Shown here: piece after piece, positions 1 to 64,000 of the stretch
Numbering within the stretch: position 1 is the stretch's first letter
Layout of the letters: each line of letters begins with the position of its first letter
From: Celeribacter litoreus
GTDB taxonomy: Bacteria > Pseudomonadota > Alphaproteobacteria > Rhodobacterales > Rhodobacteraceae
Direction of reading: 5' to 3'
NCBI RefSeq assembly: GCF_020165855.1
Contig: NZ_JAIUFY010000005.1
Coordinates: forward strand, 496,001-560,000
DNA: 64,000 nucleotides
Made by a program: the position numbers and the translations under genes
Notes under the pieces: model-generated
Database searches by the model: none
What the model was told of the DNA's origin: nothing
What the model saw: only the letters and a program-made list of their open reading frames with translations

Positions 1-2908
1 CAACGACGTCTATTTCCCGAAGGCGGACATGTATGAGGCGCATGATGCGCTCATCTGTATTGCCGAAGGCGCCTATGTCGATCAGGCGACGCCGCGTAGA
101 CGTCTGACGCCGCAGCACTATTTCAAATCACCGGCAGAAATGGCCGCACTTTTTGCGGATCTGCCCGAAGCGCTCGAAAACACTGTCGAGATCGCAAAGC
201 GTTGTGCGTTCAAAGCGTACAAACGCGATCCGATCCTGCCGAAATTCGCTGATGACGAGGTGGAGGAACTTCGCAAACAGGCGTGGGACGGTCTAGAGGC
301 GCGTCTTGCTGTGATCGAACCTGCCGCGCCGCGCGAGGAGTATGAGGAACGCCTCAAATTCGAGCTGGGCATCATCGAGCAGATGGGCTTCCCCGGCTAC
401 TTCCTGATCGTTGCGGACTTCATCAAGTGGTCGAAGGACAACAACATTCCGGTCGGGCCGGGGCGGGGGTCTGGTGCAGGTTCGCTCGTCGCTTATGTGT
501 TGACCATCACCGACCTTGACCCGCTCCGCTACAGCCTCCTATTCGAACGTTTCCTCAATCCGGAACGTGTGTCGATGCCCGACTTCGACATCGACTTCTG
601 CATGGATCGCCGCGAGGAAACGATCCAATACGTCCAGCAGAAATACGGTCGTGATAAGGTGGCTCAGATCATCACCTTCGGTGCGCTACTGTCCAAGGCG
701 GCGGTGCGCGACGTGGGGCGTGTTCTGCAAATGCCGTACGGTCAGGTGGACCGCCTCTCGAAACTGATCCCCGTCGAGGGGGTCAAACCGGTTTCGATCA
801 AGCAGGCGCTCGAAGACGAACCGAAACTTCGCGAAGAGGCCCGCAACGAAGAGGTCGTGGATCGTCTTCTCACCTATGGCCAACAGGTCGAGGGCCTCCT
901 GCGGAACGCCTCGACCCACGCGGCGGGTGTTGTGATTGCGGACCGTCCGACTGACCGTCTTGTCCCGCTCTACCAAGACCCCCGCTCCGATATGCCCGCG
1001 ACTCAGTTCAATATGAAATGGGTGGAGCAGGCGGGCCTCGTAAAGTTCGACTTTCTGGGCCTCAAGACGCTCACGGTGATTCAGTCCGCGATGGACTTGA
1101 TCTTCAAGAACGGTCGTCCGCTCCACATCGCGCCGGACGGCACGCAGCTCTATGAACCCGCGCCGGGCGGTGAGAACCAGATCAACCTTATCCCTCTGGA
1201 TGACGAGAAGAGCTACAAACTCTATTCCGACGCGAAAACGGTCGCTGTGTTCCAGGTGGAAAGCTCGGGCATGATGACTGCGCTTCGTCAGATGAAGCCG
1301 ACCTGTATCGAAGACGTCGTCGCACTCGTGGCGCTTTATCGTCCGGGCCCGATGGAAAACATCCCGACCTATTGTGACGTGAAACACGGGCGCAAGGAGC
1401 TTGAGTCCATTCACCCGACCATCGACCACATCCTCGAAGAGACGCAGGGCATCATCGTCTATCAGGAGCAGGTGATGCAGATCGCTCAGGTGATGGCGGG
1501 CTACTCTCTCGGCGGCGCCGACCTTTTGCGTCGCGCGATGGGTAAGAAGATCAAAGAGGCGATGGACGCCGAACGCCCGAAATTCGTTGAGGGCGCGAAG
1601 AAGAACGGAGTTGATCAGAAGAAGGCCGAAGAGGTTTTTGCCCTTCTCGAAAAGTTCGCGAACTACGGCTTCAACAAATCCCACGCGGCGGCCTACGCGG
1701 TGGTGTCCTATTACACCGCTTGGCTGAAGGCGAACCATCCGGTCGAGTTCATGGCCGGTGTGATGAACTGCGATATCCATCTCACGGACAAGCTGTCGAT
1801 CTACGCCGAAGAGGTCAAGCGCGGCCTCGATATCGAAATCGTTCCGCCCTGCGTGAATCGCTCTCTCGCGACCTTCGATGTGGTGGATCAGAAACTGGTC
1901 TATGCGCTGGGCGCGCTGAAAAATGTCGGTGCGGAAGCGATGCAGTTGATCGTCAACGCGCGATTGGACGGAGGTAAGAACGGCGAAGGCAAGCCGTTCG
2001 TGACGCTTTACGATTTCGCCCGCCGCGTTGACTTGAAGAAGGTGGGTAAGCGTCCGTTGGAGATGCTCGCACGTTCAGGTGCGTTTGACCTGCTCGATAG
2101 TAACCGCCGCCGTGTATTCGAGAGCCTTGATGCGCTGGTGCAGTATTCGGCTGCCATCCACGAACAGAAGGCCTCCAATCAGGTGTCGCTCTTTGGCGAT
2201 GCCGGAGAGGACCTGCCCGAACCACGTCTGTCGCCTGTGGCGGACTGGGTAGCGTCTGAGCGGTTGATGGAGGAGCAGAAAGCGATTGGCTTCTACCTCT
2301 CTGGCCACCCGCTCGACGATTATGCCGGTGCGCTAAAGCGCAAGAAGATTGCGACCCTCGCAGATGCGCAGGCCAAAGCGGAGGCCGACGGCGCCGCGAT
2401 GGTCAAGGTTGGCGTCATGGTGTCGGGTTTCCGTCCGATGAAGTCGGGCAAGGGAACGCGGTATTTTCGGATGAACATCTCGGATGCGACGGGCCAGTTG
2501 TCCGGTGTCGCGATGTTCCCGAAAAAGGGCGAATACGAGCCGACGCTGCAAATCTTTGAGGCGCATGACAAGGTCGTCATGACGCTAGAAGCGCGGTTTG
2601 ATGATGGGCAGTTCGACCCGATGATCCGCTCGGTTGCGCCGATGGAAACCATCGTCGCGGATGCGGGCGGGGTTGGTCTCAAGATCTTCTGTGATGAAGT
2701 CGGGGCGATCGCGCAAATCAGCGATTTGCTCAACCGCGTGACGCAGGATGCGCGTCAGCCTGCGCGTGGGTCGGTCAGTTTCTGCATCATGGATCCGAGT
2801 TACCCCAACGAAGTCGACATCGAGGTTCCGCAGAGTTTCGTCATTACGCCTGAGGTCAAAGGCGCGATCAAACACGTGGATGGGGTGATCCTCGTGGAGG
2901 ATTTCTGA
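1..2908 (+). CDS. dnaE: DNA polymerase III subunit alpha, 3' part (runs off left edge)
   Basis: Catalytic subunit of the replicative DNA polymerase; it adds nucleotides 5'->3' within the holoenzyme. The frame is already open at base 2, so the first ATG at base 29 is internal and about 200 N-terminal residues (most of the PHP domain) lie outside the window. Visible motifs are the glycine-rich GRGSGAGSLVAY block near base 460 and the palm motif PDFDIDFCMDRREE near base 577, which carries catalytic aspartates. The C-terminal part from about base 2400 reads as the OB-fold region. About 968 residues are visible against a usual total near 1160-1180. The stop overlaps the next ATG as TGATG, so the lipoprotein gene is probably translated in the same transcript. 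Identification is firm. Confidence 0.97.
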   Translation, partial: NDVYFPKADMYEAHDALICIAEGAYVDQATPRRRLTPQHYFKSPAEMAALFADLPEALENTVEIAKRCAFKAYKRDPILPKFADDEVEELRKQAWDGLEARLAVIEPAAPREEYEERLKFELGIIEQMGFPGYFLIVADFIKWSKDNNIPVGPGRGSGAGSLVAYVLTITDLDPLRYSLLFERFLNPERVSMPDFDIDFCMDRREETIQYVQQKYGRDKVAQIITFGALLSKAAVRDVGRVLQMPYGQVDRLSKLIPVEGVKPVSIKQALEDEPKLREEARNEEVVDRLLTYGQQVEGLLRNASTHAAGVVIADRPTDRLVPLYQDPRSDMPATQFNMKWVEQAGLVKFDFLGLKTLTVIQSAMDLIFKNGRPLHIAPDGTQLYEPAPGGENQINLIPLDDEKSYKLYSDAKTVAVFQVESSGMMTALRQMKPTCIEDVVALVALYRPGPMENIPTYCDVKHGRKELESIHPTIDHILEETQGIIVYQEQVMQIAQVMAGYSLGGADLLRRAMGKKIKEAMDAERPKFVEGAKKNGVDQKKAEEVFALLEKFANYGFNKSHAAAYAVVSYYTAWLKANHPVEFMAGVMNCDIHLTDKLSIYAEEVKRGLDIEIVPPCVNRSLATFDVVDQKLVYALGALKNVGAEAMQLIVNARLDGGKNGEGKPFVTLYDFARRVDLKKVGKRPLEMLARSGAFDLLDSNRRRVFESLDALVQYSAAIHEQKASNQVSLFGDAGEDLPEPRLSPVADWVASERLMEEQKAIGFYLSGHPLDDYAGALKRKKIATLADAQAKAEADGAAMVKVGVMVSGFRPMKSGKGTRYFRMNISDATGQLSGVAMFPKKGEYEPTLQIFEAHDKVVMTLEARFDDGQFDPMIRSVAPMETIVADAGGVGLKIFCDEVGAIAQISDLLNRVTQDARQPARGSVSFCIMDPSYPNEVDIEVPQSFVITPEVKGAIKHVDGVILVEDF

Positions 2909-3729
2909 TGCGTTGGATCGCACTCTGCGCCGCGCTGGGCCTGAGCGCCTGTCAGATGTCATTGCCGGGTTTGGAAGCTCCGGTCGCCGAGTCGGAGGAA
3001 GGCGCAGTTGAAGCCCCGGCTGAAGCCGAAGTGTCGAAATCAGGCTTCTTCAGCTTCCTGAAGCCTAAAAGCCCAGCGACCTCCACAGATGTCGAAGAGA
3101 TCGCATTTTCTCCGCGTCCCGAGACGTTTGGGGTCGAGCAGGAAGTGGCTCCGAGCGAACTGACTGCTCACGCCCCGAAGAAATCCATCTTCGGCTTTCT
3201 GTCCGGTGGCGAAAAGGAGGAGGTTGCTCCTGTTTCGACTGTAAAAACAGGAGAGGTTCTGCCCTTCGGTGAGATCGGTGTGAATTGTGAGATCAGCAAA
3301 CGGAAGATGGGCAAGAAGGTCGAGCAAAGCCCGAGCACGGGGTCGGCTCAATGGAAGCTTTACGACTCTGACGCCGAGAGCACGGAGCCGCGCTCTCAGT
3401 ACATCACCGGTTTCTCAGACGGGTGCGCGCGTCAGGTCACGGCCTCCCTCGTCATGTTCGGTTCCGCACAGTTTCACGAGTTTCTGCGCTACGAGGACAG
3501 CAACGACACGCGCTGGTCCGATGCCGACAAAGCCTATGAGAAGATTAAACGGCAAAGCTGTGGCGTTGGCCGTGGAAAACCGTGCCCCGCTGATCAGCGG
3601 GGGCCGCTCGACCAACAGGTTGCCTTTGTGACGGTCTACCCCCAATTCGAGAGCGGGAACGCGTGGGTCGAACTCTTGCTGAATGCAGGCGAGCTGGTCA
3701 GCGAAGAAGAACACGAGGTCGAAGAGTAA
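2908..3729 (+). CDS. Hypothetical lipoprotein
   Basis: 273 residues with a short N-terminal hydrophobic stretch ending in a lipobox, LSAC, with Cys15 as the predicted lipidated residue, so it is probably membrane-anchored and periplasmic. Residues 20-110 are rich in Glu, Ala, Pro and Lys and look disordered. The C-terminal half has several cysteines (for example GVNCEIS and QSCGVGRGKPCP) and is probably folded. The start overlaps the dnaE stop (TGATG), which suggests coupling. I recognise no enzyme motif; similar lipoproteins next to dnaE are my general impression in Rhodobacteraceae, not something shown here. Function unknown. Confidence 0.8.
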   Translation: MRWIALCAALGLSACQMSLPGLEAPVAESEEGAVEAPAEAEVSKSGFFSFLKPKSPATSTDVEEIAFSPRPETFGVEQEVAPSELTAHAPKKSIFGFLSGGEKEEVAPVSTVKTGEVLPFGEIGVNCEISKRKMGKKVEQSPSTGSAQWKLYDSDAESTEPRSQYITGFSDGCARQVTASLVMFGSAQFHEFLRYEDSNDTRWSDADKAYEKIKRQSCGVGRGKPCPADQRGPLDQQVAFVTVYPQFESGNAWVELLLNAGELVSEEEHEVEE

Positions 3730-3741
3730 CCCGCCCCCGTT

Positions 3742-3954
3742 TCACCAATGCGGCGGACGCTGATCCGCGAGCGCAATGGATCCTTCAGTATCCGACTGAC
3801 GCAGGGCTTCAGCTTCCATCAGCATGCCCAAGCGACGCTCAGCCACTTCAAGAATGCGCTCCTGTTTCGCGACGACATCGGACAATTCCTCGACCGTTTT
3901 GGTGAGGTGGGCGACCTGTTCTTCGAGCGCGACGATGCGATCCTCTTTCGACAT
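3742..3954 (-). CDS. slyX: SlyX family protein
   Basis: A 70-residue protein, mostly one long coiled coil (heptad pattern [21 protein letters not shown]), ending in PPHW, the usual SlyX C-terminus. The frame is open upstream to 4080, but the ATG at 3954 is chosen because GGAGGAG lies just before it and the length matches the family (about 70 residues). The biochemical role of SlyX is not established. It converges on the lipoprotein gene, leaving only 12 bases between the stops, and is divergent from hisS, with a 137-base shared upstream region. Confidence 0.85.
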
Positions 3955-4091
3955 TTCAACTCCTCCGTGCTGTTGCGTGCCCTTCGCGGGCGAAAAAGGC
4001 CAAGTTTCATCGGTGTCCGCCTTTGCTCGGCTTGCCCCTCTGCGCCCCTTGCGATATGCCGCCCGCAAGTTCGTGTGCAAAAGGACCAGAC

Positions 4092-5576
4092 ATGGCCAAG
4101 CCCAAGAAAACCCCGCGCCCCAAGGCAGTGACGCCGAAGGGCTTTCGTGATTATTTCGGCACCGAGGTGACCGAGCGCAAGGCTATGCTCGATCAGATCG
4201 CTGAAGTCTATCATCTTTACGGGTTTGAAGCTCTGGAAACCTCTGCGGTCGAGACCGTTGAGGCGCTCGGCAAGTTCCTTCCGGACGTGGATCGCCCGAA
4301 CGAAGGCGTCTTTGCATGGCAGGAAGATGATTCCGATTGGGTCGCGCTCCGCTATGACATGACAGCACCGCTGGCCCGTGTTGCCGCCCAATATCGTCAG
4401 GATCTTCCGACGCCTTACCGTCGCTTTGCCATGGGTCCGGTGTGGCGCAATGAAAAGCCGGGTCCGGGTCGTTTCCGCCAGTTCTACCAATGCGATGCGG
4501 ATACCGTCGGCGCGCCGTCCGTGGCTGCGGACGCTGAGATTTGCGCGATGCTGTCTGACACGCTGGAGGCCGTCGGCATTCCGCGCGGCGATTACATCAT
4601 CCGCGTGAACAACCGCAAAGTGCTCGATGGCGTTCTGGAGGCTGCTGGCCTGCCGGATACTGAAGAGTTCGCCAACGTGCGCGGCATTGTCCTTCGGACC
4701 ATCGACAAGCATGACAAATTTGGTGACGCGGGCGTCATGGCGCTCCTCACCGAGGGCCGCAAAGACGAAAGCGGCGACTTCACTAAGGGTGCGGGGCTTG
4801 CGACTGAACAGGTCGAACTGATCCTCGGCTTCGTGAATGGCCGCCAAGACAGCAACGCGACGACGCTTGATCGTCTGGCCTCCCTCGTCGGAGAGGCAAA
4901 AACGGGTCAGGAAGGCGTCGATGAACTGCGTCAGATTGCAACCCTTCTCGAGGGCCAAGGCTACGGCCCCGACCGCATCGTGATCGACCCCGCCGTTGTC
5001 CGTGGCCTCGGCTACTACACCGGCCCCGTCTATGAAGCGGAACTGACCTTTGAAGTCACCGACGAGAAAGGCCGCGTGCGTGAGTTTGGTTCTGTCGCAG
5101 GTGGCGGGCGATATGATGACCTTGTGAAGCGTTTCACTGGCCAAGCGGTCCCCGCGACCGGCATGTCCATCGGTGTGGACCGCTTGCTTGCCGCGCTGCG
5201 TGCCACGGGCCGGATCGGGTCGACCGCGCAAGGGCCGGTTGTTGTTACTGTCATGGATCGCGACCGGATGGCCGATTACATGGAGATGGTCACAGAACTG
5301 CGTCAGGCAGGCATCCGCGCGGAGGTCTACCTCGGTAACCCGAAGAACTTCGGCAACCAACTCAAATACGCGGACAAACGCGAAAGCCCTGTTGCGATCA
5401 TCCAGGGTGGTGACGAAGCAGACCGCGGTGTTGTCCAGATCAAAGACCTGATCCTCGGCGCGAAGATTGCGCAGAGCGCGTCGCTCGAAGAATGGAAAGA
5501 CCGCCCGAACCAATACGAAGTGCCGCGCGCAGAGCTTGTCTCGAAAGTCCGCGAAATCATCGAGAGCTACAACTGA
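4092..5576 (+). CDS. hisS: Histidine--tRNA ligase
   Basis: Class II aminoacyl-tRNA synthetase that charges tRNA-His in the cytoplasm. It has 494 residues, counted from the ATG at 4092 (the frame extends to 4023, but family alignment fits [13 protein letters not shown] as the N-terminus). Motif 1 is around PKGFRDYF, motif 2 is [13 protein letters not shown] near residue 125, and the histidine-specific motifs are [11 protein letters not shown] near 305 and GGRYDDL near 340. The C-terminal anticodon-binding domain includes [16 protein letters not shown]. It is followed without a gap (TGATG) by hisZ, its catalytically inactive paralogue, and hisG, an arrangement typical of Rhodobacterales. Confidence 0.97.
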
Positions 5577-6673
5577 TGGCCCGTCTGGATATTCCGAAAG
5601 CCGAGGTGAAGGCAGAGGCCGCGCGCCTCAAAGCGCTTTTTGAGGCGCAGGGCGCGCAGGGTGTGGAGATGGACATTCTCCTGCCTGCCGAAGTCCTGCT
5701 TGATCTCTACGGCGAAGATATTCGTGCCCGCGCCTATGTGTCTACGGACCCTGATCGCGGCGAGATGATGTTGCGTCCGGACTTTACCGTGCCGATGGTG
5801 CAACAGCACATGGACGACGGTGCAGAGCCTGCGCGCTACACCTACGCCGGCGAAGTCTTCCGCAAACAGGAAGACGTTCCGACCCGCGCGAATGAGTATA
5901 TTCAGGTGGGCTATGAGGTCTTTGACGGCTCGGATCCTGCCGCCGCGGATGCCGAGGTCTTTGCGACTTTTGCCGATGCGCTCAACGGTTTGGACCTTCG
6001 CGCCGCGACTGGGGATATCGGCATTCTCATGGCCGCCGTCCGTGGTCTGAAAACGACCGAACGCCGCCGCGCGGCGTTGTTGCGCCACATCTGGCGCCCG
6101 CGTCGGTTCCGCGCGCTGATGACACGTTTCTCCGCAGCTGGCACACAGTTGCGCAAACAGAACCTTGATCGCGTCCGCGCCAACCTGAAAGAGGCCGAAG
6201 CTCCCTTCATCGGTCTGCGTGCGCAGAGCGAGATTGAACAGCGGATCAATGCGCTCGAAGAAGACGCCACAGAGGCTCCGATTTCCGAGGGCGAAATCGA
6301 ATTGCTCGAAGATATCCTGTCGCTGAAGGAAACGCTTCCGAACGTCCTGTCGCAACTGCGCGATATCGCCGTTGATCTGCCGGAAATCTCCAGGGCTGTG
6401 AGCCTCTTGGGAGATCGCTGTGAAGCGCTGGCGAAGCGTGGGGTCGATGTCGACAACCTCGATTTTGAGGCCTCCTACGGCCGCACCTCAATGGAATACT
6501 ACGACGGCTTCGTCTTTGGCTTTTATGCCGAAGGCCGCCCCGATCTGCCCCCCGTGGCAACTGGCGGGCGCTATGACGCGCTGACGGCAGTGCTCGGGCA
6601 GGGGCGCTCGATTCCCGCAGTCGGTGGCGTGATGCGGCCAGGTCTGATGCTCGCTCTGAAGGGAGACGCGTGA
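5576..6673 (+). CDS. hisZ: ATP phosphoribosyltransferase regulatory subunit HisZ
   Basis: HisRS-like protein (365 residues) that complexes with short-form HisG and is needed for activity and histidine feedback in the first step of histidine biosynthesis. It keeps the class II core (LRPDFTVPM, EVFRKQEDVPTRANEY, GGRYDAL) but lacks a HisRS anticodon-binding C-terminus. A charged helical insert at about residues 155-260 separates the two halves. The start ATG overlaps the hisS stop and its stop overlaps the hisG ATG, both as TGATG, so the three are one tightly coupled operon. Confidence 0.93.
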   Translation: MARLDIPKAEVKAEAARLKALFEAQGAQGVEMDILLPAEVLLDLYGEDIRARAYVSTDPDRGEMMLRPDFTVPMVQQHMDDGAEPARYTYAGEVFRKQEDVPTRANEYIQVGYEVFDGSDPAAADAEVFATFADALNGLDLRAATGDIGILMAAVRGLKTTERRRAALLRHIWRPRRFRALMTRFSAAGTQLRKQNLDRVRANLKEAEAPFIGLRAQSEIEQRINALEEDATEAPISEGEIELLEDILSLKETLPNVLSQLRDIAVDLPEISRAVSLLGDRCEALAKRGVDVDNLDFEASYGRTSMEYYDGFVFGFYAEGRPDLPPVATGGRYDALTAVLGQGRSIPAVGGVMRPGLMLALKGDA

Positions 6674-7371
6674 TGGTTGTGAAACTGGGCGTGCCCTCCA
6701 AAGGGCGGTTGATGGACAAGACGTTCGACTGGTTCTCCGAGCGCGGTGTGACCCTGTCGCGGGCCGGTGCGGAGCGCGAATACTCCGGTGCTGTCGAAGG
6801 GATCGATGGGCTGGAACTGGTTCTGCTGTCTGCCTCCGAAATTCCACGTGAACTTGCGGCCGGGCGTATTCACCTCGGCGTCACCGGATCTGATCTGGTG
6901 CGGGACAAGCTCTCCGCTTGGGACAGCAAAGTGTCGGAACTCGCGCGTATGGGCTTCGGTCACGCAGACCTGATCATCGCGGTGCCGAAGTGCTGGGTAG
7001 ATGTGGATACGCTTGACGATCTCGATGCCGCCGCTGCGGCGTTCCGCGCGCGTCATGGGTTCCGCCTGCGCATCGCGACCAAGTATCACCACCTCGTCCG
7101 AGAGTTTCTCAAGGCGCACGGCGTTGCGGATTATCAGCTTGTGGATAGCCAAGGCGCGACGGAAGGCACTGTGAAGAACCTCACAGCCGAGGCCGTCGCG
7201 GACATTACGTCGACGGGGGAAACGCTGCGCGCGAACCATCTGAAGATTCTGAGCGGCGAACCGGTTCACCGCTCTCAGGCCACACTGTTCAAGAGCCGTT
7301 CCGCGCCGTGGACGGATGAGACACGCGCGACGATGGTCAAGCTCGAAGAGATGCTCGGCTTCGGGGATTAA
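6673..7371 (+). CDS. hisG: ATP phosphoribosyltransferase catalytic subunit (short form)
   Basis: Joins ATP and PRPP to give phosphoribosyl-ATP, the first committed step of histidine synthesis. It has 232 residues, the short form without the C-terminal regulatory domain, consistent with hisZ just upstream. Motifs are LGVPSKGRL at the N-terminus, GVTGSDLV, and DSQGATEGTVKNL, the PRPP-binding region. An in-frame GTG at 6670 is possible, but the ATG at 6673 repeats the TGATG junction seen between hisS and hisZ. It is followed convergently by a DUF1489 gene with 18 bases between. Confidence 0.96.
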   Translation: MVVKLGVPSKGRLMDKTFDWFSERGVTLSRAGAEREYSGAVEGIDGLELVLLSASEIPRELAAGRIHLGVTGSDLVRDKLSAWDSKVSELARMGFGHADLIIAVPKCWVDVDTLDDLDAAAAAFRARHGFRLRIATKYHHLVREFLKAHGVADYQLVDSQGATEGTVKNLTAEAVADITSTGETLRANHLKILSGEPVHRSQATLFKSRSAPWTDETRATMVKLEEMLGFGD

Positions 7372-7389
7372 ACCCCGTCGCAGAGCGAC

Positions 7390-7809
7390 TTAGATCACAC
7401 CAATTTCCGCCAGCGTTTGTGCAAGGTCCGGTGGTAGATCGGGTTCGCTTTTCCGCCCGCGCGGCAAATCTGCGGGGGCGTCCTCCGGTTTGAGATAGCG
7501 CCAGCCTTGAAACGGGCGGCGTTGGGCGTTTGCGGTGCGGATCAACTCTTTGTCGAGCATAATCTGACAGCGACGCACGCCATCCGATCCAAAGACTTCT
7601 TCAAGGCCCACAATCCGTTGGCGCGCCTGGATGACACCCTTGATCACCCAGTAGAGCGATCCGCCGTTCAGGAGTTTTTCCTCTTGTTTCGGCCACATAC
7701 GCGTGACGTGCCCGCGTGCAATGCCGGGTGCGAGAGAAATATAGCCTTCGAGCTCCTCAAAGGAGTCGACGCCCACGCATAATTTGACTAGATTTATGTG
7801 GTCGGCCAC
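7390..7809 (-). CDS. DUF1489 family protein
   Basis: 139 residues, cytoplasmic, no signal peptide. The sequence matches the DUF1489 family of alphaproteobacteria as I know it (HINLVKLCVGVDSFEEL at the N-terminus, GSLYWVIKGVIQARQRI and FQGWRYL later). No function is established for the family. The start is a GTG at 7809 with a G-rich ribosome site (GGGGGTGAAGC) just upstream. It is convergent with hisG and divergent from nrdJ; the 137-base interval between it and nrdJ holds the promoters. Confidence 0.85.
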   Translation of the reverse strand: MADHINLVKLCVGVDSFEELEGYISLAPGIARGHVTRMWPKQEEKLLNGGSLYWVIKGVIQARQRIVGLEEVFGSDGVRRCQIMLDKELIRTANAQRRPFQGWRYLKPEDAPADLPRGRKSEPDLPPDLAQTLAEIGVI

Positions 7810-7946
7810 GCTTCACCCCCAAGTTGTGGTATAGTATAGGTCGATTGAAAGAGACTTCAAGCGGGCGATGAGGCGTTGAACTCTGTCCGCGAGAACGCTA
7901 AAGCACACGCCCTGACTGCTGCCAATCAATACCGGAATAGACTCAC

Positions 7947-10214
7947 ATGACACGCTTTGCTGCCCCCATCGCCGAACAGATTTGGGATATGAAATACCGT
8001 CTCAAGGACGCTGATGGAACGGCGCAGGATTTGTCTGTTGAGGATAGCTGGCGCCGCGTGGCGCGCTCGCTCGCTGCCGTCGAAAAAGATTCGGCTGCTT
8101 GGGAGGAAAAGTTCTACCACGCGCTCGAAGATTTCAAATTCCTTCCGGCTGGTCGTATCCTCGCTGGGGCTGGCACAGGCCGCGCCGTGACGCTGTTCAA
8201 CTGCTTCGTGATGGGCACGATCCCTGACAGCATGGGCGGCATCTTCGACATGCTGAAAGAAGCAGCCCTTACCATGCAACAGGGCGGCGGGATCGGCTAT
8301 GATTTCTCGACCATCCGTCCGAAAGGCGCCGATGTGAAAGGTGTCGCTGCAGACGCCTCCGGCCCGCTGAGCTTCATGGATGTTTGGGACGCGATGTGCC
8401 GGACGATCATGTCCGCAGGTTCGCGTCGCGGTGCGATGATGGCGACCATGCGCTGCGATCACCCGGATATCGAAAAGTTCATCGAGGCCAAACAGGACGC
8501 AGCTCGTCTGCGCATGTTCAACCTCTCTGTTCTCGTGACTGATGACTTCATGGAGGCGGTGAAAGCCGACGGTCCGTGGGAACTCAAATTCGACGGCAAA
8601 GTCTATCACACCGTCGATGCCCGTGATCTTTGGAACAAGATCATGAAAGGCACCTACGAATACGCCGAGCCGGGTGTGATCTTCATCGACCGCATCAACA
8701 AGATGAACAACCTCGCCTATTGCGAGACCATCGCGGCAACGAACCCCTGTGGAGAGCAACCGCTGCCGCCGTATGGCGCCTGCCTGCTTGGGTCGATCAA
8801 CCTCGCGACGCTCGTGTCCAATCCGTTCGAGAAGAATGCGAAGATGGATGAGGAGAAGCTCTCCGAACTCGTCGCGACCGCTGTGCGCATGATGGACAAC
8901 GTGGTCGACGCATCGCGTTTCCCGCTCGAGCAGCAGGCACAAGAAGCCGCCGCCAAGCGCCGTATCGGTCTGGGCGTGACGGGGCTTGCCGACGCGCTTC
9001 TGATGATCGGCGAGCGCTATGGCTCCGTCGAAGCGGCTGCGATGACTGAGAAATGGCTCAAGATGATCGCGCGCGCATCTTATCTCGCCTCCTCTGAGTT
9101 GGCGAAAGAGAAGGGTGCCTTCCCGTTGTTCGATAAGGACAAGTATCTGGCCTCCGGATCGCTCAAAGAGATGGATCAAGATGTGAAAGATGCAATTTCA
9201 GAAAACGGAATTCGCAATGCTCTTTTGACATCTATCGCTCCTACGGGCACGATTTCTCTCTATGCAGGCAACGTATCCTCCGGGATTGAGCCGGTGTTTG
9301 CCTATGCTTACACCCGCAAGGTTCTTCAGAAAGACGGATCGCGGACCGAGGAAGAAGTTGTCGATTACGCCGTCAAACTCTTCCGCGAGAAATTCGGTGC
9401 GGATGCGGAACTGCCAGCGCACTTCGTGAACGCACAGACCCTCGCGCCGCTCGATCACGTTCGCATGCAGGCAGCCGCTCAAAAGTGGGTCGATAGCTCG
9501 ATCTCCAAGACGATCAACTGCCCGGAAGACATCTCTTTCGACGATTTCAAAGACGTCTACATGGAAGCCTGGGACACCGGCTGTAAAGGCTGCACCACCT
9601 ACCGTCCGAACGACGTAACTGGCTCTGTTCTGTCCGTCTCGGAAAGCTCTGAGAAAGCACCGGAGCAGGACGAGGGCGCAGAGGTCGTCTACCTGTCCGA
9701 GCCGCTCGACCGTCCGCAGCAGCTTGAGGGCAACACTTACAAACTCAAGTGGCCGGATTCGGAGCACGCGATCTATGTGACGATCAACGACATCGTGCAT
9801 GGCGGGCATCGCCGTCCCTTCGAGATTTTCATCAACTCCAAGAACATGGAGCACTTCGCCTGGACCGTCGCGCTCACACGGATGATCTCTGCTGTGTTCC
9901 GTCGCGGCGGGGATGTGTCCTTCGTCGTGGAAGAGCTCAAAGCTGTGTTCGACCCGCGCGGTGGTGCCTGGATGAAAGGCAAGTACATCCCGTCCATCCT
10001 CGCGGCGATCGGTGGCGTGATTGAAACGCACCTCATCGAGACAGGCTTCATTGAAGGCGAAGGCATGGGTCTCAAAACTGACCCGCAGTCCGAGGTGGTC
10101 GCAGTCGGTGAAAAGCCGCGTGGCAAGGCCTGCCCGTCCTGTGGTCAGTATGACATGCGGATGGTCGAAGGGTGCATGACCTGCGCATCCTGCGGTCACT
10201 CGAAGTGCGGGTAA
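7947..10214 (+). CDS. nrdJ: Adenosylcobalamin-dependent (class II) ribonucleotide reductase
   Basis: Reduces ribonucleotides to deoxyribonucleotides using B12 radical chemistry, so it works with or without oxygen. 755 residues. The active-site region FNCF is near residue 86, the loop NPCGEQPLPPYGACLLGSINL begins near 266, SIAPTGTISLYAGN lies near 429, and CKGCTTYRPN near 548. The C-terminus has two CxxC pairs (CPSCGQYDMR, then CMTCASCGHSKCG) that fit the redox-active or zinc-binding tail of this family. No N-terminal ATP-cone is evident and no intein interrupts it. I looked for a cobalamin riboswitch in the 137-base upstream region and could not support one. Confidence 0.95.
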   Translation: MTRFAAPIAEQIWDMKYRLKDADGTAQDLSVEDSWRRVARSLAAVEKDSAAWEEKFYHALEDFKFLPAGRILAGAGTGRAVTLFNCFVMGTIPDSMGGIFDMLKEAALTMQQGGGIGYDFSTIRPKGADVKGVAADASGPLSFMDVWDAMCRTIMSAGSRRGAMMATMRCDHPDIEKFIEAKQDAARLRMFNLSVLVTDDFMEAVKADGPWELKFDGKVYHTVDARDLWNKIMKGTYEYAEPGVIFIDRINKMNNLAYCETIAATNPCGEQPLPPYGACLLGSINLATLVSNPFEKNAKMDEEKLSELVATAVRMMDNVVDASRFPLEQQAQEAAAKRRIGLGVTGLADALLMIGERYGSVEAAAMTEKWLKMIARASYLASSELAKEKGAFPLFDKDKYLASGSLKEMDQDVKDAISENGIRNALLTSIAPTGTISLYAGNVSSGIEPVFAYAYTRKVLQKDGSRTEEEVVDYAVKLFREKFGADAELPAHFVNAQTLAPLDHVRMQAAAQKWVDSSISKTINCPEDISFDDFKDVYMEAWDTGCKGCTTYRPNDVTGSVLSVSESSEKAPEQDEGAEVVYLSEPLDRPQQLEGNTYKLKWPDSEHAIYVTINDIVHGGHRRPFEIFINSKNMEHFAWTVALTRMISAVFRRGGDVSFVVEELKAVFDPRGGAWMKGKYIPSILAAIGGVIETHLIETGFIEGEGMGLKTDPQSEVVAVGEKPRGKACPSCGQYDMRMVEGCMTCASCGHSKCG

Positions 10215-10260
10215 TTTGACGCGATGAGCGTGGCCGAACATCGGCCTAGGGAATGAAAAA

Positions 10261-10292
10261 GGGCGGTGCCGAGAGGCGCCGCCCTTTGGTTT
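10261..10292. terminator. Bidirectional rho-independent terminator after nrdJ
   Basis: Ten-base stem GGGCGGTGCC / GGCGCCGCCC with a GAGA loop and one G-T pair, flanked by AAAAA on the left and TTTGGTTTT on the right. It can end nrdJ transcripts and those of the small membrane protein gene on the opposite strand. Confidence 0.8.
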
Positions 10293-10303
10293 TGTGTGTC
10301 GCG

Positions 10304-10657
10304 TTAGAAAGCGACGAGCAATGCGCCCATGATTGCCGTGGCCACACATGCATAGCCCGCATCGATCAGAGTGCTGCGGTTTGCCTGTCCCTGCGCCAGA
10401 TCACGAAGCCAGAGCCACGGTGAGATGAAGAACAGCCCGACGCCCATTCCGGCGATTAGGCCCAACGGGATGCCGGATGTCAGGCCGGAGACCATGTAAA
10501 TATGGCGGAGGAAGCCGGCCACGAGGATCATGACTGGAAGAGCAACAGCTGCGACGAGACGCGGGCGCGTCGCGCGACCGGTTCCGAAGCGGTGATACCA
10601 GCCGAGGCCAGCCAGCCATGCGACGATGCCAGCGGCGAACACGTTTAAAAGTCCCAT
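10304..10657 (-). CDS. Small integral membrane protein, DUF1761-like
   Basis: 117 residues with four predicted transmembrane helices, beginning MGLLNVFAAGIVAWLAGLGW. The N-terminal helix ending GLGWYHRFG resembles the DUF1761 pattern (helix followed by WY), so I place it there tentatively. The start at 10657 is preferred over the longer frame to 10702 because GGAG lies seven bases upstream and the added residues are hydrophilic. Function unknown; probably monocistronic, between two terminator-like regions. Confidence 0.7.
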   Translation of the reverse strand: MGLLNVFAAGIVAWLAGLGWYHRFGTGRATRPRLVAAVALPVMILVAGFLRHIYMVSGLTSGIPLGLIAGMGVGLFFISPWLWLRDLAQGQANRSTLIDAGYACVATAIMGALLVAF

Positions 10658-10732
10658 GAAAGTCTCCGTGGTGAGGTGGTGCGATCGTTGCCGATCCCCC
10701 AAGCTTTTCCGGGGTTTCCGGATGAGGTCAAG

Positions 10733-11533
10733 TTATTCGCCTTCGGGGAAGTCTGCCGCCAGCGTCAGATCTTTCACCGCTTCGAATTGTTCTTTCAATT
10801 CTTCGAGACGCGCGGAAAGCGCGCTGTAGGAATAGGACCCGAGCGGAAGGCGGAGTGGCGGCTCTGATTGCGCGGCGACGTCGATCATGATGCGGGCTGC
10901 GCGCTCCGGATCGCCGCGTTGGCTGCCGGAGTCCTCATGCAGAATCTCGCGCAATCTCCCTGCGGTTTCGGCGTAATCGTCGATGACGGTTTTCGGGTCA
11001 GCGGCAGATCGTCCGGCCCAATCGGTGCGGAAGCCTGAGGGTTCTACAATTGTGACTTTGATGCCAAGTGGTGCTGTCTCTTTCGCGAGCGCTTCGGAGA
11101 GCGCTTCGACCGCGAACTTCGTGGCGCAATAGTAGCCGAGGCCGGGGTGTGAGGTCAGCCCGCCCATCGACGACAGCGTGAAGATATGCCCTGCACCGCG
11201 CGCGCGCATTCCGGGCAGCACGCGACGTGTGACGGCGGCGAGGCCGAACACGTTGGTCTCAAACTGGCGGCGGATTTCATCGTCCTCGCCTTCTTCAATC
11301 GCAGCGAAGTAGCCGAAGCCTGCGTTGTTCACCAACACATCGATGCGACCAAAATGCTCTTCAGCGCGGCCAACGGCGGTGTCGATCTGCGCCGCATCAT
11401 TCACGTCGAGTGCGAGCGGCAGCGCGATGTCCTCACGCCCTTTAACGAGGTCGGCAATGCTATCGGCGAGGGCAGGGGTCGCCAGCGTCGTCGTGACAAG
11501 AGCGGCTGCGAGGTAGGAGGTCTTCATGGTCAT
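10733..11533 (-). CDS. Short-chain dehydrogenase-like protein with a signal-peptide-like N-terminus
   Basis: 266 residues. From about residue 30 onward it is a classical SDR: DVND, then LVNNAGFGYF, the catalytic Ser region LSSMGG, and YCATK (Tyr and Lys). The normal N-terminal TGxxxGxG cofactor motif is absent. In its place is MKTSYLAAALVTTTLATPA followed by LADS, which reads as a cleavable signal peptide. Start choices are ATG at 11533, ATG at 11527 or TTG at 11539; none has a strong ribosome site. It begins seven bases after the stop of the SDR upstream, so they are cotranscribed and probably under the divergent TetR. Whether it is active, exported or a decayed gene is open. Confidence 0.7.
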   Translation of the reverse strand: MTMKTSYLAAALVTTTLATPALADSIADLVKGREDIALPLALDVNDAAQIDTAVGRAEEHFGRIDVLVNNAGFGYFAAIEEGEDDEIRRQFETNVFGLAAVTRRVLPGMRARGAGHIFTLSSMGGLTSHPGLGYYCATKFAVEALSEALAKETAPLGIKVTIVEPSGFRTDWAGRSAADPKTVIDDYAETAGRLREILHEDSGSQRGDPERAARIMIDVAAQSEPPLRLPLGSYSYSALSARLEELKEQFEAVKDLTLAADFPEGE

Positions 11534-11539
11534 GTCCAA

Positions 11540-12442
11540 CTAGTGGAAGTGATAAGTGACGCCGGTGCGCTCTGCGGAAATTTCCCAGAGAGCAGCGGCA
11601 AGGTCGGGATCGCGGGCGAGGGCTTTCGGCTCGACCCGTTCAGGGTAGCCGCGCATCTGGCCGAGTTTGGTTGGGCCGAAGAAGTCGCCGGTCTGCGCAT
11701 CCGGATCCGTTGCGGCCCGCAGAGGCGACAGCACACCTTGTGCGAGGGGCATGCCCATTAGCGGGTTCAAAAAGCGCGCAATGCCGGAGTGACGTTGGAG
11801 GTCGGTGCGGGTCCAGCCGGGGTGGGCGGCGACAACTTTCGGGCCGTTGGAGCCGAGACGACGCACCAGTTCGTATGCGAAGAGCAGATTGGCGATCTTG
11901 CTGTCGCCATAGGCCTTCCAAGCGTTGTACTTGCGACGTGTCCAGTCGAGATCAGACAAATCAGGATCTCCCTGTTTATGCGCGATGCTGGAAGTCACGG
12001 TAATGCGTGCTCCCGGAGTTTTCCGCAGCAGCGGCAGCAGCAGACCGGTTAGCGCGAAAGTGCCGAAATGGTTGGTGCCCATCTGCAACTCGAACCCGTC
12101 TTCCGTGTGGCCGTAAGGGGGCACCATGACGCCCGCGTTGTTCACGAGAACGTCGAGCGTGGAGAGTTCGGTCATCACGCCGCATGCAAACCTGTTGATC
12201 GACGTCAGGCTCGCGAGGTCCAGTTCCCGCACGATGATCTGGGCGCCCGGTGTCGCCTCTCGGATGTCTTTTGCGACAGCTTGCGCCTTGCTTATGTTGC
12301 GCACGCCAAAAACCAGCGCGGCCCCTTTACGCGCCAGCATCTCTGCTTCTGCGCGTCCAAGTCCGGAGGTCGCGCCTGTGATCAGGATGCATTTGCCGGT
12401 GAGGTCTGGGATGTCGGCATCGGTCCATTGGATGTGGGCCAT
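11540..12442 (-). CDS. SDR family oxidoreductase (retinol-dehydrogenase-like)
   Basis: 300 residues, an NAD(P)-dependent oxidoreductase of the short-chain dehydrogenase family. The cofactor motif TGATSGLG is near residue 23, NNAGVM near 103, the catalytic Ser in TVTSSIAH, and YGDSK carries the Tyr/Lys pair. The long C-terminal tail and the PPYGHTEDGFE loop resemble WW-oxidoreductase/retinol dehydrogenase-type SDRs; the substrate cannot be deduced. It is the first gene of a two-gene minus-strand operon divergent from tetR, with a double palindromic operator between them. Confidence 0.88.
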   Translation of the reverse strand: MAHIQWTDADIPDLTGKCILITGATSGLGRAEAEMLARKGAALVFGVRNISKAQAVAKDIREATPGAQIIVRELDLASLTSINRFACGVMTELSTLDVLVNNAGVMVPPYGHTEDGFELQMGTNHFGTFALTGLLLPLLRKTPGARITVTSSIAHKQGDPDLSDLDWTRRKYNAWKAYGDSKIANLLFAYELVRRLGSNGPKVVAAHPGWTRTDLQRHSGIARFLNPLMGMPLAQGVLSPLRAATDPDAQTGDFFGPTKLGQMRGYPERVEPKALARDPDLAAALWEISAERTGVTYHFH

Positions 12443-12525
12443 CTCTTAGGTCCTTTTGATTTGCGAGCGTGCCGTCTAGCGTGGCGCAAACGGCGCGAGG
12501 CTGGTGTTTTCGGCGGCGTTGTTTT

Positions 12526-12570
12526 ATAACTGACTTATGGTCATATAAATAATGACCATCGGTCAGTTAT
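12526..12570. promoter_or_regulatory. Double palindromic operator between tetR and the SDR operon
   Basis: Two 13-base palindromes, TGACTTATGGTCA (12531-12543) and TGACCATCGGTCA (12553-12565), each fit TGAC-N5-GTCA and have centres 22 bases apart, two turns on the same DNA face. Together they form a larger inverted repeat of 19-base arms (12526-12544 and 12552-12570; 17 of 19 match) around the spacer ATAAATA. A TATAAA hexamer at 12544-12549 lies inside, so binding would block promoter access. The likely ligand is the adjacent TetR protein. Confidence 0.75.
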
Positions 12571-12606
12571 CAAGAGAAATTCGCAACCTGTGAGGAGAAA
12601 ACTGTT

Positions 12607-13239
12607 ATGTCCCTGCCAGATAACAGGAAACGGGCGCGCTCTGATGATGAGAAAGAAGCGCGCCGTCGCGCTATCCTTGCAGCGACTCGCGCGATGGTCG
12701 CGACTCAGGGGCTCGACGCTGTTACGATGAACGCCATCGCGAAAGAGGCGGGGGTCTCAAAGGGGACGCTGTACCTCTACGCGCGGACGAAAGAAGAATT
12801 GCTGCTCGCGCTCTTTGTCGATGCGATGGAAGAGGTCGTGTCCCGGATCGAGGCAACGGCAACACCAAAGACGCTCGCGGATGTGTTGGTGAATGCGCCT
12901 GCGGACGTGCCGCTGTTTCTGCCTCTTCTGGCGCGGCTCTTTACGGTGATCGAAGGCAATGTCGCCGAAGAACCGCTTTTCGCTGAGAAACGCCGGATGC
13001 GCGATATGGGGCTGCGTGTGGCGCAGGTGATCAGCGAGCAAACCGGTGCGCCACTCGACCGGACGCGGGAGGCAAGCATGGTGTTGATGCTGTCGATGCA
13101 GGGCGCCGCGCAATTCGACATTGCTGCCGGACGTGAGCCGGATGAGGTGCCGGACGATCTCGCGCATATGTTCGCCAAGGAACATTTCCGCACCTCTTAC
13201 GGCATGGCGGTTCGTTTGGTGCTCAATGGTTTGAAATGA
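12607..13239 (+). CDS. TetR/AcrR family transcriptional regulator
   Basis: 210 residues. The N-terminal helix-turn-helix spans about residues 18-65 (DAVTMNAIAKEAGVSKGTLY followed by LYARTKEELL), and the rest is the variable ligand-binding and dimer domain. It is divergent from a pair of SDR genes, and the shared 164-base promoter carries two TGAC-N5-GTCA operators, so autoregulation and repression of the SDR pair are likely (inference). GAGGAG lies upstream of the ATG (CTGTGAGGAGAAAACTGTTATG). It converges with an araC gene with only three bases between the stop codons. Confidence 0.9.
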   Translation: MSLPDNRKRARSDDEKEARRRAILAATRAMVATQGLDAVTMNAIAKEAGVSKGTLYLYARTKEELLLALFVDAMEEVVSRIEATATPKTLADVLVNAPADVPLFLPLLARLFTVIEGNVAEEPLFAEKRRMRDMGLRVAQVISEQTGAPLDRTREASMVLMLSMQGAAQFDIAAGREPDEVPDDLAHMFAKEHFRTSYGMAVRLVLNGLK

Positions 13240-13242
13240 CGC

Positions 13243-14163
13243 TCAGGCCTGTCCGGCCAAAACCTGCGCGCGGTCGCGCGAGGGTGGCAGTCCGAACAGG
13301 CGCGCGTATTCGCGGCTGAACTGCGAGGGGCTGACATAGCCGACGTCGAACCCCGCGCGGGCGATCTCTGTTCCGCCGAGGATCGCTCTCCGCGCCGCCT
13401 GAAGACGCAGAGTTTTCTGGTAGGTGAGCGGGCTCATTCCCGTCGCGGCCTTGAAATGGCGTCGAAAGCTTGCCTCGCTCATGCCTGCGCAACTGGCCAT
13501 ATCGCGGATCGGCACGGTCTCTGACAAATGTTCACGAATCCAGCCGAGCGCCCGACGCACTTGCGCGAGGCGCGGATCGGCGGCGACGATCTGGTGCAAC
13601 GCAGGCGCCTGCGGCCCCCGCAAAAGGCGCCAAAGAATCTCACGCCGGATCATGGGGCCGAGAATGGTGCGGTCATCGTCGCTTTGCAGCGAGAGAAGCC
13701 TGTCACAAGCCTCTGGAATGCCCTCTGGAACCGGACCCAAAGCATAACATTTCCCCTGTTGCGCCATGACCTGAGGGGCTTCCGCCAGCAGATCGGCCAG
13801 CGTCTCACGCGCAAGCGAAAGGCTAATGGCGAGGTAGGGTTCTGCAGTGGTGGCTTGCGTCAAGCGTCCCGTGACAGGCATGGCGATAGACCCAACAAAG
13901 CTCTGGCCCGGACGATAGGTCAGGATAGCCGAGCCGATCGTCACCTCCATCTCCCCTTGGAAAACGATGATCGCGACTGGGTCCAGAAAGAGCGCAAGAG
14001 GGCTCGATGTTGAGGTGGCCGAAAACAGCCCGACACCTTCGGTGAGTTCAACGGTCTCTCCCGCCTTGGCAATTGCCGCCGCGCGGGACGTCAGTGAGGG
14101 GCGATAATCAAGCATCTCGGCCTCTGTGTTGATCGGATCAGGCAAGTCTTCGCGCGAAACCAC
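13243..14163 (-). CDS. AraC family transcriptional regulator
   Basis: 306 residues: an N-terminal cupin-like AraC_N domain (about 20-180), then the double helix-turn-helix (about 205-295) with the signature GYVSPSQFSREYARLFG. The start is uncertain: GTG at 14163 gives the full frame, and the ATG at 14115 gives a 290-residue form. Divergent from the Gfo/Idh/MocA oxidoreductase gene, which it may control. It is a paralogue of the second AraC protein at 17571-18515 (shared MSPL-YQK and SPSQFSREY segments). Confidence 0.87.
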   Translation of the reverse strand: MVSREDLPDPINTEAEMLDYRPSLTSRAAAIAKAGETVELTEGVGLFSATSTSSPLALFLDPVAIIVFQGEMEVTIGSAILTYRPGQSFVGSIAMPVTGRLTQATTAEPYLAISLSLARETLADLLAEAPQVMAQQGKCYALGPVPEGIPEACDRLLSLQSDDDRTILGPMIRREILWRLLRGPQAPALHQIVAADPRLAQVRRALGWIREHLSETVPIRDMASCAGMSEASFRRHFKAATGMSPLTYQKTLRLQAARRAILGGTEIARAGFDVGYVSPSQFSREYARLFGLPPSRDRAQVLAGQA

Positions 14164-14255
14164 CGTAGTGATGTGAGGTGCGACTTCTAAATTTCAATCT
14201 ATCACGGGCGGTTGTCGCCGCAAGTTGCGTGGGGTGTTGGGAGGGCATCGCGCGT

Positions 14256-14296
14256 GGCTTGTCCAAATTCGGCAAGCCGTCCACACGTTGTACAAT
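14256..14296 (+). promoter_or_regulatory. Candidate promoter and dyad upstream of the Gfo/Idh/MocA gene
   Basis: An inverted repeat GGCTTG (14256-14261) / CAAGCC (14273-14278) centred on AAATT lies just before a -10-like TACAAT (14291-14296), 15 bases from the ATG at 14311. No good -35 is seen; the dyad covers that position, as expected for a regulated promoter. The best candidate regulator is the divergent AraC protein. Confidence 0.4.
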
Positions 14297-14310
14297 ACGG
14301 AGCAAAAAGA

Positions 14311-15381
14311 ATGACTTCTCCCATCCGCGTAGGATTTATTGGCCTCAATCCGGACAGCAACTGGGCCGCAACGGCGCATATTCCCGCGCTGAAGGCGCTT
14401 TCTGACACGTTCGAAGTCGTCGGCGTCGCGAACAGCACGCCAGAAAGCGGAAAGCGCACGGCAGAGGCGCTTGGCCTTACCGCATATGACACGCCTGCTG
14501 ATCTTGTCGTGTCAGCAGACATCGACGTTGTGGTCGTCACTGTGAAGGTGCCGTATCACTTTGAACTGGTGACACTCGCGCTCGAAGCCGGAAAGCACGT
14601 TTACTGCGAATGGCCTCTGGGCAACGGGTTGGTCGAGGCGCAGAAACTCGCGGCGCTTGCCGAAGAAAAGGGCGTCGTCGCCGTTGCTGGCACGCAGGCG
14701 CGTTGCGCACCGGAAGTCCTGCATCTCAAGAAGCTCATCGATGAGGGCTTTGTCGGTCAGGTGCTGTCGACGTCGATTGTCGGGACTGGTGGCAACTGGG
14801 CGGACAAGACGTCAGATGTCTACTACTACCTCTTCGACAAAGCGAATGGCGCGACCATGGAAGATATTCCGATGGGTCACACGCTCGCGGCTGTGCGGGA
14901 TGTGTTGGGTGACTTCGGGGCGCTGAAGGCGACCAAGTTGCGCAACTTCGAAACCGTCGTGATTACTGACAAAGACGAAACCCGCCCTAAAACCGCCGCC
15001 GATCAGGTTATGGTTCAGGGCGCACTGGAGAGCGGTGCGGCATTGTCCGTGCATTACCGCGGTGGCACGACGAAGGGCACCAATTTCCTTTGGGAGATTA
15101 ACGGGACCGAGGGCGTGATCCAAGTGACCGCAGGTCTTGGTCATGCGCAGATGGTGCAACTGACGATCACAGGTGCGCGTGGCGATGACGACCTTACCGA
15201 GCAGATGCCGGATGCGGCGGTTAATGAGGGGCTGCCGGAATTTCCGGGCGCTCGGAACGTCGCAGGTGTCTATCAGCGCATGGCGGAGGACATTCGGACC
15301 GGATCGCGCTCCGCGCCGAGCTTTGCCGATGCTGTCCGACTTCACGAGGTTCTGGAAGCCATCGACCAAGACGCGTCCTAA
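14311..15381 (+). CDS. Gfo/Idh/MocA family oxidoreductase
   Basis: 356 residues. The N-terminal Rossmann domain starts RVGFIGLNPDSNWAATAHIP, an atypical form of the usual GxGxxG, followed by the family's CEWPLGNG (the EKP/EWP region that contacts the cofactor) and the second alpha/beta domain. The substrate (typically a sugar or polyol, sometimes dihydrodiols) cannot be told. The ATG at 14311 is chosen over the open frame to 14212 because GGAG lies nine bases before it and the N-terminus fits the family. A hairpin terminator follows, shared with the convergent SDR. Confidence 0.88.
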   Translation: MTSPIRVGFIGLNPDSNWAATAHIPALKALSDTFEVVGVANSTPESGKRTAEALGLTAYDTPADLVVSADIDVVVVTVKVPYHFELVTLALEAGKHVYCEWPLGNGLVEAQKLAALAEEKGVVAVAGTQARCAPEVLHLKKLIDEGFVGQVLSTSIVGTGGNWADKTSDVYYYLFDKANGATMEDIPMGHTLAAVRDVLGDFGALKATKLRNFETVVITDKDETRPKTAADQVMVQGALESGAALSVHYRGGTTKGTNFLWEINGTEGVIQVTAGLGHAQMVQLTITGARGDDDLTEQMPDAAVNEGLPEFPGARNVAGVYQRMAEDIRTGSRSAPSFADAVRLHEVLEAIDQDAS

Positions 15382-15390
15382 AAGAAAAGC

Positions 15391-15414
15391 GGCGCGCGAG
15401 TTGCCTCGCGCGCC
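15391..15414 (-). terminator. Hairpin terminator between two convergent oxidoreductase genes
   Basis: Perfect ten-base stem GGCGCGCGAG / CTCGCGCGCC with a TTGC loop. On the minus strand it is followed by GCTTTTCTTTT, so it best serves the SDR gene at 15439-16206; on the plus strand the tail is not T-rich. Confidence 0.7.
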
Positions 15415-15438
15415 GTCCACCGTCCCATGTGCGGTGGA

Positions 15439-16206
15439 TTAGAGGAACTGGCCGTTGTCCACTTGGATCACTTGGCCGGAGACCGCGCGGCCCATCTCGG
15501 ATGCGAGATAGAGAGCAGCGTAGGCCTGGTCGATCGGCTCGGTCCCCGGCACCGTCGTGTTGGTGTATTTGTCGGAGAATTCGAGCATCTCACCGCCACC
15601 TTCCTGTTCGCCTGCGGCCCAAGCGCGGGCTGCGTCGGTGTCGGTCACGCCCGGCGCAATCGCGTTACAGCGGATGTTCGTGCCGGACAAACGGATCGCG
15701 ATGTTGAGCGTCATGGTGTTCAGGCCGCCTTTGGTCGTCGTATAGGCGACGCCGCAGATCGGTTTCGTGCCGTTCACGGAGGAGACGTTAATGATGCGGC
15801 CTTCGTTGCGCGGCATCATGTGATTGATGGCCTCACGCGCATAGCGGAACGGGCCTGCGAGGTTGATCTGCATGAGTTCGTCGAAGTGGTCGTCCGTGGT
15901 CTTCTCGACTGCGAACATCTCGCCGACGCCGGCGTTGTTCACGAGAATGTCGACCTGACCGAACTTTTCGATGGCTTCTTTGAAGACGCGCGGCGGAGCG
16001 TCACGATCTGCGCTGTCGGCCACGACGCCGATTGCGTTTCCGCCCTTCGCATTGATCTCTGCGACGGCCTTGTCGAGGCCCTCTTTGCCGCGTGCGGTCA
16101 AAATGACGTTGGCGCCTTCGTCAGAGAAAAGGTCTGCAATTGCATAGCCGATGCCTTTGCTTGCTCCGGTTACGATTGCGGTTTTGCCTTCCAGAAGCTT
16201 TTTCAT
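15439..16206 (-). CDS. SDR family oxidoreductase
   Basis: 255 residues, a classical short-chain dehydrogenase. It has TGASKGIG at the cofactor site, NNAGVGEM, the catalytic Ser in NVSSVNG, and YTTTKGG with the Tyr/Lys pair; the C-terminal QVIQVDNGQFL is typical of the FabG-like group. The start is placed at the ATG at 16206, with AAAGGA upstream; the frame runs on to 16308, but those residues do not look like SDR. Substrate unknown. It is divergent from the alpha/beta hydrolase gene and ends at a strong hairpin. Confidence 0.9.
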   Translation of the reverse strand: MKKLLEGKTAIVTGASKGIGYAIADLFSDEGANVILTARGKEGLDKAVAEINAKGGNAIGVVADSADRDAPPRVFKEAIEKFGQVDILVNNAGVGEMFAVEKTTDDHFDELMQINLAGPFRYAREAINHMMPRNEGRIINVSSVNGTKPICGVAYTTTKGGLNTMTLNIAIRLSGTNIRCNAIAPGVTDTDAARAWAAGEQEGGGEMLEFSDKYTNTTVPGTEPIDQAYAALYLASEMGRAVSGQVIQVDNGQFL

Positions 16207-16557
16207 GGCATATCCTTTCTTATCAATTGTCGCTGTGTGCGACTGTCTGATCAAAAAGATGGTTTGATGGCCGTCAGGGATTAGGCTGTTTCGATGCACG
16301 CCACTCATTACCCTAATTCATAAGTTGCGTTTCTTCCTTCAAAGCCAGTGGTTTGGGGTGCACATTCGCTATGCCGAGCCCGGGGCAGGCCGCTGTGTGG
16401 TTGCGTCCCTCCGATAGTCGAGATTCTCAAAAATGCGGTGGTTCGGAGAATTAGGCAAGAATTGCGCGGCAATGTTCTACCTCTCTCCGGAAGAGGTGCC
16501 TTATCTCATGCTCAACGCCGACGCAGATGTCAGCGACCTGTAAGAAAAGGACACACC
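16207..16557. other. 351-base intergenic region between an SDR and a hydrolase
   Basis: Divergent promoter region without a convincing gene. It contains a small dyad GTCGC-TGTGT-GCGAC (16229-16243) close to the SDR start, which could be an operator. The frame open from 16348 into the hydrolase gene lacks a ribosome site and does not resemble the family. No clear -35/-10 pair could be assigned. Confidence 0.5.
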
Positions 16558-17514
16558 ATGGAACTTACTCAAGACTGGGACAAAACATTCCCGAAAAGCG
16601 ACAAAGTAGACCACAAGAAGGTCACTTTCACCAACCGCTACGGCATCACGCTCGCCGGTGATCTCTACACCCCGAAAGCGGACGGCCCGTTCGCAGCAAT
16701 CGCAATCAGCGGTCCGTTCGGTGCGGTAAAAGAGCAATCCTCCGGCCTGCACGCTCAAGTGCTCGCAGAGCGCGGCTTTGTCACCCTTGCATTCGACGCC
16801 TCCTACACCGGTGAGAGCGGTGGCGAACCCCGCAACCTCGCATCTCCCGAGATCAACACCGAAGACTTCAGTGCAGCTGTCGACTTCCTTGGCCTGCAAG
16901 ACAATGTAGATCGTGAGCGTATCGGTATCCTTGGCATCTGTGGCTTCGGCGGCATGGGCCTGAATGCTGCTGCGGCCGACCCGCGTATCAAGGCAGTGGC
17001 CACCTCCACCATGTACGATATCAGCCGTATGATGTCGCAGGGCTATTTCGACAGCACCACGAAAGAGCAGCGCATCGAGGGCCGCAAGGCGCTGAACGAA
17101 CTCCGTTGGGCTGACGCAGAATCCGGCACTCCGGCCTATGGTCCGACCGCGCTGCAGAACCTGCCGGAAGAGGCTCCGCAATTCGTCAAAGAATATGCGG
17201 CCTACTACACGGACGAAAACCGCGGCTTCCACGCACGTTCGGTGAACTCGAATGGCTCCTGGACGCTGACCACGCCGCTGTCCTTCATGAACATGCCGCT
17301 GCTGACCTACATCGACGAGATCGCGCCGCGTCCGGTCCTGTTGGTCCACGGTTCCGCAGCACACTCTCTCTACTTCAGCGAGACGGCTTTTGAGAACGCA
17401 GCAGAGCCGAAGGAACTGTTCATCGTTGAAGGTGCAACTCACACAGACCTCTACGACCAGATGGACAAGATCCCGTTCGACAAATTCACCAGCTTCTTCT
17501 CCGAGAACCTGTGA
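16558..17514 (+). CDS. Alpha/beta hydrolase with a cysteine nucleophile (YcjY / dienelactone-hydrolase-like)
   Basis: 318 residues, cytoplasmic. The nucleophile elbow reads GICGFGG with Cys128 where most hydrolases have Ser, as in dienelactone hydrolases and the YcjY-like group. The acid and His are likely in the C-terminal part (PVLLVHGSAAHS and EGATHTDLYD). The ATG at 16558 is preceded by AAAAGGACACACC and fits the family start. It is followed 56 bases later by an araC gene on the same strand, which may regulate it. Reaction unknown; hydrolysis of a lactone or ester is a guess from the fold. Confidence 0.82.
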   Translation: MELTQDWDKTFPKSDKVDHKKVTFTNRYGITLAGDLYTPKADGPFAAIAISGPFGAVKEQSSGLHAQVLAERGFVTLAFDASYTGESGGEPRNLASPEINTEDFSAAVDFLGLQDNVDRERIGILGICGFGGMGLNAAAADPRIKAVATSTMYDISRMMSQGYFDSTTKEQRIEGRKALNELRWADAESGTPAYGPTALQNLPEEAPQFVKEYAAYYTDENRGFHARSVNSNGSWTLTTPLSFMNMPLLTYIDEIAPRPVLLVHGSAAHSLYFSETAFENAAEPKELFIVEGATHTDLYDQMDKIPFDKFTSFFSENL

Positions 17515-17570
17515 TAAACTGGCGGGGCTGCTTTCGGGCGGCCCTGCGATCCCATTTGGACATTTGACCT

Positions 17571-18515
17571 ATGAGCGACCTCGAGACCCGATTTGGACAA
17601 GAGCCACATGCCCGCTTGGCGGACATGATCGCGGCATGGTGCGGTGACGCGGAAGATGCCTCGACCCCGATTGACGGGTTGGCGTTTTTCCGGCGCACAC
17701 GGCCGACCGAGCCGGATGTCTGTCTCGTGGAGCCTGCGTTGCTCGTCGTGGCGCAGGGGGCCAAGCAGATGCTCGTCGACGGTGCCCCGCATCGCTACGA
17801 TCCGTCGGGCTTTCTCATCACGTCGCTCGAAATTCCCGGACAGACACAGATTATAGAGGCCAGTCCCGAGGCCCCGTGTCTTGGGCTCATGATGCGCCTC
17901 GATCAGCGCATGCTCGCCGAGATGGTCGCCCGCGATGTCATCCCGCCACGCCAGCGTCCGGACCGGAGAAGCGTCGCGGTCGGACAGGTGACGCCTGCTT
18001 TGATTTCACCGTTGGAGCGGCTTATCGGTCTCTTGGATGAACCCGAAGCGATTTCCTTTCTGGCCCCGCTCATCCTGCAAGAAATCCATTACCGCCTTCT
18101 CCTGAGTGATCAGGGTGGCCGTCTATGGTCCTTCGTTGCGGCAGGGAGCACGAACCAGCGTATTCTCTCGCTCGTGAATTGGATGAAACTGAACTACGCA
18201 GAGCCGCTACGCGTGGACGACCTCGCAGATCGGGCGCAGATGAGTGTTTCGACCTTCCATCAGCATTTCCGTGAACTGACAACCATGAGCCCGCTGCAGT
18301 ATCAGAAGTGGCTGCGCCTGAACGAAGCGCGGCAGATGATGCTGAACGATCATCTGGACGCGGCGAGCGCCTCTTTCCGCGTGGGCTATGAAAGCCCGTC
18401 CCAATTCAGCCGCGAATACTCCCGCCTCTTCGGGAATCCGCCCAAACGCGACATCGAACAGTTGCGTCTCGAAGTGGCTGGTCGGCAGCCGCTCGCCATT
18501 GAGGGGCGCCGCTAG
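17571..18515 (+). CDS. AraC family transcriptional regulator
   Basis: 314 residues: an AraC_N cupin-type domain (about 35-190) and a C-terminal double helix-turn-helix (about 205-300) with VGYESPSQFSREYSRLFG. Same subfamily as the AraC protein at 13243-14163. It lies directly downstream of the Cys-nucleophile hydrolase gene and ends before a strong terminator, so the hydrolase and this regulator probably form one transcript with the regulator acting on it or on the divergent SDR (inference). Confidence 0.9.
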   Translation: MSDLETRFGQEPHARLADMIAAWCGDAEDASTPIDGLAFFRRTRPTEPDVCLVEPALLVVAQGAKQMLVDGAPHRYDPSGFLITSLEIPGQTQIIEASPEAPCLGLMMRLDQRMLAEMVARDVIPPRQRPDRRSVAVGQVTPALISPLERLIGLLDEPEAISFLAPLILQEIHYRLLLSDQGGRLWSFVAAGSTNQRILSLVNWMKLNYAEPLRVDDLADRAQMSVSTFHQHFRELTTMSPLQYQKWLRLNEARQMMLNDHLDAASASFRVGYESPSQFSREYSRLFGNPPKRDIEQLRLEVAGRQPLAIEGRR

Positions 18516-18562
18516 ACGTCTCGTCCTGAGTCTCAAACGCACGACCATTTCTCTCATCGGTG

Positions 18563-18591
18563 CCCCGCAAACCTGTGTTTGCGGGGTTTTT
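18563..18591 (+). terminator. Rho-independent terminator after araC
   Basis: Perfect ten-base stem CCCCGCAAAC / GTTTGCGGGG with a CTGT loop followed by TTTTT. It closes the hydrolase-araC transcript and isolates the meta-cleavage operon promoter that follows. Confidence 0.88.
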
Positions 18592-18643
18592 CGTTGTCGA
18601 TATTTTTGCGTGCGCGGCATCAACACCGATTATATTTAAAAAT

Positions 18644-18684
18644 ATCGTTTTTAATTGACATGAACGATTAATTGGTCGCATGTT
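18644..18684 (+). promoter_or_regulatory. Promoter and inverted repeat of the meta-cleavage operon
   Basis: TTGACA at 18655-18660 is a consensus -35; the -10 is weak (CATGTT at 18679, spacing 18). The -35 sits between the half-sites ATCGTT (18644-18649) and AACGAT (18663-18668), 13 bases apart. The TRAP operon promoter has the same half-sites and spacing (24919-24943). This is the likely operator of the GntR regulator encoded at 24091-24813. Confidence 0.6.
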
Positions 18685-18822
18685 CAGACCAAGATGTGCG
18701 CGCGGGATGCGTGGGAGACGTGCTTGGAGGCAGCGCTGGCTCGGGAACATCGATTAAAAGAGGAGAGCTTTGTGAGGGAGGGCGCGCCGCCTTTGGCCTC
18801 ACAGGCAATAGGGATCATAGAG

Positions 18823-20307
18823 ATGAGAGACGGGCTATTGAGCTTCACGCAAGAGGCGATGCATTTTATCGACGGAGAGTTCACCTCGGGAACATCCGGA
18901 AAGACCTTCGACAACATTTCGCCGGTGACGGGCAAAAAGATCGGGATCGTCCATGAGGGGTTGCAGCCCGAAGTCGACGCGGCGGTCAAAGCGGCGCGCG
19001 ATGCTCTCCATGGTGACTGGGGCTACATGACGACGGCGGCGCGTGCCGAATTGCTCCATGCCGTGGCGGATGAGATCAACCGCAGGTTCGATGATTTCCT
19101 CGAGGCGGAAATCCTCGATACGGGTAAACCCAAAGGGCTCGCCTCACATGTCGATATCCCGCGTGGTGCAGCGAACTTCAAAATCTTTGCGGACCTTGTG
19201 AAGAACGTCCCGACAGAGAGCTTCATGCTCGACACGCCTGACGGTTTCGGCGCGGTGAACTACGGTGTGCGCAAGCCGAAGGGAGTGATTGCCGTGATTA
19301 GCCCATGGAACCTGCCGCTCCTGCTGATGACGTGGAAGGTTGGCCCTGCCTTGGCTGCGGGCAACACGGTGATCGTAAAGCCGTCGGAAGAAACGCCGCT
19401 CACAACCACGCTTCTCGGCGAAGTGATGAACACGGTGGGTGTGCCGAAAGGTGTGTTCAACGTGGTGCACGGCTTTGGTCCGGACAGCGCAGGTGCATTC
19501 CTCACCGCGCACCCCGATGTGGACGCCATCACCTTCACGGGCGAAACCCGCACAGGTGAGGTCATCATGCAATCTGCGGCTAAGGGGCTGCGTCAGGTCT
19601 CTATGGAATGCGGAGGAAAAAACGCGGGCATCGTGTTTGCGGACGCCGACATGGATAAAGCCATCGAGGGCACGCTCCGATCCGCCTTTGCGAACTGCGG
19701 TCAGGTTTGCCTCGGCACAGAGCGTGTCTATGTCGAGCGCCCGATCTTCGACGAGTTCGTGTCCCGCCTGAAGGCAGGCGTCGAGATGATGAAGCTCGGT
19801 CCGTCCGATGATCCGGAGACCTCCATGGGGCCGCTCATTTCGCAAGAGCACAAATCCAAGGTCATGTCCTACTACAAGCTCGCCGTCGAAGAGGGGGCGA
19901 CCGTGATCACCGGTGGTGGGGAGCCGGAGATGCCGGACGCATTGAAGGGGGGCGCATGGGTCGAACCGACGATCTGGACGGGCCTCGCGGAAGATGCGCG
20001 CTGTATCAAAGAGGAAATCTTTGGTCCCGTTTGCCATATCGCGCCGTTCGACAGCGAAGAAGAGGTGATCAAGCTGGCGAACGATACGAAATACGGCCTC
20101 GCCACGGCGATCTGGACCGAGAACCTCACAAAGGCGCACCGCGTGGCGCGTCATATCGATGTGGGTCTCGTCTGGGTCAACTCGTGGTTCCTGCGCGATC
20201 TACGCACGGCCTTTGGTGGTTCGAAGGCCTCCGGCATCGGTCGCGAGGGCGGTGTGCATGGTCTCGAGTTTTACACCGAGCTGACCAATGTCTGTGTGAA
20301 ACTCTGA
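18823..20307 (+). CDS. dmpC: 2-hydroxymuconic semialdehyde dehydrogenase
   Basis: NAD-dependent oxidation of 2-hydroxymuconate semialdehyde to 2-hydroxymuconate (4-oxalocrotonate), the first step of the dehydrogenase branch of meta-cleavage. About 494 residues. It matches DmpC/XylG closely: VISPWNLPLLLMTWK, FTGETRTGEVI, MECGGKNAG with the general-base Glu, and CGQVCLGTERVYVERPIFD with the catalytic Cys. The C-terminus ASGIGREGGVHGLEFYTELT is diagnostic. Starts at ATG 18823 (AGGGA upstream) or 18859 (MHFIDGEF, which aligns best with the family) are both possible. First gene of a six-gene operon with the hydratase 11 bases downstream. Confidence 0.92.
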   Translation: MRDGLLSFTQEAMHFIDGEFTSGTSGKTFDNISPVTGKKIGIVHEGLQPEVDAAVKAARDALHGDWGYMTTAARAELLHAVADEINRRFDDFLEAEILDTGKPKGLASHVDIPRGAANFKIFADLVKNVPTESFMLDTPDGFGAVNYGVRKPKGVIAVISPWNLPLLLMTWKVGPALAAGNTVIVKPSEETPLTTTLLGEVMNTVGVPKGVFNVVHGFGPDSAGAFLTAHPDVDAITFTGETRTGEVIMQSAAKGLRQVSMECGGKNAGIVFADADMDKAIEGTLRSAFANCGQVCLGTERVYVERPIFDEFVSRLKAGVEMMKLGPSDDPETSMGPLISQEHKSKVMSYYKLAVEEGATVITGGGEPEMPDALKGGAWVEPTIWTGLAEDARCIKEEIFGPVCHIAPFDSEEEVIKLANDTKYGLATAIWTENLTKAHRVARHIDVGLVWVNSWFLRDLRTAFGGSKASGIGREGGVHGLEFYTELTNVCVKL

Positions 20308-20318
20308 GGGGCGGATAG

Positions 20319-21113
20319 ATGACGAGCGAAGCAAGTATCCAAAAGGCTGCGGACCGGATCTGGCAGGCTTGGCAGAGCGGCGTGTCGGGTGCGCCTGTTC
20401 GGGACCTGATTGACGAGGGCGATGTCGCCGCCGCCTACGCGGTTCAAGAAATCAACACAAACCGGTGGTTGGAAGGTGACGAACGAGTGCTCTCCGGTCG
20501 CAAGATCGGCCTGACGTCCGTCGCGGTGCAAAAGCAACTGGGCGTCGATCAACCGGACTACGGGATGCTCTTTGCGGATATGGAATACATGGATGGCGAA
20601 GAAATCCCGCTGTCGGCTGTTCAGCAGCCGAAAGTTGAGGCGGAGATCGCCTATGTCGTCTCGGCTCCGTTGACGGGCAAACACCTGACGATGGTCGAAC
20701 TCATCGGTTCTATCGGATACGCGTTACCGGCGCTCGAAATTGTCGGCTCCCGCGTCAAGGACTGGGACATCCGGATCACCGACACCGTCGCGGATAATGC
20801 GTCCTCAGGTGTCTATGTTCTCGGCCAGACGCCGAAGGGACTGAGCGACTTTGATCCCCGCCTGTGCGGCATGGTCATGACGAAGAACAACGAACCTGTC
20901 TCGGTCGGGGCCGGGGCCGCCTGTATGGGGTCACCGCTGAACGCGTCTCTCTGGCTCGCGCGAACGATGGCGGCTGCTGGCCGTCCGCTTGGTCCGGGGG
21001 ATGTCATTCTTTCCGGGGCGCTCGGCCCATTTGTCACCGCCGCACCCGGCGATGTTTTCGAAGCCCGGATCAATGGTCTTGGGTCTGTTCGTGCAGCTTT
21101 CGCAAAGGAATAA
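20319..21113 (+). CDS. dmpE: 2-oxopent-4-enoate hydratase (2-keto-4-pentenoate hydratase)
   Basis: Adds water to 2-oxopent-4-enoate to give 4-hydroxy-2-oxovalerate. 264 residues. It belongs to the FAH-like hydratase/decarboxylase family; motifs include [26 protein letters not shown] (metal-binding Glu residues) and [13 protein letters not shown]. It is a paralogue of the decarboxylase three genes downstream (IGLTS / [13 protein letters not shown] / [16 protein letters not shown] / IADNSSSS), and the two partner in one complex in characterised pathways. Eleven bases after the dehydrogenase and five bases before the acetaldehyde dehydrogenase. Confidence 0.92.
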
Positions 21114-21117
21114 GGTA

Positions 21118-22062
21118 ATGGAAAAGATCAAATGTGCGATCATCGGGTCGGGCAATATCGGCACAGATCTGATGATCAAGATCATGCGCAACTCCAAGGT
21201 GCTTGAAATGGCGGCCATGGTCGGGATCGACCCCGCCTCCGATGGTCTCGCCCGTGCCGCGCGTCTGAACGTCGCGACCACGCATGAGGGGCTGGATGGT
21301 TTGCTGAAGCTGCCCGCGTACAAAGACATTCGGATCGTGTTCGATGCGACCTCGGCGGGGGCGCACAAACGGCATAACGACGTGCTGCAAAAAGATGGCA
21401 AGCAAGTGATCGACTTGACCCCCGCGGCGATTGGCCCTTTTGCGATCCCGCCGGTGAACCTCGATGCGCATCTCGATGCGATGAACGTGAACATGGTGAC
21501 CTGCGGCGGTCAGGCGACAATCCCGATGGTGGCTGCTGTGAACCGCGTCTCTCCGGTGATCTACGGCGAAATCGTCGCGTCGGTGTCGTCGAAATCGGCG
21601 GGGCCGGGCACGCGTGCGAATATCGACGAATTTACCGAGACCACAGCCCATGCCATTGAAGTCGTCGGCGGTGCAAAACGCGGAAAGGCCATCGTCATTC
21701 TCAATCCGGCCGAACCGCCGGTCATCATGCGCGATACGGTGTATTGCCTTTGCGAAGATGCGGACCCGGAGGCGATCCGGAAATCGATCATGGAGATGGT
21801 CGCTGAAGTCCAGAGCTATGTCCCCGGCTACCGTCTCAAACAAGACGTCCAGTTCGAGCATTTCGGTGACAACAACCCGCTCTACATTCCGGAGAGTGGC
21901 GGCACCTTCACGGGGTTGAAGGTCTCCGTGTTCCTCGAGGTCGAAGGCGCTGCGCATTATCTGCCGGCCTACGCAGGCAATCTCGACATTATGACATCGG
22001 CGGCGATGAAGACCGCCGAGGCTCTCGTCCACAAGCGCAACTGGGTCGAGGAGGCCGCATAA
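21118..22062 (+). CDS. dmpF: Acetaldehyde dehydrogenase (acetylating)
   Basis: Converts acetaldehyde, NAD and CoA to acetyl-CoA; works as a channelled complex with the aldolase encoded next. 314 residues counted from the ATG at 21118, which follows a ribosome site AAGGAATAAGG that overlaps the end of the hydratase gene. Motifs: [12 protein letters not shown] (NAD), DATSAGAH, and [10 protein letters not shown] with the catalytic Cys. The C-terminus [12 protein letters not shown] is typical of DmpF/MhpF. Two bases before the aldolase gene. Confidence 0.95.
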
Positions 22063-22063
22063 C

Positions 22064-23083
22064 ATGACCAAGGTTTACATTCAGGACGTGACGCTTCGTG
22101 ACGGCATGCATGCGATGCGTCACCAATACGATCTGGGCCATGTGCGCGCGATTGCGGAGGCGTTGGATGAGGCCGGTGTGGATGCGATTGAGGTGACACA
22201 CGGCGACGGTGTTGCGGGGTCGACATTTAACTACGGGTTCGGACGACATACCGATGTCGAATGGATTTCCGAGGCGGCGAAAGTCGTTAAGCGCGCGAGG
22301 CTGACCTGTCTCTTGGTGCCGGGGATCGGGACGCTTGAGGATCTCAAGAAGGCGCATGATGCAGGCGTTGTTTCCGTTCGGGTTGCGACGCATTGCACGG
22401 AGGCTGACGTCGCCGCTCAACACATCGCTGCGGCCAAGGAGATGGGCATGGATGTGTCCGGCTTCCTCATGATGGCGCATATGAACCCGCCAGAGAATCT
22501 CGCGGAGCAGGCAAAGCTCATGGAAAGTTACGGTGCGGATTGCGTCTACTGCACGGATTCCGGCGGACGTCTGACGATGAGCGACGTGGCCGCGCGGATG
22601 GACGCCTACAAAGCGGTGCTCAAGCCGGAGACCCAGATCGGCGCGCATATGCATGAAAACCTCTCCCTGTCAGTCGCAAACTCTGTTGTCGCCGTGGAAC
22701 ACGGAGCGTTTCGCGTGGATGCCTCCCTCGCGGGGATGGGGGCAGGTGCCGGCAATACACCGATTGAGGCCTTTGCTGCCGTTGCAGATCTCTACGGCTG
22801 GGAGCATGGCTGTGATGTGTTCAAGCTTCAGGATGCCGCCGAAGACCTCGTGCGTCCGCTTCAAGACCGTCCGGTACGCGTGGATCGCGAGACCATGACG
22901 CTCGGCTATGCAGGGGTATATTCGTCCTTCCTGCGTCACGCAGAGCGCGCGGCGGATATGTATGGTCTCGATACGCGGGCCATCCTTGTTGAAATCGGAA
23001 AACGCCATATGGTCGGCGGGCAGGAAGACATGATCGTCGATGTTGCGCTCGACATGGTCAAAGCGAAAGAGGCTGCAGAATGA
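22064..23083 (+). CDS. dmpG: 4-hydroxy-2-oxovalerate aldolase
   Basis: Mn-dependent class II aldolase splitting 4-hydroxy-2-oxovalerate into pyruvate and acetaldehyde, which passes to the acetylating dehydrogenase. 339 residues; HMGL-like TIM barrel starting with [14 protein letters not shown] (catalytic Arg and Asp), the metal-binding [15 protein letters not shown], and [16 protein letters not shown]. The C-terminal LEU5-like domain that contacts DmpF is present (REDMIV-type end [14 protein letters not shown]). The stop overlaps the next ATG (ATGA). Confidence 0.96.
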
Positions 23084-23847
23084 TGGATTTGGCGAAGATC
23101 GCCGAGAGTGTAGATGAGGCGGCGCGGACAGCGACCGAAATCCCGCAGTTCTCGGACGAGAAACCACTCTCTGTCGAAGAGGCCTACGCCGTGCAGGCGC
23201 TGTCGATGCAGCGTCGTTACGCACGCGGTGAGAAACGTGTTGGCATCAAGATGGGCCTGACGTCGCGGGCGAAGATGATCCAAGTCGGCGTTTCCGATGT
23301 CGTTTGGGGGCGTCTGACCGATGGTATGCGCGAAGAAGAGGGCGGCGTCGTTTCGATGGCGAAATACGTCCATCCGCGTGTTGAGCCGGAGATAGCGTTT
23401 CTGATGAAGAAGCCTCTGTCTGGCGAGGTCTCCGCGTTGGAGGCGATGTCGGCGGTCGAGGCCGTGGCACCCGCACTCGAAATCATCGACAGCCGATACA
23501 AGGCGTTCAAGTTCGACGTCGGCGACGTGATTGCGGATAACTCGTCTTCGTCAGGTTTCGTGGTCGGCTCATGGCATAACCCCGAGACGGATATCTCGAA
23601 CCTGGGCATGGTCCTGAATATCGATGGCCGCGCAGGAGAGATCGGCTCTTCTGCTGCCATTCTCGGGCATCCTGTGCGCTCGCTCGTCTCCGCCGCGCGG
23701 ATGGTTGCGTCGGCGGGGGAGGAGTTGAAGGCCGGTGATATCGTGCTCGCGGGTGGCGCCACGGCGGCAATCCCGATGGCGGTGGGGCAGTCAGTTCTAT
23801 TGGAGGTCGAGGGCCTCGGTCAGATCGGGTTCAAGGTCGGAGAATGA
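23080..23847 (+). CDS. dmpH: 2-oxo-3-hexenedioate (4-oxalocrotonate) decarboxylase
   Basis: Decarboxylates 2-oxohex-3-enedioate to 2-oxopent-4-enoate, feeding the hydratase. 255 residues in the same family as the hydratase, with [24 protein letters not shown] and [14 protein letters not shown]. Start is ATG at 23080 (overlapping the aldolase stop) or the adjoining ATG at 23083. Three bases separate its stop from the tautomerase gene. Confidence 0.92.
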
Positions 23848-23850
23848 GCG

Positions 23851-24042
23851 ATGCCGTTTATTGAAGTGACGCTCGTCGAAGGCCGCACGCCAGAGGCGAA
23901 GGCGCGACTGATCGAAAAGGTGACGGACGCAACCGTCGAAGCCATCGGTGCGCCGATTGAGGCGATCCGTGTCTGTATCCGCGAGGTCCCCAAAGAAAAC
24001 TGGGGCGTCGCCGGAAAACAGAAGTTCGTCACGAAGGACTAG
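23851..24042 (+). CDS. dmpI: 4-oxalocrotonate tautomerase
   Basis: 62-residue mature enzyme that isomerises 2-hydroxymuconate to 2-oxo-3-hexenedioate. After Met removal the catalytic Pro1 is exposed, and Arg11 and Arg39 are at the canonical positions. Position 50, usually Phe in the Pseudomonas enzymes, is Trp here (KENWGVAG). Last gene of the operon, ending before a hairpin. The order C-E-F-G-H-I fits the pathway and supports the whole assignment. Confidence 0.93.
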   Translation: MPFIEVTLVEGRTPEAKARLIEKVTDATVEAIGAPIEAIRVCIREVPKENWGVAGKQKFVTKD

Positions 24043-24056
24043 CGATCTAAAGAGGC

Positions 24057-24079
24057 GATCGGGCGTTCTGCGCCCGGTC
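24057..24079. terminator. Hairpin between the meta-cleavage operon and gntR
   Basis: Nine-base stem GATCGGGCG / CGCCCGGTC with a TTCTG loop and one G-T pair. The plus-strand tail ATGGCTTTTCTT is moderately T-rich. Convergent genes meet here. Confidence 0.6.
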
Positions 24080-24090
24080 GATGGCTTTTC

Positions 24091-24813
24091 TTAGTCAGAC
24101 AAGTCGTGCTGTTCTATGAGGTCTGTGTAGGACTTCTCGATATGCGCCTCGATGCGCGCGACGCATGTTTCGACGTCGCCATCGATGGCCGCATCAAAAA
24201 TGCCCTTATGCTCTTCCCGCACGTCCCGTCGCAGCGAATGGTCGCGCACGAGACGTCGGTGGTAGCGGTAGGAGTGCTGGTGCAGCGTCCGGCGGAACCG
24301 TTTGAGCCAAGCGTTGTCGCAATTCTGGACAAGGCAGTCATGGAAGTTCGCGTTCCATTCGTCCCAGTCGTTGGCGAATTCCGCTTTGTCCTGACCGATC
24401 AGGCGCTCTTCGATACGTGAGAGACGGTGATAGGCGGAGACGAGATCGGCCTCCCAGGCCTCGTCACGGTTCGCGAGAGATATGCGGAGCGCCTCAGCTT
24501 CGATCAGCTTCCGTGTGTCGGTGATGTCCCGAAAATCCTTGAGCGACAAAGGCGCGACCCGAAAACCGCGTTGTTGTTCCGAGCTGACGAGCGTGTCGAT
24601 CAGCAAACGCGAGATGGCCTCGCGCATTGTGGACGTCGAAACACCGAACTCCTGACGCAGTTTGTCGACGTGCAGCCGCTCTCCAGGGGCGAGTTCGCCC
24701 GAGATGACCCGTTCCCGCAGCTTTTCATGGACCGTTTGGATGGCGGTCTTTTTGCTCGTCTCTGCGGAGCTTCCCGAAGTGGAATTTTCGCCCATGGGCA
24801 AGGAGTTCGGCAT
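24091..24813 (-). CDS. GntR family (FCD domain) transcriptional regulator
   Basis: 240 residues: winged helix at about 25-95 (VDKLRQEFGVSTSTMREAIS) and an FCD ligand-binding domain at about 100-230 with the metal-ligand pattern D..H (NANFHDCLV) and later histidines. It sits between the meta-cleavage operon and the TRAP transporter operon, and the same inverted repeat lies in both promoters. A repressor relieved by a pathway intermediate or the imported acid is the simplest reading (inference). Confidence 0.92.
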   Translation of the reverse strand: MPNSLPMGENSTSGSSAETSKKTAIQTVHEKLRERVISGELAPGERLHVDKLRQEFGVSTSTMREAISRLLIDTLVSSEQQRGFRVAPLSLKDFRDITDTRKLIEAEALRISLANRDEAWEADLVSAYHRLSRIEERLIGQDKAEFANDWDEWNANFHDCLVQNCDNAWLKRFRRTLHQHSYRYHRRLVRDHSLRRDVREEHKGIFDAAIDGDVETCVARIEAHIEKSYTDLIEQHDLSD

Positions 24814-24918
24814 GTGTATACGGCCTTGGGTTCATGAATTAGTATTGCTTTCACTAGCATTGCCACTCCGCAATCAAAATGTCGAGGATGAGGCGCTTTT
24901 GACGGAAATAAAAAAATA

Positions 24919-24957
24919 AACGATTTTTATTTGACGTATCGTTTTTGTGTCGTAAGG
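24919..24957 (+). promoter_or_regulatory. Promoter and inverted repeat of the TRAP transporter operon
   Basis: TTGACG (24931-24936), 16-base spacer, TAAGGT (24953-24958) form a plausible promoter. AACGAT (24919-24924) and ATCGTT (24938-24943) flank the -35 with 13 bases between, matching the arrangement before the meta-cleavage operon. A GAGGAGGAG stretch follows at about 24967, well before the dctP ATG. Confidence 0.6.
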
Positions 24958-25024
24958 TCTAATCGCGAGGAGGAGTCGTGACATGGCGAGGGGCCATCAG
25001 CGACCCAATAGTGGAGGAGATACT

Positions 25025-26041
25025 ATGAAATACTGGCTTGCCGGCGCGATGAGTGCTGCGCTTTTGACAACCGCCGCGGTGGCGGAAGACAAAGTTGTGG
25101 AAATGAGCTTTTCACATGACTTGCCGACGCAGCACCCCCTGCATTCCCAGGGCTTTCAGGTCTGGGCCGACAGCATTCGCGAAGCCTCGAGCGGGACGCT
25201 CGACATCAGCTTTTTTCCGGCTGGTCAGCTCGGCAAGGCAGAGGACGAGTATGACATTGCCAAATTCGGCATAGCCGACTTTGTTTGGGCAAACCCGGGC
25301 CACACGCCTGGTCGTTTCCCGATCATGGCGCTGGGCGAATTGCCGTTCTTCATCAAATCCGGCCTCGGCGGCACCGAAGCTATGAACGAGTGGTATGCTG
25401 AGTACAAAGAGCAAGAGATGGGCGATGTGAAGTTCTGCGTCGTGCATCTGCACGATCCGGGCACGTTGCACTCCGCCGAGGAAATTCGCGTTCCGGCCGA
25501 TATGAAAGGCATGACTATCCGTCCGGCAAACGGCACCATCGGTCGCCTCGTGCAGAGCATGGGTGGCTCTTCTGTTCAGGTTGGCCCGTCCGAGGCTCGT
25601 GAAGTGATCGAGCGCGGCGCCGCTGATGGCATTACCTTCCCGTGGCGGTCGATTTCGATCTTCGGCATGGACGATGTTGTCCATTACCATCCGGATATGC
25701 CGCTCTACGTGACAAATTTTATCATCGCGATGAACAAAGACCGTTACGAGAGCCTCTCAGAGCGCCAGCAGGCAGTTATCGATGATCACTGCTCGCCGCA
25801 GTGGGGTGCAAAGATTGCGTCAGGTTGGGTCGAGTTCGACAATGAGGGCAAACGTCTTTTCGAAGAAAGCCCGGATCATCACGTGCTTGCACTCTCGGAC
25901 GAAGAGTTGACGGAATGGAAAGAGGCGTCTGCCTTCCTTCTCGATGACTGGAAAGCCTCTGTGACGGCCAAGGGACTCGACGCAGATGCGATCTACAACT
26001 CTTTTGTGGAGCGTCTCGAAGCTCATGACGCAAAGTTCTAA
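25025..26041 (+). CDS. TRAP transporter substrate-binding protein (DctP family)
   Basis: Periplasmic binding protein that hands an organic acid to the TRAP membrane units. 338 residues with a clear signal peptide (MKYWLAGAMSAALLTTAAVA) and the DctP/SBP_7 fold: FSHDLPTQHPLHSQGF at the N-terminus, and an Arg likely to bind the carboxylate in MKGMTIRPANGTIGR. The ATG at 25025, after GGAGATACT, gives the proper signal peptide; the frame upstream does not. Given its operator and neighbours, the ligand may be an aromatic acid or ring-cleavage product (inference). Confidence 0.93.
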   Translation: MKYWLAGAMSAALLTTAAVAEDKVVEMSFSHDLPTQHPLHSQGFQVWADSIREASSGTLDISFFPAGQLGKAEDEYDIAKFGIADFVWANPGHTPGRFPIMALGELPFFIKSGLGGTEAMNEWYAEYKEQEMGDVKFCVVHLHDPGTLHSAEEIRVPADMKGMTIRPANGTIGRLVQSMGGSSVQVGPSEAREVIERGAADGITFPWRSISIFGMDDVVHYHPDMPLYVTNFIIAMNKDRYESLSERQQAVIDDHCSPQWGAKIASGWVEFDNEGKRLFEESPDHHVLALSDEELTEWKEASAFLLDDWKASVTAKGLDADAIYNSFVERLEAHDAKF

Positions 26042-26567
26042 AACGAAAAGCGGAGCCTTCGGGCTCCGCACCATCTCCGGCTGGGTGGAAACCGCCGCAG
26101 CCTTTCTGATGGGGTTGGTCACCTTGCTGGCGTTCGGCTCAGCCGTCATGCGCTATGCATTCTCCGCGCCGATCCCTGACAGTCACGATATTGGTCGTTT
26201 GGCGCTCGGGGTTGCGATCTTCTGGGGCGTGGCGACGGTCAATTATACAGGCAGCCATATCGCAGTCGATCTTCTCTATGAGATGGCCGGCAAGGTGTTC
26301 CGTAAGGTGATGGACATGATCTCGACGACACTGGTGCTCATCTCGTTTGGAGTGCTGACCATGATGATGTCGAAGAATGCTCAGGATGTGTATGCGACGG
26401 GTGAGCATTCCTACGATTTGCGGTTCGAGATCTGGCCAGCCTATTGGCTCATGGTGATCGGAGCCGGACTTGCGACGCTCACGACGGCATTGCGGCTCTG
26501 GCTGATCCTGACAGGCAACACGCCGACGGCGCATGCGGACACTCAGGCCCGCGCCGTAGAAGAATAA
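26025..26567 (+). CDS. TRAP transporter small permease (DctQ family)
   Basis: 180 residues with four predicted transmembrane helices, starting about residue 17. It has the DctQ-like pattern FSAPIPDSHDIGRLAL and NYTGSHIAVDLLYE (small-subunit loop). The ATG at 26025 lies inside the 3' end of dctP, a 17-base overlap suggesting translational coupling. Sits in the inner membrane with the large permease. Confidence 0.88.
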   Translation: MTQSSKTKSGAFGLRTISGWVETAAAFLMGLVTLLAFGSAVMRYAFSAPIPDSHDIGRLALGVAIFWGVATVNYTGSHIAVDLLYEMAGKVFRKVMDMISTTLVLISFGVLTMMMSKNAQDVYATGEHSYDLRFEIWPAYWLMVIGAGLATLTTALRLWLILTGNTPTAHADTQARAVEE

Positions 26568-26583
26568 AGATAAAGAGGTCAAA

Positions 26584-27882
26584 ATGGATCGGGAAACCGT
26601 GATGATCGTGGGCTTTATTGCCCTGTTTCTCATGATGGCCATTCGCGTGCCGATTGCGATTGCTATGAGCCTTGTGGGCATCGGAGGCTTCGCGGCGGTT
26701 GTCGGCCCGTCGCAGGCGCTGCGCCTCGTCTCACTCTCACCGCTTTCAACAGCAACAACCTATCACCTCGGGATGATTCCGATGTTCATCCTGATGGGAG
26801 CTTTTGCGACCCGCTCTGGCATGAGCCACGAACTGTTCCGAGCGGCCGGTGCCTGGCTTGGTCATCGGCGCGGCGGGCTTGCTCTTTCGACGATTGCGTC
26901 CTGTGCAGGTTTCGCCGCCATCTCCGGGTCCTCCATCGCCACGGCTGCTACGCTCACCAAGGTTGCTTTGCCGGAGATGCGCCGGGTCGGATATTCGGAT
27001 TCGGTGTCCTCTGGCGTCATTGCAGCGGGCGGCACCGTCGGCATCCTGATCCCGCCGTCGATCGTGCTCGCGGTCTACGGGATCATCACTGAGCAGGATA
27101 TTGGCAAGCTGTTCATCGCGGGCCTCGTTCCGGGGCTGCTCGCCGTCGCCTTGTATATGCTCACCGTGACTGCGATCTCTTACATGCGTCCCGATGAAAT
27201 GCCGGTGGGTGAAAAGCAAGGCTGGCCGGAGCGGTTCAGATCCCTGCGGGACGTGTGGGCGATTGCGCTTCTCTTCCTGTTGGTCGTCGGAGGCATCTAC
27301 GCTGGTGTTGTGACGCCAACCGAGGCCGCTTCGCTCGGCGCAGTAGGCGCCCTCGTAATCGGTCTCGCGCGCCGCCGCCTGAACTGGGAAGATATCAAGT
27401 TCTGTCTCGTCGACAGTCTGCGGATTTCGATCTCGATCTTCTTCGTCTTCATTGGGGCGCTGCTATTCTCCTATTTCCTCGCGATCACCCGTGCACCGCA
27501 GCAGGTGGCGGAGTATCTGACGTCGCTACCGCTCGGGCCGCATGGGATTATGGTGCTGATCCTTATTCTCTATCTAGTGCTCGGATGTGTCCTCGACTCG
27601 ATGGCGATGGTTGTGCTGACGGTTCCGATCCTGTTTCCCGTGGTAACCGGTCTCGGGTTTGATCCGATCTGGTTCGGTGTGATGGTCGTCATGGCAATCG
27701 AACTTGGCCTGATCACGCCGCCTATTGGGATGAACGTCTTCGTCATCAATTCGGTGGAAAGGGATATCGGTCTGACAACCATCTACCGTGGTCTCGTGCC
27801 GTTCATCGCCATCGATATCGTGCGGATTGGTCTCTTGCTGGTGTTCCCGTCGATTGCGCTGTGGCTGCCGAGTTTGATGTAG
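26584..27882 (+). CDS. TRAP transporter large permease (DctM family)
   Basis: 432 residues with about 12 hydrophobic segments; the Na+-coupled transport channel of the TRAP system. Family motifs include SGSSIATAATLTKVALPEM and AAGGTVGILIPPSIVLAVYG, both conserved in DctM, and a repeated GLITPPIGMNVFVI in the second half. A ribosome site, AAAGAGGTC, lies just upstream of the ATG. The end is followed by a strong terminator. Confidence 0.96.
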   Translation: MDRETVMIVGFIALFLMMAIRVPIAIAMSLVGIGGFAAVVGPSQALRLVSLSPLSTATTYHLGMIPMFILMGAFATRSGMSHELFRAAGAWLGHRRGGLALSTIASCAGFAAISGSSIATAATLTKVALPEMRRVGYSDSVSSGVIAAGGTVGILIPPSIVLAVYGIITEQDIGKLFIAGLVPGLLAVALYMLTVTAISYMRPDEMPVGEKQGWPERFRSLRDVWAIALLFLLVVGGIYAGVVTPTEAASLGAVGALVIGLARRRLNWEDIKFCLVDSLRISISIFFVFIGALLFSYFLAITRAPQQVAEYLTSLPLGPHGIMVLILILYLVLGCVLDSMAMVVLTVPILFPVVTGLGFDPIWFGVMVVMAIELGLITPPIGMNVFVINSVERDIGLTTIYRGLVPFIAIDIVRIGLLLVFPSIALWLPSLM

Positions 27883-27908
27883 CGAGTATCTGAAGGTGAC
27901 AAGTTGAG

Positions 27909-27938
27909 AGGGCTTCCGTGAGAGCGGGAGCCCTTTTA
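27909..27938 (+). terminator. Rho-independent terminator of the TRAP operon
   Basis: Eight-base stem GGGCTTCC / GGGAGCCC (one G-T pair), loop GTGAGAGC, followed by TTTT. Confidence 0.8.
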
Positions 27939-27968
27939 TACACCGCGTAACGAGCGGAGCCTTTGATC

Positions 27969-28454
27969 ATGAGCACAGCGACACCAGCCACCCGTTTTCT
28001 CGATTCTGCGGGCGTCTCATACGAGATTTTCGAATATGAGTATGGCGGCGGGGAGGGGCCGATTGGTCTTCACGCGGCTGCGTCGATCGGCTGGCCGCCA
28101 GAACGCGTGCTCAAGACGCTGATGGTCGAACTGGATGGCAAGCCTGCTTGTGCTGTGATCCCGTCAAACGCATCGCTGTCGATGAAAAAGCTCGCGAAAG
28201 CTCTGGGCGGGAAGTCCGCGCAGATGATGGAGCCTGCAAAGGCCGAGCGGCTCACAGGGTTTCATACCGGCGGGATCAGCCCGTTTGGGCAGAAACGGCG
28301 TGTGCCCATTGTGATTGATGCGAGCGGGGTGCCCGCGCATGGGCAGGTCGTGATCAACGGCGGAAAACGTGGGATGATGGTCGTGCTTTTGGTCGATGCG
28401 GCCATTTCGGCACTCGGTGCGACCGCTGCCGAGGTGTGTGCGGAGGCAAAGTAG
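27969..28454 (+). CDS. ybaK: YbaK/EbsC family Cys-tRNA(Pro) deacylase
   Basis: 161 residues. Trans-editing enzyme of the INS superfamily that hydrolyses mischarged Cys-tRNA(Pro). Visible features are VLKTLMVELDGK with the conserved Lys, the GGISPFGQKRRVPIVID core and the C-terminal SALG. The ATG at 27969 is preferred over the upstream TTG at 27963. Monocistronic between two terminators or promoters; the rpsD promoter follows about 50 bases after its stop. Confidence 0.85.
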   Translation: MSTATPATRFLDSAGVSYEIFEYEYGGGEGPIGLHAAASIGWPPERVLKTLMVELDGKPACAVIPSNASLSMKKLAKALGGKSAQMMEPAKAERLTGFHTGGISPFGQKRRVPIVIDASGVPAHGQVVINGGKRGMMVVLLVDAAISALGATAAEVCAEAK

Positions 28455-28507
28455 GGCGGTCTTTGCGGTCCTTGTCGTCAAGGTCGCCGAATTTGGCTCC
28501 GGAGCGC

Positions 28508-28535
28508 TTGACTCTGTCTTTCCCCGCTGTATAAG
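28508..28535 (+). promoter_or_regulatory. Sigma-70-type promoter of rpsD
   Basis: TTGACT (28508-28513), 16-base spacer, TATAAG (28530-28535). The expected start near 28542 falls at the base of the first leader hairpin, which gives a leader of about 134 nucleotides. Confidence 0.75.
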
Positions 28536-28541
28536 CCCGCC

Positions 28542-28675
28542 ATCCGGTGTGCAGAAATGTGCGCCGGTTGACTATTTGGTGTTGGTGGCCCCCGCAAGGG
28601 GATGACCTGTCGCCCGAGGGAAGAAGCCCGACGGAAAGGACAGCACCTTTCATACAAACTGAAAGGATCCAGATC
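28542..28675 (+). promoter_or_regulatory. Structured 5' leader of rpsD with a sequestered ribosome site
   Basis: Four possible stems follow one another: CCGGTGTGC / GTGCGCCGG (28544-28552 with 28559-28567, three wobble pairs), CCCC-GCAA-GGGG with a GNRA loop (28590-28601), CTGTC / GACAG (28607-28611 with 28639-28643) enclosing GGG / CCC (28618-28620 with 28627-28629), and CCTTTC / GAAAGG (28646-28651 with 28661-28666). The last one covers the Shine-Dalgarno sequence GAAAGGATC of rpsD. S4 is a known autoregulator in other bacteria, so this is a candidate S4-binding leader (inference). Confidence 0.6.
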
Positions 28676-29296
28676 GTGACCAAACGCACGTCTGCCAAGT
28701 ACAAAATCGACCGCCGCATGGGCGAAAACATCTGGGGCCGTCCGAAGTCCCCGGTTAACCGTCGTGAATACGGCCCGGGCCAGCACGGTCAGCGCCGCAA
28801 GGGCAAGCTCTCCGACTTCGGTCTGCAGCTCCGCGCCAAGCAAAAACTCAAAGGTCACTACGGCGATCTCACCGAGAAACAGTTCCGTCGCATCTTCGCT
28901 GACGCTGAGCGTATGAAAGGTGATACCGGCGAGAACCTCATCGGTCTGCTCGAGTCCCGTCTGGACGCTGTCGTGTACCGTGCGAAATTCGTTCCGACCG
29001 TGTTCGCGGCACGTCAGTTCGTGAACCACGGCCACGTTCTCGTGAACGGCCAGCGCGTCAACATCCCGTCCTACCGCGTGAAAGAGGGTGACGTTGTTGA
29101 AGTTCGTGCGAAGTCCAAGCAACTCGCAATCGTTCTCGAAGCTGCTCAACTGACCGAGCGTGATGTTCCTGACTACATCGACGCCGACCACTCCAAGATG
29201 ACCGCAACCTTCGTTCGCACTCCGGGCCTCTCTGACGTCCCGTTCGCTGTGCAGATGGAACCGAACCTCGTCATCGAATTCTACGCTCAGAACTAA
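28676..29296 (+). CDS. rpsD: 30S ribosomal protein S4
   Basis: Primary 16S rRNA-binding protein that starts 30S assembly, 206 residues. Starts with GTG (28676) giving [16 protein letters not shown], with the ribosome site GAAAGGATC eight bases upstream. S4 N-terminal domain followed by the S4 RNA-binding domain [20 protein letters not shown] and [20 protein letters not shown]. Not embedded in a ribosomal operon; it stands alone, as is common in alphaproteobacteria, and ends at a strong terminator. Confidence 0.97.
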
Positions 29297-29323
29297 GTCT
29301 GAGCCGAAAATCGAAGAATTACG

Positions 29324-29352
29324 AAAGGCCGCCCAAGTGGGCGGCCTTTTTC
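29324..29352 (+). terminator. Rho-independent terminator of rpsD
   Basis: Eleven-base stem AAAGGCCGCCC / GGGCGGCCTTT with an AAGT loop and a TTTTT tail. Confidence 0.9.
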
Positions 29353-29371
29353 GTGTTGTTGTGTGGTGTCG

Positions 29372-30013
29372 TTAGAAGAGGGCGAGCGACTCCACATACC
29401 GGTCGAACGAGGTGCCCGTGACGTCGGGCACAGAACGCGACAGCCGCGACAGGCGATCATCGAACTCACGCATGCCTTCGCGCAGTGAGATCATCTCTTG
29501 GTCGAGGGTAACATCGTCGTAAATGCGTCCGCCGTCGATTGCGCCGAGATGGACATCGGATGCCACCGTGCCGAAATCGAGGTTCGTGTCTGCTTCGGCA
29601 CGCGCAATCTTTAGGAACAAACTGTCGCCGCGCTCTGACATGTCTTCGTTGAAGGCGACGAGATGCTGGTCGAGCGACATGCCGCCGCTGATTGGCCATC
29701 CGAAGCTGTTGAGTTCAAACTCGGACCGGTCGAGTGGCGTGCGCGCACTTGCAAGCGCGACCTCTGCGAAGTCGCCGGACGGGGCCTCATGGAGCGAAGC
29801 CATCATATCGCTCTGGGCCTGCTTGGTTGCGACGAACTCATTAAGCGCGGCCATCGCGTGGTCGAGCGTGTGTCCGTCCATTGCGACTGGCCCCGTCCAT
29901 CCGTCCGTCAAAACACCCTGTGCGGTGGCTCCGATCGGTGCCGCGATCAACGTGACAGCGGTGCCCAAGCCGAAGATGTGGTGTTTGAATTTGCGTGAAT
30001 ATCTGCGTTTCAT
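29372..30013 (-). CDS. Secreted protein of unknown function
   Basis: 213 residues with an N-terminal basic stretch and hydrophobic core ending near VTLIAAPIGATAQG, a probable signal peptide cleaved around residue 32. The rest is helical and acidic with no cysteine and no motif I know; repeated short segments (LDHAMAALNEF, LDQHLVAFNED, LDQEMISLREG) suggest three copies of a helical unit. GGGAGGA lies upstream of the ATG. The promoter carries a 23-base palindrome (30063-30085), so expression is probably regulated. Not recognised. Confidence 0.7.
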   Translation of the reverse strand: MKRRYSRKFKHHIFGLGTAVTLIAAPIGATAQGVLTDGWTGPVAMDGHTLDHAMAALNEFVATKQAQSDMMASLHEAPSGDFAEVALASARTPLDRSEFELNSFGWPISGGMSLDQHLVAFNEDMSERGDSLFLKIARAEADTNLDFGTVASDVHLGAIDGGRIYDDVTLDQEMISLREGMREFDDRLSRLSRSVPDVTGTSFDRYVESLALF

Positions 30014-30062
30014 CTGGTGTCCTCCCGTACCTCAGATGTGAGATTTAAGACCAAAGTATAAC

Positions 30063-30085
30063 ATTAAGTCCGAGTCGGACCTAAT
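30063..30085. promoter_or_regulatory. 23-base palindrome at the promoter of the secreted unknown
   Basis: ATTA-a-GTCCGA-g-TCGGAC-c-TAAT, symmetrical except for one position pair. It lies 50 bases upstream of the start codon, immediately upstream of a -10-like TATACT read on the minus strand, so a bound protein would overlap the -35 zone. The regulator is not identifiable from the window. Confidence 0.65.
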
Positions 30086-30243
30086 TTTTGGGGTCGTAGA
30101 TGATTTCGTGAGGTCTCTGAAATTGACGAAATCCTCTGAAAAAACGCGCTTATTCTGGTGCTCCTAAAGGGTGAAATTCCGGCGCACTTCACGCAGCAGA
30201 GCACCCAATTGACGCGCGGAGGCAACAAAAGCGCGGGGAGGGC

Positions 30244-30309
30244 ATGAGAGCCTATTCTCTTCTCTGGTCATGGGCGCAGCAGGGCGCTAAGAGTGGCGGG
30301 CAAATCTAG
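30244..30309 (+). other. Possible 21-codon leader ORF upstream of hisC
   Basis: ATG at 30244 after GGGGAGGGC, reading [14 protein letters not shown] and ending TAG at 30307-30309, 13 bases before the hisC ATG. It contains one Tyr and two Trp. Could be a translated leader that couples to hisC, or chance; I see no clear terminator/antiterminator pair. Confidence 0.25.
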
Positions 30310-30322
30310 GACGAGTGGATAC

Positions 30323-31417
30323 ATGACCCGTTTGATTGAACCGCAACCCGGTATTCTCGACATCACTCTTTATCAGGGTGGCGCGAGCCATGTTCAGGGT
30401 GTTGATAATGTAATCAAGCTGTCCTCGAACGAGAACCCGTTCGGGGCGCCGGAAAGTGCAAAGACGGCTTTTGCGAAGGCTGCGCACAACCTGCATCGTT
30501 ATCCCAACACGGATCACACGGCTCTGCGGACCGCGATTGCCGAGGTGCATGGTCTTGATGCATCCCGCGTGATCTGTGGTGTCGGCTCGGACGAGATCAT
30601 CACCTTCTTGTGCCAAGCTTATGCGGGTGTCGGCGACGAGGTGATCTACACCGAGCACGGCTTCTCCATGTACAAAATCTCGGCCCGCGCGGCTGGCGCG
30701 ACGCCGATCTGTGTGCCGGAACATGAGCGCGTCGTAAATGTTGATGCGATCCTTGCGGCCTGCAATGAGAACACAAAGCTGATCTTCATCGCCAACCCTG
30801 CGAACCCGACGGGGACCATGATCGGTCAGCGTGAGATCGCCCGTCTGGCGTCGGAAATCCCGAGCCACACGCTCCTCGTGCTTGATGGGGCCTATGCCGA
30901 GTTCGTCGAAGGGTTTGACGGTGGCGCTGCGCTCGTTGAGGCGCGGGACAACGTCGTGATGACGCGCACCTTCTCGAAGATCTACGGTCTTGGTGGTGTG
31001 CGTGTTGGTTGGGGCTACGGCCCGCAGGAAATCATTGACGTGCTGAACCGCGTACGCGGTCCGTTCAACCTCTCGGAGCCGCAACTCGCGGCTGCTGAAG
31101 CGGCTGTGAAGGATCGCGACTGGGTTGAGAAATGCCGTGAGGACAACACCCGACTGCGCGCGTGGCTTGCGGAGGCTCTCATGGAGCTTGGCATCCCGTC
31201 CGACACGTCCTGTGCGAACTTTATTTTGGCGCGCTTCCTGAACGAGGAAGAGGCCGGTGCCTGCGACGAGTTCCTGAAAGAAAACGGCATCATTGTGCGC
31301 CGCGTCTCAGGTTACGGTCTGCCGAACTGCCTGCGCATCACAGTGGGTGACGAGGCGTCCTGTCGTCGTGTTGCGCATACGATTGGCCGTTTCCGCGAGG
31401 CTCAGGTTGGTGTCTGA
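30323..31417 (+). CDS. hisC: Histidinol-phosphate aminotransferase (or aromatic aminotransferase)
   Basis: PLP enzyme of 364 residues, fold type I. Features: [15 protein letters not shown], the NPANPTGT loop, LDGAYAEF with the PLP-contacting Asp/Tyr, and [19 protein letters not shown] with the Schiff-base Lys. It transfers the amino group in histidine synthesis; since it is coupled to prephenate dehydrogenase, it may also act on aromatic keto-acids (known for this family). The ATG at 30323 follows GAGTGGA; a GTG at 30293 in frame is less likely. The next gene begins 8 bases inside its 3' end. Confidence 0.92.
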
Positions 31418-32333
31418 TGTGATCTACAACCGCGTTGCCCTGATTGGCCTTGGCCTCATCGCGGGGTCCATGTCGTTGGCCATGCGCCGCGCTGGCGTGG
31501 TCGGTGACATCACCGGTTATGCCCGCTCCCAAGCAACGCGGGATACGGCACGTGAAATCGGTCTTGTGGATCGCGTCTGCGAGACGGCTGCGGAAGCCGT
31601 CGAAGAGGCTGATCTCATCGTGCTCGCCGTGCCCGTCGGCGCGATGGAAGCCGTGATGCAAGAGATCGCCGGTGCGCTGAAGCCCGGCGCGATTGTCACA
31701 GACGTTGGCTCCGTCAAAAAGTCGGTCCTTGACGCCGTAATGCCGCATCTGCCGGACGGCGTCGATTTTATTGGCGCGCACCCGATGGCAGGCACAGAGC
31801 ATTCCGGTCCGCGCTCCGGTTTCGCAGAACTTTTCGACAATCGTTGGTGCCTGATTGTCCCACCCGAGGGCGCGGATGAAGGCGAAGTCAAAAAGCTCGA
31901 AGATTTCTGGGCGGCACTGGGGGCCAATACCGAACGCATGGATCCGGAGCACCACGATACCGTGTGTGCCGTCGTGTCTCACGTCCCGCACCTGATCGCC
32001 TACACCATGGTTGGCGTCGCCGACGATCTGCGTCGCGTGACGGATCAGGAAGTGATCAAGTTCTCGGCCGCTGGTTTCCGTGATTTCACGCGTATCGCCG
32101 CGTCAGATCCGACCATGTGGCGTGATGTGTTCTTGACGAACAAAGACGCAGCGCTCGAAATCCTCGGGCGTTTCACCGAGGAACTCTTTGCCCTGCAACG
32201 TGCGATCCGCACGGGCGACGGTGATCATCTGCATGACTATTTCACGCGGACCCGCGCCATTCGTCGAGGCATCATCGAGGCCGGACAGGATACAGATGCA
32301 CCGGATTTCGGCCGTTCCAAGAAAGGCTCCTGA
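31410..32333 (+). CDS. tyrC: Prephenate / cyclohexadienyl dehydrogenase
   Basis: NAD(P)-dependent oxidative decarboxylation in tyrosine synthesis. About 307 residues; Rossmann start [32 protein letters not shown] with the catalytic His, and an all-alpha C-terminal domain. The start codon is a GTG: 31410 (overlapping hisC by 8 bases) or 31419. Overlap with hisC implies coupling. Convergent with the DUF2125 gene with 19 bases between. Confidence 0.9.
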
Positions 32334-32352
32334 GGTCTTCGGATTTGCGGTC

Positions 32353-33354
32353 TCAGCGCAGCGCGATCTTGGGTGCCGGCCCAAGCGGAATGAAACCCAT
32401 CGAGATCATGCCGTTTTTCAACGTGAGTTCGGCGTCAATCGTGTCCTTGCGACCTGACATGTTGGCGAGCATCTGACCCGCCCGCATCGCCAGATTGCTC
32501 ATGTCGGGCGGGATCGCGCCTGATGCGACGGCCAGTTCAATCATTTCACGCCAGTTAACGGCCTTGATCGCAATTGTGCCGTTGGGGTAGCCGCGTGTGT
32601 CCACAGCAAACTCACCCGCGACCTTGAGCGAGAGGCTGCCCCAGTCGAGCGAGAGCGTTTCAATCTCGACCCGTGTCGGCTGAGGGCGCGGCCCCTCCAG
32701 CGCATGAATGTCCCACGCTGAGTCAAAACTTGCTGCAATTTTAACGTCCGCAACGTCGAGGCTGTCGGACAAAAGCCCCTCGGGGTCGAGTTGCTCTAGG
32801 AGGCCCCCGGTCGGTTCCACACCCGCGGCGCGGATCGTGATGTCATGCGTCAGAGGCGCATCGGCGCGCTGCTCGCTCATGATCTCTGCCCTGTCAATCG
32901 TCAGTCCCCAATCGAGTGTCGACGCGAGGGTGAACCCCTCAATACGCGTCGCAGCGCGCTCAAGCGTGAGATTGGGGCCAGGGGCGACGAAGAGATCAGC
33001 CTCTGCCATGTCCTGAGTGATCTCGAGCCGCTGATACGGAGAGGCGAGGGTGACTTCATTGGCGAGGCGCGCGGTGAACCGTGTCGGGCGGTGGCTTTCG
33101 CTCAGAATCTCGAGACGCGGGGTGGAAAACGCGGCTCCCGTGCGCGGATCGGCAAAACGGGGTTCGACGATTTCCGTGTCAAACCGGAGCGGAAAGCCCT
33201 TGGTCTCGATCTCGGCGACCTCGGCTTGCCATCCCTCACGTTCGCGCGCCGCAATCCATTCGGAGATCGCTGCCTCGGTGCCCTTTGCGCCGATCATCCA
33301 GTATCCGAAGTAAAGCACCACAGCGGTCAGAAGGAGCCAGAGTACCTTGCGCAT
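32353..33354 (-). CDS. DUF2125 domain-containing protein
   Basis: 333 residues, one N-terminal hydrophobic segment (MRKVLWLLLTAVVLYFGYW) as signal anchor, followed by a long beta-rich periplasmic domain with KGFPLRFDTEIVEPRF, the DUF2125 opening. The start at 33354 is chosen because the family begins with a short basic stretch before this helix; the frame runs to 33393. No enzymatic motif. AsmA-like envelope proteins share the pattern, so an envelope role is possible (inference). Confidence 0.82.
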   Translation of the reverse strand: MRKVLWLLLTAVVLYFGYWMIGAKGTEAAISEWIAAREREGWQAEVAEIETKGFPLRFDTEIVEPRFADPRTGAAFSTPRLEILSESHRPTRFTARLANEVTLASPYQRLEITQDMAEADLFVAPGPNLTLERAATRIEGFTLASTLDWGLTIDRAEIMSEQRADAPLTHDITIRAAGVEPTGGLLEQLDPEGLLSDSLDVADVKIAASFDSAWDIHALEGPRPQPTRVEIETLSLDWGSLSLKVAGEFAVDTRGYPNGTIAIKAVNWREMIELAVASGAIPPDMSNLAMRAGQMLANMSGRKDTIDAELTLKNGMISMGFIPLGPAPKIALR

Positions 33355-33445
33355 GACGTCGTCCTCGACAATTCTCGTTTTCGGCCTTTGCATTGCCGCG
33401 TTGCGACGTGTTTAACGGGCGCAGAAAACCGAGGGAAGACCGCAG

Positions 33446-34018
33446 ATGACACGAACGATCACAATGTCGGAAGAGCTGAGCACGCATGGCTTTTGGGTGT
33501 TCGGCTACGGATCGCTGATGTGGAACCCCGGTTTCGAGTTCGTGGAGCGCGTGCCGGCGCGACTGGAAGACTATGCCCGGTCATTCTGTATGTGGTCTAT
33601 CCATCATCGCGGGACACCTGAAGAACCCGGTCTCGTCCTCGCGCTTGATGCGGTTGCAGGACAATGCTGTCATGGATTGGCCTTCCGGATTGGTCCTGAG
33701 GTTGCGGCAAAGGCGCTCGAGGATTTGCGCGAGCGGGAGCTGGTGTCTTCGGCGTATCTCGAGCGGCAGGAAACCCTGCATCTCGAAGACGGGCGCACAG
33801 TCGAGGCCTTGGCCTATGTGGTGGATACCGCGCACGAACAATACACGGGCGCGCTCAGTCTCGATGAACAGGCTGAAGTTATCGCGCGTGCAACAGGCGG
33901 TCGCGGGCCGAATACGGAGTATCTGTTCTCAACGGCGATGCATCTCGCGGAACTCGGGATGGAAGATCCGGAACTCACACAACTCTCTGAGATGGTTCGA
34001 CATAAGTGCGCGACGTGA
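33446..34018 (+). CDS. Gamma-glutamylcyclotransferase, ChaC-like
   Basis: 190 residues with the family signature FGYGSLMWNPGFEF at about residue 19 and the downstream ELVSSAYLERQ, whose Glu is the likely catalytic residue. ChaC-type enzymes cleave glutathione to 5-oxoproline and Cys-Gly. A second in-frame ATG at 33464 is possible. Divergent from the DUF2125 gene. Identification is good, the physiological role is inferred. Confidence 0.85.
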   Translation: MTRTITMSEELSTHGFWVFGYGSLMWNPGFEFVERVPARLEDYARSFCMWSIHHRGTPEEPGLVLALDAVAGQCCHGLAFRIGPEVAAKALEDLRERELVSSAYLERQETLHLEDGRTVEALAYVVDTAHEQYTGALSLDEQAEVIARATGGRGPNTEYLFSTAMHLAELGMEDPELTQLSEMVRHKCAT

Positions 34019-34095
34019 TTCACAAAATCGCGTGTTGGCAGATGAGGTTATAGCCCCTATCGTGGGGCCGAATTCCTCAACTGGTCAGGACGTCC

Positions 34096-35259
34096 ATGGA
34101 CCAACCCGATCTCAAGGCCGAGCTGAAATACTTTTCCCAACCTGTGCGACAGATCACTTTGATGATCATCGTCCTCGGACTCGTTGGGTTTGGACTGTTT
34201 GTGGCGCTGCCGCGTGTTGGCCCCGTTTTCCTAGCGAACCTGTATCTCAACGGGTTTATCGCGATTGTCTTCATCATCGGTATTCTCGCGTGTTTTCTGC
34301 AGGTGGTGCAGCTCGTCGCGTCCGTGAACTGGATCGAACGGTTCTCCGGCCAACGTCCACAGGTCAGCGGCAAGAAAGCCCCGCGCTTGCTCGCCCCGCT
34401 TGCAGCGCTTCTGCGTGGCCGTGGAGCAAAGAGCCAGATTTCCGCGACCTCCGCGCGCTCCATCCTCGATTCTGTGGCGACACGCATCGATGAAGCCCGC
34501 GACATCACGCGGTATATTTCCAACCTTTTGATTTTCCTTGGCCTTCTCGGGACGTTCTATGGCCTTGCGACGACAGTTCCGGCGCTTGTCGACACGATCC
34601 GCTCGCTCTCTCCTGAGGAAGGTGCGGATGTGAGCGATACCCTCGGGCAGTTGATGACCGGTCTCGAAAGCCAGCTTGGCGGAATGGGCACGGCGTTTGC
34701 CTCCTCACTTCTGGGCCTTGCGGGGTCTCTGGTCGTCGGGATGCTCGAACTCTTCGCCTCCCACGGACAGAACCGCTTTTTCCGTGAACTTGAAGAATGG
34801 CTCTCGACGATCACTCGCATCGGCTTTGCCGCAGAGAGCGAAAGTGGCGAAGGAAGCGTTGTTGCGACCATCCTTGATCACATGTCCGATCAGATGGAAG
34901 GGCTAAGCGATCTCTTCGCGCGGACCGAAGCGGCGCGGACGGCTGTTCAAACACAGGTCGGCGAGTTGAGTGACGCGGTGTCGAGGATGATGACCCATCT
35001 CGAAGGCGATACCCAAACCAGTGCGGTTCTGGCGCGGGTTGCCGAAGGGCAGGAACGGTTGCTCGAACAACTGATGGTGCAAAGCCAGTCAGAGGCTATC
35101 GACGCAGAGAGTAGGATGCGCTTGCGCTCTATCGATGTCCAGTTGCTCCGCATTCTCGAAGAACTCTCTGCCGGGCGGCAGGAAAGCATGGCCGAGGTGC
35201 GTGCCGAGATTGCGGGCGTGAGCCGTGCGCTGAGGGAACTCGGCGCTAAGGACGCGTAA
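34096..35259 (+). CDS. MotA/TolQ/ExbB proton-channel family protein
   Basis: 387 residues, four predicted transmembrane helices: about 20-40, 48-72, 138-160 and 198-222, in the MotA/TolQ/ExbB order with the conserved FLGLLGTFYGLATTV helix. The C-terminal tail of about 130 residues is cytoplasmic and coiled-coil-rich. AGGA lies before the ATG. The stop overlaps the ATG of the MotB/OmpA-like gene (TAATG), so the two subunits are made together. It is the stator-like half of a proton-driven complex of unknown output. Confidence 0.85.
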   Translation: MDQPDLKAELKYFSQPVRQITLMIIVLGLVGFGLFVALPRVGPVFLANLYLNGFIAIVFIIGILACFLQVVQLVASVNWIERFSGQRPQVSGKKAPRLLAPLAALLRGRGAKSQISATSARSILDSVATRIDEARDITRYISNLLIFLGLLGTFYGLATTVPALVDTIRSLSPEEGADVSDTLGQLMTGLESQLGGMGTAFASSLLGLAGSLVVGMLELFASHGQNRFFRELEEWLSTITRIGFAAESESGEGSVVATILDHMSDQMEGLSDLFARTEAARTAVQTQVGELSDAVSRMMTHLEGDTQTSAVLARVAEGQERLLEQLMVQSQSEAIDAESRMRLRSIDVQLLRILEELSAGRQESMAEVRAEIAGVSRALRELGAKDA

Positions 35260-36881
35260 TGGCCGTCTTGCGCCGCGCCTCTCATCGTATGTCCGGCTCG
35301 ATCTGGCCGGGTTTCGTGGATGCGATGACGGCGCTTTTGCTGGTGCTGATGTTTGTGCTCACAATCTTCATGGTCGTGCAATCCATGCTCCGCGACACGA
35401 TTTCCGGACAGGAACATGAGCTTGAGGCGCTCGGTGCCGAAGTTGCGGCGCTCGCGCAGGCGCTTGGGCTTGAGCAACAGCGAAGCAGTGGTCTTGAGGG
35501 GCAGGTGGGGGCCCTGCAGGCGACACTGACAGAGGCCCGCGCGACTGCGGAGGCGCAAGCGGCACAGATCAATTCGCTAACGGCCCAAAACGCCCAGCTG
35601 ACAACACGGATTGCGAGTTTCGAGGCGCAAGTTGCAAGCCTTCTTGCGGAGCGGGACGCTGCTCTGACCGAGGGCGCGCAACTTGCCGCCCAGATCGAGG
35701 ATTTGGAAGCCGCGAAAGCGCAACTCATCAGCGAACAGGAAGCCGCTCAACTTGCGCTCGCAAAAGCGAGGGACGAAATTGATGCCGCAACGGAGACAGC
35801 ACGCTTGGCTGCTGCGCGGCGTGAGGCGCTCGAAGCGCTCGTTGCGGAGTTGCGGGACGAAGCGGAAGTGCGGGAACTCGCCTTGGGGGAGGCGCGCAGC
35901 CAACTATCGCAGGCGGAGCAGGATCGCATCGCTGACGCGGCAGCGTTGGAGGCCCTGCAGGAGCGGTTCAAATCCTCGCAGGAAGAACTGACAGCGATGA
36001 CCCTCGCGCTCGAAGCCGTGCGGAAGGATGCCGAGGACACGCTGACGCTTCTGGCTGCGGCGCGCTCTGCGCGGGATACATTGCAAGAGCAGCTTGATAC
36101 GGAAATCACGGAGAGAGAGAGACAGGCGGCCCTTCTCGCGCTTGTTCAGGAGCAGTTGACGAGCGAAGAGGCCCTGTCCGCAGAGGGGGAGCGCAAGATT
36201 TCCCTCCTGAATGCGCAGATTGCCCAAATGCGCGATCAACTCGCCGCACTGCAAGCAACTATCGACGTTCGGGAGGCAAAGGACCGCGACAACGAGGTGC
36301 AAATCGATAGCCTGACACAAAGGCTCAATTCGGCTTTGGCGCAAGTGGCCGCCGAGGAGCGTGCGCGAGCTGCTCTTGAAGAGGCAGAACGCCGTCGGTT
36401 GGAGGAAGAGGCGAAATCGCTTCAGAACTACCGCTCCGAATTCTTCGGGCGTCTGCGCGAGATTTTGGGTGACCGCGAAGGCGTTCGGATCGTCGGGGAT
36501 CGGTTTGTCTTTAGCTCCGAGGTTTTGTTTGAACCGGCGTCTGCGGACCTCGGTGATGGCGGGAAGGCCCAGATCGCGCGCGTCGCGAATACGCTGGCCG
36601 AAGTTGCGGCAGAAATTCCGCCGGAGATCGATTGGGTCATTCGTGTGGACGGGCATACCGATAAGACGCCGCTCTCCGGCGCGGGCGTCTACCGTGACAA
36701 CTGGGAACTCAGTCAGGCCCGAGCGCTATCAGTTGTGCGCTACATGGTCGAAGATCTCGGGTTCGATCCATCGCGCCTCGTTGCTGCGGGCTTTGGGGAA
36801 TTCCAGCCTGTGGCCATTGGGGACGCTCCCGAGGCACTCGCACTAAACCGGCGGATCGAACTCAAACTCACGGAAAAATAG
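35259..36881 (+). CDS. MotB/OmpA-like protein with a long coiled coil
   Basis: 540 residues. One transmembrane helix at about 17-45, GFVDAMTALLLVLMFVLTIF, with Asp21 in the position of the proton-binding Asp of MotB. A coiled coil follows at about 45-395, then a C-terminal OmpA-like peptidoglycan-binding domain (DGHTDKTPLSGAG, NWELSQARALSVV, NRRIELKL). Anchors to the cell wall while the partner forms the channel. Ends convergently with the M23 peptidase, 14 bases apart. The long stalk sets it apart from ordinary MotB. Confidence 0.88.
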   Translation: MAVLRRASHRMSGSIWPGFVDAMTALLLVLMFVLTIFMVVQSMLRDTISGQEHELEALGAEVAALAQALGLEQQRSSGLEGQVGALQATLTEARATAEAQAAQINSLTAQNAQLTTRIASFEAQVASLLAERDAALTEGAQLAAQIEDLEAAKAQLISEQEAAQLALAKARDEIDAATETARLAAARREALEALVAELRDEAEVRELALGEARSQLSQAEQDRIADAAALEALQERFKSSQEELTAMTLALEAVRKDAEDTLTLLAAARSARDTLQEQLDTEITERERQAALLALVQEQLTSEEALSAEGERKISLLNAQIAQMRDQLAALQATIDVREAKDRDNEVQIDSLTQRLNSALAQVAAEERARAALEEAERRRLEEEAKSLQNYRSEFFGRLREILGDREGVRIVGDRFVFSSEVLFEPASADLGDGGKAQIARVANTLAEVAAEIPPEIDWVIRVDGHTDKTPLSGAGVYRDNWELSQARALSVVRYMVEDLGFDPSRLVAAGFGEFQPVAIGDAPEALALNRRIELKLTEK

Positions 36882-36895
36882 ACCGCTTTGCGGGG

Positions 36896-37864
36896 CTATT
36901 TGAGCTCGACAGAAATTTCTCCGCGGTCGATCTCCATCCCGTCCCGCATCATCTCTACGGTCGCCCAATAACGTCCGGCTGGCCAATCTATTGCGGCGTA
37001 TGTTCCCACCGCGCGAAAGAACTGAGCCTGCGGTTTCTCAAGTTCGTGGTCATCGCTGAACACTTCGCCCGCGGGGCCGAAGAGAGTGAGCCGCATCACG
37101 TCGCCCGCTTTGCCGCCGAAAGCTAAGCCGAAAACCACGCGCGGAGGGTTGTCCGGAGTAACGTCTGACATGTGTGCCGTGCCGGCCTTCACACTGTCGT
37201 ATGCGGGAATGTCTGTCGCGATTCCGACGTCTAGGAGACCTCCCGCTCGATAGATCATGCCGCGATCCCAAAGCGTGCCTCCGAGAACTTTCGGTTCGTC
37301 GCAGGAAATGAGACCCTCGGGATTGAAAGGGTCCACGACTGCGCCATCTTTGCGTACCTCAAAATGGACGTGCGGGAATTCTGTTAGGCCGGAGAGCCCG
37401 ATTTGTCCGAGCACGGTGGCGGTAGACACCCGCTCTCCCTGTTCTACGCGGACGGAGTCCTTTTTCATGTGGCAGTATTGCGTACGCCATCCGTCCCCAT
37501 GATCGATAACGACGCCATTGCCGCATTCTTTGCCCGATACATCAGGAGCGCCCTCGGTGTCTTGTGGGAAATCATCCATTCCATCGCGGGTCGCCCATAC
37601 GGTGCCGGGCGCGGCCGCATGAATGTCAACGCCGCGCCAGACTTCTAGGCGCGTGGGCAGCGCGAAATCAGTGCCCTTGTGGCCGTCGTAGGACAGGGGC
37701 CCACAGGTGAAATCCGCGGCTCCCGGGCCTGGGTCGGTGTCGACGTAGTTCTGGATGTAGCAAGAGGTCCCGTCCTCGCAATCCAATGGCGGTGCCAAGA
37801 TCGGGTCCCGCGCGAGGGCAGGGACTGCGCTGAAAAGAAGGGGAAAAAGTAAATATGCTTTCAT
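36896..37864 (-). CDS. M23 family metallopeptidase (LytM-like)
   Basis: 322 residues with a signal peptide (MKAYLLFPLLFSAVPALA). The peptidase domain has the zinc motif HKGTD and the HVHFE motif; CxxC-like pairs suggest disulfides outside the cytoplasm. M23 enzymes cut peptide cross-links in peptidoglycan. A C-terminal domain of about 100 residues is extra. Placed convergently to the MotB/OmpA-like gene; a role in the same envelope process is possible but unproven. Confidence 0.9.
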   Translation of the reverse strand: MKAYLLFPLLFSAVPALARDPILAPPLDCEDGTSCYIQNYVDTDPGPGAADFTCGPLSYDGHKGTDFALPTRLEVWRGVDIHAAAPGTVWATRDGMDDFPQDTEGAPDVSGKECGNGVVIDHGDGWRTQYCHMKKDSVRVEQGERVSTATVLGQIGLSGLTEFPHVHFEVRKDGAVVDPFNPEGLISCDEPKVLGGTLWDRGMIYRAGGLLDVGIATDIPAYDSVKAGTAHMSDVTPDNPPRVVFGLAFGGKAGDVMRLTLFGPAGEVFSDDHELEKPQAQFFRAVGTYAAIDWPAGRYWATVEMMRDGMEIDRGEISVELK

Positions 37865-37906
37865 GAAAACACTTTGGCTCGGGGAAGGTCAGGAAAGCGC
37901 AAAGAA

Positions 37907-37932
37907 AAAGCCCCGTCAAGGAACGGGGCTTT
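37907..37932 (-). terminator. Terminator of clpA
   Basis: Ten-base stem AAAGCCCCGT / ACGGGGCTTT (37907-37916 with 37923-37932), loop CAAGGA; the minus-strand tail is T-rich (TTTTTCTTT). It lies 20 bases after the clpA stop and between clpA and the M23 gene on the same strand. Confidence 0.85.
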
Positions 37933-37952
37933 TCGTCGTCTTACAGACTGGA

Positions 37953-40289
37953 TCAATCCGCGGTCAGAAGAGGCGGCTTTTTCGAGCGGCCAATCTGCGG
38001 CGCGCCGGGTTCTTCGATCCGGAGATCGAGTTCGCCGTCTTTGACGCCGACTTTGACCACACCGCCCTTCGCCAGCTTGCCGAAGAGGAGTTCTTCTGCG
38101 AGCGGCTTTTTCAGGTATTCCTGAATCACGCGGCCAAGCGGGCGTGCGCCCATCTTGTCGTCGTAGCCTTTGTCACCGAGCCATTCCGCGGCAGGGCGGG
38201 TGAGTTCGATGTGCACGTTACGGTCCATGAGTTGGGCCTCAAGCTGCAGCACGAATTTCTCGACCACCTGAAGAATGACTTCTTTCGGCAGCGGCGAGAA
38301 GGAAACGACGGCATCGAGACGGTTCCGGAACTCCGGCGTAAAGGTCCGTTCGATGGCGGCCGTATCCTCACCTTCGCGACGGTCGCGACCGAAGCCAATG
38401 GCCTCTTTCGCCTGTTCCGCAGCACCTGCGTTCGAGGTCATGATCAGGATCACGTTGCGGAAGTCGACCGTGCGACCGTTGTGGTCGGTGAGCTTCCCGT
38501 TATCCATCACTTGCAGCAGGATGTTGTAGACATCGGGGTGAGCTTTCTCGATCTCATCAAGCAGGAGCACACAGTGCGGGTGTTGATCAACGCCGTCTGT
38601 CAGAAGACCGCCTTGGTCAAAGCCGACATAGCCTGGAGGTGCGCCGATGAGGCGCGATACCGCGTGTTTCTCCATGTACTCCGACATATCAAATCGGAGC
38701 AGTTCGACACCCAAGGTTGCGGCCAACTGGTTCGCAACTTCGGTTTTACCGACACCGGTCGGACCGGCGAAGAGGTAGTTGCCGATCGGCTTCTGTGGTT
38801 CCCGCAGACCCGCACGCGCCAGTTTGATGGCGGAGCTGAGAGTCTCGATCGCTTTGTCCTGACCAAACACGACTCGCTTGAGCGACGCCTCGAGATCGCG
38901 GAGCACCTCAGCATCGTCTTTGGAGACGTTCTTCGGAGGAATGCGCGCGATTTTCGCGACCACAGCTTCAATCTCTTTCGGGGAGATCGTTTTGCGGCGG
39001 CGGCTCTCGGCGACGAGGTGTTGAGCGGCACCTGCCTCGTCGATCACGTCGATGGCTTTGTCCGGCAGCTTGCGGTCATGGATATAGCGCGCGGACAGTT
39101 CCACGGCCGTCTTGATCGCATCGTTCGTGTAGCGGATTTCGTGATGCTCTTCGAAGTAGGGTTTGAGACCCTGGAGAATTTTCACGGCATCTTCGACGGA
39201 CGGCTCGTTCACGTCGATCTTTTGGAAACGACGGGACAGGGCGCGGTCCTTCTCGAAGTGCTGGCGGAATTCCTTGTAAGTCGTAGACCCCATGCAACGC
39301 AGTTTGCCACCCTGCAGAGCAGGCTTGAGCAGGTTCGACGCGTCCATGGCACCACCAGAGGTCGCGCCGGCGCCGATCACGGTGTGAATCTCATCTATGA
39401 AGAGAATCGCATCCGGATGATCTTCGAGTTCTTTCACGACGGCTTTGAGCCGTTCTTCGAAGTCACCGCGATAACGAGTGCCTGCAAGCAGGGCGCCCAT
39501 GTCGAGAGAGAAGATCGTGGAGTTCGCAAGAACATCCGGTGTTTCGTGATCTACGATTTTCTTCGCGAGGCCTTCGGCAATGGCTGTTTTACCTACGCCA
39601 GGATCGCCCACGAGAAGCGGGTTGTTTTTGCGACGGCGACAGAGCACCTGAATGCAGCGCTCGACTTCGTGCGCACGACCGATCAGTGGATCGACATCGC
39701 CCTTCATCGCCTTCTTGTTCAGATCGACACAGTATTTCGCGAGCGCGGACTCTTTGTCCTCAGCAGGCGCTTGGGTCTGGGTCGCTTGCGCTTGCTCTTC
39801 TTCGCTCTGGTCGGCACCGGTGATCGGGCGCTGTTCACCAAAGGACGGATCCTTCGCTACACCGTGCGCGATGAAGTTCACCGCGTCGTAACGGGTCATG
39901 TCCTGCTCTTGCAGGAAGTAGGCTGCGTTGGATTCGCGTTCAGCAAAGATCGCCACGAGGACGTTCGCGCCGGTGACTTCAGTGCGGCCAGACGATTGAA
40001 CGTGAATCGCAGCACGTTGAATCACGCGTTGAAATGAGGCGGTCGGAACCGCTTCAGAGCCTTCCACATCGGTGACGAGCGTAGAGAGATCGTCTTCGAT
40101 GTAATCCAGCAGCGTTTTCCGAAGTTCTTCGAGGTCCACGTTGCACGCCTGCATGACGCGGGCGGCATCGGGTTCGTCGATCAACGCCAGCAGGAGGTGT
40201 TCCAGCGTGGCGAGTTCGTGGCGGCGGGCGTTTGCCTGCGCCAAGGCTGCATGAATGGCTTGCTCAAGAGTGTTCGAAAATGATGGCAC
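37953..40289 (-). CDS. clpA: ATP-dependent Clp protease ATP-binding subunit ClpA
   Basis: 778 residues, AAA+ unfoldase that feeds substrates to ClpP. Clp_N repeats at about 1-140, first Walker A GDPGVGKT near 225, second GPTGVGKT near 510, and the ClpP-docking loop EAIGFGRDR near 631. Starts with GTG at 40289, with CCAGGAC before it. No clpS is adjacent, unlike the gene order in many proteobacteria; 305 bases lie upstream before gloB on the same strand. Confidence 0.96.
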
Positions 40290-40594
40290 GTCCTGGGTGC
40301 TCCTTCGCGGTCGGTTGTTCGAGGGCGCGATCGGTTCTGCCAGGAGCTTTGGCCCCGCACAGATGACCGTGGCCTCATACTTATAAGGTTCGGTCGAAAC
40401 GCTCGCGCTTCAAGGGGAAAATCGTCAAACCCGTCGAATTTTTTCGTGAGCGCCAAGTTTTGAGCGCTTTCGGAGGCCGTCCAATAGGTTTCTTACAGAT
40501 TCACATATGGACTCTTGACACGGAAACAAGACGCCGCGCGTAGGCTTTGACGATTCAACATTTTCTGATTACGGCCGCCCCGAGCGGCCTGTGT
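40290..40594 (-). other. 305-base region upstream of clpA
   Basis: Contains no gene (the adaptor clpS, which often lies here in other bacteria, is missing). A GGCCGC / GCGGCC hairpin (40573-40589) just after the gloB stop could be a weak terminator; its T-tract is poor. No convincing heat-shock promoter was found. Confidence 0.5.
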
Positions 40595-41359
40595 TCAGAA
40601 TGCGTCTTTGCGCGCCCGGATTTCTCGAAAGACCTCTGCATCCGGCGCATCAACCATGCCCAACAGTCTTTTCACCTCCGGTAGAGCCGCTCGCATGAAT
40701 GGATTCGTGGCCTTTTCTTCAGAGAGGACTGAAGGCACCGTTGGCAAACCATTTTCACGGGCGGCAGCGATGGCATCTGCGCGCGCCTTGAGAGCGGCGT
40801 TGTTAGGCTCAATCGTCAAGGCGAACCGTGCATTCGATGCTGTGTATTCATGACCGGAGTAAACAACCGTCTCGTCTGGCAGTGAGGCAAAGCTGCTCAG
40901 AGTGTCCCACATCTGCTCTGCGCTGCCTTCGAAGAGGCGCCCACACCCGAGAGCCATCAGGCTGTCTGCAGTAAACAGGGCCTTTGCGCTTTCAATATAG
41001 AACGCTACATGCCCCACGGTGTGACCATCGGCGGCCATGACATCGACTTTATGTCCTGCAAAATCAAAAGACATTCCCGGTTCTACCACACGTGTAAGCG
41101 GGGGAAGGCGGTGCGCGTCGGCTTTCGCCCCAGTGATTTTGGCGCCAGTCGCTTCGACAATGCCATTCGCCCCATCGATATGGTCCCAATGGTGGTGGGT
41201 GAGCCAGATTTCATCGAGCTGCCAGCCCCGTTTTGACAGCTCTTCAAGGATGGGCGCTGGATCAGCGGCATCAACGAGAGCTGTGCGGCCGGAGGCGGGA
41301 TCGCGCACCAGAAAGTCGTAGTTGTCGCTCAGGGCGGCTACGGTCACAATCTCTAGCAT
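40595..41359 (-). CDS. gloB: Hydroxyacylglutathione hydrolase (glyoxalase II)
   Basis: 254 residues, binuclear metal hydrolase that splits S-lactoylglutathione. Motif THHHWDHIDG at about residue 54, then the downstream GHEYT and the C-terminal HAGH domain. Metallo-beta-lactamase fold. Divergent from the methyltransferase gene with about 65 bases between, a pairing found in other Rhodobacteraceae in my experience. Confidence 0.93.
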   Translation of the reverse strand: MLEIVTVAALSDNYDFLVRDPASGRTALVDAADPAPILEELSKRGWQLDEIWLTHHHWDHIDGANGIVEATGAKITGAKADAHRLPPLTRVVEPGMSFDFAGHKVDVMAADGHTVGHVAFYIESAKALFTADSLMALGCGRLFEGSAEQMWDTLSSFASLPDETVVYSGHEYTASNARFALTIEPNNAALKARADAIAAARENGLPTVPSVLSEEKATNPFMRAALPEVKRLLGMVDAPDAEVFREIRARKDAF

Positions 41360-41423
41360 GGCATTCTCCCGTGTCTTGCGTTTATGCTGCCATTACCAAT
41401 TGGGCGATTAGCTGCGGATTGCA

Positions 41424-42173
41424 ATGCATCTCGACGTCGTAGAGTTAAGAAATTTCTATTACCGCACTGGGTTGGGCCGTGCCGCGCAGCGGGCGATCCG
41501 CAATCAGGTTGTGGAATTTTGGCCGAATGCAGAACGCCAAACTGTCGCGGGGTTCGGCTTCGCAGTGCCGCTATTGCGGCCATTCCTCGCAGATGCGCGG
41601 CGTGTCGTTGGCCTGATGCCTGATCAACAGGGGGTCATGCACTGGCCGGCTGGAATGCCGAACGTGTCTACTCTCGTGCCAGAGACACGATGGCCGATCC
41701 AAACCGGATTGGTGGACAAACTCATTGTGATGCATGGGCTCGAGACGACGGAAAGCCCTGATGCACTCTTGGAGGAGTGTTGGCGCGTTCTCGGGCCTGG
41801 TGGAAAGGCAATGTTCGTACTTCCGAACCGCGCCGGACTCTGGTCCCGTTCTGATAACACACCTTTTGGATACGGTCGCCCTTACAGCGCAGGGCAGCTT
41901 GAAACGCAGCTGCGCCGTGCGCGTTTTGTGCCTGAGCGGCAGGCTGTTGTTTTGTTTCAACCTCCGTCCCATCGCCGTTTCTGGCTTCGCTGGGGTCCGG
42001 TATGGGAGCGTGTCGGACAAAAGCTGTCGAACGGACTGGCGGGCGGCGTTCTGATCGTTGAGGCCTCGAAACAGGTTTACGCCAAAACCGGCACCGGCAG
42101 CCCCGAGGCTGCGCGTCGCACGTCAGGTGTTCTTGAGGGGCTGCGCCCTGTGCCGGGCGTAAAGCCGATCTAG
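41424..42173 (+). CDS. Class I SAM-dependent methyltransferase
   Basis: 249 residues. Core methyltransferase features are [31 protein letters not shown] and [19 protein letters not shown], the motif III-type strand and loop. The motif I strand is degenerate ([20 protein letters not shown]). Substrate unknown; small-molecule or lipid targets are typical. Divergent from gloB. The transcript probably ends near the repeats at 42181. Confidence 0.78.
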
Positions 42174-42180
42174 AACCTGA

Positions 42181-42222
42181 CCGTTCAGCGACATGTGCGC
42201 CACTGAACGGGATCGGTGCGCA
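42181..42222 (+). repeat. Interleaved inverted repeats after the methyltransferase gene
   Basis: CCGTTCAG (42181-42188) pairs with CTGAACGG (42203-42210); GTGCGC (42195-42200) pairs with GCGCAC (42217-42222). The two stems overlap, so they are alternatives or a pseudoknot. No T-run follows. Confidence 0.4.
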
Positions 42223-42470
42223 CCACTTTTAATTCCCTCACAGGTGGGGCGTTGCGATCCACGTCATGTGGCGCGAGACAGCGGCACGGCTATCGCTATC
42301 CTCTTTAAACTGCAATTCGGCCCCAATTGGCGCGGAATCGCACGAATCCGTGAAACAAATGTTTTCCAGAGAGAAATTTTTTTGCGCATGCGTAGGCGGA
42401 ATGCCTTTAAGTTACTGAAATGTTTACAAAGCAACTTTATTGCTGTTGGCGCTAAACTGTTTCAACACGG

Positions 42471-42499
42471 TTGCGACAATGATGGTCCTCTGCTACATC
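42471..42499 (+). promoter_or_regulatory. Candidate promoter of the atpHAGDC operon
   Basis: TTGCGA (42471-42476), 17-base spacer, TACATC (42494-42499), with TGC before the -10 resembling an extended -10. This is the best hit between the methyltransferase and atpH. Confidence 0.5.
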
Positions 42500-42615
42500 C
42501 GCTCTGATTTTGCTGCCTGCGCGCGTTGTGCGGGTCAATCAAGCTGCCTGTTCCTGATGCTGTCCAATGTGCGGCAGTGACCGGGGGCCGGCCCTAAGAC
42601 ATCGGAAGGGTGGAC

Positions 42616-43175
42616 GTGTCCGAACCAGCTTCGATCTCCAGCGGCATCGCCGCACGCTATGCAACGGCCGTTTTTGAACTGGCCAAAGAAAGCAATGCCA
42701 TCACGGCGCTTGAGGGGGACGTGGCGACGCTGTCGACAGCGCTCTCTGAAAGCAATGACTTGAACGCTCTGATTTCTTCGCCGATTTACACGCGTGAAGA
42801 GCTTGAAGGCGCGATCAAAGCCGTAGCCCAGAAGGCAGGTCTCTCCGGGATCCTGACCAACACTCTGGCAATGATGGCTCAAAACCGTCGTCTCTTCATC
42901 CTGCCGCAACTTGTGGCTGCGCTTGACGCGCTTCTGGCTGAAGAACGCGGCGAAGTGACCGCCGAGGTCACCTCTGCCAAGGCGCTGACTGCGGCGCAGG
43001 TAGACCAACTCTCCAAGACGCTTTCCGAGAAATTCGGGAAGACTGTCTCCATCAATGCGACCGTGGATGAGAAACTCATCGGCGGTCTTATCGTTAAGGT
43101 AGGCTCGAAGATGATCGACACGTCGGTCGCCTCCAAGCTCAACTCCCTCCAGAATGCAATGAAAGAGGTCGGATA

Positions 43176-43176
<1 letters not shown>
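42616..43176 (+). CDS. atpH: ATP synthase F1 subunit delta
   Basis: 186 residues, links F1 to the peripheral stalk. Starts with GTG at 42616 after the ribosome site GGAAGGG; another GTG at 42610 is less well spaced. OSCP-like sequence: [13 protein letters not shown] at the N-terminus and [20 protein letters not shown] at the C-terminus. First gene of the F1 operon; the stop overlaps the atpA ATG (TAATG). Confidence 0.93.
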
Positions 43177-44714
<1,538 letters not shown>

Positions 44715-44732
44715 TCCTGAAGGAAAGCTTTA

Positions 44733-45605
44733 ATGCCCAGCCTCAAGGATCTCAAAAACCGGATCGAAAGCGTGAAATCCACGCGGAAGATCACCAAGGC
44801 CATGCAGATGGTGGCCGCCGCAAAACTGCGGCGGGCACAGGATGCGGCTGAGGCCTCGCGCCCCTATGCAGAGCGTTTTAACGCTGTGCTCGGGTCGCTG
44901 TCGGCTTCGGTAGGTGGCTCCGATACCGCGCCCCGGCTCCTCGCCGGGACCGGCAAAGACGATGTGCATCTGCTCGTTGTCATGACCTCCGAAAAAGGTC
45001 TGTGTGGTGGCTTCAACACGAACATTGTGAAGCTCGCAAAGACCCGCATCGCCGAGCTCAAGGCCCAAGGCAAAACCGTGAAAATTCTCACGGTTGGCAA
45101 GAAAGGCCGTGAACAGCTCAAACGCGACTTCGCGGATCTTTCTATCGGCCACGTGGACCTCAGCGAGGTTAAGAAAATTGGTTACGTGAACGCGCAAGAC
45201 ATCGCGAAGGACCTTCTTGGTCGTTTCGATGCCGGCGAGTTTGACGTGGCAACGATTTTCTATGCCAAATTCCAGAACGTCGTGACCCAGATCCCGACCG
45301 CTCAACAGATCATCCCTGCGGCTTACGAAGCTGATGAGGATGCCGGTGGTGCTCTCTACGATTACGAGCCCTCCGAGGAAGGCATCCTTGCCGACCTTCT
45401 GCCGCGCGGTGTGGCAACTCAGATCTTCTCGGCTCTCCTGGAAAATGGTGCCTCGGAGCAAGGTGCGCGGATGTCCGCAATGGACAACGCTACCCGCAAC
45501 GCAGGCGACATGATCGACCAGCTGACGATCGAATATAACCGTTCCCGTCAGGCCGTCATCACCAACGAGCTTATCGAAATCATCTCGGGCGCTGAAGCGC
45601 TCTAA
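44733..45605 (+). CDS. atpG: ATP synthase F1 subunit gamma
   Basis: 290 residues, the rotating central shaft. N-terminal helix [29 protein letters not shown] in the middle and the C-terminal helix [28 protein letters not shown] precedes the ATG. Eighteen bases after atpA and before atpD. Confidence 0.97.
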
Positions 45606-45617
45606 GACCCGGAGTAA

Positions 45618-47048
<1,431 letters not shown>

Positions 47049-47073
47049 TCTTTAACCCGGAAGGAGGCCATTC

Positions 47074-47484
47074 ATGGCTGCTAACGTCCAATTCGATCTT
47101 GTCTCTCCAGAGCGCAAACTTGCGTCTTTGGAAGTTGAACAGGTTCAAATCCCGGGTTCTGAAGGTGATATCACTGCGATGGCCGGCCACGAGCCGACCA
47201 TCCTCTCCCTGCGCCCTGGTCTTCTGACCGCCAAAGGTGCAGGTGCGGAAGAGCAATACGTTGTCACGGGTGGCTTTGCCGAGCTGTCCGCCGACACGAT
47301 CTCCGTTCTGGCCGAAATGGCCCTGCCGCGGGGCGAAATGTCCCAAGAGGTCGTCACCGACCTCATCGCGCAGGCCACCAAAGCCCACGAAGAAGCTCAG
47401 CCGGAAGAGCATCACCTGACGCAGAAATTCCTTGCCGATCTCATGCATATCGCCGAGGACCTCGGGTTCCACACCAACCTCTGA
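47074..47484 (+). CDS. atpC: ATP synthase F1 subunit epsilon
   Basis: 136 residues: N-terminal beta sandwich (VQFDLVSPERKLASLEVEQV, GHEPTILSLRPG) and a shorter helical tail. Binds the gamma shaft and modulates ATP hydrolysis. AAGGAGG ribosome site. Last gene of the operon, followed by a terminator. Confidence 0.93.
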   Translation: MAANVQFDLVSPERKLASLEVEQVQIPGSEGDITAMAGHEPTILSLRPGLLTAKGAGAEEQYVVTGGFAELSADTISVLAEMALPRGEMSQEVVTDLIAQATKAHEEAQPEEHHLTQKFLADLMHIAEDLGFHTNL

Positions 47485-47505
47485 GTTGATGTGACTTCGA
47501 ATTTG

Positions 47506-47535
47506 AAAAGCCCCGCAGGTTCTGCGGGGCTTTTT
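47506..47535 (+). terminator. Rho-independent terminator of the atp operon
   Basis: Stem AAAAGCCCCGCAG / CTGCGGGGCTTTT with a GTT loop and T-rich tail. Confidence 0.9.
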
Positions 47536-47676
47536 CTTTTGTACTGTTCCTTCATCGCGCGGAGGTCAAAGTCGGGTGTCGCGGTGCGTGCCTCTGTGCA
47601 ATGGGATGTGGATTTTTTGCTTCACATTCAAAGACAATTTGGGGCAATCTGGCGGCGCTAAAAGGCCGAAGAGACG

Positions 47677-48024
47677 ATGTTACGAATTGATAGTCACCAG
47701 TTGGGGGTCGCGCAGGGATCTCTGCTCTTGTTTTCCGATTTTCAGGATGGCGGTGCCATGTGGACCGGCAAGGGGCCACGGGAACTTCGCCGTGTTGTGG
47801 AGTTTGACGAACATTTCATGCGCGCGCCAATGGTGCAGGTCTCTCTCTCGATGCTCGACATCGACAACAGCACGAACCACCGCGTCGATATTTCGGCGGA
47901 GATGATTGCAGAGGACGGATTTGTGATCGTTTTCCGGACATGGGGTGACACAAAGATTGCGCGCGTGCGAGCCGACTGGATCGCGATGGGGCCGGTCCGT
48001 CATGTGGACGACTGGGATCTTTAA
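47677..48024 (+). CDS. H-type lectin domain protein
   Basis: 115 residues, no signal peptide. The H-type lectin (Helix pomatia agglutinin-like) beta-sandwich pattern is seen in VVEFDEHFMRAPMVQVSLSM, DIDNSTNHRVDISAEMI and VIVFRTWGDTKIARVRADWI. The weak ribosome site GAAGAGACG precedes the ATG. Lies between the atp operon terminator and the terminator shared with prs, so it is a stand-alone transcript. Ligand and location unknown; the same small lectin follows atp genes in other Rhodobacterales (from memory). Confidence 0.78.
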   Translation: MLRIDSHQLGVAQGSLLLFSDFQDGGAMWTGKGPRELRRVVEFDEHFMRAPMVQVSLSMLDIDNSTNHRVDISAEMIAEDGFVIVFRTWGDTKIARVRADWIAMGPVRHVDDWDL

Positions 48025-48053
48025 CCGGTTTGCGTCGATAGGTTGAAAACGAA

Positions 48054-48080
48054 AAAGGCGCGGGGAATTCCCGCGCCTTT
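48054..48080. terminator. Bidirectional terminator between lectin and prs
   Basis: Eleven-base stem AAAGGCGCGGG / CCCGCGCCTTT (48054-48064 with 48070-48080), loop GAATT, A/T-rich on both sides. Confidence 0.82.
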
Positions 48081-48104
48081 CGTATGTTTGGAACCTGTGC
48101 CCGA

Positions 48105-49121
48105 TTACGGGTGGTAGACGCCTTCGTAGAGCGGCACGAGGGTCTTGTCCTCGAACAGGCTCGACACGGAGGTGCCGTTCCAGGTGTTGATGATCGCCTG
48201 CGAGAAGAGCGGCGCGGTCGGAACGATGCGGATGTTCTTGCAGGCTTTGACGGCGTCGGTTGCCTCAATGGAGTCGGTGATGACGAGCGAGGACAGTTTG
48301 GAGTTCGTCACGCGCTCAACAGCAGGGCCGGACAGAACGCCGTGAGAGATGTAGGCATGCACTTCAGCTGCACCGTGCTCCATGAGCAGGTCAGCGGCTT
48401 TGCAGAGCGTGCCTGCGGTGTCCACGAGGTCGTCCACGATGATACATTTCTTGCCTTCGACAGAGCCGATGACAGTCATCTCGGCGACTTCACCCGGCTT
48501 CTCGCGGCGTTTATCCACGATGGAGAGCGGCGCGTCGATGCGTTTCGCCAGTTCGCGAGCACGAGCCACACCGCCAACGTCCGGAGACACGACCATGATG
48601 TCGTCCATGCCGCCCTTGAAGTTGTGCTTGATGTCGAGCGCAAAGACCGGAGAGGCGTAGAGGTTGTCGACGGGGATGTCGAAGAAGCCCTGGATCTGGG
48701 TCGCGTGCAGGTCGAGCGTCAGAACGCGTTCAATGCCGGCTTCGACCATCATGTTGGCGACGAGTTTTGCGGAGATCGGGGTGCGCGCTTTGGTGCGGCG
48801 GTCCTGACGGGCGTAGCCGAAGTAGGGGATCACAGCAGTGATGCGGCCCGCAGACGAGCGGCGCAGGGCATCGGTGATGATCAGGAGTTCCATGAGGTTG
48901 TCGTTGGCCGGATTGGAGGTCGGCTGGACGACGAACATATCTTCGCCACGGACGTTCTCATACACTTCGACGAAAATCTCGCCGTCGTTGAACCGTTCCA
49001 CACGTGCGTCGCAGAGTTCGATCGACATGCCGCGGTGCATGGACAGGCGGCGTGCCATAGCATTCGCGAGTGTTCGGTTGGCATTACCAGAAATGAGTTT
49101 GGGCTCGTTCGTCGTGGGCAT
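48105..49121 (-). CDS. prs: Ribose-phosphate pyrophosphokinase
   Basis: Makes PRPP for nucleotide, histidine and tryptophan synthesis. 338 residues counted from the ATG at 49121; the frame extends to 49397 but the additional part is not family-like. Motifs: the flexible loop [19 protein letters not shown], the PRPP-binding [13 protein letters not shown]-type sequence ([17 protein letters not shown]) and HGVLSGPA. Divergent from the HCCA-isomerase-like gene. Confidence 0.96.
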
Positions 49122-49237
49122 AGCAGCAGTCCCCAGGGTCAATATGGCCGAAAGCGTCACGGAATCGTAACGTTGACACCGCTTACCACTCGGGTAGCTT
49201 TTTGGAAACACGCCCTGAGGCCGCGAAAGGACTGAAT

Positions 49238-49837
49238 TTGGCACATATTGACTATTATTTCTCTTTTCTGTCCGCATGGATTTATTTGGCTGACGGACGA
49301 CTGGAAAAGATCGCGGAAAAACACGGAGCGACTGTGAGTTACAAGCCGTTCGATTTGATGACTGCATTTGACCGGCTTGGCGTTCCGCGCCCCGCAAATC
49401 GCGGGGAAGGGCGCAAAGTTTATCGCATGCAGGAGCTCAAGCGCCTGAAGGCAAAGACCGGCCTGCCAATGAATGTTGAGCCGCCTTTCTGGCCGACGAA
49501 TGTTGCCCCTGCTGCCTACGCAGTGATCGCAGCACAGAACGCGGGCGGCGGTGATATGGGGACGTTGGTGAACGGGTTGTCCGCAGCAATGTGGCGTGAC
49601 GACAAAGATATCGCTCAGGATGAGGTCATCACCGAGGCGCTGAAGACCGCAGGGTTTGATCCGATGCTCTCGATGACAGGGATGTTGGAAGGGGCCGAGA
49701 CCTACCCACGCAACCTTGAGGAAGGTTTGGCAGCAGGTGTGTTCGGCTCACCGTTCTACATCGTCAAAGAGACGGACGAGCGGTTCTGGGGACGCGATCG
49801 TCTCGACATGCTCGACGAACATCTGGCCACGCTCTGA
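49238..49837 (+). CDS. 2-hydroxychromene-2-carboxylate isomerase-like protein (DsbA/kappa-GST fold)
   Basis: 199 residues. Starts with TTG at 49238, with AAAGGA seven bases upstream; an open frame from 49202 is less likely. [20 protein letters not shown] is the kappa-class GST/HCCA isomerase N-terminus with a Ser near the active site. The C-terminal [23 protein letters not shown] also matches. HCCA isomerases act in naphthalene-type degradation, but many paralogues have other glutathione-linked roles, so the substrate is open. Confidence 0.82.
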
Positions 49838-49855
49838 CCGTGTGTCGCGGGCTGA

Positions 49856-50893
49856 TTAGTCCGCGAATGCCGCCAATAGCGCATCGACATCGGCCTCGGT
49901 CGTGGACCAAGAAGCCACGAACCGTGCGAGCAAAGGTGTCTCGGGGTCGCCGATCAGTGAGGTGTCCGTGCCCCAGAGGTTATAGACCGCCCCTTTGCCG
50001 AGGGCCTTCGCGTGCATCGCGCGCGGTAGGCGCGCGAAGATCATGTTGCCGTCCGGATTATAGGCCAGTTCTCCGCCAACCTCGCTGAGCCCCTTCGCCA
50101 GTCGCGCGGCCATCGCGTTAGACTGTGCCGCGAGCTCAAGCCACAGATCGTTCTCGAGCCATGCGAGGATCTGTGCAGAGACATAGCGCGCCTTGGACAG
50201 GTTGTGACCGCCACGCATCCGGTGGCTTTCAAAGGCCTCCTGCAGTGCGGGGTCGAACAGCACGGCAGCTTCCGCCGCCATGCCCCCGTTCTTTGTTGCG
50301 CCAAGAGAGAGCGTCGAAAGTTCGCGCGTCATTTCCCAAGGGGAGACGCCAGTCGCGACCAGAGCATTCGAGAAGCGCGCGCCGTCGAGATGCATGGGGA
50401 GGCGACTTGCGTCGGCGAGCGCGCCGAGTTGTGCGGGGGTATAGGCCTCGCCGAATTCCGTCAGGTTCGTGACAGAAACTGCGGACGGCACCATGGCGTG
50501 CACACCATGTCCTGCTTTGTCGGTTGCGATAGCCGCCACAAGCGCCTCGGGGGCGATCCGGCTGTCCGCTGCAGGGAGGGCCTTCAGTTTGAGCCCCGCG
50601 CCATAGAATGTCGCCGCCCCGCGTTCGTCCACTTCAATATGCGCGGTCTCATGACAATAGGCGACGCCCCAAGGCGGGCTCATCGCGGCGAGCAGGGCGG
50701 CATTGGTGCCCGTGCCAGAGGTCATGGGGTAGACGAGCGCATCTGGTGCCTGAAAGAGGTCACGGAGTCGTTCTGTCAGTTCCTCGGTCCAACGGTCCGT
50801 CGCATAGGGGGACGCATAGCCCTCATTAGCCGCCGTCAGGGCCTCAAGAACCTTGGGATGTGCCGGAGAGGTGTTGTCTGATCCGAAAAACAT
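49856..50893 (-). CDS. ltaE: Low-specificity L-threonine aldolase
   Basis: 345 residues, PLP enzyme splitting threonine (and allo-threonine) to glycine and acetaldehyde. FFGSDNTSPAHPKVLEAL at the start, HLDGARFSNAL with the PLP Asp, and LSLGATKNGGMAAEA with the Schiff-base Lys. ATG at 50893 overlaps the stop of the YcgN-like gene by one base, so the run ltaE-ycgN-ribF is read as one minus-strand operon (ribF first). Confidence 0.92.
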   Translation of the reverse strand: MFFGSDNTSPAHPKVLEALTAANEGYASPYATDRWTEELTERLRDLFQAPDALVYPMTSGTGTNAALLAAMSPPWGVAYCHETAHIEVDERGAATFYGAGLKLKALPAADSRIAPEALVAAIATDKAGHGVHAMVPSAVSVTNLTEFGEAYTPAQLGALADASRLPMHLDGARFSNALVATGVSPWEMTRELSTLSLGATKNGGMAAEAAVLFDPALQEAFESHRMRGGHNLSKARYVSAQILAWLENDLWLELAAQSNAMAARLAKGLSEVGGELAYNPDGNMIFARLPRAMHAKALGKGAVYNLWGTDTSLIGDPETPLLARFVASWSTTEADVDALLAAFAD

Positions 50894-51342
50894 CAGGTCG
50901 GCTCCTCAATAATGTGGTCTTCCCACTCGTCTTCAGCAACCTCGAACTCCGGTACCGTCATGCCGCGCACAGAGACGCCGGCGGCATACACACTCTCAGG
51001 GTCGCCTGTGAGAAGGGGATGCCAGTCCGGCAAGGGGCGGCCCTGCCAGAGAAGGCGATAGGCGCAGGTGGATGGCATCCAGTAGGCGTGTTGTTCGATG
51101 GTCTCAGGGGTGAGGACGATACATTCCGGAACAAGGTTTTTGCGGATTTGATATTGCCCGCATTGGCAGGACTGATCATCCAGCAACCGGCAGGCGACGC
51201 GGGTGAGAAAGACCTCTCCCGTATCCGCATCTTCAATCTTGTTGAGGCAGCATTTGCCGCAGCCGTCGCAGAGTGCCTCCCACTCTTCGGCGGTCATCTT
51301 CGTGTATGGTATGGTTTCCCAGAATTTCTTCCGGACGCTCAT
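50893..51342 (-). CDS. ycgN: YcgN-like cysteine cluster protein (UPF0260)
   Basis: 149 residues. N-terminal cluster C25-x2-C28-x2-C31-C32 (CDGCGKCCLNK) and further cysteines in QSCQCGQYQ, likely metal or Fe-S ligands. Start at 51342 inside the ribF 3' end (ATGA overlap). Function not established in the family. Confidence 0.86.
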   Translation of the reverse strand: MSVRKKFWETIPYTKMTAEEWEALCDGCGKCCLNKIEDADTGEVFLTRVACRLLDDQSCQCGQYQIRKNLVPECIVLTPETIEQHAYWMPSTCAYRLLWQGRPLPDWHPLLTGDPESVYAAGVSVRGMTVPEFEVAEDEWEDHIIEEPT

Positions 51343-52265
51343 TCCAATGCCCCGAGGATTTCGCGTGCGAGATCGCAATCCTTGTGCATCTGCTCGATGA
51401 GTGGTTCGAGCCCTGTGTAGACGATTTCCGGACGGAGGTAGTCTACGAACGCAATCGACAGATGTGTGTCGTAGAGGTCGCCCGAGAAGTCAAAAATGAA
51501 GGTCTCGAGGCAAGGCAGGTTTGCGCCGAAAGTTGGCTTCACGCCGAGCGAGGCCGCGCCATGGTAGTGACCTTTGTGCGGGCCGGAAAGAACATCGACG
51601 AGAACAGCATAAACTCCGAATTTCGGGGCATGCAGGCCAGCGACAGACATGTTCGCCGTCGGGAAGCCTAGGTCGCGGCCACGTTTGTCTCCGTGACCGA
51701 CGACACCTTCGATGCGGTGCCAGTGTCCGAGCATCTCGGCCGCCTTGCGCGGATCGCCTTCGGCAAGCGCGACGCGGATGGCAGAGGACGAAGAAATGCC
51801 GCTATCGGTCTCAAGAAGCTCGGCGATCGTCACCTCAAAGCCCATCTCAGCGCCGAACCGTTTGAGGTCTTCGACCGAGCCGGCACGTTTGGAGCCAAAA
51901 TGGAAATCGCGCCCGACAACGACATGCGACAGCCCGAGCCCGTCTTTGATAATCTCGCGGGCGAACTCTTCCGGGGTCATGCGCGCCATTTCAGCGTCAA
52001 ATGGGAGCTGGAATAGGTGATCGACGCCCAGTTTGGCGAGACGGTTTGCTTTCGCCTCTGCGTTCATCAGGCGGAACGGCGGTGCGCCAGGAGCAAAGAA
52101 TTCGCGCGGGTGGGGTTCGAAAGTAACGACGCCGAGAGGAGCGTTGTTGCATGCCAGATCGATAACGCGGCGATGTCCACGGTGCACGCCGTCAAAGTTT
52201 CCAATGGCCGCGGAACAGCCTTTGGCCGTTTCTGGGATCGTTTTCCAGTGCGTGTGGATCTGCAT
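51339..52265 (-). CDS. ribF: Bifunctional riboflavin kinase / FAD synthetase
   Basis: Makes FMN and FAD from riboflavin. 308 residues from the ATG at 52265, which has GAGGAG upstream; the frame extends to 52373. N-terminal adenylyltransferase: AIGNFDGVHRGHRRVI, with VVVGRDFHFGSKRAG. C-terminal kinase: GHGDKRGRDLGFPTANM, the ATP-binding loop, and the Glu of PTFGANLPCLETFIFDF. The MaoC gene lies 29 bases upstream. Confidence 0.95.
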   Translation of the reverse strand: MQIHTHWKTIPETAKGCSAAIGNFDGVHRGHRRVIDLACNNAPLGVVTFEPHPREFFAPGAPPFRLMNAEAKANRLAKLGVDHLFQLPFDAEMARMTPEEFAREIIKDGLGLSHVVVGRDFHFGSKRAGSVEDLKRFGAEMGFEVTIAELLETDSGISSSSAIRVALAEGDPRKAAEMLGHWHRIEGVVGHGDKRGRDLGFPTANMSVAGLHAPKFGVYAVLVDVLSGPHKGHYHGAASLGVKPTFGANLPCLETFIFDFSGDLYDTHLSIAFVDYLRPEIVYTGLEPLIEQMHKDCDLAREILGALE

Positions 52266-52294
52266 GGGGCTCCTCGCGGGAAGCCCCGCGCATC

Positions 52295-52738
52295 TCAGTC
52301 GAATTTCCGGCTCGGCGCAAGCACGAGGGCTTCGCCTTTCAGCACCACGGTATCGCCCACCATGCATCGACAATCAAGAGATACCCGGCGTTTTGCATGA
52401 TCAATATCGGTCACGGTGACTTGCGTGAATACCGTATCGCCCGGGCGGACGGGGCCGAGAAACTTGAGTGTTTGACCGAGGTAGATGGATCCGTGACCTG
52501 GGAGTTGTTCGCCAATCACGGCGGAAACGAGACCGGCGGTCAGCATGCCGTGAGCGATCCGTCCCTCAAAAATCGTGTCTTCCGCATAGGCATCGTCGAA
52601 GTGAACCGGATTGCGGTCGGTCGAGACCTCACCAAACAACGCGATGTCGTGGTCAGTCACAGTCTTGCGAAGATGGCGAGTCATACCGATCTCGATGTCT
52701 TCGATGCAGATGGTTCCGCGAGGCAAATTGTCCAACAT
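52295..52738 (-). CDS. MaoC family (R)-specific enoyl-CoA hydratase-like protein
   Basis: 147 residues, hot-dog fold. The hydratase motif is in STDRNPVHFDDAYAEDT with catalytic Asp/His, followed by the GRIAHGMLTAGLVSAV helix. Enzymes of this kind feed (R)-3-hydroxyacyl-CoA to polyhydroxyalkanoate synthesis or fatty acid turnover. The promoter region (52739-52884) is AT-rich and carries a TGC-rich site also seen before the pyrophosphatase gene. Fairly sure of family, not of pathway. Confidence 0.88.
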   Translation of the reverse strand: MLDNLPRGTICIEDIEIGMTRHLRKTVTDHDIALFGEVSTDRNPVHFDDAYAEDTIFEGRIAHGMLTAGLVSAVIGEQLPGHGSIYLGQTLKFLGPVRPGDTVFTQVTVTDIDHAKRRVSLDCRCMVGDTVVLKGEALVLAPSRKFD

Positions 52739-52761
52739 GATCTCCGAATCCTCTCATTTGT

Positions 52762-52776
52762 TGCAGTGCAGCATAG
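52762..52776. promoter_or_regulatory. TGCANTGCAGCATAG motif upstream of the MaoC gene
   Basis: TGCAGTGCAGCATAG; read on the minus strand it is CTATGCTGCACTGCA and contains CTGC-N3-GCA. TATGCT as -10 has a TTGTTT 17 bases before it, so the motif overlaps a promoter. The same pattern occurs at 56692-56706. Confidence 0.4.
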
Positions 52777-52890
52777 AGGAAATTTCGCAGGGAAACAATA
52801 TTGCGCGCAAGAAAATTTTTATGTTTGCGCAAATTTGGACAATAAATTTCGTACAAAATTCAACTTTGGTCGTAAGGTTTAATGAAAAAA

Positions 52891-52910
52891 GCGCGGGTCC
52901 ACGCCCGCGC
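52891..52910 (-). terminator. Terminator of the HAD-IIA gene
   Basis: Seven-base stem GCGCGGG / CCCGCGC with loop TCCACG; the minus-strand tail is TTTTTTC. Confidence 0.75.
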
Positions 52911-52939
52911 TTCTAATGACTTGTGATCGAAGCGCTGCC

Positions 52940-53812
52940 TCAGCGCAGGAAGGGAATCGCCGCCGTCGGGGAGAGGTTCTGTTCTGCCAGAAAAGTTTTC
53001 AGACGCACTGGGTCCGGCGCATTCGGGTCCTCTCCGAATTCTTTGGCGGCGAGTCCGCCCGTGATGAACAGGACATCGAACCCTTCGCCAATGGCGCCCA
53101 TCACATCAGTGCCGATACCGTCACCGATACAAAGAACGCGGTGGTCTTCAATCGGTGCGAGTTGTGCAAGACGGCGGCGGGCGAGGTCATAGATTGGTGG
53201 ATGGGGTTTGCCGAAGTAGAGGCTTTCACCGCCCATCTCGGTGTAGAGCGCAGCGAGCGCACCGGCACACCACTCCCGCACGTCGCCTCGGTCCACGACG
53301 ATATCGGGGTTCGCGCAGAGGAGTTTCATGCCTTTCTGCTTCGCATATAGGAAGGGAGCGCGATAAAGCTCCGGATCGGCGAGCGGGTCCTCGGGGCCGG
53401 AGGCCACGATGCCTTCGGCTTCCTCAAGCGGAACAACTTCGATGTCGAGTGCGTCGTCGAGAATTTCCATTGGTTGAAAGAAGTCGTCCTCGAACATTTC
53501 GCCGATGTGCCAAACCTTCTTGCCAACCACGCCGAGATACATTGCCATACGAGCAGAGTCGCCAGAGGTTGCGATTGCATCGTAGGCGTCCTCAGGGACG
53601 CCGAAGCCCGCGATCTGGTCAGCAACACTCCGCCACGGACGCGGAGAGTTCGTGACGAGCACGACTTTGCCGCCCGTCTTGCGATATTCCTGAAGTGCTG
53701 CGCAGGCCTCGGGGAATGCCTTTACCCCATTGTGGACGCAGCCCCAGAGATCGACGAACAAGGCGTCATAGTTTGTCGAGATTTCCGAGAGGTTCTGGAT
53801 CAGGCGGGTCAT
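52940..53812 (-). CDS. HAD superfamily class IIA hydrolase-like protein
   Basis: 290 residues. HAD motif I is at residue 21, DLWGCVHNG: the nucleophile Asp21 is present but the usual second Asp (DxD) is Trp. Motif II (VTNSPRPW) and motif IV (IGDGIGTDVMGA) are intact. This DxWG form is the norm for the TIGR01459-type subgroup in alphaproteobacteria as I recall it, so the reaction may differ from NagD-type phosphatases. Monocistronic, divergent from the rhodanese. Confidence 0.85.
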   Translation of the reverse strand: MTRLIQNLSEISTNYDALFVDLWGCVHNGVKAFPEACAALQEYRKTGGKVVLVTNSPRPWRSVADQIAGFGVPEDAYDAIATSGDSARMAMYLGVVGKKVWHIGEMFEDDFFQPMEILDDALDIEVVPLEEAEGIVASGPEDPLADPELYRAPFLYAKQKGMKLLCANPDIVVDRGDVREWCAGALAALYTEMGGESLYFGKPHPPIYDLARRRLAQLAPIEDHRVLCIGDGIGTDVMGAIGEGFDVLFITGGLAAKEFGEDPNAPDPVRLKTFLAEQNLSPTAAIPFLR

Positions 53813-53962
53813 ACGGTGCTCCGTTCGTGGCTTGCTGCATTGCTATAGGTCTCTCGTGCGAAAGAAAAGTGTCAGCCTGCGATCAAGCGCCTGCGACGTT
53901 CTGGGCCTTGAGAAATGGCGGGCTTTGACGCACTTTCCGGAAAAGTTTGGAGGGTTGAGCAC

Positions 53963-54385
53963 ATGCAGAGCCATGTTAAGCGACGTATCATTGTTTTCGG
54001 TGGCGCAGCTGTCGTCGCAGCAGGGTTCGGGGCATTGAACGCGACCAAGGCCCCGGCGGGGTTCGAGGAGCGTGTGATGACCGTAGCGCAGATGAAAGAC
54101 ACAGGCGGTCTCATCGTGGACATCCGGACGCCGGAGGAATGGGCCGATACCGGAGTGATCGACGGGGCAATGTTGGTGACATTCGAGTCCCCTGACAGTT
54201 TTATGGCGCAAGTCGGGCCGGAGATTTCCGATGGGCGTGATCTGATCTTGATCTGTCGTTCGGGAAACCGGACGCGCCGAGCGGCGGAAATGCTTGCAGG
54301 GACTATTCCGAACCAGATCATCTCGATCCAGGGTGGGATGAGCGCGCAAATCAAGAGTGGCTATCAGACCGTTTCCGTAGAGTGA
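53963..54385 (+). CDS. Membrane-anchored rhodanese-like protein
   Basis: 140 residues with an N-terminal anchor (residues about 8-25) and a single rhodanese domain. The active-site loop is Cys98-RSGNR, fully conserved, so sulfurtransferase activity is plausible. Start at ATG 53963; the frame extends to 53915. DIRTPEEWADTGVIDGA is the usual rhodanese opening. Likely faces the periplasm. Confidence 0.85.
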   Translation: MQSHVKRRIIVFGGAAVVAAGFGALNATKAPAGFEERVMTVAQMKDTGGLIVDIRTPEEWADTGVIDGAMLVTFESPDSFMAQVGPEISDGRDLILICRSGNRTRRAAEMLAGTIPNQIISIQGGMSAQIKSGYQTVSVE

Positions 54386-54459
54386 TGCGCGGTATTTTGC
54401 CGGTCTGCGATCCTCTCTATATTAAATATTTACAAATATGAATTTAATGATCTGAGTGG

Positions 54460-54484
54460 GGCGACTGCGGTTTCCGCAGTCGCC
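54460..54484 (+). terminator. Strong hairpin after the rhodanese gene
   Basis: Eleven-base perfect stem GGCGACTGCGG / CCGCAGTCGCC with a TTT loop. The tail (ATTTGTCATTT) is loose, so it may be a terminator or part of the leader of the next small gene. Confidence 0.55.
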
Positions 54485-54509
54485 ATTTGTCATTTAAGAG
54501 AAAACAACG

Positions 54510-54806
54510 ATGAAAAAGACGAACGTGAAGTTGAGTATCGGTGCAGTCTTGGTAATCGGCCTGAGCGGGCCCGCTTTCGCCTATCACGCCAACCCGTGGA
54601 TGGACGACGACGATACTGTTCTCGCGCAGTATCACGATGAAAATCAGGCAAAGTCCGAGGACACCGACGGTGAAGATGAAATGAACGGTGTTATGGTCCG
54701 CAAAGCGCGCGGCAAGCTTGAGGGTATGGCAAGCGACAACAGCGGCCTCGGCGACGGGACGAGCAGTGGTCCGTCAGACCGTCAAGGCGGGAATGGCCGT
54801 CACTGA
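54510..54806 (+). CDS. Small secreted acidic protein of unknown function
   Basis: 98 residues. A signal peptide (MKKTNVKLSIGAVLVIGLSG, cleavage near PAFA) then a very acidic segment (MDDDD, SEDTDGEDE) and a Gly/Ser tail DGTSSGPSDRQGGNGRH. No cysteine. Ribosome site TTAAGAGAAAACAACG before the ATG is weak. Convergent with a GNAT gene 15 bases later. No family recognised; metal-binding or disordered are guesses. Confidence 0.6.
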   Translation: MKKTNVKLSIGAVLVIGLSGPAFAYHANPWMDDDDTVLAQYHDENQAKSEDTDGEDEMNGVMVRKARGKLEGMASDNSGLGDGTSSGPSDRQGGNGRH

Positions 54807-54821
54807 ACGGACAGAGCGCCC

Positions 54822-55298
54822 TTAACCAAAGGCCTTCGGATAGGTGAGGTCTTTGGGTTTCCCTTTTGCGGGGCCGACTGTGAGCGTGTGGTCGAGCGGG
54901 TAGGGGGATGTGAAATCCGCCGCAATCGGTTTGAAACCGCAGCGCGCGTAGAATGTCGGGTCGCCCAATACGACGAGGGTCTGGCCCGACATTTCCGCCC
55001 ACTGGCTGATCATCCCAACAAGCCGCCGCCCATAACCGCGCCCCTGCAGGTCCGGACGGATCGCGACAGGCGCAAGGCAGAGCCATCCCTTTGGACTGAC
55101 CATTTTCGATAGGGCCGCATAGCCGATGACCTCGCCGTCCATGGGGAGAACCATCTCGCCGGCGATGGCCTTTGACTTGCGCAGGGCTTCGACCAGTTGC
55201 GCTTCGTCTTTTTGCCCGAAGGCTGCGGTAAGAAGGGCGGTCACAGCATCCTCTTCTCCGCGTTTCATTTCGCGCATGAAGTCGGGGGTCTTAAGCAT
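54822..55298 (-). CDS. GNAT family N-acetyltransferase
   Basis: 158 residues. The acetyl-CoA loop is RPDLQGRGYGRRLVG with RxxGxG-like pattern, followed by LGDPTFYARCGF, typical of the YhbS-like group. Its ATG lies inside the 3' end of the membrane protein gene (8-base overlap), so they are coupled. Substrate unknown. A distant paralogue is at 61600-62109. Confidence 0.83.
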   Translation of the reverse strand: MLKTPDFMREMKRGEEDAVTALLTAAFGQKDEAQLVEALRKSKAIAGEMVLPMDGEVIGYAALSKMVSPKGWLCLAPVAIRPDLQGRGYGRRLVGMISQWAEMSGQTLVVLGDPTFYARCGFKPIAADFTSPYPLDHTLTVGPAKGKPKDLTYPKAFG

Positions 55299-55659
55299 TG
55301 CGGATCGCTTTCACATAAAGAGCTGCAAAAAGGGCTTCGGTCAGTACGGCCACGAGGATACCCGGGCCGACGCGCCCGAGCGCCCATTCGGTGAGGCCGA
55401 GAAGGCCCATTGTGATCATGAGCAACAGTCCCGCAGAGAGGAGCGTGCGTTGCACCTGTTTCTGCTCAGTCCCTGCAAGTTGTAGGTAGATCAGGCCAAT
55501 GGGTGCAAAGAGTAGCCCCGCACGACGCGCCATAACCTCACCCCCGACAGACGGGTCCAGCCCGAAAGTCGCGCCAAAGAACGCAGGCGCGATCAGAAGG
55601 CCAGCGCAGAGCGCGAAGGATAGGGCGCTCGTCAGGCGAAAAAGCAGGGCAGGGGACAT
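55291..55659 (-). CDS. Small integral membrane protein
   Basis: 122 residues with four predicted helices. Start at 55659 after GGAGG. Resembles small inner-membrane proteins of the DUF4345/DoxX-like type, but I cannot place it surely. First of a two-gene unit with the GNAT gene. Confidence 0.65.
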   Translation of the reverse strand: MSPALLFRLTSALSFALCAGLLIAPAFFGATFGLDPSVGGEVMARRAGLLFAPIGLIYLQLAGTEQKQVQRTLLSAGLLLMITMGLLGLTEWALGRVGPGILVAVLTEALFAALYVKAIRNA

Positions 55660-55673
55660 GAAGCCTCCAAAAC

Positions 55674-55702
55674 AAAAGGGGCGCGAAAATCGCACCCCTT
55701 TA
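55674..55702 (-). terminator. Terminator of ppaC
   Basis: AAAGGGG-C-GCG / CGC-A-CCCCTTT stem with an AAAAT loop and one mismatched pair; minus-strand tail TTTTGTTTTGG. Confidence 0.75.
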
Positions 55703-55728
55703 AAATCTCATTGAACGCGAAAAGTCGA

Positions 55729-56649
55729 TCAGACTTTGAGGTTCGGGATGATCTGTTTTTTGCGGGACATGATGCCCGGCAGAACAACGCTGTCGCCCTC
55801 AACGGTCGCACCGAAGGATTTCTCGGCAACGGTTTTGCAGAGATCGTTCGGAGCAAAGAAGGTGGCTTCTTCGTTCAGGATGTCGACAACGAACAGGAGA
55901 ACCTGATCCACACCGTCTTCGGCTTCCACGGTTTTGAAGCTCTCCATGATGGAGGCTTTGCGGTCGAGCACGAGTTTCGGCGCGGTGGTTTCCAAAACGG
56001 AGACGCGGAACTTGGTGCCGTCGACTTCGTATTCTTTGGAGTCCATGCGGATCAGCTCGGCGTCAGAGAACGCGGAAATGTCGGATTTGGCTTCGAACAT
56101 TTCAGACGCATACTGACCGAGGTTGATGTTCAGCTCGGAGGCCAGTTTCTCGGCCAGCTCTTTGTCCACGTCGGTGGTGGTCGGCGAACGGAATTCCAGC
56201 GTGTCGGACAGGATGCAGGAGAGCATTGCGCCTTTGATGTTGTCCGGCATCTTGTCGGCGTCTTCGCCCATCAGGTCGTACATGATGGTTGCGGTGCAGG
56301 CGAGCGGACGGATGGTGATGTCGATCGGGCCTTTGGTTTCCAGACCGCCAACCAGTTTGTGGTGGTCGATGATCGCGGTCACGTTTGCGTCGTTGATCGC
56401 GTCCGGCAGTTCGGCCGGGTTGTTGGTGTCGACGATGACAACGTCCTGACCTTCAGCAACTTCGGAAATGATTTCCGGCTTCTCAAAGCCCCATTTCTCG
56501 ACAACGAACGCAGCCTCGGTGTTCGGCTCGCCGAGCAGAACGGCTTTGGCGTCGACGCCTTTGACTTCGTTAAGGTACCAAGCCCAGATCAGCGGAGAGC
56601 CGGTGGAGTCGGTGTCGGGGGATTTGTGGCCGAAAACAAGCGTGGTCAT
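55729..56649 (-). CDS. ppaC: Manganese-dependent inorganic pyrophosphatase
   Basis: 306 residues, class II pyrophosphatase of the DHH family. FGHKSPDTDSTGS, the metal-ligand IVDTNNPAEL and the DHHK motif (IIDHHKLVG), then the DHHA2 domain with SRKKQIIP. Hydrolyses pyrophosphate; drives biosynthesis. Divergent from the DUF2161 gene. Confidence 0.95.
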   Translation of the reverse strand: MTTLVFGHKSPDTDSTGSPLIWAWYLNEVKGVDAKAVLLGEPNTEAAFVVEKWGFEKPEIISEVAEGQDVVIVDTNNPAELPDAINDANVTAIIDHHKLVGGLETKGPIDITIRPLACTATIMYDLMGEDADKMPDNIKGAMLSCILSDTLEFRSPTTTDVDKELAEKLASELNINLGQYASEMFEAKSDISAFSDAELIRMDSKEYEVDGTKFRVSVLETTAPKLVLDRKASIMESFKTVEAEDGVDQVLLFVVDILNEEATFFAPNDLCKTVAEKSFGATVEGDSVVLPGIMSRKKQIIPNLKV

Positions 56650-56691
56650 TATGTCTGTCCCATGGATTCCTGTGATTTCGCCCGCCTTATA

Positions 56692-56706
56692 TGCATTGCA
56701 GCATAG
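56692..56706. promoter_or_regulatory. TGCANTGCAGCATAG motif upstream of ppaC
   Basis: TGCATTGCAGCATAG. On the minus strand GTGACA and TATAAG with a 17-base spacer flank this motif, placing it in the spacer as expected for a repressor site. Confidence 0.45.
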
Positions 56707-56785
56707 CTTGTCACCTCCTGTGAACGCTCACAGGGGACGGTCTTTCGTCTTGGTTCCGCTGTGTGCCCGCGCTATCACAGAGCCT

Positions 56786-57466
56786 ATGGTGAAACTCCGC
56801 GAAACCGACCTCTATCCCCCCGTGAAAGCGCATTTCGAGGCGCTGGGATATGTGGTGAAATCAGAGGTGCGGGACGCGGATGTGGTGGCGGTCAAAGACC
56901 GCGTGCCAGTCATCATCGAGTTGAAAACCGGCTTTACCCTCCAGCTCTTGCAACAAGGCACCGCGCGGCAAGCGATGAGCGACCACGTCTACCTCGCCGT
57001 GCCGCGGTGGAAGGGCAAGGCGGGCTGGCGGATGTTCAAGGCCAATATTGGCCTGTGCAAGCGGCTGGGACTTGGGGTGATCTCTGTGAATGTGGCGGAG
57101 GGAACGGTGCAGGTGCACCATGACCCGAGGCCGTTCACTCCGCGCAAGAATAAGGCGAAGACGGAAAAGCTCTTGGCCGAGTTCGCGCGGCGGGAGGGGG
57201 ACCCGAATTTAGGCGGCTCAAAAGCCGGTGGCCGCGTCACCGCCTACCGTCAAGATGCGGAGAAATGCCGGGCGTATCTGTTGGAGCATGGGCCGTCTAA
57301 GGGAGCTGAGGTGGCGAAGGCCACGGGTGTCAAACACGCCACCCGGATGATGCGGGACAATCATTATGGGTGGTTTGAAAAGGTTGAGGTGGGGGTTTAT
57401 GGGGTGAGGATGCGCGAAGGGCCCGATCCTACCTTGGAGACGGAAGAGGTCACAAATTATCCTTAA
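56786..57466 (+). CDS. DUF2161 family protein (putative PD-(D/E)XK nuclease-like)
   Basis: 226 residues from the ATG at 56786 (frame open to 56468). The N-terminal part has a PD-(D/E)XK-like signature: Asp32 in RDADVVAVKDRVPV, then Glu45-x-Lys47 (IIELKTGF), with Glu6 in a preceding helix. The C-terminal GPSKGAEVAKATGVKHATRM is a winged-helix-like DNA-binding segment. DUF2161 proteins are often annotated as phosphodiesterases without proof. Its 3' end overlaps the convergent hypothetical gene by 17 bases. Confidence 0.8.
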   Translation: MVKLRETDLYPPVKAHFEALGYVVKSEVRDADVVAVKDRVPVIIELKTGFTLQLLQQGTARQAMSDHVYLAVPRWKGKAGWRMFKANIGLCKRLGLGVISVNVAEGTVQVHHDPRPFTPRKNKAKTEKLLAEFARREGDPNLGGSKAGGRVTAYRQDAEKCRAYLLEHGPSKGAEVAKATGVKHATRMMRDNHYGWFEKVEVGVYGVRMREGPDPTLETEEVTNYP

Positions 57467-58136
57467 GGTAAGCAACGAACTCATCAGAGCGGGGCAAATC
57501 CAACCTTTTGACCAGTTTTCGAGCATCTTTGCGGTCGATGTCACCGAAATAATCTTGCTTACTGTGTGCGAGGCTTTCCGCAAGTGCTTCATGTTCGTCG
57601 GGGAACTTGATCATTTGATGATAGATCGGTTTTTTGAGCACATAAGGCACGGGGCCGGCATTGATCAGGATACGGTCGCGAACCTTCCGATCCGAAGCCA
57701 TGCACATCAGGCCGTGCCATGCCGCCTCACAGGTGGATTGGTCCTCAAAAAAGTCGACCCAGAGAACATATTCGAGGGCATCGCATTGTGGTGTTCCGAA
57801 ACGTTCGAGATAGCCAACGATCCTGCCCCAGAGGTGCTCTGTCGCAACCGGATCGGCTTGAGCGCTTTCCACATAGAATTGGAACAGGTGGTGGGAGGTC
57901 GCGTAGCAGGGCCAGAGTTCAATGACCTCGCACAGCCTGTCGATCTGTTGCTTGGTGGTGAGACTTTCCCATATATTGGCACTTATGCCTTCGCAGACAT
58001 CTCGCACGACTTCCCAATGCCCATACTTGAACGGGGCCTCATCCCCGGACTTGAATCCTTCCGTGATCTCCGCAACCGACAGCGGGGTCTCGCTAACGCG
58101 ATCGATCATGTCTTGAATGGAAAGCTCGTAAGTCAA
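57450..58136 (-). CDS. Hypothetical protein
   Basis: About 228 residues, soluble, helix-rich with several Trp and acidic patches. Start placed at a TTG (58136), with GGAG six bases upstream; the frame opens at 58223 and an ATG at 58109 would give 219 residues. No family recognised; it looks like a helical-repeat protein. Divergent from groES. Confidence 0.65.
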   Translation of the reverse strand: MTYELSIQDMIDRVSETPLSVAEITEGFKSGDEAPFKYGHWEVVRDVCEGISANIWESLTTKQQIDRLCEVIELWPCYATSHHLFQFYVESAQADPVATEHLWGRIVGYLERFGTPQCDALEYVLWVDFFEDQSTCEAAWHGLMCMASDRKVRDRILINAGPVPYVLKKPIYHQMIKFPDEHEALAESLAHSKQDYFGDIDRKDARKLVKRLDLPRSDEFVAYLKDNL

Positions 58137-58214
58137 AATGGGCTCCGATGACTTCGTCGAGTGTATGGCGAGTGATGAGGGCGTGGCTAGGCAAATTTTT
58201 CCCCCTCTCCCCTG

Positions 58215-58243
58215 TTGACTCACTCCCGCCTCCTTCCTAACTA
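58215..58243 (+). promoter_or_regulatory. Sigma-70-type promoter of groESL
   Basis: TTGACT (58215-58220), 17-base spacer, TAACTA (58238-58243). The start site would fall at the left edge of the CIRCE element. Confidence 0.7.
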
Positions 58244-58250
58244 TGCGTCG

Positions 58251-58277
58251 TTGTCACTCTCCTGAGGTGAGTGCTAA
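58251..58277 (+). promoter_or_regulatory. CIRCE element (HrcA operator) of groESL
   Basis: TTGTCACTC-N9-GAGTGCTAA; the right half is a perfect match to the CIRCE half-site and the left has two differences from TTAGCACTC. Its place at the start site indicates heat-shock repression by HrcA. Confidence 0.92.
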
Positions 58278-58346
58278 CGATTGATTTACCACCGCCCTGT
58301 GAGAGGGTGGCCCGAAACTGAAACTTTGAGCGAAGGAGCCTCGAAG

Positions 58347-58634
58347 ATGGCATTCAAACCGCTGCACGACCGCGTTGTGGTCGAACGTGTTGAGAGCGAA
58401 GAAAAGACCGCTGGTGGTCTCATCATCCCCGATAGCGCAAAAGAAAAGCCCGCCGAAGGCAAAGTCGTTGCTGTGGGCGAAGGCGCTCGCAAAGACAGCG
58501 GCGAGCTGATCGCACCCTCTGTGAAAGAGGGCGACATCGTTCTCTTTGGCAAATGGTCCGGCACGGAAATCACCGTGGACGGCAAAGAGCTTCTCATCAT
58601 GAAAGAGTCGGACATCCTCGGCATCATCGCCTAA
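58347..58634 (+). CDS. groES: Co-chaperonin GroES
   Basis: 95 residues. [20 protein letters not shown], mobile-loop [16 protein letters not shown] and [10 protein letters not shown]. Lid of the GroEL folding chamber. The ATG at 58347 follows GGAGCCTCGAAG. Forty-seven bases before groEL. Confidence 0.97.
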
Positions 58635-58678
58635 GCGACGCCTGAGACCGACCCACATCAACCCAATTTACGGAGTGA

Positions 58679-60328
<1,650 letters not shown>

Positions 60329-60329
60329 T

Positions 60330-60406
60330 CCATCCCACTTGGGATGGTGCGCATGTAGCACCAAGATCGCAAGATTTGAGGAGGGCCGCATTTCGCGGCC
60401 CTTTTT
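60330..60406 (+). terminator. Two hairpins after groEL
   Basis: First, CCATCCC / GGGATGG with an ACTT loop (60330-60347), no T-run. Second, GGGCCGC / GCGGCCC with an ATTTC loop followed by TTTTT (60383-60406), the real terminator. The first may protect the 3' end. Confidence 0.85.
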
Positions 60407-60478
60407 CGTGCGCGCGTAACGGTTCCTTAGGGGCTTCCTCCTATCGTGAGGCAAAGCACCTGCCTGTCTGGAGGGAAC

Positions 60479-61342
60479 ATGTCTGCAGTCACCCGTTTTG
60501 TATTCGCGCTTTTCATTGCGCTTACCTGTTCACCAGTGTTCGCGAGTGAGCATCTTGCCCTAAAAATCGATATCGCTGGTCGTCAGAGAATGCTGACGCA
60601 GCGGATGGTGCGCTCGGCCTGTTTCATCGCGATGGAGGTCGATGTGAAGGCGCATCAGAAGCTTCTCGAAGATTCTGCCGCGCTCTTTGTCTCGTCTCTC
60701 TCAGAGCTCAAAACTAGTGGGGGATTTAATCATCTCGAACCCGCAACAGATCCGAATATCCTCTTGCAAATCGGATTGATCGAAAGCCTCTGGGACCCGT
60801 TTGACCAGCAGATCTCGGAACAACTGAACGCGCGCCGCATCGGATTTGAACAGCTGTCTCGTCTCTCTGATGCTGGTGAACGGCTGCTGAAGGCTTCGAA
60901 TGACCTCGTCCTGTTGTTCGAGCGCGAGGCGAACGCTGTCGGAGCCCATCTTGATCCGCAACAGGCCAAGCTTGTAAATCTTTCTGGGCGTCAGAGAATG
61001 CTACTGCAGCGGATGGGAAAGCAGACCTGCCTCGCGTCAATCAGTTCCTCGGGTGAAGAGAATGAGGCCTTTCTGGCCCTGCAGGAAACATCTCAGATGT
61101 TTCATAGCACCGCTTTCAATCTGACTTTTGGTGCCCCTGACGCAGGCTTTCCGCCCTCACCGAATGACCATATTCTCGAGGTAAATGCGACCATCTGGCA
61201 ACATTGGGCGGTGATGGATGCGATCTTGCAGGGTGTCGGGGAAAAGGCGCTTACCGAGAAAGAGCTGCAGGAACTGTCTTGGGATATTGAGGCGATGTAT
61301 GTCGACCTGGATGCGGTCGTAAAGCTTTACGCTGATCTCTGA
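60479..61342 (+). CDS. Periplasmic PilJ-type (type IV pili chemotaxis transducer N-terminal) domain protein
   Basis: 287 residues with a signal peptide (SAVTRFVFALFIALTCSPVFA). Two copies of the PilJ/NarX-like sensor motif: IDIAGRQRMLTQRM near residue 30 and VNLSGRQRMLLQRMGKQTC near 170. There is no signalling domain, so it is a stand-alone periplasmic sensor or ligand-binding protein. GGAGGG precedes the ATG. Related NarX-type domains bind nitrate/nitrite, a guess here. Confidence 0.8.
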   Translation: MSAVTRFVFALFIALTCSPVFASEHLALKIDIAGRQRMLTQRMVRSACFIAMEVDVKAHQKLLEDSAALFVSSLSELKTSGGFNHLEPATDPNILLQIGLIESLWDPFDQQISEQLNARRIGFEQLSRLSDAGERLLKASNDLVLLFEREANAVGAHLDPQQAKLVNLSGRQRMLLQRMGKQTCLASISSSGEENEAFLALQETSQMFHSTAFNLTFGAPDAGFPPSPNDHILEVNATIWQHWAVMDAILQGVGEKALTEKELQELSWDIEAMYVDLDAVVKLYADL

Positions 61343-61599
61343 GGCGCGCTCCCGCAGTCAGATCCCGTTCGGCATGAAGCGTGCTGATCTTGCCGAATTC
61401 GGTGTCATAAACAGTGCATATTGCTTCCTGCTGTGGCGCACAATGTGCCGTGCTCTCGGGCACTTTGCTTTTGGTGCGCAAAAAAAGTCGCGCACTTTTA
61501 AGTGGATGTCGACAAATGCTGCAGCTGCGAAGAAAATTCACATGATGTGTTTTTCTGACAATGAATCTGTGTCACTGGTAGGAAAGGCATAACTTAGGG

Positions 61600-62109
61600 A
61601 TGAGTGATATGTATTTGCGCGCATTGACAGAGGCGGATGAGATCGCTGTCTCGATCCTGCTTGATCAGGCTTTCGATGGGCCGGAAATGTATCGTTTTGC
61701 GAAGGAACTTCGTGCGGAAGACGCGATGGCTATGGAGCGGATCGCATACGACGGTGATACGATGCTCGGCTATGTTTGTTGCGCACGCATGGTTCACCCT
61801 GAAGAGTGGTGGGCATTGTCCATCCTTGCGGTTTCGCCGTCACACCGAAAGCGAGGCACAGGGCGGGAGATGGTTGTCCGCGCCATGAACCATGCGAAAC
61901 GAGAGGGTGCGAAAGCCGTCGTGGTCGTTGGTGACACCAAGTATTTCGGCCGCGTCGGCTTCTCCAAACTGGCGGCATCGAAGCTCGAAATCCCGTTCTT
62001 CCCTGAATACACGTCGCTCTATCCGATTGCGCCCGGAACCGGGATGAGCAGCAATCGTCTTATTTTCCCTGATGCATATCGGCATTTGACCGAGGCAAAG
62101 GTGTCCTAA
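61600..62109 (+). CDS. GNAT family N-acetyltransferase
   Basis: 169 residues. SPSHRKRGTGREMVVRAMNHA is the acetyl-CoA loop, and VVGDTKYFGRVGFSKL is the same YhbS-type motif as in the other GNAT gene. The C-terminus (FFPEYTSLYPIAPGTGMSSN) is distinct. Follows a 257-base gap in which I see no gene or RNA. TTAGGGATGAGTG around the start is a weak ribosome site. Confidence 0.82.
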   Translation: MSDMYLRALTEADEIAVSILLDQAFDGPEMYRFAKELRAEDAMAMERIAYDGDTMLGYVCCARMVHPEEWWALSILAVSPSHRKRGTGREMVVRAMNHAKREGAKAVVVVGDTKYFGRVGFSKLAASKLEIPFFPEYTSLYPIAPGTGMSSNRLIFPDAYRHLTEAKVS

Positions 62110-62158
62110 GCGGTCTCGAGTCCGAATGTCGCTGTCGGCGAATTTTCAAAAGAGTTGA

Positions 62159-62187
62159 CCCGCGGGCGAGAAACGTAAGCCCGCGGG
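62159..62187. terminator. Hairpin between the GNAT gene and purK
   Basis: Nine-base perfect stem CCCGCGGGC / GCCCGCGGG with an 11-base loop, between convergent genes; T-richness is moderate on both sides (GATTTTTG, CTCTTTT). Confidence 0.6.
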
Positions 62188-62213
62188 ATTTGGATTTTTG
62201 AAGCTGGTGGATC

Positions 62214-63287
62214 TCAGGCCGGACCCAAGATCTTGTTGACGTGCCCCATCTTGCGACCGGCTTTCACTTCGGCTTTGCCATAGAGGTGAATGCCAACAGA
62301 GCCGTCTTTGGCGAACTCCGGAACGCGATCCACATCATCGCCGATCAGGTTGAGCATCTCGACATTCGAATGACGTTTCCCGTCACCGAGCGGCCAGCCG
62401 ACGACAGCGCGAATGTGCTGCTCGAACTGGTCAATCACACACCCGTTTTGGGTCCAGTGGCCGGAATTGTGCACGCGGGGTGCGATCTCGTTAACGATGA
62501 GGCCGCCCTTCGTCACGAAGAGTTCAACCCCCATGACACCCACATAATTAAGCGCATTCAGGATCTTGGCAGCCAGAAGGACTGCGTCCGTCCGCTGTGC
62601 CGGCGAGAGCCGTGCAGGAACGGTAGTCGTGTGCAGGATGCCGGATTTGTGCACGTTTTCACCGGGATCGAAGCAGGAGATATCCCCCGCCTGACCGCGC
62701 GCTGCAATCACGGACACTTCATGCGTGAAGTCTACGAACCCTTCGAGGACCGCAGGTGCGCCCGCCATGTCTTTGAGGGCCTGCTCCGCATCGTCAGGCG
62801 ACATCAAACGTGCCTGACCTTTGCCGTCATAGCCGAAGCGACGGGTTTTCAGGATCGACGGTGTGCCGATTTCTTCGATGGCTTCGGCGAGATCGACCTC
62901 ATCATCCACAGCCGCGTAAGGCGCAACCTGAAGGCCCAGTTCGGACAAAAATGCTTTCTCGGTCAAACGGTCCTGAGAGACCGCGAGCGCCTTGCGGTTC
63001 GGACGGATCGGGACCAGAGATTCAATCAGGTCGAGGGCCGATGTCGGCACGTTCTCGAACTCATAGGTGACAACGTCGACGGAGGCTGCGAATTTCTTGA
63101 GCGCATCTTCGTCTTCGTAGCTGGCCTGAAAATGGTAGTTCGAGACGTGCGACGCAGGGCAATCGCCACCGGGTTCATACACGCATGTTTTGAAGCCGAG
63201 GCGGGACGCCGCGACAGACAGCATGCGACCCAACTGGCCGCCGCCCAAGATGCCAATCGTTGCGTTCGGGGAAAGGGGCTCAGTCAT
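62214..63287 (-). CDS. purK: N5-carboxyaminoimidazole ribonucleotide synthase
   Basis: 357 residues from the ATG at 63287 (frame to 63515 is not family-like). ATP-grasp enzyme in purine synthesis, converting AIR and bicarbonate to N5-[24 protein letters not shown] at the start, [12 protein letters not shown] and the Glu/Asn pair in [14 protein letters not shown]. It overlaps purE by 8 bases, so they are coupled. Confidence 0.96.
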
Positions 63288-63765
63288 CGGTCGGCTCATC
63301 CGGAATGGAGGCGGAGAGAGCTTCGCGCCAAGCGTCGAGTTTCGCGCCGAGAGCCTCGTCGTGCGTGGCGAGAATGCCGACGGCCATGAGACCTGCGTTG
63401 GCTGCCCCCGCTTCACCGATTGCCATGGTGGCGACAGGGAAGCCCTTCGGCATCTGGACGATGGAATAGAGGCTATCAACGCCGGAAAGCGCGCGGGTTT
63501 GAACCGGAACGCCAATCACCGGAACGCGGGTTTTTGACGCCATCATGCCTGGCAGGTGGGCGGCGCCACCGGCGCCCGCAATAATCACTTTAAGGCCACG
63601 CGAAGCAGCCTCCTTGCCGTAGGACCACAGGCGATCTGGTGTCCGGTGCGCCGAAACGATCTTCGTCTCGTACGTCACGCCCAATTCATCCAGAATTTCT
63701 GCTGCACGTTTCATGGTGGGCCAGTCAGACTGGCTGCCCATAATGATGCCGACGTCGACGCTCAT
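63280..63765 (-). CDS. purE: N5-carboxyaminoimidazole ribonucleotide mutase
   Basis: 161 residues. [21 protein letters not shown] with the catalytic His, and [15 protein letters not shown], all class I PurE. Rearranges N5-CAIR to CAIR. First gene of the purEK pair; the stop overlaps purK. Confidence 0.97.
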
Positions 63766-63820
63766 GGTGTCCCCTCGCGTTTGAAAGTTATTGAGGGGAC
63801 TTATAGCGCGGCACGCGGCT

Positions 63821-64000
63821 TACGCAATAATATCAGGGGTAATCTGGTCCGAGATCAGCGCGATCCGATCTTTGAGGGCGAGTTTCTGCTTTTTCATACG
63901 TTGCAGGCGCAGGGCATCTAGGTGGCCTGTTTCTTGCATGGCTTCGATCGCAGCATCGAGATCGCGGTGTTCGCGCTTGAGTACTTCGAGTTTGATCCGA
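63821..64000 (-). CDS. YdcH/DUF465 family small protein, 5' part missing
   Basis: The frame reads RIKLEVLKREHRDLDAAIEA, then helical residues to a TAA at 63821, and runs off the right edge. The sequence matches DUF465/YdcH, whose members are about 60-80 residues. Function unknown; it is an all-helical protein with a coiled-coil look. About 59 residues are visible. Confidence 0.8.

Follow-up and report, generated by a model that had tools for sequence, protein, structure and literature searches.

The presence of lower meta-cleavage genes is usually taken as a sign of catechol ring opening. In the 64 000 nucleotide stretch of the Celeribacter litoreus genome analysed here (the window), all six enzyme functions of the catechol meta-cleavage (dmp/xyl) lower pathway lie in one operon with no ring-cleaving enzyme beside it, and the question that this poses for marine bacteria is whether a meta pathway that lacks its dioxygenase is fed by another of the cell's own enzymes or by the waste of another microbe.

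The operon consists of six intact ORFs, dmpC-E-F-G-H-I (18823–24042, forward strand), and provides the complete route downward from 2-hydroxymuconate semialdehyde that the preliminary description had proposed. The semialdehyde is converted to 2-hydroxymuconate by the dehydrogenase DmpC (18823–20307; TIGR03216, 875 bits, cut-off 693), then to 4-oxalocrotonate by the 4-oxalocrotonate tautomerase DmpI (23851–24042; 2-hydroxymuconate tautomerase family, 72 bits, cut-off 56.9), and to 2-oxopent-4-enoate and CO2 by 4-oxalocrotonate decarboxylase, DmpH (23080–23847). The 2-hydroxypentadienoate hydratase DmpE (20319–21113) yields 4-hydroxy-2-oxovalerate, which the aldolase DmpG (22064–23083; TIGR03217, 565 bits, cut-off 286) splits into pyruvate and acetaldehyde, and the acylating acetaldehyde dehydrogenase DmpF (21115–22062; TIGR03215, 477.5 bits, cut-off 282) forms acetyl-CoA. 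DmpE and DmpH are named from their best NCBIfam models and their positions, both scoring under the equivalog cut-offs (DmpE, 238.8 against 408.8 for TIGR03220 and 325.7 against 350 for PRK11342, 2-keto-4-pentenoate hydratase; DmpH, 239.1 against 350.6 for TIGR03218). Beside the operon, again as first described, are a GntR/FCD regulator gene on the reverse strand (24091–24813; Pfam PF00392, 63.8 bits, cut-off 27; PF07729, 68.2, cut-off 24.3) and, on the forward strand, the TRAP transporter genes dctP (25025–26041), dctQ (25986–26567) and dctM (26584–27882; TIGR00786, 343 bits, cut-off 268). The small membrane subunit DctQ gave no NCBIfam match and is assigned from its position and size, and from its retention with dctP and the large-subunit gene dctM in relatives. 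Terminator-like hairpins follow the upstream AraC gene (18562–18587, forward strand; 11 pairs and a T-rich tail) and dmpI (24056–24080, forward strand; consensus scan), although such sites are at chance level in the region (7 against 6.1 in shuffles), which applies to both.

No gene for a catechol 2,3-dioxygenase (C23O), a XylT-type ferredoxin or a DmpD-type semialdehyde hydrolase adjoins the operon in this neighbourhood, in agreement with the initial observation; XylT and DmpD are names that we assume for the gene positions. An upstream alpha/beta hydrolase (16555–17514) was rejected as DmpD since it falls in the wrong families, scoring above the Pfam cut-offs for Peptidase_S15, PETase and Peptidase_S9 and below those for Abhydrolase_1 and Abhydrolase_6. 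The absence of a dioxygenase is unusual, because of the 80 loci with DmpC that come from named genomes, 69 show a match to a type I extradiol dioxygenase at some point in the retrieved flank, not always adjoining dmpC, and four of the remaining 11 (L040, L057, L074 and L100) have less than 1.5 kb 5' of dmpC, too little to judge. Of the earlier suggestion that the dioxygenase sits elsewhere, one part stood: a search of the 3.66 Mb genome revealed other extradiol dioxygenases, but none above the curated C23O cut-off. The assembly comprises 16 contigs and is 99.63% complete, and although the absence of C23O agrees across three separate assemblies, a dioxygenase could yet lie on a missing piece.

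The dmp operon is present in seven of 20 genomes compared within the genus, in which the genome under study is G000. Four operons are full (G004, G013, G014 and G015) and start with ferredoxin, C23O and DUF336 genes; three are trimmed (G000, G012 and G016), being without these and without the ABM gene 3' of dmpI. A C23O model, itself built with proteins of G014 and G015, scored 570–575 bits next to dmpC in the four full operons, and in each of the three genomes with trimmed operons found just one HpaD-type match of 132–133 bits. The full operon of G015 and the trimmed operons of G000 and G012 share a chromosomal locus, which G016 matches on the right-hand side within the stretch compared; we take the flanking genes, named by eye from the sequence, to be hisG, ribonucleotide reductase, hisC, rpsD and ybaK, and some regulators, likewise by eye, to be IclR.

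By this comparison of sequences, the ring-cleaving genes are lost from the operon, at least twice in the genus, which the preliminary description had not foreseen, and such loss is very probably how the present locus arose. A single shared loss is ruled out by the AU test, which rejected monophyly of the trimmed operons (p=1.24e-5). In the tree, G012 pairs with G016 (support 100) inside a group that also holds the C23O-bearing G015 (100) and G004 (95), and G000 stands apart; support at the deeper branches is low (49 and 71). At four of five flanking genes G012 is closer to G015 than to G016, so that recombination between the G012 and G016 lines may have been a further way in which the trimmed form spread. 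A probable decayed remnant of the DUF336 3' end, of only 87 bases, lies between operator and dmpC (18714–18800, forward strand). The DNA-level test of this remnant was mixed, in that none of 300 shuffles reached the score against G004 or against G015, and 41 and 87 of 300 did so against G013 and G014 respectively; the translated test was stronger, and was done after inspecting the frames. No such remnant was found 5' of dmpC in G012 or G016.

We suggest that the ancestral unit, a form that relatives still show, would have run from an operator through a XylT-type ferredoxin, C23O, DUF336, dmpCEFGHI and ABM to GntR, with the operator-bearing TRAP operon adjoining such a unit in some relatives. 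An internal deletion would have taken out ferredoxin, C23O and DUF336 and thereby set the operator against dmpC, the ABM gene would have been lost as well, and dmpCEFGHI and dctPQM would persist as a small regulon, presumably under the neighbouring GntR/FCD protein. The semialdehyde or an analogue would now be produced from a catechol by a different extradiol dioxygenase. Taken as a whole, a trimmed catechol meta-cleavage operon that has lost its front end and is fed in trans is the reading that we favour and hold to be reasonably probable.

The operator is an inverted repeat, ATCGTT-N13-AACGAT, located at 18644–18668 and 24919–24943 (both forward strand), and these sites, before dmpC and before dctP, are the only two perfect matches in the 3.66 Mb genome. 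The association of operon, regulator and transporter in the preliminary description is strengthened by this common operator, with which the GntR/FCD protein would pair, judging from linkage. Occurrences of the operator number 13, with two more in Salipiger; in relatives it precedes the ferredoxin gene (xylT), and here it precedes dmpC, next to the probable DUF336 remnant. Sites with one mismatch number six and those with up to two mismatches 123, against 50 for a reversed control pattern. The operator block includes TTGAC or TTGACA; a consensus scan found no sigma-70-type site at either operator, and promoter-like sites in the region are at chance level (1 against 2.2 expected).

An operon that had lost its use, with decay yet to come, would also be expected to lack its entry gene and to lie beside a decayed DUF336 fragment, as this one does, but we consider this improbable, given that all six frames are open and that the operator is retained at both promoters. 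Moreover, dN/dS for dmpC-I is 0.040–0.147 between the trimmed operons of G012 and G016, and 0.021–0.052 between G000 and G013, the G000 ratios being approximate where dS exceeds 1, as in most pairs; values of 0.02–0.15 imply that the operon is still under purifying selection. Since the same loss has occurred more than once in close relatives, what is left of the pathway probably still serves the cell by another route, and because ring opening was lost repeatedly and the rest selected together with its operator and a transporter under the same operator, the lower pathway seems to be of use in its own right. The presence of dmpC-I alone is thus insufficient to infer catechol degradation.

Which enzyme might supply the trimmed operon is a more tentative matter, and feeding in trans by another extradiol dioxygenase, taken on its own, falls somewhat short of being probable. 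The best candidate feeder would be a type I homoprotocatechuate dioxygenase, HpaD (G000:C9:310150), which passes the cut-off of its own model (419.4, cut-off 321.4) but not that of the C23O model (204.7, cut-off 320.2). All three genomes with trimmed operons, and one of the four with full operons, carry the type I HpaD cluster, an association drawn from seven related genomes, of which G014 has two further, weaker dioxygenase matches. Against feeding in trans, neither of the perfect operator matches stands before a feeder gene; the HpaD cluster also has its own hpa enzymes, HpaE and HpaH scoring above cut-off and an HpaG-like gene falling short of it. An operator-like site with one mismatch in this cluster (C9:312178) lies within the coding sequence of its SSADH-like gene, is without the TTGAC core, and looks like chance.

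Two other sources have been considered. Products of the C11 cluster (a BphC-like dioxygenase, an MhpA-like hydroxylase and an FAA-type hydrolase) could enter at DmpE and be finished by the dmp operon, as no hydratase, aldolase or acetaldehyde dehydrogenase lies beside that cluster and the window holds the sole DmpG found in the genome. We judge this quite improbable, however: five of ten genus genomes with the C11 dioxygenase have no DmpG match, the trimmed G012 has the dmp operon without the C11 dioxygenase, and DmpC, DmpH and DmpI would be superfluous. The cluster was accordingly rejected as a dedicated feeder, being not linked to the operon across the genus. The operon could also complete a 2-aminomuconate route from 3-hydroxyanthranilate or 2-aminophenol, in that the nearest solved chains to DmpC are 2-aminomuconate 6-semialdehyde dehydrogenases (664 bits); this is very improbable, for a genuine C23O is encoded in the operons orthologous to this one, and none of the 20 genus genomes has a 3-HAO match, though control genomes gave none either.

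The transporter bears on whether the substrate instead comes from outside. The best solved match to DctP is TarP (7nqg, 318 bits), and a structure model (8 sequences, pLDDT 77; an earlier one at pLDDT 40 was too poor and was discarded) superimposes on TarP with Z 35.8 and rmsd 1.8 over 298 aligned residues at 42% identity. DctP thus resembles the TarP-like aromatic-acid binders, a group marked by nanomolar affinity for such acids, whose ligands we take from structure entry titles, and is predicted to bind an aromatic acid; the most likely cargo of the TRAP system is an aromatic carboxylic acid. Part of the published account of TarPQM from Rhodopseudomonas palustris (PMC3610893) describes a TRAP transporter for aromatic acids, and in comparison with it the present system differs in having a predicted ligand and an operator in common with a lower meta-cleavage pathway.

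Under a scavenging scheme the TRAP system would instead import a ring-fission acid released by other microbes (2-hydroxymuconate semialdehyde, 2-hydroxymuconate or an analogue), which the dmp enzymes would finish with no need of a dioxygenase. What the two sole perfect operators govern is precisely the transporter and the lower pathway in full; TRAP genes adjoin four of four C23O-less operons (G000, G012, G016 and Salipiger) against two of four C23O-bearing ones in the genus, counts that are small and come from related genomes; and dmpC, dmpH and dmpI are kept, so the input should be at or above 2-hydroxymuconate. The genus also has a second kind of cluster in which a TRAP system stands together with dmpF-dmpG and no gene for a dioxygenase is adjacent. 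Nevertheless, the TarP proteins to which DctP is nearest bind acids that contain a ring, and the same TRAP system also occurs where C23O is present. We therefore regard scavenging as unlikely, and less likely than feeding in trans; of the earlier proposal of a taken-up acid, the linkage of transporter and operon holds, but its identity as a ring-cleavage product is weakened. That several marine Roseobacteraceae shed the ring-opening genes repeatedly and turned a catechol operon, its operator, transporter and lower pathway retained, into a self-contained regulon for importing and finishing their neighbours' ring-fission acid would be a shade less likely still.

The operon has the same dmpC-E-F-G-H-I enzymes as the dmp/xyl/nah catechol meta-cleavage operons, but unlike these and those of Celeribacter sp. 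HF31 (L032) and C. persicus (L031) it is without XylT ferredoxin, C23O, DUF336 and ABM, and has no semialdehyde hydrolase. The C23O-bearing HF31 and C. persicus loci have an identical operator sequence and GntR beside the operon, and HF31 also has the TRAP genes there. In Pseudomonas sp. PTH10, the opa o-phthalate cluster (PMC6362003) likewise groups TRAP genes with those for HMS dehydrogenase and the rest of the lower meta pathway, but it also encodes a decarboxylase and its own dioxygenases for ring hydroxylation and ring cleavage; a Pfam scan of 10 proteins here (13243–26041) found no ring-hydroxylating dioxygenase and no CHMS decarboxylase. The arrangement is not described in the open-access literature searched, which is no proof of absence. 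In a family-level sample of 394 genomes, DmpC (E 1e-200, at least 61% identity) matched in 15 and C23O (E 1e-80) in two, the latter not being a count of C23O carriers because this threshold missed distant dioxygenases beside L158–L161. C. naphthalenivorans (L033), G016 and Salipiger pentaromativorans P9 (L035) are also trimmed, with no C23O before dmpC, and share with the present locus the operator directly 5' of dmpC and dctP and the adjoining GntR and TRAP genes. Unlike here, the ABM gene is kept in Salipiger, and an aldehyde dehydrogenase gene lies 5' of the operator in G012 and G016.

The six genes dmpC-E-F-G-H-I are all present and intact at 18823-24042, and a GntR regulator gene and TRAP genes lie directly beside them, as the preliminary description had claimed. 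The surrounding C. litoreus genome (3,655,420 bases in 16 contigs; 99.63% complete) has its nearest DmpC loci, among named genomes, in three Celeribacter at 93% identity. DmpC orthologues occur in seven of the 20 genomes sampled from the genus, and in four of these (G004, G013, G014 and G015) a profile of 12 catechol 2,3-dioxygenase (C23O) proteins, to which G014 and G015 contributed two, gives 570-575 bits for a gene adjoining dmpC; the same profile finds one match each, of just 132-133 bits, in C. litoreus, G012 and G016. The full operons run in the order ferredoxin, C23O, DUF336, dmpCEFGHI, ABM and GntR, with dctPQM next in two of the four, and the same four genes (ferredoxin, C23O, DUF336 and ABM) are missing from all three trimmed operons, each of which keeps dctPQM. 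Among named genomes more widely, the retrieved flanks of 69 of 80 DmpC loci contain a match to type I extradiol dioxygenases, and the C23O of Celeribacter sp. HF31 exceeds its curated cut-off (402 of 320). Salipiger pentaromativorans P9 keeps ABM and the TRAP genes, with no C23O match in its dmp flank. A TRAP system thus adjoins the operon in four of four cases lacking C23O versus two of four with it, although these numbers are small.

The history of the operon is very probably that of a known operon trimmed by loss, with its operator and selection retained. It occupies the same chromosomal place in G015, where it is full, and in C. litoreus and G012, where it is trimmed; G016 has the right-hand block in common in the stretch compared. 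The locus edges are, as we name them by eye, presumably a hisG/ribonucleotide-reductase block on one side and a ybaK/rpsD/hisC block on the other. Trimmed operons do not group in the dmpCEFGH tree, and forcing them to be monophyletic is rejected (deltaL 89.3, AU p 1.24e-5), and with it a single shared loss of the front end in the genus. Salipiger, since its footprint differs, probably represents a further loss.

The block that stands 5' of the ferredoxin gene in full operons is found 5' of dmpC in all three trimmed ones, its best local matches to the four full operons being 34-61 bases at 84-92% identity for C. litoreus and 46-79 bases at 80-89% for G012. The inverted repeat ATCGTT-N13-AACGAT lies within this block and is conserved upstream of xylT (the ferredoxin gene), of dctP and, where the operon is trimmed, of dmpC; in Salipiger, too, both dmpC and dctP are preceded by it. 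Perfect matches in the whole C. litoreus genome are confined to 18644-18668 and 24919-24943; six further sites differ from the pattern by one mismatch, and one of these falls within an hpa-cluster coding gene. In the window, three sites at one mismatch or fewer compare with 0.30 expected, and one of 100 shuffles reached three. Translation of the stretch that separates the 18644-18668 site from dmpC gives a frame similar to the DUF336 C-terminus, with a score of 57 that is reached by 1/1000 base shuffles and 0/1000 codon shuffles, the best of 450 window tiles scoring 50. DNA-level tests were mixed (shuffles reaching the score were 0/300 for G004 and G015, 41/300 for G013 and 87/300 for G014). 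We regard the stretch as a probable remnant of the DUF336 gene.

The dmp operon is still under selection. Values of dN/dS between G012 and G016 are 0.040, 0.081, 0.085, 0.046, 0.041 and 0.147 for dmpC, E, F, G, H and I respectively, dmpI having only 63 codons; those between C. litoreus and G013 (0.029, 0.047, 0.048, 0.024, 0.052 and 0.021) are approximate because dS is 0.9-1.5. The conservation of dmpC, dmpH and dmpI also implies that input to the pathway is at or above 2-hydroxymuconate, and not just at the DmpE step.

What supplies this input was approached with Glyoxalase-domain and LigB searches of the C. litoreus genome (12 and two matches), and three of the genes plausibly encode ring-cleaving enzymes of the catechol type. 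Contig C9 encodes a type I homoprotocatechuate dioxygenase, HpaD (310150-311130; 419.4 bits, cut-off 321.4, versus 204.7 of 320.2 for the C23O model), and a class III homoprotocatechuate dioxygenase (318205-319065; 459 bits, cut-off 316), clustered with hpaE, hpaH, an hpaG-like gene and a TRAP system. A BphC-like enzyme on contig C11 (148149-149153) falls under all cut-offs (best 251.7 of 366.5) and is clustered (locus L010, 5042-12334) with an MhpA-like hydroxylase, an FAA-type hydrolase, a TRAP system and a regulator gene. The genome-wide search proposed in the preliminary description therefore does find extradiol dioxygenases elsewhere, but no true C23O in the 16-contig assembly. The C11 cluster can be rejected as a dedicated feeder, having no tie to the operon: its dioxygenase occurs in 10 of the 20 genus genomes, five of these lacking a DmpG match, and the genus search finds none in trimmed G012. 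The type I HpaD cluster is present in three of three trimmed genomes versus one of four full-operon genomes, a count on which two further, weaker dioxygenase hits of unassigned type in G014 bear. Taking these two results together, we favour as feeder, with modest confidence, HpaD or another dioxygenase that would act in trans. The hpa cluster (locus L009) holds two homoprotocatechuate 2,3-dioxygenases that belong to unrelated classes (8151-9131 and 16206-17066), each above its own cut-off, and this pairing is repeated in G012, G013 and G016.

The preliminary description had suggested uptake of a ready-made ring-cleavage product, and this is the less likely alternative: it fits a regulon of just a transporter and a lower pathway, and TRAP genes are coupled to dmpF-dmpG, with no adjoining dioxygenase gene, in another cluster of the genus, but the likeness of DctP to TarP speaks against it. 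Compared by sequence with solved chains, DctP best matches 7nqg (318 bits; second 162). A model from an eight-sequence alignment (pLDDT 77; residues 185-217 poor) has as its top structural match TarP_Rhp with 4-hydroxyphenylacetate (Z 35.8, rmsd 1.8, 298 aligned, 42% identity), ranks 3-11 being taken by TarP proteins with coumarate, cinnamate, caffeate or ferulate and by marine proteins whose titles call them specific for aromatic acids (Z about 32). DctP thus resembles TarP in sequence and predicted fold, and PMC3610893 gives nanomolar affinity of the R. palustris TarP for coumarate, caffeate, ferulate and cinnamate. These matches and affinities make an aromatic acid our best guess for the ligand, although a common fold does not prove it; a C4-dicarboxylate is unlikely.

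Several further features of these loci deserve mention. In C. litoreus the operon is separated from the conserved edge of the locus by genes at 13243-18515 for two AraC_N-type regulators, an SDR, an oxidoreductase and a PETase/S15-like hydrolase; no counterparts were matched at this position in G012 or G015. Hairpins that resemble terminators, with 11 pairs each, are located 3' of the upstream AraC gene (18562-18587) and 3' of dmpI (24056-24080), such sites being at chance level in the region (seven observed, 6.1 expected). Between G012 and G016 (loci L144 and L143), dS is unusually low for GntR, dctQ and dctM (0.09-0.12) relative to 0.30-0.76 in four of five flanking genes (the fifth, rpsD, is 0.11), and recombination of this stretch is therefore possible. 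In Telmatospirillum sp. J64-1 (locus L046, 10001-19588) genes for a LigB-type dioxygenase, a CMD-family protein and a TRAP system come after the dmp core, so that a different dioxygenase class stands where C23O is missing. Locus L157 of G068 has dmpCEFGHI with a divergent GntR and no C23O match nearby; judged by eye, an alpha/beta hydrolase gene and genes for an ABC transporter come next, and transposase-like genes lie upstream. The second TRAP-dmpF-dmpG cluster (L216 3424-10616 in G012, L218 3082-10273 in G006 and L219 2933-10106 in G015; a similar one, L217, is in G016) contains a regulator that we take by eye to be IclR-like and a GlcD-like FAD dehydrogenase under the GlcD cut-off, with no hydratase gene adjoining at these loci either. 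In C. litoreus the window's DmpG is the only one found in the genome. The second cluster could serve to import a 2-hydroxy acid and oxidize it before aldol cleavage.
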